64,000 nt of DNA from Centroberyx gerrardi (taxonomy: Eukaryota; Chordata; Actinopteri; Beryciformes; Berycidae), in the NCBI RefSeq assembly GCF_048128805.1, contig NC_136016.1, forward strand, positions 16,512,676 through 16,576,675. Direction: 5' to 3'. Below, piece by piece: positions 1 to 64,000 of this stretch. The number at the start of each line of letters is the position of its first letter. Position 1 is the first letter of the stretch. Under the pieces are notes generated by a model. It was not told the DNA's origin. It searched no databases and was given only the letters and a program-made list of their open reading frames with translations. The position numbers and the translations under genes were made by a program.

Positions 1-98
1 ATGAAGCTTTTCCCCGTCTGTTCTTGTGTTGTGTCGTTATTTAAAAATCCTTAACGGTTCGGTTCTAAAAAAGGAGGAGGTGGAGAGGGGAGACTCAC

Positions 99-2116
99 TT
101 TTTGAGGAAGACCACGGCCAGGGAAGCGCTCTTTCCCTCCCCATCGTCAGAGCTCTCGCTGCCGCTATCTACGGTGTCCGAGCCCCACTCTTCATCATCA
201 TCATCATCGTCACTGGAAGACGACTCATCCTGTCAAAGAGAGGAAAACTCCAACAGATTAACTCGAGTCTCCCCTGATGGAGAATTAGGTCTTCCTACAT
301 CAGACTTTCTGTAGTGCATCCTTCAGCAACCGTGGCAAAAGGAAAGAGGATTTGCATACTTTAAGTGTTAGATCAGTACTGGATTGGCCCGCTGGTCTCT
401 TACCCCTGAGCCCTTGGCCGACTTGAGGAACTTGCTGGCCTCTGAGGAAGCATCCGCAGGCTTTTTCTTCAAGAAGGCTTTGGCTGACACACCATCCTCG
501 CCCCCCTCTGCGTCGCTGTCTGAAGAGGAGCCTTGAGGACCACAAAATGAGGACGATGAATTATACGGACGATGCTTACAACAGCTCCACATATTCATCA
601 TTATGTCTCACACATTCAGACGTTACATCCATGAGCTTTGTAGAAGCAATCAATTATGAAAAGAGTTTTCTTATCATATTATTCCTGATAGATATCTGAA
701 TTCTGCTGCACTTCATGATGAATTACAAACTTGTATTAAATGGGCGAGCAAGTTTTAAATTAACACATATTAGTACCTGATTCTACAAACAAATGGCATT
801 AAAAATGGGCAGGGTGACATATTTCTATTATAAATGCATTTAGTCTATATAATGATGAAAGTATTCTATGGCACCCTGAAAGGCCTCAGACCCGTTTTAT
901 ATATTTAATCTATCTACTCTAAAGTTGGGTTGGACACCTTTCAGTTTGCCATAGAATACTTTCATTGCCTTTTATGCCTTTATAGTTTTATAGAATTTAT
1001 AGTTCTTCTTGGCCTTTGTTGTACTAAGATGTAAATATAAAAAAGCAAGCTCACCCGAATCCTCTGGCTCCTTCTCCTCCTCCTCATCCGCAGACTCCTG
1101 TGGGTTCTGAAAGAGAGAGAGAGAATGCATTGTTAATGTCTCTCACCCAGCAAATAGTGAGTATGGTCTCAAACACAGAACACTGAGAGGAAATGCCCTG
1201 ATTTACCTCCTTGTAAGCAGCGATCTCTGTTTCGTAATCCCTGTTGTACTTGCGGATCTTCTGACGCAGCGTGCTGAGGGCTTTTGCGTTGTTCTTGTTC
1301 ATCTTCTTCTTGCCTTCTTTGTCCTCCCAAAGCTGGAAGGTAAATGACAACAGGTTATTCCACTGCTTCGCAAAAAAAGGGACTGGGGGTTTAGACATAT
1401 CCTGGAGAGTCCACTTATCACCTATATACAAGATCAACTGACCAAGATGATGAATATAATTCCTTTGCAGCAGGCAGATCACAAAACACATGGTTACAAT
1501 TATAAAGCTGAAATTCAGAAAGCTGCGGTAAACCTGGGCTACTGACCTGGTTGAGATAGTCTTCCAGGTCGGCCAGAAGACGGATGTAGAAAGAGGGAAC
1601 CCCCTCTTTGTCCACTATAGTCTTGCTTTTGAGGAACGCTCGACATAACTGCTCAAACTCCTCCAGGCATTTGGCCATGTCACGGATCTTCATGGCATTG
1701 CGGATGGTCTTGATGAAGTTGGTCAACTCCTCAAACCTGAGATTTAAGAATGAGTACATTTAAAACAAAATCAAAACAATCTGATATGAGTAGCATTTGT
1801 GGTACATGTTGCCAAAAAAATTCTAAGTCCACTTGACGCTAAACAAACAGCCACACTGACCTTTTGTCTTTGGCACTGCGTACCACTCTCTTGGTGTCCT
1901 CCTCATCATCACTAAGCAGCAAGGACCTGGGAAAACAATATGGATAGGTGAGATCATTCTAAAAATATAATTTGTGTCCGTGTATGATGGGCTTTGACAG
2001 ATAACAAGAGGTACTGACTGCTTGAAAGTAGTCCCTGGTGCTTTAGGGGTGATCTCATCGGCGGATGAGGACTCCTCCGACTCGCTGTCGGACCCAGTGG
2101 CGAAGAAACGAGACAT
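99..2116 (-). CDS. eif3c: eIF3 subunit C, N-terminal part (partial, leaves window at left edge)
   Basis: Subunit of the eIF3 translation initiation complex, acting in the cytosol on the 40S ribosome. Coding exons on the minus strand: 2019-2116, 1861-1926, 1547-1736, 1207-1332, 1055-1106, 404-531 and 99-229, all with GT-AG borders and compatible phases, giving about the first 263 of some 910 residues. The start [13 protein letters not shown], the block [20 protein letters not shown], the helix-rich stretch [18 protein letters not shown] and [20 protein letters not shown] match vertebrate EIF3C closely. After them comes the usual acidic, Ser-rich linker ([17 protein letters not shown]) with FLKK repeats. 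The PCI region lies outside the window. A 5' untranslated exon ends at 2999. The start follows from the conserved N-terminus. Confidence 0.96.
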
Positions 2117-2539
2117 TGCTGAAGGAGGCTGTCAATCTGTAAAGACAAAATAAAATAAACGTGACGTTCTCTTTAATAGGCAGCTGACTGCAGATCTAGC
2201 GTCTTCTTGCAAGATGTGTTGCACCCTTGTGCTGTATGCTGCAGAGGAAATGTGTTTAATGTGAAATTTACAAATTCTACTAAATAAATTAAATCAATTT
2301 GCGGTGGTTATCAGTGCACAATGGAAAGACGCATGTTTCTGTATGTACCCAAATGGTATAGATGGTTTCTAGGTTTGGCACCAGTTACATCGCTATTGCT
2401 GTGTGATGTTGTGAATCACTCCAAAATGACTGTCAACACCAGTACTCACAACATGGATACATAACGTTAATTGACCAGCAGATGGTAAATGGGATATATG
2501 TAAGACATAACTTAAAAGTTGCCATTAGCTGTAGCTAGA

Positions 2540-2900
2540 GGAAGGGAACCAGACAACCAAAAAGTGTACAGCTCAGCATCACTTTCCCTTAAGCTAGCTA
2601 ACTTGCCTAGCTAGCAAGCTAATGCAATCAATACGCAACGACAACCTAGCTGGCCGGTAGCGTTAGATAACGTTAGCTGTGACAGCTGGACTAACCCGAT
2701 ACTGATGATGGGGTTACAAGCAGCTCGTCCAACTGACTACATAGCTCCAATTACAGCTACCGGGTTTACAAAACTATTAGGTTAGCAAATCAATGTTTAT
2801 TTCCTCATAATGTAAGGATATAGGTTATTTCCGAAGATACGACGCGACCGCTAGCGTGGCGCGGCGTTGATGCTAAGCTAACGTTACTAACAGACGGGAT
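2540..2900. repeat. Cluster of GCTAGC / GTTAGC / GCTAAC words in eif3c intron 1
   Basis: The intron just downstream of the eif3c first exon is dense in the hexamers GCTAGC, GCTAAC and GTTAGC (for example near 2594-2622, 2657-2680, 2851 and 2873-2886). No protein-coding or RNA gene is seen here. The same words cluster near the first exon of the 4.4-12.1 kb gene and in the palindromic block at 39.5 kb. Confidence 0.5.
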
Positions 2901-2998
2901 GGAGAACCGGGCCTTCCCGCATGTCTAGCAGGTAGATAGATTTTGCTCGGGGCAGGGTTAATCAAACATAGTTGAACCATTTTGTGAGACGAACTCAC

Positions 2999-3160
2999 CT
3001 ATGTCCTTGTGAAAATGGTCTCGTGGTGCGGCAGATTATTTTGAATCTTTTTATAATCCAGTTTTGCAATTTAGCGGCCACAAATGAAGGCGTGCGACGG
3101 GCTGCCCGGGCACTAGCGTCAGGAAAGGAAGTGTGATAAAGATTCACAAAGCATAGGGAT
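2999..3160 (-). promoter_or_regulatory. eif3c: eif3c promoter and 5' untranslated exon
   Basis: A good minus-strand donor (ATAG|GTGAGT) closes an untranslated exon at 2999; the next acceptor is at 2136, 20 bases upstream of the ATG. The upper end of the exon is uncertain. Near 3120-3133 the minus strand reads CACTTCCTTTCCTGACGC: an ETS-type site followed by a pyrimidine run, the usual arrangement for TOP-type transcripts of translation factors. No TATA box is seen. Exon end and promoter role are inferred. Confidence 0.55.
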
Positions 3161-3239
3161 GGTCCGAAGCACAGATCTACACACAGGGACAGGCAGGATG
3201 GTGAGCGGCTCCTAGGTGATGTTGCCACCCATCGGATGA

Positions 3240-4320
3240 AAATGTAAGGTCACTTTGGAAAAAACATTCATCTGTCTCTAGTCATCCCACTAAAAAGAAA
3301 AAATAGTTTTGTAGCAAGACAAAATATATTGTAAAGAACCATGAGTGTACTTCTGTTCTTACGCATACAACACCTTCTGTTTCAAAGGAAAAATCCTCAG
3401 ATTCATTATTCATAACTGCTACATAATTTGCAGTCCAAGGATGATTAGTTAAAAAGTCACATTTTCATAATACAAATCAGGGACAGCATTTTACCATGTT
3501 AATGTTCATATAATAAACTATTGATTTTGTTATAATGAACTTCTATGTAATAGGTGGCAATCAATATTCAATAATGCTCAAATTGGTGAACCCCTTGAAT
3601 TTGTGCATATTTGCTGTGCTACAAACTAATTTGAAGGTGCAATTACCTGGGATTTGTTGTCATATCTACAAAGTATTTCATCCTTTCAAGGTGAGAAGAA
3701 ATTCTAGAAATGTATGTGAAGGTATAAAATTAAAATGTGTGCAGTGCAGAAGTATACACATTTTTTTCCAATTATATTCAGCTAAATGGTGTCACTGGCA
3801 AATATTTGTTCAGCATTTGCTATCATACTTTCTACTCAGACTTCATATTTAAGTCACACTTAAAATTGTTCTATTTCAGCCTCATTGCCAGCATATCTGA
3901 TATCACGTCCCTTCAATACTCTCAATGGGATTGCAGGGTACAGGATTAACTTTTTCAGATAACATGAGCATAAGATTTAAGATAAATTTCCTCTTTAACT
4001 CTATTATGTTAACATATTCCACTTGTTGTGGTGTTTTTTTTCCCATCCAGTTTATCCACTATCTTCCATATTGAAATTAGATAAGAGAGTCATCCAGACT
4101 GTAAACCCTTTATTTAGACAGTGATGAAAATATCTTGACGTGGATGGATTATATTGGACCGGATTACAGTAGAGAATATGATAATGTAATAACAGCTCAA
4201 AGTCAGTATTCTAATCTGCAAAACTTTATAACATATGTTCAAAAATATATATTTCAAGATATATATTTCAATGAAAAAAAGCAGTGTTAATGCATAGATG
4301 CAATTTAAATATAATCAACA
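3240..4320. other. Intergenic spacer, AT-rich, no gene seen
   Basis: Between the eif3c promoter and the 3' end of the next gene. Open frames are short and lack splice sites or family resemblance. Nothing else recognisable. Confidence 0.6.
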
Positions 4321-4324
4321 TTCT

Positions 4325-4330
4325 TTTATT
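4325..4330 (-). terminator. Poly(A) signal of the repeat/coiled-coil gene
   Basis: AATAAA on the minus strand, about 100 bases downstream of the stop codon at 4430-4432, giving a short 3' untranslated region. Confidence 0.6.
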
Positions 4331-4429
4331 GAATTAAAATTTAATATTTTAATTTACAGTGTGTGCGTAACTTAAAAACTTCTATTAACGACCAATTCAT
4401 AGTGCTATGAAAGATCCTTAGGATTCATA

Positions 4430-7400
4430 TCAGCATTCATCTTCTCGTCTCTTGTACTTGAGTAGCTCTGAAAGAAATTAGGAAAAAATTTATCAGTAAT
4501 TACAGACATACGATACACACAAGGACTGAAATATTAACTTTCAAACATTTACACATATAAAACACAAATAAATGGTTGTACTGGATTTTGACTCAACACT
4601 AGGACCAAGAGAAGATCAGAGCCAACAGACAGATTAATGACACACATGTAAAAAAACTGGTATTTTCCTTCAAGCCAGAGGTTTGCAACAATGCCTCCTA
4701 AAATCCCTGCACTTAGATTCCTTAGAATAAAACCACAACAAGTCATACCTTCTTTCAGTCTCGTTATTTCTTCCGATTTCTTCTTGAGCTGTTGCTCAAG
4801 CTGAGCACAGTTGGCGCACCCTGCAAACACATGAAACATAAAACCTCTGTCTGCCAAGATTTCACCTCCAACACACTATTTTGTTTTCATATAACAGACT
4901 TGGCTGAGTGAGGGCAAATACCCAATTGATGACACCCCCAAATTTTTTTTTTTTTCCACCAACTGAGGCTCTCTGATCATGGTGGTGGAGTAGCTGCAAT
5001 CCACAGAATTGATTTCAAATGCTCTACCATCTCCTTTGGTTACTTCTCACTGGAGTCACTGAATGTCCTAGTGTATAAACCCCAAAGTTGGGTAGAATTC
5101 ACAAACAAATTCTTGAAATTCTTGATATGTATCTCTCTTTGAAATGTTAGCGTAAGATCTCCATCAAGTTTCCTATAAACACATTAATCTCCAACATGTC
5201 TTAGTATTTAAGACAGTACCCTATTAATGATACAATAACTTGTTCTACTTCTCATGTTATATATTTGATAAAGTGCCTTTGGTTTGGCATATGAAGCCTG
5301 ATTTAATTGCGCTTACCATGGCTTTGGGGTTTAGCTAGCATAGCTCTCTGACTAGGTGCAGGCAGCTTCAGATTTCTAGCTCTGCTGGCTGGATCACAAG
5401 AAGATGTTGAGGCTTCAGCACTAGCTGGTGGCACTGGAGCATCTAAAAAGCATGATGACATAAAAAGCCCAAGGACAACTGTCAACTCAAAGGCGTTCGG
5501 TACACGACCCATGCCTGCTTAGTCGGCAAACATGCTCAGAAAGTCTAGGCTTTGACCATAGCCACAAGGACTATGTTGTACAGGTCGAGTTACACTAGGT
5601 ATACAAGTTAGCCTTTATGAAAGAACCAACCATGCAACCCATAAAAAAACAACTTTATAATTGTGGTTTAAACTTTATAATTTAAAGCCAAAAAACTCAG
5701 TATTTACCCATCTTCTTCTTCTTTGCCAATGGCAAAGCTTCACTTCTGGTCAAGAGGTGCTTCTTTGTCTGGCTGGGTGCTTGTGCAGTCTTCATTGGGT
5801 TAGAGGCTGTTTGTATGTAAGGACAGGAGAAAACAGTGATTACATTGAATTTAGACCATGCATGTCACAAAAGAAACAGCCCCACTCATCTAAATATGAT
5901 ATCTTATATTAATTGCTGGTTCAATCCTCAGTGCTGACAGCGCAGATACTTCACAAGAGTTCAGTTGTTTATTTTTCAGTCATTTTGCTGCTGAATATTA
6001 CGAACTGTCCAGACCAGCAAAGTGGAAAAACTTATTAACACTGAACTTTGATACGATACAACTTTATTGTTATTGTTTATGGTTATATGTGTCAAACAAA
6101 CCCAGAAATATACATAAAGCCAGACCACTATGTGTGTACCTGTAGGTCCACGGGGTTTGTCAGTATTAGAAGAAGCTGCTGCTGTGTTGCTTCTTGCTGA
6201 GGGAGGCCTGAGGCTCGGTATGGCTCTCTGGGTGGCTGACGGGATGCCACTAGGCTGAGGTCTCCGCAAGCCAGTACCGGGCTGCTTGGATCCTAACATC
6301 AGCACAGAGGGAAAGACAGGGTGGACACACACCCGAGGGTGTTAGGCCTATACTTAGCTAAAACCAAGACTGAAGCTAAGCATGGAAAAAACTAACCTTA
6401 ATGAAAAAAACAAAACTAAAATCTTCACCTAAAAAACTAACATGAAACAACAATAAACTTGATTTAAGTGTTATTTTGATCAGTGTCACAATGAAAGTGA
6501 TATGGAGTGAGAATACCCAATTAACTACAGTACATTGATGCTTACTATTCTCATACAACATTTTTCCTGTCAGTATGTATGCAAAACACGTAGTAACACA
6601 GTGCATACTGCCATGACGACGGAAATAAAACATTAACCTGAACATTTATGAAAAATCAAATTGTAAACTAGCAAGCACCTTCTGAAAACATGCATGCAGG
6701 TACACACACACTTGCACACACTGCCTACCTGTAACTGCAGCACGGCCATTGCAGGAGCTTGATATTCCTGTGGTCTTTGATACACAAAATCAAGGGAAAA
6801 AAAAACACAAATTTAAAAATATAGCTTATATATTGTTATATATGCCTTAGCCTGGCTTATCCCCGTCACCTCAATCCAACTGATAAAAATTCTGTGAGTG
6901 AGCTTTACAACAGCAGCTAATGTTACACCAATGACAAGTTAATATAATTGTGTCTTTTGCACAGTCTACGTCTTTCTCAAGGCCCAATTATTTGTCTTCA
7001 ATCTGCTTTGTCCCCATCATAACTGAAGTGGAATCAATCATCAGAGGTTTCACCTGGATTCATCTGGTCAGTCTATTTCATGGAAACAGCAGCTGTTAGG
7101 GATGGGACAATAGGCTATATCGAAATTCAATGTATTTCAATACAAAAATGTGACAATATGTATCGTGGGGCAGAAAAATGAATCGCAATATTAGCTACAT
7201 TTTACTCTGCTGTAATAATCATGAATGAGATGGCTTGCTCATCACAATTTCACAAGCTCTCTATCAAAATTATATTATTTGCACTTTGTAATGACATTTT
7301 TAAATTCTTGTTTACATTCTAGCAAGCCATTGCTAGAAGGATTTGTGGTTCAGAAATAAACATAGCCTAATTCTGCAAACTTGATACCACAAAGAGTCAT

Positions 7401-10400
7401 ACTTTGTTGTCATTGAACTTTTATTACATCGTATCGTGGTTATATCGAATTGTGTACCCCATATCGTGTATCGAATCATATCGTCCCATCCCTAGCAAGT
7501 GTTGTTTTAATTTTGTACACTCATTGTATTAAAAAAAGGATCAAATATTCCAATCTTACCTCCTGCGGGAGAGCATCTGAAGCAGCAGTATTTCTCGAGG
7601 CCTCTGCCTGGGCTCTCTGCCTAGTCATAGGCGGACCAGCGGTAGGTGGCTCAAACCTTCCTGGGATTGCGGAGACTGGCTTGTATTTCAATAGCTGGGA
7701 TGCAGCTCTCGAAGGAGGCAACAGTGATTTAGCAGCGGGGACTGTCAAGAATGTCTTTCGGTCACTGACAATGTTTGATGGGGCAGCCACCTGGCTAACT
7801 GGCTTACTGGGGCCATCCGGCTTACTGGAGCCATCCCCATACAGCTTTTTCTGCACCTCTGACGCTTTGCCTCCTCCTCGTTCAGCAATTAAGTTGATCA
7901 TTTTAGAATCAGGCATGGGTGTAGACGTAACAAAAGAGTCTGACCTCAAATCTAGGGAGTCATCCAAGTTGAATGCAGCCGCTTTGTTGTTCTCCATATC
8001 CATGCTTTGATGGTCCAAAGTGTCAGAAAGCCCATCCGTCATAGGCAGGACTGATTGTGACTGTTCCTTGGTCTCACCTGTTTCAGCTCCAGAGACAGCC
8101 ACCACAACAGGATTAGCTTCAAAAGTGCTGTCACGGAGGTCAACCGTCTTGGCATTAGCCTCTGCACCAGTTGTTGTCCCGTTAAGTTTTGACAGTCCAG
8201 GAGTGTAGGCTTCAAAAGTGCTGTCTTTAGGGCTTGTGGTCGGGTTACTGAGCTTAGGAGAAGGTGGCATGTCCAAAGTGTTCTGGGGACTAGAGCTTGA
8301 TTCTGACAAAGCAATTGTGCCACTGAGCTTAGAAAGAGGTTTCGTGTCTAAAGTGTTGTTTTGGAGGCAAACTGCTGTAGTACTAGCTTCACCTAAAATT
8401 ATATTGCCATTGGATTTTTGAAGAGAATGCATATTAAAAGTGTTGTTCTGGAGAACACACAAACCACTAGTCTCTGCAGCTGAGCAACTGTGATTCATAA
8501 CAGGGCAAGTTTCAAAAGTGTTCTTAGAGATTGAACTAGCTTGATCTTCAGCCTCTGCAGTGGGGTTACCAACATTTGATGGAGGAAGAGCCAAGGTGTT
8601 ATTCTGAGGGCAGGATATTTGAACAGCAGTGTTTAAATCGGTGGCGGTGCTCAGCTTGGAGGTCTGCAGAGTGGTAAAGCTGCTGTTCACAGCCGCCTTA
8701 AGGCTAGGTTGCGGCACTTCGCTGGTTATTGCAACATCATGGTTGGTTAGCATCTTTGTGTTGTTGGGTTCCCCAGGACTGGAGCTCTCCATAGGCTCAA
8801 CCTGAAGTTCAAATGTGCGATTCTTTGAATTGTTACCACACTCCACATCACAAGTAGAGGACTGTGATATGATGCACTGAGCAGACTTGTCACTGGTGGA
8901 GGTCATGTCGTGGGTGACATTTACAGGAAGGCTACTAGGCAAGTCCTCAGCTGAGCTTTTAATCATGACTGGTCCACCAAGTTCCACAATGCTTTGTCCA
9001 CTGAGCTCCAGCGAAGGCCTATTGTTTTCCAAATTATCAACTGTAGAAATATCCCGAGTGACTTCCAAGGAAGCTTTGAGGCGGCTGGAGTCATTCATGG
9101 TTATGTTTTTCCCAATGCACTGAGCAGATTTGTCACTAGAGGCGCTCACGTCGTGGGTGACATTGCCAGGGAGGGTACAAGACAAGTCCTCAGCTGAGCT
9201 TTGAATCACAACTGATGCAGCAACCTCCGTCATGTTTTGTCCGCTGAACTCCGACGAATGCCTATTGTTTTTCATACTATCCACTGTAGAAATATCTTGA
9301 GTGACTTCCAAGGAAGCTTTGAGGCAGCTGGAGTCATTCATGGTTATGTTTTTCCCACTGCACTGAGCAGATTTTTCACTAGAGGAGCTCATGTCATGGG
9401 TGACATTGCCAGGGAGGGTACTAGACAAGTCCTCAGCTGAGCTTTGAATCACAACTGATCCAGCAACCTCTGTCATGTTTTGTCCACTGAACTCCGACGA
9501 ATGCCTATTGTTTTTCATACTATCTACTGTAGAAATATCTTGAGTGACTTCCAAGGAAGCTTTGAGGCAGCTGGAGTCATTCATGGTTGTGTTTTTCCCA
9601 CTGCACTGAGCAGATTTTTCACTAGAGGAGCTCATGTCATGGGTGACATTGCCAGGGAGGGTACTAGACAAGTCCTCAGCTGAGCTTTGAATCATGGCTG
9701 ATCTGGCAACCTGTGTCGTGTTTTGTCCACTGAACTCCAATGAAGGCCTATTGTTTTTCATACTATCTACTGTAGAAATATCCTGAGTGACTTCCAAGGA
9801 AGCTTTGAGGCAGCTAGAGTCATTCATGGTTATGTTTTTCCCCATGCACTGAACAGATTTGTCACTAAATGAGCTTGTATTGTGCGTGGCATTTCCAGGA
9901 AAGGTACTAGGCAAGTCCTCCACTGAACTTTGAATCATGACTGATCCAGCGATCTCCGCCATGTTTTGTGCACTGAGCTCCAACGAAGGCATACTGTTTT
10001 TCAAACTATCTACTGCAGAAATATCCCGAGTGACATCCAAGGAAGCTTTGAGCCAGCTGGAGTCATTCATCGTGATGTTTCCCCCCCCTGGAGTTAGCAC
10101 TGAACTCATCTCAGACTTCAAGGTTAGAGTAGAGCCCATCTCCAAGTCTGGATTTGTATCAACAACCTCCTCTGGCTTAGTGGCCATGTCCCTCAAAGAT
10201 ACAGAAGTCTCAGGCAGGATATGAGGAGAACTTACAGTGGACCGAGTCACTGGCGTAGTGGTATCAACTGTAACATCCAAGAGACTAATCTCTGGACATA
10301 TATCATCTTCCAGCATGAACACAGGAGGATTCATTTGACTTGATGGTCGGGCAGAAGAGAACCCTGGTCGAGCAGTGGAGAACCCTGTGACAGGACATTG

Positions 10401-10835
10401 GCGGAGGATTTCAATTTCTTTGTGGCAGTCTGCTGTGAACTCATGGTAAAGAGAGGACACATTCAGATCAGGATTTTTTCCATGCCTCAAAGGCTCTGGA
10501 GACTTTGAGTTATGACATTTCACGCCAAGATTGAAGTATTTGAAAATTGGAGTTAGAGCAGATTGGAAATTGGAGATCCGTGACTTTGCTTTGCCTCCAC
10601 TGTTGCTGCTATATGGAGCTGGGGTTGCAAAGTGGCAGCCGTTAGCGAGAGGCTTAGTTTCTCCACTTGGCTGTGAGGAGGAACATTCTACCACATCTCC
10701 GGCTTGGACCTTGGACATTAAAGGGCCTCTTGTGGCACTGACGCTGGGGGGTGGAATATTTTCACGGCATTCGTCTGCCTCATGTGTTTCAGGATCACTA
10801 TCAACAGATGCTTGCATAGTTGCCCGACTGGCCAT
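4430..10835 (-). CDS. Large Ser/Thr-rich repeat protein with C-terminal coiled coil (unrecognised)
   Basis: Family not recognised. Eight coding exons join in phase: 7560-10835, 6729-6774, 6140-6292, 5708-5806, 5317-5442, 4749-4820 and 4430-4467 preceded by a 5' untranslated exon ending at 11991, for 1269 residues. The first coding exon gives 1092 residues. Order: polar N-terminus (ENIPP, LTPIFKYFNLG); five 81-residue tandem repeats at about residues 253-657; a stretch with repeated N/D-x-T-F/L motifs; a basic, Pro/Ser-rich region (LRRPQPSGIPSATQR); a Lys cluster (AKKKKM) that could be a nuclear signal; and a short terminal coiled coil (CANCAQLEQQLKKKSEEITR then LKEELLKYKRREDEC). There is no signal peptide or membrane segment. 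Low complexity plus a terminal coiled coil recalls mitotic or microtubule-associated proteins, but that is only an impression. The ATG at 10835 has a good context (AACATGG). Confidence 0.85.
7097..7494. mobile_element. hAT-type MITE in intron 2 of the repeat/coiled-coil gene
   Basis: Ends are inverted (TAGGGATGGGACAATA and TATCGTCCCATCCCTA). Flanks GCAGCTGT and GCAAGTGT fit a decayed 8-bp target duplication (6 of 8 match), as in hAT elements. The interior is AT-rich with repeated ATCG words and no coding capacity, so it is non-autonomous. Confidence 0.7.
8863..10078 (-). repeat. Five tandem 243-bp coding repeats (81 residues each)
   Basis: Units of exactly 243 bp, each encoding a block that starts NITMNDSS and contains QSSAEDL and NVTHD. 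The middle three are nearly identical at DNA level, the outer two more diverged, as expected from unequal crossing over or replication slippage from the centre. The 243-bp period keeps the frame. Confidence 0.92.
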
Positions 10836-10836
10836 G

Positions 10837-10908
10837 TTAGACTCCTTCTGGTGCTTTCTCACAAAATAAATGGGGTACACTTGCTTTTTGACACGAGACA
10901 CAATACAT
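10837..10908 (-). CDS. Upstream ORF of 23 codons ending 1 base before the main start
   Basis: In the same exon as the main start, an ATG at 10908 opens a 23-codon frame (MYCVSCQKASV...) whose TAA at 10839-10837 is followed by one base and then the main ATG (TAACATGG). Such termination next to a start is a known setting for reinitiation or ribosome stalling control. Whether it is translated cannot be told from sequence. Confidence 0.5.
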   Translation of the reverse strand: MYCVSCQKASVPHLFCEKAPEGV

Positions 10909-11990
10909 GGACTCCTTGACAAGTATCAGCAGCTCTTCTCAAATTCTCCTTGTCTGCAACCTGTGGATTGAATGAGTATATATGAATGTAAAACATTTTC
11001 ATTTCATATGACTAAACAATTGAAACTAATTTGGAACCAACATGGCTGTTATTGCCAGGCTAATACTCCATCTAAATTGGACATAAACCAATTTTACTTT
11101 ACATTTTAGCTATAGGACTCTTCCATTTTTCAACTTAATGGCTTTACCAATGGATGTTTATGTTATTTGATTAACAAAAAACACCCAAAAACATAAATTA
11201 CATATACTATTTTTACTACTACTACTATCCAGGAGATGCAATTTGATTGAAAAAACGTGATTAATGCAAAAAAAAAAGTACACTGGATTCTGAGGGGGCT
11301 GAATTTTAACATCAAAAATGGGCGCAAAGGTACAATTCAACCTTTTATTTTTTTTAAATATCAACAGCTCAAGCCAACTTCATACACATTAATTTGTGGC
11401 TTGCAATCACAACCTCTGTGTGAAATTTTCAAGATACTATATAAGCGATTCGGGCACTTAATTCTCACTGCTTCTAGATTTTTCAAGATGGACTCTTGAA
11501 ACCAACTTTATTTTCACCAGTGTCTGTGGCCTACATTGACTTTGGTTATAGGTCACCCTTGTTACAAGGATGTCTAGCAATCTCAGATAAGAATGCCATA
11601 CTGACAGCATTAGGGTCTTGGTGGATTTTGGTTTGACTCTGCATAAGAGAGCTCGTCATGTATCGAGACTGCTGTCTGAGACGTCTGCGCTGCCAAATGT
11701 GTTAATAACAGACGTCAATCTTAATTTCAGCTGGGTCCAAAACCTAACGTCAACAACGGAAAGTCAACACTCAGCGTAGCTATAACACATATTAGATGCC
11801 AATTTAATAAACATCGCATTACCAGCGTTTTATTTTTACAATTTCGCTACAATGAGGGGAGAGGGGGACCGTGATGGTTAGTTAAATATGCTACTGTCAT
11901 CTCTGCTAATTAACCCTAACTACCGGTAATGTTAATGCTAATGTTAGCTTGGTGATGTTAGCTAGCAGAACGGCGAGAACGTTGACTTAC

Positions 11991-12240
11991 CCGTGTAAAC
12001 GAGCACTTCTGGATGGAGATTGACGTCGGTGAAAATGATCGACATTAGCTCAGGTATTAAGTCTGTTAAATAAAAAAATAAAAAAAACGGTTCTTGGATT
12101 CCAAAAGAATATAAACACTGTATAGATATGAAACGACCACTTCCAAAGCGCTGTTAGTTTGAATGCAAACCCTCTTCACACTCATTGGTTAGAAAACGTA
12201 ACCAATCACGGACGAAGAGTGACGTATTCACTGAGTACTT
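11991..12240 (-). promoter_or_regulatory. Promoter and 5' exon of the repeat/coiled-coil gene
   Basis: A donor (CACGG|GTAAGT) at 11991 ends an untranslated exon that joins the acceptor at 10960. Upstream lie two CCAAT boxes in opposite orientation (12184-12188 and 12202-12206), a TGACGTA element near 12220 and a TTTGAA word near 12159. CCAAT pairs with a CHR-like TTTGAA are typical of cell-cycle promoters; this reading is inference. Confidence 0.45.
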
Positions 12241-12249
12241 CCTCTCCGA

Positions 12250-13080
12250 GAATGGCATTACCGCCACCTATCGACGAGGGTGTGAACTGAGAATTTCCAA
12301 TGTCATCTAATACTAATACTAACCTCAAATACTGTTTATCAGTCTTGTGTCACTGTAAGCTGCTACCCTTGCATTACCTTTGTATAGGAGGATACTATAC
12401 AAATATTGCAGCAAAACTATGACTCCATGTAGACATGTCACAGGAATATTATAGTCATAGGATATAAAATAGTACAGTCAGTAAGGTCTCTCTAAACTCA
12501 CTACTAAGTACCACATACACACTGCAAGTCCCTATAGGAATATTATACCGATTTTCTTTAGGTTACTATCTTATTTGTCATCTAGTACCTCACTCTCTCA
12601 ATATCTTCTGAAGATTTTTCTCCAGCATCATCAGCTGTGTTCAGAAATCTTTTCTTATCTGGACAAATACCATGATCCTCTACTTTTCCTACTTGATCTG
12701 TTCCCTCATTGACAAAAAATCATTCTGTTTCACCTCAGCGTACAACAGTGATTGTAGCAAAATTTCTCTCCTTGTTCCTTTGTGGACACTGCTGCCTGGT
12801 GCTGCCAAGCTTTAATGAAGTCCAATGTTGTGAAGCATAGTTGTATATCTTGGTTAAATAGGCTTTAACGAGATTTACTTTAAAGCAACTGAATGCTACC
12901 AACAAAAGGTGTGTGTGGGACTGAGCAAAAATGAATTTCCCAAGTCCAGAAATACACCATGTAGCTCTCTCTTCTGTTGTTTTGCTGACTGAGATTTGAT
13001 GCCAAATGATGCTTGTATGTTCTAACAACCCTAATATTCCTACTTTGTGCACTCATGTATCAGAAAATACACTCCCATAC
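12250..13080. other. Intergenic spacer, no gene seen
   Basis: Between the promoter of the repeat/coiled-coil gene and the 3' end of apobr. Short frames only, with no splice-consistent exons or recognisable repeat. Confidence 0.55.
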
Positions 13081-13088
13081 AGTTAAAA

Positions 13089-13094
13089 TTTATT
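13089..13094 (-). terminator. apobr: Poly(A) signal of apobr
   Basis: AATAAA on the minus strand, about 145 bases below the stop codon at 13237-13239. Confidence 0.6.
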
Positions 13095-13236
13095 ACAAAA
13101 AATAAAATGGTAGGCAAGAAATTCAAATTATGAACATATGGGCACTGTATTCAGCTGTTTGATAAATACATATAAAAAAGAAAACCTGTTACATAGTATA
13201 GTCAGAAATTTACATAAGGCATTACAATTCGTCTCC

Positions 13237-16200
13237 TCACTCCTTTGTGGTTTTCTTCAGTTTGTTCTTCAGCTCAGACATAAGTGGATTTCCAAATCTG
13301 GTGAAACATGAGAAAACATATTAGAACCATAAAACGCACTCAACACAAGATACTTAATCTGTGCTGAATAGAACAATGATAATTTATGTGTCAAATATAT
13401 ATATATTTTTTTACCCTGGATGTCTTGGTGGCATCCATTTAGGTTTGCGTTCTGCCTCCTCTTGTTTGGGAGCTTCATCATCCTTCTCTTCTGGCTCTGT
13501 TGCAGATTTCTGTTGAATATGTGACAGTTACATACTGTATACACTTCAACACAAGTCACGACATGGCACTCAAAAATTATTAGTAGTACCTGTGAGGAGC
13601 TTTCTGTGTCATGTTCATCCTTCACCACCCTCTGTGTCTTTTTTAAAACAGGAAAACCAGCACCAAATCCTGAAAACAAACATGTATGACATTTTTAACC
13701 GATTATAAATAATAATTTGAGTTACAGTGTAACAAAGTAAGTCTTTTCTTTCTGTTATGTGACCTACCTGGCAGTTTTATTCCGATGCCCAAGCCTCCCA
13801 GTGGCACACCTGCGAGGGCTTTGACTGGCAGACGCCCAGAGGGGGTAGGATCCACAGAGGGCCTCTGAAGGAGGGTGCGGGGATCTTTTGGCGGCCTCAC
13901 ACGACGGTTTTTAACAGCGATTCTTGACTTTTGAGCGCTGAAGTCCAATATAGAGTCATCTACCTGCCATAACAATAGGAAAAAAACCAAGCAAACATCA
14001 CATTCACGGCATTACAACGCCATCTCTGTAGGTCATGAGTGCAATTGTGTGATGTAAATATGACTGAATGAAGCATATCATTTTATTTATGGTTTAGTAG
14101 TTAAATATGCTAATTGAGAAATCATACCTGATCTCCGGATTTTGCTCTTGGTGGCAAACTGACCCGTGGCTCTTCCTCCTCCTCCTCCTCCTCCTCCTCC
14201 TCTTCCTCCTCTTCCTCCTCTGCGTTAAACCCAGGTAAGGATTCAGCGATCGCCTCTGACCTCCCAGGCTGTGATTTGTCCAGTGAGGGATAATTATACA
14301 GCTGATCCTGGGGTTCAAAACTGGTCTCCCCTTGTGAAGCAGATTCTGTCAACACAGTTCCTTCCCCTAACCAAGCCTCTGACTCACTTCTCTCCCCGAG
14401 AAGCACAGACTCTGCTTCCTCTGTTTCATTATGTTGTCCTGAATGTTTGATTTCATTTGGAGAGTTTGACACAATCTTCTCAAGAGGCTCTTCTTTCATT
14501 TCTACTTGCTCGACTTCGAAAAGCAGTGATTTAACATCTACTTCTTCAGCTTCTGTCCAGTCATTTTTCTTTGCTAGTTCGGACTCAGGATCTATCTCAG
14601 GATCAATCTCCCTCTGTAATCCAGTTTCACTCTCCACTGATTCCACTTTTTCTTGTGACTTATCTGATAACTCATTATGTCTGGCCTCTGGTCCTGTTGA
14701 ATCAGGAGGATTCCCTAGAAATCCTGTCTGTCCGGGTATTGCACATATGGATTGTCCCTCTTCAATAAATGATTGCCCTGCCTCAGCTGTTTCCTTCATC
14801 AGTCCATCCTGAGCTTCAGGTTGTTTTGCAGACAATTCAGAGACCTCTGCTGACTCTGGCATACTATCCGACGTCCCATGGATGCCTTGAAATGATCCAG
14901 TACCAGTTAAATTCAGTAGTTGAGCCCCGTTCTTTGCTGTGCTCCATTCACCTAGGGATTGGTCCAGCAATCCTGACTCTGCTGCTGATGAAGATATTTC
15001 AGAGTCAATCACTAATCCAGATTCCCCAGCATTTAATGCCAATAATTGCTCTTTCTCCTCCTCTGTCTTCACTGGCAGAGCTTCGTCTGGTCCTTCATCT
15101 GATTGGTGTATTTCTATGTCAGTTTGTGGTCCAACCTCTGGCTCCTCCAGTGGTTCACTTTCTTCTGTTTCAATGACAATTTTAGGCTCCTTGTCGTCAG
15201 TGTCCTCTGGCAATACCGTCTCTATCCACATGTCAAGTATCTCTTCGTCGGTCTCATTTGCATGTCCAATAACTGCGCTACCTGCTGCTTCAGCGTAACT
15301 CTCCTCTAATTCTGTCACATTTTCTCTCATTTCATGCGTTGCCATTTCTGTTTCCGTTGATAACATAATTGTATCTTTTGGTTTGGGCTCAATTTCCATT
15401 GAATCATCAGACAATTCGGTGTCAATCGTTGTCTCTTCTTTGCTAGTCTCAAGTAGTTCATTTGATAGTTGATGTTTTGTCTCCACTGACTCAATTGCAG
15501 GCTCAGTGTTTGTATCTCTGGACAATTCAGATCCTGCAATCAAAGCATTTTCTTTTTCATCTGTTTCCTTGGTTAATCCAGCTGCCATCTCCACTATCTG
15601 CAGATTTAATACTTCAGTGTCATTTTTGTTTTCTGATTCACTTTCTGCTGCCTTCTCCTCACCAACTCTGAAGTCCATTTCCTCAATATCTAACATTGCA
15701 TCTTGCAATTCTATTGCTAGGTCTTGTAGTTCTACATTATTATCCTCAAGTAATTGAGGCTCGGTCTCAACTGACTGTTTCATCAAGCTAGATTCAGTAA
15801 AGTCTTCTGGTAGACTAGAGGTGCTGCTGCTGTTCTGCTCTGACATTATGGCGTCTGTTGATTCATCAGAGAGCTTTGTCGCTGTCATCTTCTGTAATTC
15901 AGTCTCAAAGAAGTTCAAAGTTTCGTCTGAGAGTCCATCCTCCACGCTGGCGGTCTCTCCAGCATCAGCTTCTCTGGAATCACATAATAATTCTCCATCT
16001 AATTCAAACCCAACCAGTAGCTCTTCAGTCCTATCATACAGGTCTTGTTCTGTCCCGCCAGTTTCATCTGCTGAGCCAACATTTGTCTCAAATGTCTTTT
16101 CTGACTGTTGGCTGCCCGTCTTCATTGATGCGTCCAATCGTTCCACCTCTACCAATAAGTGTCCTGATGCTTGAGTCGTTGTGTCATTCACTGGTTCAGC

Positions 16201-19200
16201 CAATGGTTTCTCTGTTTCCCATGGCAGTTCATTGTCTGTGAGGCACAGTATCCCAGTGTCCCCCTCCACAACCATATCAAAGCTACTCTCAGTATGTTCT
16301 GTCCTTTTTGAGTCTTGTTCCTCTTCCATATGCTCACTCATCAGTAAATGGCCAGCTTCAGTGCTACTGCCAATGTTTTGGAAGCTCTCAGGCTCTTTGC
16401 TCTCCACCCCTTCTGGTAATTGGGTGGTCTGAATTTCCTCGTAATCACCCACTTCCAGGAAGCTTTGTGTTGTATTTTCATCTAGCTCATGGCCATTGTT
16501 GTATTCAGGAACTCCGTCTCGAGTTTCCTCCCATGCTACACAGTTTAGGTCCTGAGGCACAGCAACAGGCCCTTCGCATGTCCCTAGGGAAATATTTTTG
16601 AGCTCTCCACTTATTTCCCCTCCATTGTTGCTGTCAGGTTTTGCTGTTACTGTTACTGTACTGACTGTACACGCTCTGTCCATATAACTTTCTGTTTTTT
16701 CATTTTCACTTTCTTCGTCTATGTTGTCTTTCTCTGTGCCAACAAATCCCTCATCTACTGGAATGTCTACCGTTACCTCTTCTGCTTTTTTGTCACTCAT
16801 TGTCCCGTGATGGATATGTTCCGATATTCCTGAAATCCCTGCACATTTCATTTCAACAGCATCTTCATCACTTGGTTTGGTTTCCATTTCCAAGTCGTCA
16901 GCCTCATCATCTTGGTTTCCATCTTCAAATTCATCTCTGTGCACTTCTATTGTAGCATTCTGTGTCAAGCCTTCACTGCATGTAATATGTTCAGTTACAA
17001 TGTGTTCTTCTTCTTTGCTGTCTTCTGTAACCGCTTCAATGTCATCTTCCTGTTCTGTCCCTTTATCTAATATCTTGTTGTTTGCAATTGCTTCCCCCTG
17101 GTTGACATTTTCTTCTTCAGTTGTAACGCCCTGCTCCCTCTCAACCACTATGCTCCCATCCTCCTCCTCTTTCTGATCTTCAACTTTATTGTTTGCAGTT
17201 CTTTCCATACTCTCAACCATCATCTCCTCTTGTCTGACAACAGTTATCTCATCATCTGCCACAACGCTGCTTTTGTTGTAGGCCATGTGTAAGTCAACAT
17301 GTAGCGCTGCGTCTGAAGAAGAAACGCCTGGGTCTTCCTTTACATCTCTGTCCTCATCTGACACCTCTTCACAGATTGCTACTAGTTCCTGGTCTTGTCT
17401 TGCTCTTGCAGGATCCACTAATCCCTCATTAGACTTGAGGCTGTTTTCATATGTCACCCCTGCATCTGCCTCGTTCTTCTGCTTCCCTGCGTCTTCTACG
17501 TACATGTTATCCTCCACCTCTGCACTCATTTCTGTGAACATGCACAATTTGCCTCCAATTTCATCTGCCCCCAAACTACCAACAATATATGGATCTTTGA
17601 AATCTCCTGGTTGATCCTCAAGGAACATTTCCTTGTCCTCTTCCTGATCCTTGACCTGGAAATTCCTCATGGTTTCATCTACTATCTGTTGATCATCAGG
17701 TATCAATGCTGTGTCAATCTCCTCCTCAGGACCAGTTTTTCTGCCCGTTTCCCCCATGTCTTCACTCACTGCATCATCTGTAAGATTTGGTGACCTGATG
17801 TTCTCATGTTCTTCATACTCCTCAAGCTCCTGAGTCCTGGTCCCATCCCTCATGCAAAGGTACAGTTCCCCATCACTGTTTTTTTCTGCTTCCTCTTCCT
17901 TTGCTCCCGCATCTTTGGCGATGAGCAGTCCTGTGTCTTCATCTCCTGTTTGGGCAACCTGTTCCTCTCTCATACCCTCAACTTCTCTGCTGTTGAACGA
18001 TGTTATGTATTGCATGTTTTCTTTGCCAGATCCTAAGCTGATGTCGATGTTGCAAAGTTCCCAGGCAACAACTGGTGGAGATGAGTCAACCACAGAGGCT
18101 GTTGCAAGAATTGCCAGTTCCTCATCTCCTTTCCCTCCACTGATGTCACTCTCTGCACTATTAACATTACCAGACTCACTGTCAGACAATTCAGCGTCTA
18201 TCATTGTCTCTTCATTTGTAGTCTCAAGTAGTTCATTTGATAGTTGATGTTTTGTCTCCATTGACTCAATTGGTGGCTCAGTGTTTGTATCTGTAGACGA
18301 TTCAGATCCTGCAATCAAAGCATTTTCTTTGCCATCCGTTTCTTTGGTTAATCCAGCTGCCATCTCCACTATCTGCAGATTCAATACTTCAGTGTCATTT
18401 TTGTTTTCTGATTCACTTTCTGCTGCCTCCTCCTCCTCAACTCTGAAGTCAATTTCTTCAATATCTAACATTGCATCTTGCATTTCTATTGCTATGTCTG
18501 GTTGTTCTACATTGTCATCCACAGGTAATTGAGGCTCGGTCACAAGTGATTTCATCAAGCTAAATTCAGGAATGTCTTCTGGTCGACTAGAGGTGCTGCT
18601 GCTGTTCTGCTCTGACTTGATGGCGTCTATTGATTCATCAGAGAACTTTGTCTCTGTCATCTTCTGTAATTCAGTCTCAGAGAATTTCAAAGTTTCATCT
18701 GAGTATCCAATCACATCCTCTGCTGTTACAGCTGTTGTCTCCTCATGTTGTTTATCCGTCTCAATCACGAGTCCATCCTCCACACCGGCGGTCTCTCCAG
18801 CATCAGCTTCTCTGGAATCACATAATAATTCTCCATCTAATTCAAATTCAACCGATGGCTCTTCAGTCCTATCATACAGGTCTTGTTCTGTCCCGCCAGT
18901 TTCATCTGCTGAGCCAACATTTGTCTCAAATGTCTTTTCTGACTGTTGGCTGCCCGTCTTCATTGATGCGTCCAATCGTCCCACTTCTACCACCAATAAG
19001 TGTCCTGATGCTTGAGTCACTGTGTCATTCACTGGTTCACCCAATGGTTTCTCTGTTGCCTGTAGCAGTTCACTGTTTGTGAGGCACAGTATCCCAGTGT
19101 GCCCCTCCACAACCATATCAAAGCTACTCTCAGTATGTCCTGTGCTGTTCAGTTTTGAGTCTTGTTCCTCTTCCATATCCTCACTCACCATTAAATGGCC

Positions 19201-20129
19201 AGCTTCAGTGCTACTGCTAATATTGGTTGTGATATTGAGATGGGCCAGCTGTAATACGTCATCACTACTCTCAGTTTCTTCTCTCATAGATGCTTCATAT
19301 GTTGCCCCTGCATCTGCCTCATTCTTCTGCAACTCTTCTACGTACATGTTATCCTCCTCCTCTGGACTCATTTCTGTGAACATGCACAATTTGCCTCCAA
19401 TTTCTTCTGCTCCCAAACTACCAACAATAAAAGGATCTTTGACATCTCCTGGTTCATCCCCAAGGATAATTTCCTTGTCCTCTTCCTGATCCCTGACCTG
19501 GAAATTTCTCATGGTTTCATCAACTATCTGTTGATCATCAGGTATCAATGCTGCATCAATCTCCTCCTCAGGACCAGTTTCCCCCATGTCTTCACTCACT
19601 GCATCATCTGTAAGATTTGGTGACCTGATGTTCTCATGCTGTTCATACTCCTCAAGCTCCTGGGTCCTGGTCCTAACTCTCTCAAAAAGGTAAAAATTCT
19701 CATCACTGTTTTTTTCTTCTTCCTCTTCCTTTGCTCCCACATCTTTGGTGATGAGCAGTCCTGTGTCTTCATTTCCCGTTTGGGCAACCTGTTCCTCTCT
19801 CATACCCTCACCTTCTTCAGATGCAGGGCCATCACTCCCTCTGTTGAACGGTGTTATGTATTGCATGTTTTCTTTGTCAGGCCCTAAGCTGATGTCGATA
19901 TTGCAAAGTTCCCAGGCAACAATTGGTCGCGATGAGTCAACCACAGAAGCTGTTGTAAGAGTTGCCTGTTCCTCATCTCCTCCCCCTCCCCTGATGTCAC
20001 TCTCTGCACTATTTACGTTACCAGGCTCACTGTCAGCTGTGGACTCCTGGACCGAGTTTGTGTCATTGTTGCCTGTGTTAGCAGCCTCTGGCCTGAAGAA
20101 CCTGGTCACAGCTTCTGATATATAGTTCT

Positions 20130-20167
<38 letters not shown>

Positions 20168-20595
20168 AGATTAGAATGTTATCTGGCCCTAAAAAGAGAT
20201 TATGAATTGGCACAATATCTCTCTACTGTCAGAGATAGAAAGCAGAGACAGATCCTAACCAAGTACAGGCTCAGTGACCACAAATTGGCAATCGAAAAAG
20301 GACGACACAAAAAATCATGGCAATCCAAAAGAAAACAGAATATGTGGTCACTGTTCGACAGATGAGGCTGAGACAGAGATGCACTTCCTCCTACAATGTA
20401 AAACATTAACACTTTACAGAGTTGAACTTTAACAAGTTCAACTCTGTAATTTCAAAGAGCTTAATGACCTCTCAAAATTAAAAATACTCCTAGGAGAAGG
20501 AGACAGGGCATATCTTGCTGCCCAATATGTATCAACATGCCACATCCTGAGGAACAGTGAGTGACCTAGACACACACAGCACGCGCATGCATTCG

Positions 20596-20631
<36 letters not shown>

Positions 20632-20651
20632 GTGTGTGTGTGTGTCTCTCC

Positions 20652-20714
<63 letters not shown>

Positions 20715-20838
20715 TCTCTCTCCCTCTCTCCCTCATGTTACCACAGAAACACCTGGCCAATGGAAGTTTCCAAAGTGAAGTTGCCATGATACGGTGTACA
20801 GAAGCCGTTTCTTGCCAGCACTAACACTTACAGCTGTG

Positions 20839-20902
<64 letters not shown>

Positions 20903-21302
20903 GATGTCGGCGGCAGTCTTTTGTTATGCATGGCAGGGTGAGCTGGTGGTTGAGGAGATGTGACACACACACACACACAGTATGATGTGATCTTTTGAAA
21001 TGTAATTGGGGAGACGGTCACTGAATGAATTATTCTCTTCCTATACGATCCATAACATTACTGTTAACTGGGGATTCATTTCAATATGGCTACTGTACCC
21101 CTTCATCCTTCCCTAAACATAAACCCCTCATCAGCACTCACACACAAATACATGCATAGGATACTATACATATATAATTAATATGTATCAATCTTAATGT
21201 TGTGTTAATATTATTTTGTTTCATTGATTCTTGATGCTTTAGCAATATTGTTGTTGTGACATTCATGCCAATAAAGCAAATTTGAATTGAATTGAATTGA
21301 AT

Positions 21303-21399
<97 letters not shown>

Positions 21400-22221
21400 A
21401 AATTAGATCCAAACTCTTTACAACATGCTGCCTTTCAGTGTAATGGCTCCTGCCCAGAGAGTGACCCCTTACATCAACTGAGCCTGAAAAATACTGTGGA
21501 TATAAACTACTCCCAAAATAAAAGTGTTTAAACAAATTGAAATGAATATCAAAATTGACAACATCAGCTATTGGCAAAATGAAAATAAAAGAATAAACAA
21601 ATTGAAATGTTATGATGATCTGCATAGAAAATATGAAATTGCAGATTATCTTATGAAAATAAAGGACAGTAAACTGAGAAAAAACTCTAGCAAAGTACAG
21701 GGTCAGTGACCATATCCTGGCCATTGAAAACGGACGACACAGAAAGACGTGGCTGGCCACGGAAGACAGAATCTGCTTCCAGTGCCATGAAGGAGAAATA
21801 GAGACAGAGAGTCACTTCCTGATGTCCTGTATAAAATATAAGGAAGTCAGAGATGTGCACCTATCTGCCATTATGCCTAACACCCCAACATTTGATTTAC
21901 TAAGAAAAGCTCAAAGTGTTATTGGGTGTTATTGGGAAAAAACTTTCAATGTTGTTGCAAGGTTTGCAACAACATTGAAAGTTGTTGCAAACCTTCCAAT
22001 GTCTTATACATTGACTTCAATTGTATTGAATATATTGATTTTATATCCTGTATCTTATTGTACTATAATGATTACTTTTATATTCACATGCTATTGCTGA
22101 TATGTGCAGAATCTGTATAATTATTTATTTGTTTATCTGTATCCTTTGCAAATGCTGTGACAACATAGATTCTTTCTGTCACGCCAATAAAGCAGATATG
22201 AATTTGAATTGAATAGAGAGG

Positions 22222-22302
<81 letters not shown>

Positions 22303-22462
22303 TCACACACACTCACAGAGGGAGGGAGAGAGAGAGAGAGAAATTACTTTTCAAATGACACCTGCAGCAGTTATCTGTTATCTCATTAGATGTTTTCTTT
22401 CAGCTCACCCAAACTGTCCAGAAACTTCTCTCGGCCCTGGAAAACGGACCTGGAGGATCCAT
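13237..22462 (-). CDS. apobr: Apolipoprotein B receptor-like acidic protein
   Basis: Probable receptor for apoB-containing lipoproteins on macrophages and related cells, if the orthology holds. Exons: 22409-22462, 14128-20127 (6000 nt), 13768-13963, 13590-13669, 13415-13509, 13237-13297; all phases agree, giving 2161 residues. Human APOBR, as I recall it, is about half this length and also very Glu-rich. The link rests on the two ends: an N-terminal helix (FWTVWNYISEAVTRFF) and a C-terminal segment with SILDFSAQKSRIAVKNRR, Gly-rich GVPLGGLGIGIKLPGFGAGF and the terminus HPGFGNPLMSELKNKLKK, resembling the end of human APOBR (LLDVS..RSRV, GHGFGLAHPGMMQELQARL). No classical signal peptide or clear membrane helix is seen. 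The middle is acidic low-complexity sequence with a large internal duplication and a Glu run near the end of the big exon. Close linkage to eif3c, as in human 16p11.2, supports the call. Confidence 0.68.
14170..14222 (-). repeat. Poly-glutamate run in apobr
   Basis: A (CCT/TCC)n tract on the plus strand encodes a run of about 19 Glu near the end of the giant exon. Likely variable in length between individuals. Confidence 0.8.
15408..20035 (-). repeat. Partial internal duplication within the apobr giant exon (A1-B1-A2-U-B2)
   Basis: Segment A (starts GNVNSAESDI, ends near VEDNMYVE) is at about 19260-20035 and again at 17440-18185. Segment B (starts SSTEAGHL.MSE, ends near SNELLET) is at about 18183-19220 and again at 15408-16372. 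Between A2 and B2 lies about 1 kb of unique sequence (16390-17430) absent between A1 and B1. The copies match closely at DNA level. The simplest history is one tandem duplication of A-U-B followed by loss of most of the first U. Confidence 0.85.
20131..20167. repeat. (GA)n microsatellite forming the polypyrimidine tract of the apobr giant-exon acceptor
   Basis: On the minus strand a pure CT repeat runs directly into CAG|AAC at 20128/20127, the acceptor of the 2000-codon exon. Confidence 0.75.
20185..20575 (+). mobile_element. LINE 3' fragment
   Basis: In apobr intron 1. Frames contain TKYRLSDHKLAIEKGRH and a Cys/His pattern ending TEMHFLLQC, seen at the C-terminus of many fish non-LTR retrotransposon ORF2 proteins. 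Degraded; family not assigned. Confidence 0.6.
20598..20900. repeat. Compound microsatellites (CA)n, (TCTA)n, (TC)n and (GT)n
   Basis: CA repeats at 20598-20627, TCTA then TC repeats at about 20651-20735, and a long GT repeat at about 20838-20899. All lie within apobr intron 1, antisense to the gene. Confidence 0.9.
21306..21397. repeat. (GA)n microsatellite next to an (ATTGA)n LINE tail
   Basis: A pure GA tract of about 90 bases directly follows ATTGA repeats at 21282-21305, which look like the 3' tail of a LINE copy. Confidence 0.9.
21500..22215 (+). mobile_element. Second LINE 3' fragment of the same family
   Basis: Contains SDHILAIENGRH and ETESHFLMSC, the same conserved end of ORF2 as the 20.2-kb copy, and ends in AATAAAGCAGATATGAATTTGAATTGAAT, like the tail near 21270-21300 (AATAAAGCAAATTTGAATTGAA). 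A GA tract (22217-22300) follows it as well. Confidence 0.6.
22217..22300. repeat. (GA)n microsatellite
   Basis: Nearly pure GA tract directly 3' of the second LINE fragment in apobr intron 1. Confidence 0.9.
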
Positions 22463-22609
22463 CTCCTTGTGTCACTTCGTGTCCGTTGACTGTCTGACAC
22501 TCTGACAAAACGGATTGCTTGTCAACTTAATTTTCCCAGTGAGCACGAATCAGAAATACGGCAGCAAAACATTTGGCATCTGACATGAAAACGCGACAAC
22601 GCTTGGAGG

Positions 22610-22645
22610 TTTCAGCTGATAAGCACTCTGAAGTTCCTTATAAAG
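22610..22645 (-). promoter_or_regulatory. apobr: Possible apobr TATA box and start site
   Basis: CTTTATAAGG on the minus strand (TATA core at 22638-22645) lies about 175 bases upstream of the inferred ATG at 22462, allowing a start site near 22610. Nothing else supports it. Confidence 0.35.
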
Positions 22646-22699
22646 AGATGTCCGGTGCATCAATATGAGGAAGAGGATGATTAACGCGCAGCTCGGTCG

Positions 22700-23540
22700 C
22701 CCCTGCACGTAATGTGTTGCAAATGTGCGGATATGCAGGCCACAATACAAATATCATCGGTTTCAGATTTCAGTGTTGATAATTCATTGACACGAGATTA
22801 GTTATGTGCAGCGGGGATTCATGACAATTAACCAACAGTGGCAACTCTCATCTGGGAAGAATTTGCGTCAGGACGTCCCATCTGAGAATATTTCTGTTTT
22901 AAAAAAATATTTATTTTGTATAGCCTAAATCATTATAGGCCTACCTACCTACCTACCTACCTACCTACCTATCTATGCTATGGGAGGCATAGATAGGCCT
23001 ATGATGCTAATGTTCTATTGTAAATATTAGCGGTCAGTATGGGAATTCTTATTCGGCCAAATTCATTGCTCTACTCTAAATTATAAGTCTGTGAAATAGT
23101 CTTCATTTTGCAGGGCAGCCCCCCCCCGACCTAACTTCCACAAACAGCACAGCCATGGAGGAAATATAATTTGAGAGGAAGTTGTAAAGTAAATAATAGC
23201 TTAATTGCTCAGTTAACACAGAGCAGACAGCTTCACAATGTAGAAAGCTCCACAGAATAGAAAGGTTCACAGAATAGAAAGGTTCACAGAATAGAAAGCC
23301 TTGCAACAGCTTAAGACTGCAGTGTGTGAGGTTATAACACTGTGGTCAGTGTACAAAAAAAGACGGAACTATTCTTTGAAATGAGAACTCATGTCAGAAG
23401 CAGTGGCTTACCAACAACAGATCTGAACTGAACTGAACAGAGCTACACCAGTATGTAGGCCAGAGGCTAACTTGCACATTTGCTTGATGAGTCATTTTCA
23501 TATGGACAAAAACTCAAGACAAGGGAAAATCTTTCTAAAA
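22700..23540. other. Intergenic spacer between the Ig gene 3' end and apobr
   Basis: Contains a (CCTA)n tract at 22942-22971 and a doubled CACAGAATAGAAAGGTT motif near 23251-23300. No gene seen. Confidence 0.55.
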
Positions 23541-23553
23541 AGGGAATCAAAAT

Positions 23554-23559
23554 TTTATT
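23554..23559 (-). terminator. Poly(A) signal of the Ig-superfamily gene
   Basis: CAATAAAATT on the minus strand, about 285 bases below the stop codon at 23843-23845. Confidence 0.55.
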
Positions 23560-23842
23560 GTCAAAATGCTGATTTTGAAAAAACCCCACAGGATTGGATT
23601 AATATCGTAAATATACTTTGTACAAAAATATGAATACATTTATAAAAATCAAAGAGCTGGAAGAGAAAGCATGGATGACAGATTAAGAACATAAAGTAAT
23701 AAATAAAGACCAAAAATGATGAAAGTAAAACCACACATTTTGACCACATAAAAGACAGTTTGATATCCTAAAAACATGACCAGTACTTTACATCTACTGT
23801 AGAACTATGACAGAAACAGGCACTGTGCAGACAGCTGGTGGT

Positions 23843-26800
23843 TCAGGCAGATGACACTTCCTCGTTGGGTTCTGAAAGAGACCATGAAAACATTCACAAA
23901 CTTCCTGTTGTGGCCAGTTGTGTGGCAGACTGGTGGTTTAGTTCTACCAACATATCTCAGAGGCAGAGCTGCTCTGGAGGCAGAAATAGTCGTATTGGCT
24001 GAATTAAACCTCAATGGGCGGAGCCAAAGAACCACAGTCTTTTAGTTAACTGGCAAACTTGAACGCCAAGAGCTTAGAGAGAGGCAGTACCATCACACTC
24101 AACCAGGTCCATTGTTATGTTAACTTTGTTTGGTGTTTGTAACCAAGTACGATCATTTGAGACTTGTAGCTGTGTTTTGCACTCAGTTTACACACTGAAG
24201 AACGCCTTGAGCCAAAAAGTCTGTGTTTTTCCTTCCCTGCCCCATCTTTAATAAAAGATGTCAGAAGTAATTTAGCCTACAGACTGTTATGAGTGCGAAC
24301 CACTGCTACAATTCACAAAACTTGAATGGCAAACAAGGAATTCTGATCAAAATATAAACAAAAAATATAAATGGCAACAACTTTTTTCATTCTGTCATGA
24401 TCATGGCATTCATGAGCTTGGAAGGTCAGCAGGCTATAGCTAACTAGCTTACCAAGACAGCTACAGGCCAAAGTACTGTCTCTGTATTCATAATATTCCC
24501 ATGATGTCACATGCATTTCTATCAATATGGTGCTTTACTATACACACAGCTCATTGGCTGTGGCTGTCATTTGATTACCTAATTTATTACAATCACCTGT
24601 TACTTTCCCACCAAGATGGCTGTGTGGTGTACTTGGATGGTCAGCTAGGCTAAATAGCTAATATAGATAACTTGGCATTGCTAGATTGCATTTTTTCAGT
24701 TAGTAACAAGAGTGCTAGGCTTCATTATTTATTATTATTATTTTCCTCCTCGCCTTTTTCAGTTGGCTTGAGTCTACTTACTTATACTGTAGATCTTTGG
24801 CTCCGCCCACTGAGTTTTAACTCAACTCAATTAAAACTCCAATCTGCAGATGATGTGAATGTGTATGCTCCAGTTTAGGAAGGGTTACATTATATAGCAA
24901 AAATGATGTTTCAGTGACAGATATATTGTTATATTTACTAGCAGAGTGAATTGTTATAGTTGCTCATGGCACAGCGGTGTTGTACCTGTCCATGTTCGGT
25001 AAACAGGCAGCTGGAGTGCCGGGTGTGTGATCTCCACACACACTCTCAGTCTCGCTCCCTCATCTCCTCTGGGGCCCCTCCTCAGGTTGACTCTGTTTAT
25101 GTGCAGTGCGCCTGACTCTTCCTCCCTCTCTTTGTCACTCTCATCTTCCTCCTCTGTCTTCATTTCCTCTCCCCTCTCAATGTTGTTATTCTCCCCATCC
25201 ACCTTTTCATCGATGTATTCAATTCCTTCAGCGTCAGGGTCTGTGACAGCAGCTTTTGTTTCTGCAGAGAAACGCAGACACAGAAAGTTACAAAAGAGTC
25301 ACAGAATTACAAAATCAGTTTATCGTTTAAGCCAGAATAAAGATATGAACATATTGGTGGTAAGTTAAAGACAAATACTTATTGCATGTCCATTCCTCTG
25401 TCTCTCCAGCTGTTTGTCCGTCCGACTCGGCCGGCTTGTGGACCTCTCCAGGGCGCACACGCTCCTCAGCTCCCTCTGTCCATCATCTCCTATCTCCTCC
25501 GTCTCGTTGGACACCAGCGGCGACAGGGTGTGTCCACCCGCTGCCCAGAGTAATTTGACCCTGGGGTGCCCTCCCTTCAGCAGGAGAGAGAACACACCGA
25601 CGCCTTCGCTGCTCCAACAGACCGAGAGAGATGGAGGAATGGAGGGAGCAGCTAAGGGAGAGGAAAAGAGAGAAAGTGTGTGTGAATGAGAGTTGAAACA
25701 TGGGAGGATTTGTCTGATTTTTATCCATAGACCAAGGGAGGAACATGGAATATTCAACAGAGGATTTTATCACAATATAGAAAGTTATTGACTTGTAATG
25801 ATTCATACCAATGTCGATATTTCTCCAGTGTCTCTCAATAGGCTCGAGTAGTGAACAGTGCTCCACTCTACACACAATCCCTCCCCCCCTCTCTTTTTTC
25901 TCCTGATTTGTTCCCCTTCTTCTCAGAGTGGCTGTAGCCCGGTAGAGTCTGGGATGCGTCTGTATGGGACCCCACACCTCTCCTCCCTCCATCACTTCCT
26001 CCTCTCGGTCGTCTTGCTCTCCCTCTCTCAGCTTCAGCCAGGTGACTGACAGGTTGGGAGGGTAGAAGCCTGTGATGTCACATCCCAGGGTCAAAGGTTG
26101 ATCGGGGGAAGAGGTGGAGCTGACGATCTCCGACACGCACGGCCTCTTGATGAAACCTATTGGGAATCGGGTGGAGAATTAATCTTTCTTTCTCCCGTCT
26201 TGCTTAAACATGCAAGATACAAGGCATCGACATAATAATAACAATAATAACTTAATTTTTATAGCACCATTCATACACAGAATGCAACTCAACATGCTTT
26301 ACATACAGTAAAATAAATGGATTAAAACAATTACAAGCAAAAAAAGAAAAAAAGAAAGATAAAAATAGGTAAGTAAGGACAATAATAAATACCTATATAC
26401 CTAGATACCTATGATTTACCGCGTTCCAGTGTAGGAATGACCCTCTATGCCTATACAACTTATAAATATTACACTCTTCTCTACTCTATCAATACTCTAC
26501 ATACTCTAATACAGATTTTTCCCTTTGTTACTCTCGTTGTCTACTCTCTACTCCAGATTCAGCCTCCCTCTCACCTCTGGTCTCGCGGGTGACCGGCTGT
26601 TTGAGGGCGATGTGGTGGACGCTGACCCACACCTTGGTGCCTCCCTTCTCCAGCTCGCTGCGGGGCAGCTTACACTGGCTGGAGGCTGAGAAGAAGCCCT
26701 CAGCGTCAGGTCGAGGGGAGGACAGGGCCTGGGAGGCCACGGGGCTCAGCTCGCCGCCCTGGCAGAACCAGCGGAAGGTGATGATGTCTGGGTGGAAGTG

Positions 26801-29800
26801 GGAGGCCTGGACGGTCAGGGAGATGATATCTGGAGGAGAGAAATTGGAGGGATATAGAATTAAGAGGGGAAGCACTTTTTATAGAACCATGACAGGAGGA
26901 TCTACTGTTTGCTGTACCTGAGTCATCCGCTGTCTCCGCTAGCTGAATTTCAGACACTTCTGGGGCAGCTGAAAGAAAACGTTGACAGAAAATTCAGTTA
27001 TAGTATTTGTGATAATCATTATCACAGCTACAGCAGGCCAAGCGGACAAGAGACAATCTTTCCTCACCTAGAATTGTAAACTTCTCCGACACCCTCTCCA
27101 CCACCACCTTGTCCTTCCCTATGTAGGACACCTGACACTTAAACACGGCGCCCTTGTGGAGTGAGATGCGGGGGATGAAGGTGAGCGAGGAGAGCAGCTG
27201 CTGGGTGCCGGTTCCTGAGGAGTGCAGCGGCCCCTGGGTGTGCAGCTTGTAGTAACCCATCTCGTCTCTGGAGGGCAGGAGAGGACCCTTCTCCGACACT
27301 GGGGAGGTGAGAGTGAGACCGTAGGGCAGATGGATGGTGGTTAGGGGGTTATAGAGGCAGTTAAAGTTAGTTTTGGAGGGTCCTATGTGCGTTAGGTTGT
27401 TATTTGTTAGCAGCATTAAAGTGTAAAAGAGAAAACACAGTAAGTCTCAGGAGCAGAAATACAAAGCAGACAGTTAAGTCACACTGCTATTTCATGTGTT
27501 ATCATTCATTTGCCACTGCTCTGTATTTAAAGTATTCTAATGAAATGAATCCAAATACATTTCCCAATCCCTGTCTTCCTGAATCGATTATTCATTAGTA
27601 CCTCTGATTATCTGGATATTTTGTGGCCCTCCTACCTGTGAATGAGGTGTCGGAGATAGGGGTGTCATTGAGGAACCATGCAGTCTGGACCCGGTCCACC
27701 CTCCTGCCCTCGATGCTCACTGTCACCCTGCCCTTGTGACCCACAATCACCCGCGGAGGGAGGATGACCCCTGATACATTCAGAGACTTCTGTTTTTCTG
27801 AGGCAGGGCGAGGGGGAGAGAGATAGAGGGAATAACAAGAGTCAGTGAGAAAAAAGAGGTGGGGCGGCAGGCATTGTGCAATATTTACAGGGGTTGCTCA
27901 AGCTACGCAAGCTATGCATGCGGTTCAGTATTCAGGTTCAGCACATTTTCCTCACAGCCTTTTGGACCTAGTGCCGATGAATTCCACTGTTCAATATATT
28001 GCGCATACTGTTGGTTTCATGGCATGGCAGGATCTGACTCACCATCCCTTCTCCTCCATGAAAAGCCGAAGCAGAGCAGGAAGACCAGAACCAGAGAGAT
28101 GCACATCAGAGCGACAGATGCTTTGGCTGATTTAGTCAGCACTGGATCTTTATCTGAGAGGGAACAGAAAGAGAGAAGGGAGCTGGGCGAGATTCCTAGA
28201 CCTTACCACAACAATCCCACTACTTCCTCTTCTACTACTACTACTACTACTATTTCCTCTGCTACTATTACTTCTACTGCCACTACATTATTACTATTAG
28301 CAGTAGCACTAGTAGTATGTTCTTGAGGAAGCATTACAGTATGAACCCCATAAGAGCATAACAACATTTTATCTCATGGGTTATTTCGACCAGTCAAATC
28401 AAATGTAAATCTAACCTGGTGGGTCCAGTTCTTCCAGGTAGGCGGAGCCGTGGACTGGGTGTGTCACCCCAGGTTGATCGACCACACACCCCACCCGCCC
28501 GGCCTCCTCCCTCTGCTCCGGGCTCAAAGTGTAATAGCGCCTGGTTCTGTAGGTCCCATCGGGGCCCTGCTCCGTCCCCGGGGGCTCGGGGAGGACGGTG
28601 CCGTTTTGAAGCCAGGACACAGACACTTCCTCTGGGTAGAAACCCTCAATGTCACAATACAGAGTGAGGGGAGCGCTGCGGGAGGCCGAGGGCACGGCAG
28701 ACAGTCTGACCGCAGGGAGATCTGAGGAGAGGGAAGAGAGGGTGAAGATAAAAGTATTTAAATCTTGTTGGCTTAATTAGGCAGCACAAATTGTTGTCGG
28801 TCATCATCGCAATTCACTTACAGCAATCAATCACTAATATTCAGATTGATGGCCAGATTTACCACAAGAATGTAAGCCAAAGACAGATGCCGAAGAAAAA
28901 AAAACCCCAAAAACAAAGGGAAAGATATTATGCAACCTTTTGATCCCTTTAAAATATCCGGCATGTGCCATAAGATGTGACCTGTGTGCAACAAATAGCG
29001 ACCAAACAGATTGTCCTGTCACTCACAGGTGATGTTGAGTTGGAAGTCCAGGACTTGATGACTGCCAGCATGTGCGACCTTGCAGCCAAAGGTCACATTC
29101 TGGTCCTCCTGGGAGGGGTAGAAGGTCAGGTTGCCCACAGCGCTGTAGTAGCCATCTGCAGTCTGTTCACCTTCAACCTGGTGGGGAGGACGAATCACGC
29201 GGCCATCTCTGGTCCAGGAGAAAGAGACGGGAGGAGGGTAGAAACCGTCCGCGCGACACTCAATCTGGCTCTCCGTCTCCAACACCACCCACTGCTGAGG
29301 GATCAGGAGAGTGGGGGAAGCTAAAACAGGGGGAAAGAAAGAAAAATTTGGGGAAAAAGAGGGGGGAAAAGAGTTCAAGCTCCAAAACTATGTCTCAGTC
29401 CTCAACTGACTGCTGAAAAACCAACATCAACTGAACAAAGACATACCCAGGATACTCAGAGTGACATTACTGGAGCGCAGCTTAGTGGCGTTGTAGCTGA
29501 CGGTGCAGTCATACACCCCCTGCAGGTTGAGACTGGCTTTCAGGACGGTCAGTGAGAAGTTCCCATTGACAAACTGACTGGTGTCCCAGCTGAAGCCGTC
29601 CTTTATTTCCCTCGCTGCTTCTCCGAATGAGGCAATGCCAGAGCCATTAGTTACCCAGCTGACCTCAATGAGAGACTCGTCTATTTCACCCCCCTCTGCA
29701 GAGGGAGGGAGTGTGACATTGCAGGGGAGGATGGCACTCGTATTCGGGCTGGCCTTCACTTCAGTTGGAGAAGCTGTAAGCAGAGAAAGATAGTGTTAGG

Positions 29801-31633
29801 AAGGGGAGAAAATGAAAGAGCCTTTGCTGAACAGCAGTCACTGAGCCCCCTTGTCTATACTGGGACAAGGAGAGTCTGTAACATTATATTGAGGAGATTG
29901 TATGAACTCTTGGTGAAATGAGCCTTTAATATTAGGCTTATTGGCTGGATTTGAAGAGTCTGGTCCTGAACTGTAGCTGAGGATGTCGATCAAAAATACA
30001 TTCCTGTCCAACCAAAGGGGCAACTAATTTAAATGAAATTAAAATTAAATTATTTGTTTGTGTGGAGCTTGGTCAACAGACACTTTGCAAGAGTTAAATG
30101 TTCCTACATATAGTATTTTAAGAAGTGTCGTGAGCTGTCATCTGTGTCACTCAAGCTGAGGATGTGGTCAGCTCGCCTACAGTGTTCTATATCAGCTGCA
30201 CTTCTTTTTTTAGCACAGTTATTACCATTAGAACAATAGAATTCGAACAATAAAATACCTTTCGACCTGGGCAAATAGCATTGTGTTTATTTATATTGGC
30301 ACATGTCATAAACCTGGAAGAATAGTGATAAGGAATTTTGAGTCAGGGGTTTCATGAAAATTTCCATTTCACATTCTCACCTTTCAAGTCTTTGAAGTCA
30401 AAAGTTTCAACACACTTTCTTGAATTTTGTGACATACTTCAGGGTAAATACAAAGTCTTTCAGCTAGGTCTGGCCCCGCTATATCAGCTTAATCAATAAC
30501 TAGTACAATAAATATTTGTTGGCAGGTATAGAGACAAGCAATGGAAAACTTTCTCTCTGAAGTGTTTATGTTGCAGCTTGTTAAGAGTGACAGATGGGCA
30601 GATCATAGCAGGATGACAGGGAGGAAAAGAACAAGTGAGGGAGTTTTAACAGACATGATTGATGCTCTATGCGAAGGTGATTAAGTGTCTAACTGTCTAG
30701 TGCTGATTATAAAAGTATGAATATTCACAATTAACAGAAAACAGGAGACTGATCCACCAAGGAGGGGACGCTTATTTCACCTTGTGGTCTGGATTTAGAC
30801 TGATTTAAGAGGAATTTAGGACATTCAGGTCAATCCAGAGCATTTGCTTCTAAATTATTTCAATTTGGAAGAAAAATTATGGGTTGATAATGTTAAGAAT
30901 ATACTTTACGCTGTTTGTAATAGTAATGATCCATTAGAAATGAAGTGCGGAGCCCACATTTTTGGATACTGTGGAACGAAACATTTTAAACTGAATGAAA
31001 GCAAGCGGCTGACAATGCTATTGGCCTATATGGATTTTAGATTTCTTATATGGAAACTTCCATTCTGAAAGTATACAAAGTGATTTAATGTCCAAACAGT
31101 AACTCTTACACGACTAGTTTCTGAAAATGCAGGCACATGTGAATAGTATTACACTGTTATAGTCCAATATCGTTACTGGTCCTAGTCGTTAACTGGTCCA
31201 GTTTGAAGTTGACTTTCTATTAAAATAAAATCAGGGAAATGTCATGAATTCTGGTCAGGTGCATGTTGACCCTGACATGACTGAATATGACCAACATGCA
31301 CCATCAGGTCCAATTCTTTTACACTTATGTCACCTCCCACCTTATAAAACCAGTACAAGCTCAACACGGTCTCATTATTGATTTGCAATAAGATTATCAG
31401 AAAACATCGTTGTTGCAACCCTCCCATTCAGAGTCCACCTGAGAAAGCCGAATGCCTACATTTCCCAATTCCACCTGGTCAGCTCACGTTTACGCAAACC
31501 AGAGCATTACCTAAAAAAAACACAAAAAAGCCCAATGCAGGCTTTTTATCATGCCTGTGAGGTTGATGACACAATACTCACCATGCTTTATGAGAGTCAG
31601 GAGGTAGACATAGAGGAGGACTTTACACCGCAT
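23843..31633 (-). CDS. Ig-superfamily protein V-C1-C1-TM followed by four more Ig units
   Basis: Thirteen exons join in phase 1 throughout: 31582-31633, 29447-29773, 29027-29320, 28416-28721, 28043-28153, 27636-27797, 27068-27298, 26918-26968, 26575-26829, 25809-26156, 25379-25651, 24986-25261, 23843-23871; 904 residues. Order: signal peptide (MRCKVLLYVYLLTLIKH); IgV (AILPCNVTL, GVYDCTVSY); C1 (IECRADGFYPPPVSFSW, FGCKVAH); C1 (LYCDIEGFYPEEVSVSW, VGCVVDQ); membrane segment (SVALMCISLVLVFLLCFGFS) followed by WRRR; a V-like domain split over two exons; a 17-residue linker; a C1-like domain lacking both core cysteines; a normal C1 (LGCDITGFYPPNLSVTW, VCRVEH); a C1-like domain split over two exons with an acidic insert; and a short tail. 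The C1 domains resemble tapasin, SIRP and MHC-type domains; I cannot name an ortholog. The last exon is the least certain: without that splice the frame stops at 24954. Confidence 0.72.
26225..26400. repeat. Interspersed repeat fragment in the Ig gene intron
   Basis: The stretch TTTTTATAGCACCATTCATA...CATGCTTTACATA is of a kind common in fish genomes, where it occurs as short dispersed copies. Not assigned to a family. Confidence 0.35.
28043..28153 (-). other. Transmembrane exon (phase 1-1, 111 nt) in the middle of the Ig array
   Basis: Encodes 37 residues: DKDPVLTKSAKA, a 20-residue hydrophobic helix and the stop-transfer cluster WRRR. Both borders are phase 1, so skipping it keeps the frame and would give a soluble or luminal product carrying all Ig units. 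Confidence 0.8.
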
Positions 31634-31659
31634 GGCCAGGCTTGTCTTGAGACGAAGTT

Positions 31660-31690
31660 CTTATCATCAGCCCCTCTCGCACTCTTATAT
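31660..31690 (-). promoter_or_regulatory. TATA promoter of the Ig-superfamily gene
   Basis: CTATATAAGAG on the minus strand (core 31683-31690) lies 50-57 bases upstream of the ATG at 31633, giving a very short leader starting near 31660. Confidence 0.65.
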
Positions 31691-32179
31691 AGAGCTGTGA
31701 GGTGACAGTGGGCGGGCTCGTCTTGCCAGAGGGGAAATAAGAAATATTGTCCCTAGGCCTCACAGGAGAGAAAGGAGGCCCTTGATATGTGTATGTCCAG
31801 CTGTAAAAAAAACGAGGACTGATAGAGCGAGGAGAGCAAAAGCGAGGGAGGAAAAGGAGGGAGATGTGCAGGGAAAGCGGTCACTTAAAATTCAGATGGG
31901 GCTCTGGCCAAGGTTTTGGGGCTACTTTACATTGGTGCAGTGTTGCCGTGAACAAACAGTGAGGGCGATCCCACTGAGCTTATGTGGGCAAACACTCAAG
32001 CGAGAATACCCCTCTTTTCTATCCGGAGGAAAGTTACTGTAGTGTTGCGTTTTGGAGAGAAAGAAGAGAAGAAAAGGGAGAGGGGTTCACAGCTTCTTCT
32101 CTGATCCGGCTCTGCGCTATCTCCCCGGACAGATCGCTGCCATGATCGCTCCCTCTGATTGTAGTTAAACTTTAGCCAG

Positions 32180-32271
32180 AAGAGGGGGGTGAAGCCATAA
32201 ATGATTTAGTTCAAACTTCAAGTCAAGTGCTTGAAGTTTGAACTAAATCATTTACGCCTTCACCCCCCTCT
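32180..32271. repeat. Near-perfect inverted repeat, arms about 42 bp
   Basis: Arms 32180-32222 (AGAGGGGGGTGAAGCCATAA...) and 32230-32271 (reverse complement) are separated by about 7 bases. Only one or two positions differ. Nearby open frames do not explain it. Confidence 0.85.
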
Positions 32272-32299
32272 GAATATTCATTAACTTGATTAGCTATTT

Positions 32300-34430
32300 A
32301 AAAAGGTTTCACTTAGCACTTAATTGGTCTTCACACACACATCAGTCACTGAATGTGGGTTAAATTCTTGTTTGGGCATCTGTCTCACTGACTGTCAGTT
32401 ATCGTATTGTATTGTTGCCTTTGACAGTTTTCCTTTCTCTTGTTCCCTCTCTGCTATGCTTTGCTTTAGGTTGAAACAAAAGCCAGGCTTGGGGATTAAA
32501 AGAGGTGATAAATACACTCCATTTCTCTGTGTTCGTTTGTTTTTGGCGGCTTGTGTTTGAGGGTCCCCCATGGCTCTCTCTGATTCTATGTCTTGTTTTC
32601 TCTTCTTTCTTTCCCTGACACTGTTATTCCTTTCATCTGGGTAAGATGGAGTGCACTTCAGGAGGGTCGGAGAAGAGGAGGGACATGAGGGTTTGATGGA
32701 GGGAAAGCCAGCTGATGCAAGGACTGAACTAACGTGAACTCAAGTGTCTTGAACAAGTTTTATCTTTCACTGTGTTTGGATCGTGAGCACTTAAAGATTT
32801 GTTTTATCCCTGAGTGTCAAAAAAGTGCAATTCAATCAGTTCCTGAACTGCTGACGATAAATAACGTAAAGTCAAAAAAAGACTGGCACCTGTGAACATA
32901 ATTATTGTGATAGAGTACTAACAAATGATGTAATGATGATATCCACAACAATTAATGATGGTCTGCTGGAGGCAGTAATTAAGGCATGTATTTTTTTCTG
33001 ATGTAACAGAAAAGAGGATATAAAACTACTATGTCTCTGACATTTTCACAACAAGTCAACAGCTTGTAAAGAATCACAATGAATGAACAATATCAGGCAT
33101 ACAAACTAATAAACTCAAAATCCAACAGTGTTTGTGTGCAGATAAATGGTCACAGTGTTTTTTGTCCAATGGACTTTGAGTGTAAAAAAAACACAGCCAC
33201 AGCTCAAAAATGTGTATAGCATGCACATTGTGAAATAAGCTAAGCAGGTTTTGTACATTATTCCTTTGTACATCTCTCAAAGTGAAACAGAAGACACACA
33301 GCTTGGAGATCTGAGTTTCATCCTACCAAGGATAGTGAAATCATGTCATCTTGGAGATCAGCCTTTTAAATAAGTCATTTCAAGGTACAGTATGCATACT
33401 TTTGTCAAACTATATATTTTATAGTAACTGGGAAATTATGTCAGGGCTTAGAAAAGCCTCCGAAACAGCATTTAAAGGAGAATATAGCACTGTATTTCAG
33501 CTTCGAAATACGTGATTTCGATGACGTGGGACGATTTGGCTCGTAACAGTGAACATCTACTACTGTCACCAACGAGCCAGAAACATGAAAAATTGCTCTG
33601 ACCTCTAATCTTTGACGTCACACTAACGTGCGGCTCTATAGATACAGTCAGCGAGACAGGAACACACACAACAGTGTCATACCCGCTCCCCTCTGCTACC
33701 GCTGTAGAGTAACACAATGCTCGACGACCATAGTTTGCTACACAAGAACACTGAATTTGGGAAACTTATTAGCCTTTTATTATGGACTGGATTTGAACGT
33801 TTGGACCAGAAAATATTCTGACTTGATCATTTTGTGGTGCAAAGCCAGCCCTGCAAAACCATTAGAGAAAACATTGTGTGCCTACAGTTTGTCATGTTTT
33901 TCTACGGCAGTCGAGTCCATTCTATTCAATTTTTCCATTTGACATTGCCTATCAGGCACTGGTTGGTTTTCTCGCACGCTGACTCGTCCACGCCCCGCCC
34001 CTCATCTATGACTGTACACTGACTGCATTGATCAAGAATTAATTGGAAAAGATGAAGAAGGTGAAGTATAGTGCTTGAAGAGGACTAAAAAGGTTCAGGT
34101 ACTCTACGTATTGGCCTTTCAGTGAGCGCAATGGGCAAGACCTGGTATTGGCATCTAGTATAAGATAGGCTGCTACCAGTCAGCATTATTGATGTTCACA
34201 TATTTTTCTGTATTAAAAGCAATTGTTAACTATGTCCTGTGAGAACCTTATAACTCTAATTTTGTTGATTTTCATGTTTTAACTTCAGCTGAAGGATTAC
34301 ATGTTCCTGTATGGATTGAGAAAATTACCCTTGGGCTTATGAAACTCTTTCAAAACCCCACTAACTCAAAACTGCCTGGTGGTCAAGCTAAAAACAAGGT
34401 CGTCATTTTTCACCCTTTTTTCCTACATCT
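32300..34430. other. Intergenic spacer between the Ig gene and the proteases
   Basis: No gene recognised. The block at about 33470-34020 is less AT-rich, with several CpG and TGACGTCA-like words, and may be an old repeat, but no terminal repeats were established. Confidence 0.45.
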
Positions 34431-34439
34431 GGTTTCTAT

Positions 34440-34820
34440 TTGAAGAAAGCCAAAAGATGCCTTCAACCCACAATCTCTGTTGTCAGCTGTCCAACATGGC
34501 AGTGGATCTGTAATAGTATGAACAGCCATCTACTGGGAGGCCATTTTACAGGATAAGTGTCCCCTCAACACCATGCCTCCATACACACTGCTAACCAAAT
34601 TCAAGAGTGGTTTCATGAGCACCAGGATGAAACCAAGCTTACCTGCGATCTCCAATCACCACATCTAAACACCATGGAACCTTTATGGGAACTTGTGGAA
34701 ATTTCACCTCCTTCATCCATCAAAGAGCTGACGGCTTTCATTGTTGAAGCATAATACAATGCCTCACAACATACAGTTCACCACCTGTATGACAGCATTC
34801 TAACATTGACGCTGACCTAA
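34440..34820 (+). mobile_element. Decayed Tc1/mariner transposase C-terminal fragment
   Basis: The frame at 34557-34754 contains ASIHTANQIQEWFHEHQDE and LQSPHLNTMEPLWELVE, matching the Tc1 pattern HTA..V..WF and SPDLNPIE.LW with the catalytic D of SPDLN changed to H. Truncated; no terminal repeats found. Confidence 0.65.
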
Positions 34821-34985
34821 AGTCAACCTGTTGTTTGGCTTCCCTGTTCCTGTAAGGCGTGGCACTCGCTGACTGGCAGTCTGAAGTTGTGTGTAGTTTG
34901 GAAACAGTTCAGAGTGAACGGAGAGATTAACGTAAGACTGAACAGAAAGACTCCCCATCCCCACTACTGAACAAACTGTGAGAGC

Positions 34986-37848
34986 ATGGCATTTTGGACT
35001 ACATGGATATTCTTACTGCCTATCATCTTTAATGGGCAAGGTATGTTGCAAACTAAATTCTGATTTATCCAGAGCTGTCAATGAATTATTTTGAATCTGA
35101 TTATATTATATATATATTTATATTATATATCTGATTATAATCTGATTAAAATCCTTTTCTCAAATAATGTAAAGTCGTGAAACTATAGAGAGGTTTAGTT
35201 AGAGTTATAAGTGGAGAGGTTACCTAGCAACAGTCTCTAATATTTCAGTTGTTGTGAAAACAACTAGGCTACATGATTTGCTTACCTCATGTGGAATAAG
35301 GACTGCGCTACCCCATTAATGATACAAAATACATTACTCATACAATATTAGAAGATGAAGATTAAGATTAACATTACTGATCTCTGAAGGAAAATTTCGT
35401 CATTGCAGCAGTAAAGAACTTGATATAAAAAAATACATAATAAATAAAGCAACATATTGAAGGTCATGACGTGATAGGTGATGTCATTTCTTCATCTCTC
35501 TTTTCTACAGAGTCAAAAGCTCAGGGTAAGTACAGTCACATTTTACACATTTCATACAGTCATGTAAATGCCATAGTTGCTCAGCTGCTGTTTTGTACCT
35601 ATGACCATTTAACAAAGGATATTTTCAACATCATGTACGCACCGCAAAGCAAACAAAATGACATAGTTCAGATGCTCCCACACACACCCACACACACACT
35701 CTTCTGGTACATGCATATAAAGTATGCACCACAAAGCAAACAAAATAACATAGCTCAGATGCTCACACACACACGCACACACACACATCATCAAACAATC
35801 AATTTTGTTCCTCTATATACTATATTTAGATGACTTTATCTCTATCTCCTATCAGACTGTGGAGTGGCACCTCTGAACACAAAGATAGTTGGGGGTGCGG
35901 GTGCTGCAGCGGGATCGTGGCCCTGGCAGGTCAGCATGCACTACAATCCTGCAGCCAGTCACATCTGTGGAGGGACCCTCATCAGCGACCAGTGGGTGCT
36001 CACTGCAACCCATTGCATGATATCGTAAGACACAAGCTCTATTATTACAAAAATTCCTGCTGCCTCTCTCCTCGGCTCATTTTTATTTCTTTTCCTCTCA
36101 CTTTAACCAGTTAGACTGAACAAGTCCTGTGTTTTTTTGTCCAGATTGAGACTCAGTGACTGGACTCTGTACATGGGCAGACAGACTCAGATAGGCTCCA
36201 ACCCCAACGAGGTAACCCGCTCCGTCTCTCAGATCATCGTCCATCCCGACTACAACAACACATTTCTAAACAATGACATCGCCCTGATGAAGCTGAGCAG
36301 TCCGGTCAGTTTTACCAGCTACATCAGACCCATTTGCCTAGCAGGTAACTCCAGCCTTTTCCATAGCGCAACTTCCTGCTGGGCCACTGGCTGGGGCAAC
36401 ATTGGGAAGGATGGTGAGTATCTTATGATGATTGTATAGTTGGGGCCAGAGCAAGCCTCAGGGCTTCATTTCATTCAGGGTTGTTGTTCTAATTCTGTAT
36501 TCTGTGGTCAAACTATCCATAAACATCATGCGGGCTATTCACTGTGCACTGACCTGGATGGTGGATATACAATGCACCCTCCATGTTACTGTCTGAGGTA
36601 GTCTTGTTTCAGAGGAGACCTGGAACTTTTAATGTCTGCCAGTAACACAAATGGAACAGTGTCATCTGCACGGATTTCCATTTCCAGTAGCTTCCACTGA
36701 ACTGAACTTTTAAATTCATGTCGATGACTCTGATCCACTAGCCACACAGATCTTTCCATATCAAATTTCTGCCAAATCAGGCTCAGGGTACAGTGTCAAA
36801 TGAACACAGCGGTATCATAGAGGATTCAAAATGTGCTACAGTAAACATTCATGTTTGTGATGAGAGACTGATTTGAGAACTCTCTTTCCCACAGTCCCGT
36901 TGGGATCCCCTCAGACGCTGCAGGAGGTTGAGGTGCCTGTGGTTGGAAACAATCAGTGCTCTTGCCAGTATATTCTAGTAGAGGGGGCCAATATCACTGA
37001 CAACATGATTTGTGCGGGGAGAGAAAACAAAGGAGCATGCCAGGTGAAAACAAGTGGTTTATGGTTTATGCAGGATGAGCCGAATAACTCACCAGTGTAA
37101 TCTATGACGTGATAAATTAATACTTTTAAAAAACATACAAAAATATAATGTTATATGCAGTTTGAGGGCCATGGCAGCCTGACGAATGTCATAAGCCAAG
37201 ATAGGTCATAAGACCAAAATATTGTATGTTTTCACAATAAAATAGTTTCCTCTTCTATTTTGTAGGCATTTTGTAGTCTTCTTTGATGTATCTGTTACCA
37301 ACAATACTAAGTTGTGCAAAGGACCAACTGTTTTGTCTTCCCTAATACGTCCTCACCTTTTCTTCTCTCATCCTCATTGACACCGCTTCCCAACACTTCC
37401 CTCCCTCCCTGCTTCTTGTCTCCATGTCTCTCCTCCTCAGGGCGACTCAGGTGGACCTGTGCAGTGTAAGCAGGGCTCAGTGTGGATCCAGGCGGGCATC
37501 ACCAGTTTCGGGATTCCCTGCGCTCTGGCCAATTTTTCCGAGGTCTACGCCCGAGTGTCTCAGTTCCAGACGTGGATCACAGATCACGTGGCTGGGGCGA
37601 ATGTTGGCTTTAGGACATTTACCTCCAGTGGGACCGACCAAGACAACAGCTTTGTGTGCCGAAACACAGATTCTGGGACCGCAACCACGGCAGCTACAAC
37701 CACGGCAGCTACAACCACGGCAGCTACAACCACGGCAGCTACAACCACAGCAGCTACAACCACGGCAGCTACAACCACAGCCTCCTCTGCAGCTGGTGTT
37801 GGCTTACAGTCCTCACTGTTTGCCCTCATACTGACTATGTTCCTTTGA
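34986..37848 (+). CDS. Membrane-anchored S1 serine protease, copy 1
   Basis: Chymotrypsin-fold protease, probably extracellular and held at the cell surface. Exons 34986-35040, 35511-35525 (15 nt), 35856-36024, 36145-36413, 36895-37043, 37441-37848; 354 residues. Signal peptide [18 protein letters not shown]; short propeptide with Cys (DCGVAP) that would link to the catalytic chain; activation site NTK|IVGG; His in TATHC (usually TAAHC); Asp in NNDIALMKL; Ser in GDSGGP. Then a Thr/Ala-rich stalk of six TAATT-type repeats and a hydrophobic end ([16 protein letters not shown]) with no charged tail, which fits a GPI signal or a tail anchor. Position 189 is Gly and 226 is Glu (chymotrypsin numbering), so this is not an ordinary trypsin-like pocket. 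Closest in layout to prostasin/testisin-type proteases; exact ortholog not claimed. Confidence 0.93.
37681..37780 (+). repeat. 15-bp coding tandem repeat in the protease copy 1 stalk
   Basis: GCAGCTACAACCACG repeated about six times encodes an Ala/Thr stalk likely to carry O-glycans. Copy 2 has none of these units. Confidence 0.93.
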
Positions 37849-38221
37849 CCACAGTTAGTAGGCTAATGATCAAAAAAAGCTGGTCGATAAGGTTTAATCC
37901 TGACTTAAAACTGCACTGATAACTTGGAACCTGCAGAAGGTATTCCACATTACTCACCACTTTTTGCATTACACATCCTGTGCATGATGAAACTGACACT
38001 GCACTGGAGCTTTGTGGCACTTTAATTTCCATGGAGAAAGAATGTTCTTTGAACTGCACTGAATTGTATTCTGGTGGCTTGTTTTGATTAAATGTAAACT
38101 TGATGGGAAACTTTGACAAACCTGATTTAAAACATCATTAATGTTCTCTGAAACACCTGGAATTTTGGTGTTTGAAATAGAGTGGTGAAAATCCATTCAG
38201 GCTGTCAGGCCACCAAAAAGA

Positions 38222-38227
38222 AATAAA
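38222..38227 (+). terminator. Poly(A) signal of protease copy 1
   Basis: AATAAA about 375 bases after the stop codon. The same AGAAATAAACAA context recurs in the duplicate at 50086-50091. Confidence 0.55.
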
Positions 38228-38323
38228 CAAGATACTAAAACAAGGTTTAGAATGGTAATGGTGTTCACAGCCCTTTGGATTTGAACAAGGGAAAAGTCAT
38301 TGGAGTCTGAATTACACAACTGA

Positions 38324-38925
38324 ACTTACATCAGTGAGTTAGATAGGTGTTTAGTTAGGTCAGTGAGTTAGACAGGTGTTTAGTTAGACAGGTCAGTGAG
38401 TTAGACAGGTGTTCAGTTAGACAGGTGTTTAATTAGACAGGTCAGTGAGTTAGACAGGTGTTTAATTAGACAGGTGTTTAGTTAGACAGGTCAGTGAGTT
38501 AGACAGGTGTTAAGTTAGACAGGTCAGTGAGTTAGACAGGTGTTTAGATAGAGAGGCCAGTGAGTTAGACAGGTCAGTGAGTTAGACAGGTGTTTAGATA
38601 GACAGGTGTTTAATTAGACAGGTCAGTGAGTTAGACAGGTCAGTGAGTTAGACAGGTGTTAAGTTAGACAGGTCAGTGAGTTAGACAGGTGTTTAGATAG
38701 ACAGGTCAGTGAGTTAGACAGGTCAGTGAGTTAGACAGGTGTTTAGATAGACAGGTGTTTAATTAGACAGGTCAGTGAGTTAGACAGGTGTTAAGTTAGA
38801 CAGGTCAGTGAGTTAGACAGGTGTTAAGTTAGACAGGTCAGTGAGTTAGACAGGTGGTTAGTTAGACAGTTGGTTAATAAGACATGGTTAGTTAGACAGG
38901 TCTGTTACTTAGACAGGTCCGCCAG
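38324..38925. repeat. Minisatellite of GTTAGACAGGTNNTTA-type units
   Basis: About 600 bp built from GGTCAGTGAGTTAGACA and GGTGTTTAGTTAGACA half-units in mixed order, giving roughly 16-17 and 33 bp periodicities. Located just 3' of protease copy 1, at the end of the duplicated segment. Confidence 0.92.
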
Positions 38926-39468
38926 CTTTTCTTGAGTGGCATGCCACTAGTTGGATTGCCTCTGTCGGACCTCTAGTGGGGAACGGGCGACAAACTGCAA
39001 TGGTGGGTGTTTTCTTTTTTTCAGATTTCAGCAGCGATTTTTATGAGATGCTGCAGGCAGTGTGTTGAGTATGCCTATAACATTATTTTCATATCCACTT
39101 ATGGGGGCGCACTGTATTGTATTTAATGCCAGATTGTGACCTGCAGGACTATCACAACCTCAGATTTTTTAGATCCAGAATCTAGAAACTAGTGGTCTTT
39201 AAAGTGGATACAGACAACTTTTCAACTTTCCCCCCGTTGTCCCCCCCTAGCGTTTCCAAGTGGTATTGTTGTTTGCGCCGCTGTCGCAAAGACAACCGGA
39301 TCGTTTTCTGTAAGAGCCTAGCTCAGTGCAATAGAACAAACCATCTGTCTGCTTATCAACTCCTTGATCATAACACAATATAGTAACTTTCACCACTGCT
39401 CATTTTAGAAAGGCCACTGCAAGAAAACGTGTTCTTTGTTTAGATTATCAAACGGACAATGGATCATT

Positions 39469-39730
39469 TGTTTGTTTCTGGCTGCTAGCGTTAGCTAGCG
39501 TTAGCAACATGGCTAACGTTGCTAATGCTAGCAGCCAGAAACAAACATAGTTAGATGTTTGTTTCTTTTGTTCAAGAAACAAACATAGATGTTTGTTTCA
39601 TAGATGTTTGTTTCTGGCTGGTCCTGGCTTCCTTGTAGCTCCTGGTTCGTTTTCTGGCTGCTAGCGGTAGCGTTAGCTTACCGTGGTAGCGTTAGCTACC
39701 ACGGTAGCGTTAGCTAACGCTACCGTGGTT
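39469..39730. repeat. Nested palindromes rich in GTTAGC and GCTAGC
   Basis: An outer palindrome runs from TTTGTTTCTGGCTGCTAGC (near 39470) to GCTAGCAGCCAGAAACAAAC (near 39548). It is followed by repeated ATGTTTGTTTC units in both orientations and by palindromes around TACCGTGGTAGCGTTAGC to 39730. No coding capacity. Confidence 0.8.
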
Positions 39731-39734
39731 GATC

Positions 39735-39885
39735 AGGGTCAGGTCCGTCCTGTGGGTGAGAAGGTTAGCGCTGTCGAACAGTATCCCCCACCAGCCACAA
39801 AAAAAGAATTGATGCGGTTCTTGGGTCTGGTTGGTTATTACAGGAGTTCCTGCAGGAACTTCTCTGTAGTTGTAGCCATGCTAAC
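39735..39885 (+). mobile_element. Ty3/gypsy LTR-element fossil, pol fragment
   Basis: A short piece of the reverse transcriptase C-terminal region, recognised by TKKELMRFLGLVGYYR. No LTRs or other parts are seen, so it is a small broken remnant. It sits inside the palindromic block. Confidence 0.75.
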
Positions 39886-39899
39886 GCTACCGCTACCGA

Positions 39900-41390
39900 T
39901 AGCTACCGGCCGGGGAAATCTTATTCCTCTTTTGGTTGTGTAATAGATGACGCACTTCCTTTGTGCCGTAAATCGAGCCTTCATTCTCCCGGGAGATCGT
40001 ACCCGGTGGCAGACAGAATTGCATAGTGAAAGCGAGGCTTATAGGGAACCAATCTAAACGCCGATGGTGTCATTATTCTATAGCCATTACACTGTGCAAT
40101 CAACATTTACTTCATAATGATAAGTTAAAGCAAAAAAGTTGTCTATAGGGTCTTTAAAGGTCAAAAGATACTCTACTGAAACATATAAAAAAACACATGC
40201 TTTAAATTCAGTTCCTGGATTTATTAATTTCCTATTAAACTTTGTTGTTGCCACATTATGTATTAAATGCTTTTCACCTTTATTCTTACAGTATAGGAGG
40301 ATAAAGCATTTCTGATTCACTTGCTCTACCAAGATTTACCCTGCATGCATTTCAATGCTGTGTGAAGCATATGCTTTCTACTCATTTCACTATTAAGCCA
40401 CAGTCATGGTCCAGAAATTATTGTTATTAGGCTTGTTTTTTATTGCAGTTAATACTAATTCTGAGATACTTTCGTGGGTTAGCATATAAAATATCGTTTT
40501 AGAGCGTCCATGTTGTTCCATAAGGTGGGAAGCAGAACATTCCAAGTGGGAAGTTTCCCAATTCCCAGGTGTCCTGAACGCACCATAATTCAAACCTCCA
40601 GGTGACGGGAAGACATCAGTTCGTTTCCAGGAAGGGAGCTGTGTCATGTAACATACTGGTAATTTGATCGCCATCGTTTCTATCTTTAATGTTACGTGCT
40701 AACTGAGATAAAACACAGAGTTCAGACGTTACGTTGGTTAGCGTTAAGACGGCTTTGAAAAGGTTATTTTGTCTGCCCAGTTTAGCCGGAATGTTATTGC
40801 ATCCCCTGTCAATCAAAGCTAGAACAGTAGACAAATGGCTAAACCAGTTTGTGTTTGTCACTGTCACTGAGATGACAGATCATGATATTTAAGACTAGTT
40901 AAATAATAGGCTAGACTATATTTTTGGTATGACAGCCCTCATTGCTTTTCCATTATTTACAGATTTCCCTTGCTGCAGGTGAGTAATTGGTAAGTTTGGT
41001 ATGTTGTTGAATAAAACTCTTAGATGTTTGTCTCAGGTCTTGAGACAATGAGCAAACCAGTTTATTTACCTGCAGCATGGAGAGAAGTGCACAGCAGCAG
41101 CAAATGCAGTTCTCTGGATAGTGAAGCAAACAGGTTACATGATTTCAGCATGAACACAAGGAGCGGAGGGTGGAAAATAACAACTTTGGCACTGTGGGTT
41201 TCACATGTCCTTGGTTGTCTGAGCACAAAGATCTGGTAAACAAGTTGCATGAAGGATTCAGTACTTTTCCACTCTACAGATACACAATAAAGAAGGAATG
41301 ATACACTTGAACCATATTTTTATTCAGGGATAGAAAAGTGCAGACATATATAACAAAAGAGGTCAGCCATAACAACACTAACACAACACT
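39900..41390. other. Intergenic, no gene recognised
   Basis: Short frames only. A poly(C) run of 22 bases lies at 41393-41414, just after this stretch. Confidence 0.5.
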
Positions 41391-41599
41391 AACCCCCCCC
41401 CCCCCCCCCCCCCCATACAAATGTATACATTTAATGTATATAAATGATTAAAGCTTAATTTCCTCCACACATGTCCACAAAATATCACAATGATGCAGAT
41501 TTAATGATAATTCATAAGATGCACTGTGCACTGAAAATCCGAGAGAAATACAGAAATATAAATGCACATCAATATTTAATCAAAAGGTACCTGTTTTTC

Positions 41600-42870
41600 T
41601 GGAACAGATAAAATGTGGATCCATTCATGTCTGCCCATGGTGTCACAGAGCATTTTTTCCTAATCAAGTGCGCTGCTGCCTTCAATCAAACTACACTAAA
41701 AACCCAGATGTACTTGCCGCTTGCTTGGCTGGGACATACGGTGAATGCATCCACAACAGTACAAAGTCCCTGATGAGAGAAAGAAAGAGTGGATTTGAAC
41801 ATTAGTACAACTAAAATTATCCCTCTTCCCAAAGGCCAAGAGAGAGCCATCCGAGGTAACCTTGTGTTTGTGCCATTGGAAGCAGAGGACACTGTGAATG
41901 CTTTACCAAGATTTAGAGGGGAATCTCAAGTAATGAGAGTCAAGTTGAAAAGACGCCTGTATGCTACAAAGAGCACCAGGTGTTCCAGACTGTAAATTGG
42001 CAGAAGCTTGTACTCAGGAAACTTAAAGGGATGAAGCTGACGCTGAATGATTTTGTAAATTGAGAGGGAAAGTTCTGAAAGTCAAAATCTAGTTGAACGT
42101 CAGATTATTGATATGCCCCCACTCAATGCTGATCACACACATGAAAACATGGATAATGATGAGTATGATGAGAATGATTTCATGGATGGAAAATGATGTT
42201 CAGCTAGAGGAGCAGTCTGATGATACAGAACGGGAAGGTGATCGGTCAAATGGTGGCACTGCCCCGGAGTCACGCCTTCAGCCAGTTGACACTGCAGAAG
42301 ATATTTTAACATTTAGTGAAGGTTTTTACAGTTTTGCTACAGCTGAATGAAACAGGCCCATCAGCTTTGGAAGCAATTGGAAGTAATGGCTTTTCTAGTT
42401 AAATTCACTACTGTTGAAAATACATTTGATGACCAGAGACCTTACCACCCAGCAGTTATTTCAAATCTAGGTTTTTCTGTATTGATGACTGTTTTGCAAG
42501 AGATAGTATGCAAATACAACTACGTAAAGGCAGACCTGTAACAAGACATGGCCGCATTATTAACTGCAGTCATATTCACACAGCCACTAAGAGGTATCCC
42601 AGCTTAATGGGAGAAAACAACAAGGCGCCTGTTTGCTATGATTAGACAGTTGGGAACCCCCACTTTATTCTGTACAATCAGTGCTGCAGAATTGCGATGG
42701 CCTGAGGTGATCCATGCTACAAAGACCCGGCAAGGTGAGCAGGTCAATTTTGAGGAGCTTGACTGGACTAGTCAGCGTGAAATATTACAAACCAGCCCAG
42801 TGACAATGGCACAGCCCGTCGAAGCCAAACTGTTGTTCTTGGTTCAAACTCTATCCATTACACTTTGATG
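41600..42870 (+). mobile_element. Helitron fragment (Helitron-like N-terminal region)
   Basis: Frames encode KIIPLPKGQERAIRGNLVFV, DTVNALPRFRGESQVMRVKL, VFQTVNWQKLVL and, further on, [20 protein letters not shown] and [13 protein letters not shown]. These are typical of the protein segments upstream of the Rep domain in fish Helitrons. The reading frame is interrupted several times, and the Rep and helicase parts are missing. Confidence 0.75.
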
Positions 42871-43222
42871 ATGTTATTTTTTTATCTGAGGTATTATCTG
42901 TAGTCTATATCTGTATGTAAATGAAAATATGTGAGTCCTACGGTTATAAATTCTACATGATACATACTATACATGGATGTCTATTCCCTGGGGGAAGAAA
43001 AAGTCATCAGTCACTGCTGTGGGACATTAGGAGATGTAGACAGAGTAAAATGTATGCCTAAGGTATCTGTTTCTGTAAGGTGTTGCACATGCTGGCTGGC
43101 AGTCTAAAGTGCTGTATAATTTATAGACCTTTGAGAGGAGTGGAACAGAGAGAATAGCGTAAGACTAAACAGTGTTTAGTTTAACTCCCCATCCCCACTC
43201 GTATTGAACAAACTGTGAGAGC

Positions 43223-46200
43223 ATGGCATTTTGGACAACATGGATATTCTTAGTGCCTGTCATCTTTAATGAGCAAGGTATGTTTTTATGTTGATGCTGC
43301 TGGTGAGTTGGAAACTTATTCAGATTTATCCAGAGCTGTCAATGAATGATTTTGAATGTAATTATAAATTTATGTCAAAATGATTTTCTCAAATCATAAA
43401 AAGTCGTGAAACTATAGAGAGGTTTGCAGTTATAGGTCGTAATAAGTCGTTACCTAGCAACAGTCTCTAGCAATTTAGTTGTTGTGACAAACAACTATAT
43501 GATTTGCTTGGGATATTTACCTCATGTGGAATAATGTCTGTGTTACCCCATTAATGATACAAAACATTACTCATACAATATTATAAAATGAAGATTAAGA
43601 TTACATTTGAGATTAAGATTACAGACATTATTGATGCCTGAGGGAAAATTGAGTCATTGCAGCAGTAAAGTAGCAGTAACTTGATAGAAAAAAATGCAAT
43701 AAATACAAAGGTTAAAGATGTAAGATACGTGATTTCTTCATCTCTCTTTTCTACAGAGTCAAAAGCTTGGGGTAAGTACAGTCACATTTTATACATTTCA
43801 TACAGTCATGTAAATGCCATAGTTGCTCAGTTGCTGTTTTGTAACTACGCAGCAAATGCTATCAGACGGAGATCATACGAGTCATCACACCTTTCTATAA
43901 CAGTGTTTAGTTAAATATACATTGATAATCATTCCATGCCTATCTCTATCTCCTATCAGACTGTGGAGTGGCACCTCAGAGCACAAAGATAGTTGGGGGT
44001 GTGGGTGCTGCAGCGGGATCGTGGCCCTGGCAGGTCAGCATGCACTACAATCCTGCAGCCAGTCACATCTGTGGAGGGACCCTCATCAGCGACCAGTGGG
44101 TGCTCACTGCAACCCATTGCATGATATCGTAAGACACAAGCTCTATTATTACAAAAATTCCTGCTGCCTCTCTCCTCGGCTCATTTTTATTTCTTTTCCT
44201 CTCACTTCTCTCCTACATTAACCAGTTAGACTGAACAAGTCCTGTGTTTTTTTGTCCAGATTGAGACTCAGTGACTGGACTCTGTACATGGGCAGACAGA
44301 CTCAGATAGGCTCCAACCCCAACGAGGTAACCCGCTCCGTCTCTCAGATCATCGTCCATCCCGACTACAACAGCACATTTCTAAACAATGACATCGCCCT
44401 GATGAAGCTGAGCAGTCCGGTCAGTTTTACCAGCTACATCAGACCCATTTGCCTAGCAGGTAACTCCAGCCTTTTCCATAGCGCAACTTCCTGCTGGGCC
44501 ACTGGCTGGGGCAACATTGGGTATAATGGTGAGTATCTTATGATGATTGTATAGTTGGGTCAGTGCAAGCTTCAGGGCTACGTTTCATTCAGGGTTGTTG
44601 TTGAAATTGTGTACTCCGTGGGCAAACTGTAGATTCTTATAAAGACTTCGGAATTTGGCTGGATACAAACTATCCTTCAAGACCCATGTAGAACACCTCT
44701 CTCACAGGCTGAAAGTTAAAATTGGATTCCTGTTTAGAGATAAAGCTGCTTTTCGGTGCCCTATAGGATGTCATGTCTGTCTTAGATTATGGAGACACTC
44801 TGTATTCACATGCTGCCCCTTCCATGTTAAAACCACTTGGTGCAGTGAACCACAGTCCTCTGTTTTATTACTGGTGATAAATTTCATACTCACCACTGTA
44901 TCCTATACGAAAAAGTGGTATGGTCTCCTTTAACAAAAAGAAGGGAAATGCATCGTATTTTGTTCATTTGTAAGGCTATGGAAATTAAGACATGGGAGTG
45001 ACTATTTCCAGGTTCCCGGAAGGTTCCCCGGACTTACACATTCAAAAGTTGAATGAACCGTTACAGAATTACCCATTAGCTCAAATGAATAGCAGCTGCG
45101 TCGGAAAAAACGCAGCTATTGTAACGTTAGGTTGTTGTAAAGTTAGGTCTATCTTGTATGACTAGCTCTACTTTGTCTCTCCCACCAGACAAGACGACAG
45201 AGGGACAAGTTCAGGCTAGGTTCACACTGGACGCGGAAGCAAAGCCTGGAACTTTTAATATCTGCCAGTAACACAAGTGGAACGGTGTCATCTGTATGGA
45301 TTTCGGCCTAGTTTGAAACAACAGAACTGAACTTTTAAATTAAGGACCAGACTTTGTTCATGTAAATGACTCTAATCCACTAGCAACACAGATCTTTCCA
45401 TATCAAATTTCTGCTAAATCAGGCTCAGGGTACAGTGTCACATGAACACAGATTCAAAATGTGCTACAGTAAACATTTGTGTTAGAACAGCAACTTGACT
45501 CCTTCAGGTTTGTACTGATAACAGCTTGCGTGGCCTTCTTGATGACATCACACACACACATTACATTTTTTGCCTTTTTGTGGTATATGTTAAAAAGTTT
45601 GGGCACGCCTGTTCTCTAACCAATGACTCAAATTTTTATTATTTAAATCATAAACAACACCATACAGGACATACATGACTAACAAACAATCCCCCCTCCC
45701 AACAGGACTTCCTCCAACCCCAAGCCCCCTGGGGGCAAAGCGTGCAATTTGGGGATTGTCTAACTTTCATTTAAAATAATTTGCGTGGTGTGCAGTATGT
45801 TCTGAGAGTAAAGTTATAATGAATCATCTGATGGTTTGGATTTCTTGACGAAAATGAAATATTGGTCCAGACCCTGGACCAGTTAATAGTTGTGTTAATT
45901 AATGATAAATCTTTTTTCCATAGAGTGTCAATTGGCATTGTCTTAAGTGTTGCTTTTAACAACAGAGAATATAATTTGGAAACCAAACCTCGAGTGCTCT
46001 CAGTGGTATATATGCTATATAATGGGTGTAACGGCAGTTCTCGTCCCCAGGGTACTCCATAAGCATTTAAAGCAGAACAAAGCTGTAAATAAAAGAAAAA
46101 AGAGGTGCCCGGGAGATTAAACTGTTGCTGTAGATCTTGAAATGTGTGGAGGCTGCAGTCTTTGATGATGTTTGCAATTGTGTGGATCCCTCTTTTAGAC

Positions 46201-47909
46201 CAATGAGGAAATGAAATTTGCCACCCACCCAGTAGTAAAGCGTAATTATGGAATAATGGTAAATGAGGATGGCATTTTGGGTTGATCTTGGTGTGTTTAC
46301 ACACCAAGCGCCAAACAAAAATTAGTTGGGAGATAGTCTACAATGTTTAATCAGAATGTTTGAATAGACCAAATCTTGCAACCCTAACCCTAACCAGGTA
46401 CAGGGACAGCAGGACCTCACCTTTAGTGTAAGGGGGGCAGTGCAGGAAACAGTGGATTATACATATACCTCTACATAAATACGAAAAATCCTTATGTCAC
46501 TATGTGCAATCATACAACACGGCATGCACTAGGTTGCAGCTGTAGACAGTGATGAAAGTCAGTGGTGAACGTCCAGCCCCCAATGATGTGTTAATTCAAC
46601 TCTGAATGTAAAAATCAACACCATGCCAGTCTTTATATAAGTCCACACCCATCAGAGTTCATTTCACACTTTTAGAAAGATTTGAACACTCACCCAAGAG
46701 CCACATCAGCTCTATGAGTGGACAAACAACTCTCCAGTCAACACTTGTCAACCAACTAATAATTGTCATTGACAACACTGAAATATTTACTGTGTAGGAT
46801 GTAACTGTATGAAATACGTTCTGAGACTTCTGGAGCATGGACAGTCCTTGGCTAAAGTTGGATAGTGTATAAAGTGTAGTGTGTAGACCTGAGCAGACTT
46901 TATAACTAGCTTTATTCTCAGCAAATATTATAACTGGTTTGCCTGAATGATGACATACTGATTTGAGAACTCTCTTTCCCACAGTCCCGTTGAGATTCCC
47001 TCAGACGCTGCAGGAGGTTGAGGTGCCTGTGGTTGGAAACAATCAGTGCTTTTGCCAGTACATTCTATCAGAGGCGCCCAATATCACTGACAACATGATT
47101 TGTGCGGGACGAAAAAACAAAGGAGTATGCCAGGTGAAAATGAGTGGTTTATGCAGGATCAGCCAAATAACTCACCAGTGTAATCTATTTGAAGTAGATT
47201 GGGGTGATTGATTAAATAGAGCAGTTTTCTTTCTGAACACCCCGAAAACATGAGAGGAAACTGCTACTTATACTTGCCATTAAAATGCTTTTAAAAAACA
47301 TTCAATGTTTCGGTGTGAGCCTGAGGATGGTCATAAGACCAAAATATTGTAAAATATTTGTAAATATTGTAAAAAGTATTGTTTTCACAATAGAGCATTT
47401 TTATTACAAGTGAGCGTGTGCAGGAGTTTCCTCTCACATTTTGTAGGCTACCTGTTTTCTTTGCATCTGTCTCTTAGTTGTGCAAATGATCAACAGTTTT
47501 GTCTTCCCTAACACTTCCCTACCTTTTTTTTCTCTTCTCATCCTCATTGACACCGCTTCCCAATACTTCCCTCCCTGTTTCTTGTCTCCATGTCTCTCCT
47601 CCTCAGGGCGACTCAGGTGGACCTCTGCAGTGTAAGCAGGGCTCAGTGTGGATCCAGGCGGGCATCGCCAGTTTCGGGATACCCTGTGCCCGGGCCAATT
47701 TCCCCGAGGTCTACGCCCGAGTGTCTCAGTTCCAGACGTGGATCACAGATCACGTGACTGGGGCGAATGTTGACTTTAGGACATTTTCCTCCTTTGGGGC
47801 CGACCAAGACAACAGCTTTGTGTGCCGAAACACAGCCGCATCCTCCTCTGCAGCTGGTGTTGGCCTACTGCTCTCACTGTTTGCCCTCATACTGACTATG
47901 TTCCTTTGA
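43223..47909 (+). CDS. Membrane-anchored S1 serine protease, copy 2
   Basis: Tandem duplicate of the upstream protease. Exons 43223-43277, 43757-43771 (15 nt), 43960-44128, 44260-44528, 46985-47133, 47607-47909, the first five with exactly the lengths of copy 1; 319 residues. Signal peptide [18 protein letters not shown], activation site [21 protein letters not shown] and GDSGGP are all present, so it looks functional. Position 189 is Gly, 190 Val, 226 Glu. The Ala/Thr stalk of copy 1 is missing and the catalytic domain passes through a short linker ([10 protein letters not shown]) to the same hydrophobic end. Exons 3 and 4 and part of intron 3 are almost identical to copy 1, so the duplication is recent or has been homogenised by gene conversion. 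Intron 4 is enlarged to 2.46 kb by LINE insertions. Confidence 0.93.
44625..44935 (+). mobile_element. LINE reverse-transcriptase C-terminal fragment (CR1/L2/Rex-like)
   Basis: Inside intron 4 of protease copy 2. Frames give [28 protein letters not shown] and [16 protein letters not shown], a pattern common to the end of fish non-LTR reverse transcriptases. Absent from copy 1, so inserted after or lost since the duplication. Confidence 0.65.
45590..46330 (-). mobile_element. L1-like LINE ORF2 C-terminal fragment
   Basis: The minus-strand frame at 45771-46307 encodes 178 residues with [29 protein letters not shown] and [15 protein letters not shown], typical of the C-terminus of L1/Tx1-group ORF2. 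It lies in intron 4 of protease copy 2, antisense to the host gene. Confidence 0.7.
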
Positions 47910-48043
47910 CCACAGTTAGTAGACTACTGATTCAAAAAAAGATAATTGATAAGGTTGAATCCTGGCAGAAGGTATTCCACATTACTGATCACATGCAGAA
48001 ATGCAGAAACCTTTAATATTACACAGCCTTGGAAATTTGTAGC

Positions 48044-49894
48044 ATGGGTGTAATTTTAGGTAGGGACAATAGGGACATGTCCCTACTAGTAGCCTAATTC
48101 TGATCAATGATCATACGTTTTCTGTGAAAAAATGTTATTGGCTCCACAAAGGGTTAACCTGTTCTGCTCCCGTCACATGCGCTACATTGGGCACGTTCAA
48201 TTGCCCCAAAATGTAGCAAACAGAAAGTTTAAAAGGAAACGATAGTGCGTTGAACTATTGTTTTGCACATTTTGGACTGTAGCAAAACGGTGCAAACTTT
48301 GAACGTGCCCCTGGACTGGCAGAGTAGAGCCAATCAAAGCAGAGCCAGCTGCGCAGTCTGCTGGACAAAATGTAAGTATATGGTCAGACTCAGGTCCTCA
48401 GCTAACATTACATATTCACTGAATAAACCTTATACAATATTATGAATGAATTCACATACTAAAATATTAAATACTTAATGTCCTCATACAAGCCAGTCGC
48501 TGTTTTGGTGACTTGTTTGTTTCCAGTTTCCAGTTTCCACTGTATTTTGCTAACAGCTAGCAGCACTGGCTCAGCAGCTTGCGGTCATGCGTCCCGTCAG
48601 CCTGTGGCTCTGTGTTTTGATATTAGAACTAACAACAGCGTTTCACTCTTGGATGGCAGCCAAAAAAGGAAAGGGGATATAACAATAAACATTTAAGAAG
48701 GCCTAATGGTACTGTTTAAGTGATAGATAAACACTAATCCTATTTTAATGAGTTTTCTATTCATATTGGATTCATATGTTATCAGATGAGTGAAGCAAGG
48801 AGTTGCGGTTGATGTGTATAATGAATTAATGATAATAATAGTTGAAGTAGGCTACATTATAAATTAATTGTAGGCTAATGATGTATATCCAGCAAAGAAA
48901 GGTAGCACAACTATATTTTCTCTTCATGTAAGCATGATTACTTGCAGTCACTCAGATAAATCAATGTAAATTTCAGAAGGGTGGAGCAGCAGCACAGCGG
49001 CAGGCAGCAGCTGGACCATGTCCATCAAGACAAGGTGGACAAACTGGATCTCAGGGCCATATAAGTTTGTGTCTGTCTGTGACAGCTGCAGGCATATATT
49101 TGGGCCAAATAAATTATTCAAATGTGTATATGTGTTTGGACTGGTAACTATCCAACTTTTATTGTGTTCAAGAGTACTAAATAGGCATAGAAAGTTGTGT
49201 AGAATTTCAGTAAATGTGTTTAAAGTATAATAACATTTTTAGGGGACAACCTTAAAGGAACAGTTCACCCAAAAATTAAAATTTAGTCATTATCTACTCG
49301 TCCCCATGCCAGTAGAAAATCGGGTGAAGTTTGTTAGTCCATACAACAGTCCCGGAGCTTCCCGGCTTCATCAATTAATATGGGTGCTCACTTATTGAAT
49401 TTGATGATAAAATACAAAATAATTGGTTTAAAACAGTATTTAAACGGCCAAACCGGAAGTCTTGTTTCTGGTAATTGGAGCTAGTTTTACTTATCTAGGC
49501 CGGGGTGCGCGCATTTTGAAAAGAACAGGTAGAGTGGCAATTTAAGCTAAATAATGGTGTAAATGTCTGTCTTTTCAAGTCACTTTGGGATCAGTTGGCT
49601 TCAAGAGACTTGGATTACGCTGGATGAGCTGATTGCAGTCATTTTATGGTTATTTTCTGTTATTTTTTGAAGTCTGAAGACAGGTCCCCAGCAACTTCAG
49701 GTTTTTTTTGGAGAAAGCTGCAACCTACTTCAGCTGGGAAGCTCCGGGACTGTTGTATGGACTAACAAACTTTACCCGATTTTCTACTGGCATGGGGGTG
49801 AGTAGATAGTGACTGAATTTTCATTTTTGGGTGAACTATTCCTTTAAGGCACCCTACTCATTTGTCCCTACCACTTTCCACAGTAAACCTACGC
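48044..49894. mobile_element. hAT-like insertion downstream of protease copy 2
   Basis: Flanked by TTTGTAGC (48036-48043) and TTTGTACC (49895-49902), an 8-bp duplication with one difference. Copy 1 has no counterpart in the equivalent 3' flank (near 38010), so that copy serves as an approximate empty site. Both ends carry GTAGGGACAA in inverted orientation. No intact transposase is seen. A TTAA MITE is nested inside. Confidence 0.65.
49252..49847. mobile_element. TTAA-type MITE nested in the hAT-like element
   Basis: Starts TTAAAGGAACAGTTCACCC and ends GGGTGAACTATTCCTTTAA. Long subterminal inverted repeats (for example 49297-49365 against 49739-49800). TTAA at both ends fits piggyBac/Kolobok-type target choice. 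This end sequence is widespread in fish. Confidence 0.85.
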
Positions 49895-50085
49895 TTTGTA
49901 CCACGGTACATGGAGAAAATGTGTTCTTTGTACTGCACTGAATTGTATACTGGTGGCTTGTTTTGATTAAATGTAAACTTGATGGGAAACCTGACTTAAA
50001 ACATCATAAATGTTCTCTGAAACACCTGAGATTTTGGTATTTGAAGTGTGAAAATCCATTGAGGTTATCAGGCACACCAAAAAGA

Positions 50086-50091
50086 AATAAA
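50086..50091 (+). terminator. Poly(A) signal of protease copy 2
   Basis: Same AGAAATAAACAA context as copy 1, but 2.2 kb after the stop codon because of the intervening hAT-like element. An earlier cryptic site may be used instead. Confidence 0.4.
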
Positions 50092-50554
50092 CAAAATACT
50101 AAAACAAAGTTTGTAGTGCAGTAAGGGTCTTCACAGGACCAAAATGTGAGACACTTTGGATCTGATAGGAACCAAGGAACCAAGTCACTGGACTGAATTG
50201 AATTGGTACCAGGAGATTTGGATACATTCCAGAAAATTATCCATCTGATGTCAACATTCGATACTGAAAAAGCCCCTATAAGATGTAGAACAAAATCAAT
50301 TTTCTTAACTTTTACCAAAGTCATAATCAAATATGACTTGCTTCAAGAAATAATCACAAATCAAGGATATCAAATATTGAAGCAAGAAACTGGTTTTAAA
50401 GATGGCTTAAATTAGTTTCTTCAACCACCTTACATTGTCATGAAACAAGTTAATTTTACCAGTGTGAACCAGCAGAGGAGGCTAATGTCACTGAACAAGG
50501 GACCAGGCCAGGGTATAAGGATTATGTGATTATGTGTATATGTAATCTTTATGT

Positions 50555-50710
50555 AAATAGCACTTTTCAGAATAGTTACAAAAACAATAAAGCATGGTAA
50601 GAAATATAAAAGCAGGGCAGGAACCATAAAAGGTAAGTCAAAAACAATAAAAGGACATTATGTAAAAGCAAGTCAATAAAAATGAGTTTTAAGGATTACT
50701 GATTTAAAAC
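50555..50710. repeat. Interspersed repeat fragment
   Basis: Contains AAATAGCACTTTTCAGAATA and AAAAGCAAGTCAATAAAAATG followed by GAGTTTTAAG, words that occur in dispersed copies in fish. Family not assigned. Confidence 0.35.
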
Positions 50711-52310
50711 ATGCTAAAGAGCCCAAATGGCAAAGAACAGCAATTTAATGCTGTTCAGCTTCCCGTTTTATCGTTCAGTTTTATCTTGGTTTGGTTGGAG
50801 GAGCAGAAAAAAAGTGAGCAGAAAAAAAAACTGTATTACCATCGTCACTTTGCTGTCTTTCCCCTCAGTGTATTTCTTCTTTACCCGATAAACAACCACC
50901 TTTCTCACCATCACAGTCCCACTATCACCACATTTGGTTCTAGTAGTGTGGCAGACAAGATATACTGTAAACTTTGCAGTTACAGCTATCACATACTCTC
51001 TATTCTCTTAGTCTACACCCAAATGTCTTGGTCCCAGATGCGGAGGAGGCAAGTGTGAGCTTCGTGACCTTCTCCTCCACACAGACTCAGACAGCAGTGT
51101 GTGTCAGCACCGAGGGTCAGGGCCGACCGACAGCTGCCACAACCACACAGTCTCCTACAACGGCTCCTTCATTACACTTAATGCTGTTGTGTTGCAGTGA
51201 GAAAAGGTACAACTCTGTACCTTGTTTTCTGACAGTGTAGGTCACCTATGGGATCAAAGATTAAATTCCTATTGTGTAAATGTGTCTGGTTTTCACAGAT
51301 AAATGTCTAAAGGGATTGTTGATGGATACAATTAACTGCCATTTCATAAGTTTTTGGGAAGAAGAGCGTGTAAAGAGGGTTCTTACGTTTTTTCTATAAG
51401 GGCCCATTTTGTTATATCCGAAGAACCATTTTAGCTATTCTTACTTCCAGGCCAGAAATTGTAAATCAGTAAAAGTGGTCTGTTCATATATGATCTTCTT
51501 CCCTTTTGCTTTCATTTTATTGGCTCATTTACTTATGGAAGCAATGAAGCAAATCCATTGTTGCTCTAAACTGAGCCTTTTGATAGTTCATGTCCCATGT
51601 GGCTCAATTCCACTGAGACAGCAACAATTGACTTTCACAATTCAAATGGGCTCGACAGTGAAATTCTTCAGATTCCTCAATAGATAGATAGAGAGAAGAC
51701 AAACCTCAGCTGAACTTTATTTGTTTAGTTATGCAACTTAATTCAATACAATTGCACTTTGTTCTTTCACTTTAGAAAACGTCTATGGAAAGTTTCAAGT
51801 TGAGTATCACTTTCACTTATATGTTTGGAAGACAATGTTCTATTTAATGAGGAAGCATTCCTTTGCGCTTATGGTAATGCATTTGCATAAAAGTTGTAGT
51901 TTTATTTTGTGCTTACAGTCCAAGATGTTTCTTGGCCTTTAGTGATGTAATATTATTTTCCTTTTCAACTCTTCTACTCGCTCCCCAGTGCTGGACTGAC
52001 CCTCCCACTCCAGTCAGCACAACAGTCTCTCGCCATCTTCTGTCATAGGCTGAAAGTCAGCTCTTTAAGAAGTACCTAACATCATCCTCTACCCACTGAA
52101 TCATATATCCTTCATATCATAGCCTTCTACCGCTCTCTCAGCTCTTACTTTTACTTCTTTTGCTAGCACTTCTCTCAGAGGAATGTTGTCAGGGCACAAC
52201 TGCACTGGCCCTTACACTCCTTACTATTGTTTGCTTGTTGGGATGGTGATCTGAAAATAATGGTAATGAGGGTAATGAGTCATTGAGGAAGCAGAGAAAC
52301 ATGTTGAGGA
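50710..52310. other. Intergenic, one open exon-like island
   Basis: Mostly AT-rich with no gene. At 51011-51200 all three plus frames are open over much of the island. One reads KCELRDLLLHTDSDSSVCQ and NHTVSYNGSFITLNAVVLQ after a good acceptor, but no convincing donor or partner exon was found. Confidence 0.4.
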
Positions 52311-52317
52311 TAAATAC

Positions 52318-52323
52318 TTTATT
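52318..52323 (-). terminator. aldoa: Poly(A) signal of aldoa
   Basis: AATAAA on the minus strand about 350 bases below the stop codon at 52672-52674. Confidence 0.65.
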
Positions 52324-52671
52324 CCATGGCACCAGTAAAAACCAGGTATACTGCACTTGGTGGAATCAGACCAAGGAATAACAGTACAAGTTGTGTAAAA
52401 ACATTAGGTGGGAATCTTTACCTGAAAAAAAGGTGCTTAAAAATAAAAGGAGAGGGAATGGAGGCAGACATTTTTCAGAATCTTCTAGCTGCAGCCACAA
52501 CTCAAAGAAAGGCTTTTGTATCTTTCTCTCTCACTTTTTACTAAGATGTTGTAAAAGTGCTGTTGTCCAGTGTTGGAGAGAGACAGTTTCACAGGCAGAG
52601 CCTAGAAGGCATTTTCCATGGTGATGTGATGGTGGGAAGATGTTGGAAAGGGTATTGGTGGGTGTCCATGC

Positions 52672-55850
<3,179 letters not shown>

Positions 55851-56496
55851 TTACTGGGGCAGACAGAGGGCTAAAATTACACACAAGCTCATGTGGTGTG
55901 AAGGCCAGACACACAGCGGTGAGGCGTTAGCAGCAAGCTTGATATTTGAGTTTCGGATACTTGTGTTTCTTCATGTAATGAATCTGTAAATCGTAGTGCA
56001 GTGTAAAAGTATTTTTTAGTGTAATGAATGGGGAACTGTCCCACTGACGAAGGGAAGAACACAAGGCTAAGGAGGAAGTGGTGAAATAAGAGCTTTTCCT
56101 TCCCTCGTTGCTTTGTGCTGTGGTTTGTCCCCCTCGCGTCTGTCTGTCAGTGTCTATCTTTAAAACAAGGCCAACTGGTGTCCCTTCTACGTGACCGTTT
56201 GCAGTTGTTGCAAGTGCAACTGTTGCAGTGTGGCCTTTACATAAGTTACTGTAAGTGCCAGGGTTACACACTGTTCCCTATGCACAATATCTTGGGGCAC
56301 AGTGTCAGCGAGAACCCCGCCTTGCCCCCTACCCCGCCCTCCTCAAAACTGGCCACCCCCGGAAAGCCACGGCAAGCATGTGGGCGACCTTTTCCATTTT
56401 CTAGTCTCTTATCCCTGACCTTTCCCTTCCCCTTCACTGCCCCCCTGCTCCCCATTCCTTATCCCTGCTCTTCTATCACACACCTCCTTTATCCCT

Positions 56497-56504
<8 letters not shown>

Positions 56505-56549
<45 letters not shown>
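56505..56549. repeat. (CT)n microsatellite in aldoa intron 1
   Basis: Pure CT repeat of about 45 bases within the 1.8-kb first intron. Confidence 0.9.
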
Positions 56550-56552
<3 letters not shown>

Positions 56553-57568
56553 CCTGTCTGTTACCACTATCAATAGGCTCGACTAAATATAAACACTTGA
56601 GCGCTGCAGGGCGACTTAAGTACCACGGCTCAGCCAAAGGGAGTTATGTAAAAGTGAGCTGTGCAGTTTCAAACCCCACTGTTAAGATGTCATGTGCTGT
56701 ACAGGAAGATTAATTTAGACAACCGGGACAAATTTAGACCTACAGTTTTAAGGAAGAGCTTAGTCAAGGCTGTGAGTCACCGCTGGGCCTCACAGAAACA
56801 ATGCCATGGAAACTATTGCATCAGATCAAGGAGGGCGTCAAAGCAACCTGCCTCAGTGTGTCATGTGTGAATATGTCTAAATACACAACCCTGAGGTGAA
56901 TGTCATGCATATAATGAACCAGTATGGATTCTTGGAATTAGTATGGTTTTAGAGTGCAACTGAAGCAATTCAGCACAGTTTGTTTTGTATTACTGAAGAT
57001 TAGTGAACATACAGATATTTTGGCCTGTGTTGTTGAACCAGAAGCAACTGAGAACAGATTTCCTTGTCTCTTTAACTGTTACACTCATATGTACAGTAAC
57101 TCCATAGAGAATACACTGGAAAATGTGGAAAACTGTGACCGTACACAAAGATTTGCTTAAACTGAAAGAAGACTGTCAGGTGGACAATTACAACATTTCA
57201 ATATGATAAAGCTCACGTGAATGTAAAAGTTCAGACAAACATATGAATCTGCAAAGTCAGTCTTCCATTCATTATCAAGAGAGCTGCTCCAGGCTGCACA
57301 TTGGTTCATTCACAGATAAGACTCTTGGTTTTCTGGTTCATAACTTTAATCCTTGGCCATAGGAATAATAAATGCATTCACTCCATGCTTATGATAGTTC
57401 TGCCTTTGCATTAGCTGTGCAACATTAGTTTGCATAGGCATACTATATGACCAATAGATTCAACAAGTAGCATGAAAATCAAATTCAAGCGGCATGTGAA
57501 TTCATTCTTCAATAATTGCAGTAGCTTCTTTATCTCATAGCTGTCATTTTAATTTTCAGTTCATTTAC

Positions 57569-57700
57569 CTTTGAGGTTAGGAGGAGAGCTGGGAGAAGAG
57601 AGAGGGAGGAAGAAGATCCGGCCTTAGTCTGCGACACCCCTCCAGCCGGCTGGCCCTTGTATTTATCCTCCCATTGTGACCCCTCACATTTCAGCTGCCT
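57569..57700 (-). promoter_or_regulatory. aldoa: aldoa promoter and untranslated exon 1
   Basis: Minus strand: TATA-like GGATAAATAC at 57661-57668, then about 30 bases to a likely start near 57637, a pyrimidine-rich leader, and a donor CAAAG|GTAAAT at 57569/57568 that joins the acceptor at 55785. Just upstream are CAGCTG (57692-57697, an E-box) and CTATAAAAAG (near 57701, one mismatch from a MEF2 site), which would fit muscle expression of this isozyme. Factor binding is inferred. Confidence 0.6.
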
Positions 57701-57709
57701 GACTATAAA

Positions 57710-60170
57710 AAGAACGGGACGCAACCAGAGATGGCTCGTGACATTCAGAAAGACTGGGCTGGAGTAACACGGTGGTGAGCCGCCAGGGAAAGGGCAAAGA
57801 GTGATTCAATGGACGGCAGAGAGAGAAACGTAGAGAGGGAGGGAAAGATAGTGGGGGGGTGGGGGAGTATGGAGGGAAGATATCTAGAAACAGTGGGTGC
57901 AAGAATGTAGAAAAGAAGGGAGGACAGGAACCAACAGGGACGTAAAAGTTGAAAAGAGCTTGAGTTGTAGATTACAGAAGAGCTTGGTGAAGAATGACAT
58001 GGGCAAACTAGTCGCACTTTGACCTTAAGGTTTCCTACATCCTCCTGAAACAAAATGATGCACCTTCCAAGCACATAACTGCACTCTACAATCTAGTATT
58101 ATGCATTTATGTGACTGAATGTTGTATGGAATAGAAGTGTAAATTTCACTATTTGTTCAAGTTCAGTTAATTGTTTAGAACATGCTGATTCAACTGCGCA
58201 AGTGTGAGAGGAATCAGAGCATCTCAGCACCCAGAGGTCATATGAAAAGGACTCTAGAGGAAGATAACATGGGGGTGTATGCAGCATGTCCAGATATCAC
58301 ACACACACACACCCTCCTCACACATATATACATACACACACAGGGGACTGGGGAGCATGTGACAGCATTGCTAACCTGCCCTTAGAAATCCAATCCACGG
58401 CTACATAGTGTACTGATCCTTGACCTTTTCGTGACCTTTCTCGATAGTCTTTGCTCGACAGGAAAGGGTCAACTGGGAGGCTTGGCAAAGGTTGCACACG
58501 CACGCACAGTCAGGCTGTATCACTTTATACCTGTTTCATTTTCTCACTCTGGTAGGTCACCAGAAAGCTCAAGTCGCACATCTGAAAGGCTGTGAATGTT
58601 TTTGCACTCTATCACTATAGTCACAGGCTATATGCACTGTTACCATGGAAACGTCTTGGCTTTGAGCTGTGAGACGTTATCTTTGGTGAGCAGGAGCAGG
58701 AGCAGGAGAAGAGGTTCACTTCCTGAAGAGGGGCAGCGGGCCGAACGAGCCAACATTTAAAGCTGTGTCTATGAGACAAGCAGGGCCAAACAGTATGTCA
58801 TCTATAGGGCAAAGTTTTAGAAATGATCAGCTATTATTATCAGTTATTTCATGAATGCAGTGTCTTCCTAAATGATGCTTTAATGCTGGATGACATGTTT
58901 TTTTTTCTCACACATCGAGCAATTTTCACATTTTATGACTCTTTCGATAAGCATGTAAAGCAGACCGCTATCAGTATTCAAAACCTAATTATACAAAGAA
59001 GAATCCAATTCTTTATCTATTTATTTACGTTTGTTTTGTATTTGTTTCCTAAGAGTGTATAGTGTGACACTATGCTAAAACATAAAGTCGACAACTTCAT
59101 AAGTGCAGCACAGATACATCCAGAGCTCTTCTAGTATGATTTTTAAATTTAAAATCATACATACGAGGCCTTGGATAGACATAAAGACATTAGATGTTGA
59201 TTCCACTGCTTTTCTGTCAGCTCATGCTTAGTGTCTCCCTTCCACAGAACAGACATCTATAAAAAGTTTCCTGACACGTAGATCAGATGAGGTAACGCAG
59301 AGGAAGTAAAAAGGAGAAATGGACCTCTTCTTTTTGTGAAGAGACATTTTTAAGCTGTTCTTTGGTGGATATTTATGTGTCTGTGGTGAAGTTGGAACTG
59401 ATGATAAAATCAACTGTGATCTTCTGCTATTGAGCACTCAAGGAGGAAACTTTTTTTTTTTTTTTTTTTGGCGAGAGGAGACATCTACTGTTGGAAAAAG
59501 GGAACCACCTAAACATTATCCCAAGAAAAGCAAACACCTTTATATTGGCATTTCCCTCTATATCAGCTACAAATGAACATCCAATAAGCTTACTTGCTGC
59601 TGCAGTTCTCTGATGCTGTCTTAAATATGAACCTTCTTTAGGTCTATGAATAAAACAACCTACATCGGTGTCTAACCACCACTTCCTTTTTCAGCCATGA
59701 AAGTAGTGCTAGTTATTATCTCATGCATCTGTTCATGAATATTTGGGGCAATGGATTTTTTGTTATTTATTATACTAACCATTATTTATCTGTCTTCTAT
59801 GTTCAGACGCCAAACATTTAAATGAACAGCAGTAACCAATATTACATTTTGGGAAAGATAATCTAGTTGCCTTGAAACTTGAAATTAATGAATTAGAATT
59901 ATACAATGTAATAATTAATAAGCACACACAATTATACAATGCCTCTAATGTGTGAAATCCAGCGACAATAATGTAGTCAGCATAACCTACAAAATGTTAA
60001 TATGCTGTGCGTCTAGATAAAACAGAAAGTATGTGTCAATACAAAGACCCTCCTACACACAAGTTTGTTCCTCCTCTTACTGCTTGGCTTGACTCTGAAC
60101 AGCCAACTTATTATTTCTGCATTTTGCTTTCAACATTTCCCCCCCTGACAGTTTCACCAATAGAAGTAGT
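57710..60170. other. Intergenic spacer between aldoa and the integrin gene
   Basis: Divergently transcribed neighbours. Contains a CA-rich tract near 58298-58340, a poly(T) run at 59451-59469 and AT-rich sequence; no gene seen. Confidence 0.55.
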
Positions 60171-60251
60171 TTCCTCCTGTTTTATTTTAAATCAGATCTA
60201 CGAGTTCAGACTTCACATTACACCTTTAGTGTCTTCCATGGGAGTAACACA
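60165..60251 (+). promoter_or_regulatory. Possible integrin promoter with ETS/PU.1-like site
   Basis: TTTCCTCCTG at about 60169-60178 reads AGGAGGAAA on the other strand, a PU.1-type core 75-85 bases upstream of the ATG. CD11 promoters are known to be TATA-less and PU.1 driven; no TATA box is seen here. Inference only. Confidence 0.35.
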
Positions 60252-61722
60252 ATGGACTGGATAATTACTGCTGCACTGTTCTTGTCAGGTAAGACAAAGT
60301 TAGACCTCCTGTTTCCTTTCCACTGCGGCTTAGAAAAACGCATATGTAGCGCATATACCGGAAGCACAAGTGACTGAATAATCATATATTTAAATTTTAG
60401 TTTCTACAATGATAGTAAAATATTGTCATATCAGCAATAATGAAACATTTTTATTTCATTTATAACATAGTCAAGATGTTCCTGTAAGATGACAAAAGTG
60501 CAGTAAAATACTTTTATTCTTCAAATCACCAGGACTAGTAATTGTGATCAATAAGTTAATCCAGAAATATCTTAATCAGTATTATCGTTTCAGTCATGAT
60601 TGCTCAGCCCCAGTGTGTCAGACTACCTGGCTCCATTCAACGAAGACCCCAAACTCAGAAGCTGTTGAATGCAAATTCAACTAAGTTTTGTCAACCTTAA
60701 CCCTAAAAAAAGCTTCACACATATTTTTTTTTTTCTTTCTCATTTTCTGCATTGTCTATTAATCCATTCTATGCTATGAATATACAGTATATGGTCATGA
60801 AGGTCATGGCTGGAAATAAGTTATAATAATGGGGCTTTATGCTGCGTTCAGGTCATATCGGAAAAAGGGAACAGGATGACATCTACAACTTGTACGTGTT
60901 CTAGTGTAGGCCATAAAAAAAAATAAAAAAAAATCAACCATAGACAAACTGCAGCAGATATTACTCCCTTTTTGTATGCAGACATGATTGTATTAGTGTG
61001 ACTATAACTGATAATTTAGATTTTTATTATCTTGGAATGTTGACAGTTGACACTTCCACTGAATGTGGAAGTTGGCCTACTGGCTTTTCCCAGTCGGCTG
61101 CTCGTATTTATGGTAAATTTGACATGACATGAATGTGGTATTAGTAACCAAGGAGGGGGTAGAAGCTCAACACTCAGATATTCACACCTGGGACACTGGC
61201 AGCTTTTGCTTCTCACCTACACAGCTGCTCTGACACTCTGAAACAGACTTTCTGCAACCACTTTAGTGATATTTCACCAATGATAAGTTCCATGAGTGGC
61301 ATCGGTGGTTGAGTTGAGTTTATTTTTAGTTTAGTTTATTTTTGTCCATTTTTAAAAAACAAAAATCAAAACAAAACCTCAAAAGTATAATTCCCATGCC
61401 GGTTGCGTGTGTGTGTGTGTGAGTCAGCTTATCACCACAACATTTGTCATCGTTCATGCATGAATCAATGCTGAAAAAAGGAACAAAAACCACACTAAAT
61501 AATGCTTTCAGTTACCCTTACTTGCGTAACATTTATCCGAAGTTGGTCTCCCTATAGGGATAAATAAAGTATCTATCATTTCATCTGGATACAAATGGAT
61601 TCTTGTCAATAAAACAACTGTTATATCAGAAGTTGGACGAATGTATCCATCATTAAGTTTTAAATTAAATATTACTAAGAATAAGCATTAACAATAGGTA
61701 GATATAGATAGATAGATCGATC

Positions 61723-61779
<57 letters not shown>

Positions 61780-63616
61780 CCTGCCCTAAAAAGAAATTAG
61801 TAAATAAGTTTAAAATGTGCAAATAATTGTTTAAATCAGATAAACTGTCTACTTCTTCCTTCTTCATTCCTCAGTGTTCAAAGCTGCAGTTGGTTTTAAC
61901 ATCGATCCTGTGGCCTGGAAGTCCCTGAGTCAACCTGCTGCAGGTTTTGGATACCAGGTGGTACAAAGACGACAGGAGTGAGTAAAGAGAAAGCACGGAT
62001 CGGTGTGGGTGAACACGGGTCTACTACGGCCACATGTGTACCATCTTTAGCCTGTTGTGATCAAGAGTTATTTTTCCCTTGCATCATCATGCTCTTTTCT
62101 CACAGTAATGAGGATGTAGACATCCAGCATTCATTGATAAAGAAAATGTGGGGTTTCTTGAAGGTTTTGTGCTAACCTATGTTTTCAAATTTGTCTCTGG
62201 TCCCTCTCCTCAGCTTGCTGGTCAGCGCCCCCTTTGAAGAGTATTCACAAAATAGGAGGGGACAAATTTATAAATGCTCCACTCGGACCTGCACTGCCAT
62301 GACAATTCAAGGTAACCAACACCAATTCTAAATCAACATACTAAGTGTTCATCTCCAAATGCTATATATATATCTTGAAAAAAAACAAAAAAACAAGTAA
62401 ATCATTTAGTAGCTCTAAAACATAGGTACAAGCTATTTTGCGAACCTAGGACTCAAGTTACCCAATCTCCTTTTTAAAAATACATAAGTTATTTTAGTTT
62501 TGAGCTATCAGTCATTATGTAAAACTAGGTGTCAATTTGTTCAAACAATTTGCATGTCATTTAGCAGAGAAAGTCTTCATATCTTCATACTGGTAGCACA
62601 CCAGTATCAGGGGAGATTAGCATTTGATTCTTTAGAAACAGTGTAACCCTGTGTAGTATATACAGTACTGACAGGCTGACATACAGTATCAGAGTGGCTG
62701 TAGTCTGGTTGTAGTTATCAGAAGAGATAGCAAAGTCATGTACTTGTGGTTTCATTTGCAGAAAAAATATTGTGAACCCTATACTTTATGCCTATACTTG
62801 AACCCTATACTTTAATTATATTTTTCACTTAATTAACATATTAATATACAATATGCAGACTTTTTTTTTATCCCGCGGTATATTATCTTTCTTTCTCCTT
62901 AACCCAGTGCCAGATTTTGCAGTCAACATGTCCCTTGGTTTGACAATGACGAGTGACCCAACCACAAAAAAGACTTTGGTGAGCTGGTAAACTACAATGA
63001 TTTACATTGCAAATATCAATCCAGAGGTCCTATGTACTGTAGTTGGATTACATTTTGAAAGTATGTTGCTGATAAAAAGTAAATTGTTTCTTTGTTTCAG
63101 AAAAATGGATAATGGTTGCCATGCAAATTACACTAGTGCATATGTGTAATTTGTCCACAGATTAAATTTAGAACTAGTTACTAGTAGGATAATTTCAAAT
63201 TCATCATCTTTTTAAATGAATGGATATTAAAAATTAATTGTTGATGCAATGAGTTTTTCTACCCATTACTACCCAAAATACATCAGAATATAAACTGTAC
63301 ATTTCTTGCATTCAATGATGCAATGTTAATGCTAGGTGCATTTAAAAGTTTGCTATAATGGCCACATAATGTCAGGTATATCAGGGACTGGATTTCAGAA
63401 TGAAATTCTCAGTGTTTTTGCTCTTTGTAGTAGGGCTACCATTTTCTTTCTGCTTGGATTCTACTGTCTGTTAATCAAGACATGACTTTATCTCTTTTCA
63501 GGCATGTGGCCCAACCATTCCAAAAGACTGCAAAAGTATCACTAAATACAATGGCGTGTGCTTGCAGATAGATGTAAATAATAGGTTTGGACTCCATATG
63601 CCTTCTTCTCTTGAGG
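60252..63616 (+). CDS. Leukocyte-type integrin alpha chain, N-terminal part (partial)
   Basis: Alpha subunit of a beta-2-type cell-surface integrin. Exons 60252-60288, 61875-61977, 62214-62311, 62908-62978 and 63502-63616 join in phase for the first 141 residues; the gene continues beyond the right edge. The signal peptide MDWIITAALFLS continues into exon 2. The mature start (FNIDPVAWKSL) is followed by the first beta-propeller blade (GFGYQVVQRRQDLLVSAPFE and IYKCSTRTC) and by VPDFAVNMSLGLTMTSDPTT, TLACGPTIPKDC and NGVCLQIDVNN. This Cys pattern and the NMSLGL motif match CD11a/b/c/d (ITGAL, ITGAM, ITGAX, ITGAD), whose I domain would follow. Which member it is cannot be told from this part. 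Confidence 0.92.
61695..61778. repeat. (GATA)n microsatellite in integrin intron 1
   Basis: About 84 bases of GATA units. It follows ATAAATAAAGTATCTATC (near 61560), which resembles a LINE 3' tail. Confidence 0.9.
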
Positions 63617-64000
63617 GTAAATATGTTGATATGAAATGCAAGAAGCTGCTATAAAATGTAATTTGAAGGTGACATCACTTAACACTTCACCAGTCCACTT
63701 TTTCCACAGTATCAAAGGCAGTGGTGAAAAACCAATAATAAAGACAGTGTTGAGAACATGCTGATAATATTTGCATACCCTGACCTGCACACACACTCAA
63801 AAACAAAGCAACACAATATCCATATTGGAAGAAACCAAAGTAAAGGGTTAGTTGCAACGGAGCAAGAGGCATTACAGGAGGGACACATTTTGGTCACACA
63901 CACTGAGTCAGTGTTTTCACTGGTTCACCTCAGGCCTGGCCGGAATCAGACTCAATGAATTTGAATGCTACTATCACTCTGAGAAAATGTTGCCTACACA

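What the first reader, a model, noticed from the sequence alone, without database searches (positions are those of the whole stretch)
23843..31633. Ig-superfamily protein with four Ig units on the far side of its only membrane segment
Thirteen exons join without a phase break, with V-C1-C1 before a single membrane helix plus WRRR stop-transfer cluster and four further Ig-like units after it. If made as read, these would be cytosolic. The intron between the membrane exon and the next Ig exon is only 245 bp, leaving little room for a gene boundary. C1-type Ig domains in the cytosol would be very unusual for a vertebrate receptor.
Basis: partly seen in the sequence, partly recalled or inferred. 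Interest (0 to 1): 0.82.

Follow-up and report, generated by a model that had tools for sequence, protein, structure and literature searches.

The report
Receptor with Ig domains behind membrane
A fish immune-receptor-like gene reads as one unit whose protein has antibody-type domains outside the cell, one membrane segment, and then more antibody-like domains that would sit inside the cell, and a second gene in the same genome has the same odd order.

Summary
The observation largely holds. Thirteen minus-strand exons, all phase 1 with GT-AG introns, join into 904 aa: signal peptide, V, C1, C1, one membrane helix, then a 541-aa tail. Tail exons 6-12 have no stop, against a mean of 20 in shuffles. 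Of the four tail "Ig units", one is a clear C1 domain and one a weak C1 match whose main exon models as an Ig sandwich; the other two rest on residue patterns. No poly(A) signal lies in introns 2-11; scans found no second membrane exon and no signal-peptide exon in the tail introns.

New: a second locus (C5:6003948-6009858) also reads signal-V-C1-helix-V-C1-C1-stop, with one helix and all phase 1. In the window gene three of four tail units lack the cysteine pair, and glycosylation sites concentrate before the helix, as a cytosolic tail predicts. Against this, the C5 tail keeps its pairs, and a weak signal-peptide-like candidate lies in the C5 intron after the helix.

Best reading: one gene, tail cytosolic in the membrane form. 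Main rival: in-frame skipping of the membrane exon. No RNA or other species could be examined.

The parts
31684..31691 (-). TATA box (TATATAAG), 58 nt upstream of the ATG
31582..31633 (-). exon 1: start codon and signal peptide MRCKVLLYVYLLTLIKH
29447..29773 (-). exon 2: V-type Ig unit, 6 N-glycosylation sequons
29027..29320 (-). exon 3: C1-set Ig unit
28416..28721 (-). exon 4: C1-set Ig unit
28043..28153 (-). exon 5: the only membrane helix found, followed by WRRR; 111 nt, phase 1-1; contains a Met at 28106
27798..28042 (-). intron 5, 245 bp; no AATAAA/ATTAAA, no signal-peptide-like exon by the scan
27636..27797 (-). exon 6: first half of tail unit t1 (V-like by residue pattern only; Val in place of the first Cys by hand alignment)
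   Evidence: one search gives exons 6-8 only Ig_2 at E 0.2
27068..27298 (-). exon 7: second half of tail unit t1
26918..26968 (-). exon 8: 51 nt, probable A strand of tail unit t2
   Evidence: assignment by eye
26575..26829 (-). exon 9: tail unit t2, C1-like with Val at both canonical Cys positions; models as an Ig sandwich
25809..26156 (-). exon 10: tail unit t3, C1-set with Cys pair and an acidic insert
25379..25651 (-). exon 11: first half of tail unit t4 (Ig-like by pattern only)
   Evidence: no Pfam match
24986..25261 (-). exon 12: acidic stretch and second half of tail unit t4
23843..23871 (-). exon 13: end of the protein and stop
23554..23559 (-). AATAAA, 284 nt after the stop

Best explanation
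One transcription unit makes a type I membrane protein. Its luminal/extracellular part is V-C1-C1, of the B7-H6/SIRP/Ig-constant kind. One helix spans the membrane, and a 541-residue cytosolic tail carries at least two, probably four, further Ig-fold units with acidic inserts. I infer that the head binds a ligand and that the tail works as a scaffold for partner proteins, as cytosolic Ig domains do in titin or palladin, in place of short tyrosine signalling motifs. Shown: the exon chain, the frame, one helix only, no poly(A) signal in introns 2-11, loss of the Cys pair in exon 9, and a second locus with the same order. Inferred: that one mRNA spans it, the topology, and the scaffold role.
For: Phase-1 chain of 13 exons with GT-AG introns. 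Tail exons: 0 stops against a mean of 19.98. TATA box before exon 1, AATAAA after the stop, none in introns 2-11. Only one phase 1-1 hydrophobic exon passes the scan of 32.5-23.4 kb. Exon 9 has Val/Val in place of the Cys pair yet models as an Ig sandwich; by hand alignment t1 reads Val/Cys and t4 Leu/Val, while the core Trp is kept in 4 of 4. 14 of 14 other C1 units of this genome that I examined keep the pair (chosen with a profile built from Cys-bearing units, so biased). Sequons: head 10 (mean 1.74, 0 of 2000 shuffles reach it), tail 3 (mean 1.78). Second locus on C5 with the same order and one helix; sequons 3 in head, 0 in tail.
Against: No RNA evidence. The C5 tail keeps Cys pairs in 3 of 3 units, which fits an oxidising compartment at least as well. 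The membrane exon can be skipped in frame in both genes. The tail sequon counts are not below chance (C20 tail 3, mean 1.78; C5 tail 0, mean 1.95, 11% of shuffles as low). Four TATA-like matches lie in tail introns and AATAAA/ATTAAA in introns 1 and 12, three each. On C5 a signal-peptide-like candidate (L017:6960-7074) lies between helix and tail. t1 and t4 are not recognised by Pfam. No ITIM and one YxxL in the C20 tail. The two loci are not shown to be paralogues.
Confidence: 0.44

Rival explanations
1. One gene, but the membrane exon is a cassette. Skipping it (111 nt here, 120 nt on C5, both phase 1-1) gives a secreted protein with all Ig units in the lumen. The tail is selected for in that form, and in the membrane form it is cytosolic ballast or is rarely made.
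For: The exon is symmetric in both genes; the C5 tail keeps the Cys pair in 3 of 3 units (product, read by eye); exon 10 here keeps its pair.
Against: The membrane exon has good-looking splice sites here (ctgttccctctcag / gtgagt; judged by eye). Three of four tail units in the window gene lack the Cys pair, and the tail is not enriched in sequons, both odd for a secreted protein.
Confidence: 0.27
2. Two overlapping products: the head ends after the membrane exon, and the tail is made from its own internal start. One version: an internal promoter with the Met at 28106 turns the membrane segment into a signal peptide (MCISLVLVFLLCFGFS), as the internal signal of IGSF1 does for its C-terminal part.
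For: The scan for signal-peptide-like first exons lists 28106-28043. IGSF1 has such an arrangement: an internal signal peptide and, in rodents, a transcript that starts in intron 9 (PMC9162367, passages read).
Against: The hydrophobic stretch has no basic n-region and WRRR follows it. The C5 membrane exon has no Met. No AATAAA/ATTAAA in intron 5 and none of the five TATA-like matches lies near 28.1 kb. Each half of IGSF1 has its own helix; here only one helix was found.
Confidence: 0.15
3. Two tandem genes whose border is not visible to simple signals (unconventional poly(A) site after exon 5; tail gene with an unrecognised or distant first exon, for instance exon 1 spliced straight to exon 6).
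For: All exons are phase 1, so any joining is possible, and phase agreement alone proves little in Ig genes. TATA-like matches lie in introns 8, 9 and 12. On C5 a signal-peptide-like candidate exon, L017:6960-7074 (MSAKPNISGILIIIIMF..., weak donor GTACCT, running into a microsatellite), lies in the helix-to-tail intron.
Against: It would have to be true at two loci with the same order; no AATAAA/ATTAAA in the intron after the helix at either locus; no such first exon in the tail introns of the window gene.
Confidence: 0.12

Closest known systems
IGSF1 (eutherian mammals)
   Same: Ig units, then hydrophobic sequence, then more Ig units in one open frame; explained by a gene duplicated just upstream of itself (PMC9162367, passages read).
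   Different: In IGSF1 an internal signal peptide puts both halves in the ER lumen, each half with its own helix, and the chain is cut. Here one helix was found, no second hydrophobic segment, and no helix after the tail. IGSF1 has C2-type loops (PMC5501590, passages).
SIRP-alpha
   Same: V-C1-C1-helix layout of the head (layout of SIRP recalled); among the PDB sequence matches of head and tail.
   Different: No ITIM in the tail here; SIRP has no Ig units behind its helix (recalled).
B7-H6 (NCR3LG1), B7-H3 (CD276), TAPBPR
   Same: V-C1 heads: B7-H6 matches the C20 head; CD276 (E 1.2e-27), TAPBPR and B7-H6 match the C5 head.
   Different: None has Ig domains after the helix (recalled).
UrIg (shark)
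   Same: Non-rearranging V plus C1 units; UrIg2 (9dmx) is second in the PDB list for the head.
   Different: UrIg lies in the MHC class III region of elasmobranchs (PMC10751288, passages); this gene lies between eif3c and an aldolase gene. The passages seen describe no Ig units behind a helix.
Cytosolic Ig proteins (titin, palladin, myotilin, obscurin)
   Same: Ig folds that work as scaffold in a reducing compartment; titin is among the PDB matches of both heads.
   Different: I-set rather than C1-set, and no membrane helix next to the Ig units (recalled; only titles and abstract starts seen).

Membership tests
Immunoglobulin superfamily | Ig-fold domains | tested here: met
   V-set and C1-set over Pfam cut-offs; model of exon 9
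Type I membrane receptor | signal peptide and one helix with basic stop-transfer | tested here: met
   hydropathy by script; no trained topology predictor was available
SIRP family | V-C1-C1-helix | tested here: met
SIRP family | ITIM-bearing tail (SIRP-alpha) | tested here: not met
   0 ITIM patterns in the C20 tail
IGSF1-type split protein | second hydrophobic segment acting as internal signal for the C-terminal half, and a C-terminal helix | tested here: not met
   one hydrophobic segment between head and tail, none after it
UrIg | V and several C1 units | tested here: met
UrIg | MHC class III linkage | tested here: not met
   genes recognised in the 64 kb window: eif3c, trypsin-like, aldolase; linkage beyond the window not looked at
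Same family as the C5 gene | same exon order and phases | tested here: met
   signal-Ig-helix-Ig-stop, all phase 1, in both; number of Ig units differs (3+4 against 2+3) and the window gene has units split over two exons
Same family as the C5 gene | units closer to each other than to other C1 units | tested here: inconclusive
   exon 10 and the C5 head C1 are reciprocal best (z 17.5 and 17.9); exon 4, exons 8-9 and the last C5 unit score best with MHC class II C1 units

The most novel reading that the evidence does not exclude
A fish receptor family, present at two loci of one genome, that carries C1-type Ig domains on both sides of the membrane. In one member the cytosolic units have lost their disulfides (Val/Val in exon 9) while keeping the fold, so antibody-type domains have been turned into a cytosolic scaffold.
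Probability: 0.34. Interest if true: 0.85.

Novelty: new variant of a known kind. Interest (0 to 1): 0.66.

Why it matters
C1-type Ig domains are, as far as I recall, known only in the secretory pathway or outside the cell. A vertebrate receptor with C1 units on the cytosolic side would be a new receptor layout and a natural case of antibody-type domains adapted to a reducing compartment. If instead the membrane exon is skipped, it would be a switch between a membrane receptor and a long secreted multi-Ig protein, with the membrane exon in the middle of the gene rather than near its end. One RNA experiment separates these outcomes. In nine paper searches no listed title or abstract start described a vertebrate receptor of this layout; several lists were cut (15 of 2,019, 15 of 268, 8 of 206, 20 of 48), and the library lacks most subscription journals.

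Tried and rejected
Gene border in intron 5: no AATAAA/ATTAAA and no signal-peptide-like exon by the scan. Second helix missed by hand: in 32.5-23.4 kb only exon 5 passes. On C5 a looser donor rule gave one extra hydrophobic candidate between helix and tail, L017:7012-7138, made of a GTA-type microsatellite; with the stricter donor rule it drops out. I take it and the neighbouring signal-peptide-like candidate L017:6960-7074 for repeat noise, but neither is excluded.

Are C20 and C5 direct paralogues? Smith-Waterman z-scores among 12 Ig units and against 11 of the 14 other C1 units do not settle it; best partners are not in collinear order.

Other loci with this order: 12 stretches of the genome holding C1 or weak hits were scanned, the C5 one included. 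Ten of the other 11 hold C1 units that look by sequence like MHC class II, MHC class I, beta-2-microglobulin, Ig light chain or TCR genes (names by eye, no call); one (C22) gave no C1 hit. Two of them (C24, C12 near 6.56 Mb) show a hydrophobic candidate between two C1 hits; I read these as the signal peptide of the next gene copy and a TG-type repeat, by eye. One search scored 150 of 222 C1 candidates, and the large clusters (C17 near 8.8 Mb, C19 near 25.7 Mb, C23 near 2.4 Mb, C7 near 14.5 and 20.0 Mb, C2 near 31.6 Mb) were not opened, so the number of such genes is unknown. The Cys-pair control (14 of 14) is biased, because those units were found with a profile built from Cys-bearing units.

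Rfam: 0 matches at gathering threshold in 20-36 kb. The model of exon 10 was only moderate (pLDDT 66.5). Weak hit C22:15985804 (E 0.37) not pursued beyond.
Full report
What is there. The window is G000:C20:16512676-16576675 of a 779 Mb assembly. On the minus strand thirteen exons from 31633 to 23843 join without a phase break: exon 1 ends in phase 1, every internal exon is a multiple of three, and 12 of 12 introns are GT-AG. The product is 904 aa: signal peptide, V unit, two C1 units, one membrane helix with WRRR, and a 541-residue tail.

Is it more than chance? Exons 6-12 are 1596 nt with no in-frame stop; shuffled exons carry 19.98 stops on average and 0 of 5000 shuffles had none. Third-position G+C is 0.62-0.87 in exons 6, 7, 9, 10 and 11, but only 0.41 in exon 8 and 0.53 in exon 12, against 0.33-0.49 G+C in introns 5-12 (all). 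This looks like maintained coding sequence, not decay. Phase agreement by itself says little, since Ig exons are usually phase 1 (recalled).

Where does the gene begin and end? TATATAAG lies 58 nt before the ATG and AATAAA 284 nt after the stop. Introns 2-11 hold no AATAAA or ATTAAA; introns 1 and 12 hold three each. Four further TATA-like matches lie in tail introns at 26883, 26399, 26263 and 24896. A scan for other signal-peptide-like first exons on this strand (32.5-23.4 kb) gave three hits besides exon 1: 28971 in intron 3, 28106 inside the membrane exon, and 23749 behind the stop; none in the tail introns. The same scan for hydrophobic phase 1-1 exons gave exon 5 only. So I see no seam between head and tail, but the Met in exon 5 leaves room for an internal start.

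The tail units. Exon 10 is a C1 domain (32.4 bits). Exons 8-9 are a weak C1 match (18.0 bits, cut-off 21); exons 6-8 reach only E 0.2 with Ig_2, and exons 11-13 match nothing. In exon 9 both canonical cysteines align with Val, yet AlphaFold2, with three other window exons as alignment, gives an Ig sandwich (pLDDT 84) that matches IgM C4 at TM-score 0.82. By hand alignment unit t1 has Val/Cys and t4 Leu/Val at these positions, and all four units keep the core Trp. 14 of 14 other C1 units that I examined in this genome keep the pair (biased, as they were found with Cys-bearing queries). N-glycosylation sequons: 10 in the 309-residue head (shuffle mean 1.74; 0 of 2000 reach it), 3 in the tail (mean 1.78, so about chance). 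Exons 11-12 are 18.6% Asp+Glu. The picture fits a tail that does not meet the ER lumen, but none of it proves topology.

A second case. A weak match of the tail to C5:6005939 (E 0.013) led to L017. There seven exons, all phase 1 and GT-AG, join into 619 aa: signal peptide, V, C1, one helix (KD 2.77), V-like, C1, C1, and a stop soon after the last Ig unit, with no further helix. The helix-to-tail intron is 668 bp and has no AATAAA/ATTAAA; the two later introns hold three such signals, and an AATAAA lies about 0.4 kb behind the stop (L018:266, read by eye). All 3 sequons are in the head, none in the tail. Pfam recognises V (59.2 bits) and C1 (37.0) in the head and C1 in the second and third tail units (48.2, 62.7); the first tail unit is below cut-off. 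The head resembles CD276, TAPBPR and B7-H6, the tail antibody heavy-chain constant domains. Neighbours are a kinase ORF that reads like TP53RK (by eye; Pfam gives a Kdo-kinase match) and a Serinc gene. Against a simple parallel: its tail keeps all three Cys pairs, and the helix-to-tail intron holds a signal-peptide-like candidate with a weak donor in low-complexity sequence (L017:6960-7074). Whether the two genes are direct paralogues is not settled.

Best reading and rivals. I hold one gene making head and tail in one chain to be about 70% likely. Within that, the tail is either cytosolic in the main membrane form (0.44) or mainly used in a secreted form made by skipping the symmetric membrane exon (0.27). 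An internal start that turns the helix into a signal peptide, in the manner of IGSF1 (0.15), and two genes with an invisible border (0.12) take nearly all of the rest. IGSF1 is the nearest precedent in gene layout, but each of its halves has its own helix and the second half its own signal peptide (passages); neither was found here.

What it would do. Head: ligand binding as in V-C1 receptors (inference from family). Tail: no ITIM, one YxxL and three PxxP in the C20 tail; one ITIM-like pattern in the first tail unit of C5. I therefore favour a scaffold role by Ig-Ig contacts over tyrosine signalling; this is inference.

Novelty. Nine full-text searches listed no paper whose title or abstract start describes a vertebrate receptor with Ig domains behind its only helix. 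Passages of three papers were read. Several lists were cut, the library lacks most subscription journals, and no annotated fish gene set was on hand, so an unnamed database entry for this gene in other fish is likely. I file it as a new variant of a known kind.

Noticed in passing
G000:C5:6003948-6009858 (L017:3948-9858): Second gene with signal-V-C1-helix-V-C1-C1-stop, one helix in the middle, all phase 1; tail keeps its Cys pairs.
   Followed up: yes
window 23872-24985 and L017:7622-8179: Intron 12 and an intron of the C5 gene share stretches of a dispersed repeat (67-92% identity in five pieces) with short inverted ends (27 bp, 92.6%), MITE-like.
   Followed up: partly
window 14122-20178 (-): Very acidic open frame of 2018 aa with internal direct repeats of 0.45-0.76 kb at 87-92% identity. 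APOBR-like by position and composition only (guess, no family call).
   Followed up: partly
window 35400-37960 and 43654-47992 (+): Tandem pair of trypsin-like serine protease genes, main pieces 77.5-95.6% identical; one copy carries a threonine/alanine repeat near its C-terminus.
   Followed up: partly
window 7521-10925 (-): Open frame of 1134 aa with several repeats of about 80 aa (KNITMNDSSCLKASLEVTQDISTVDS..., by eye); only a weak match to DUF2694 (24.4 bits, cut-off 22).
   Followed up: no
window 28416 (-): The donor of exon 4 overlaps a stop (CCA CCA GGT TAG): retaining intron 4 would give a V-C1-C1 protein without the helix.
   Followed up: no
L017:6960-7138: Low-complexity stretch between helix exon and tail of the C5 gene that in one frame reads as a signal-peptide-like start and in another as a hydrophobic exon.
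   Followed up: partly
window 26883, 26399, 26263, 24896 (-): Four TATA-like matches inside tail introns, two or more expected in A+T-rich introns by eye; not tested against chance.
   Followed up: no
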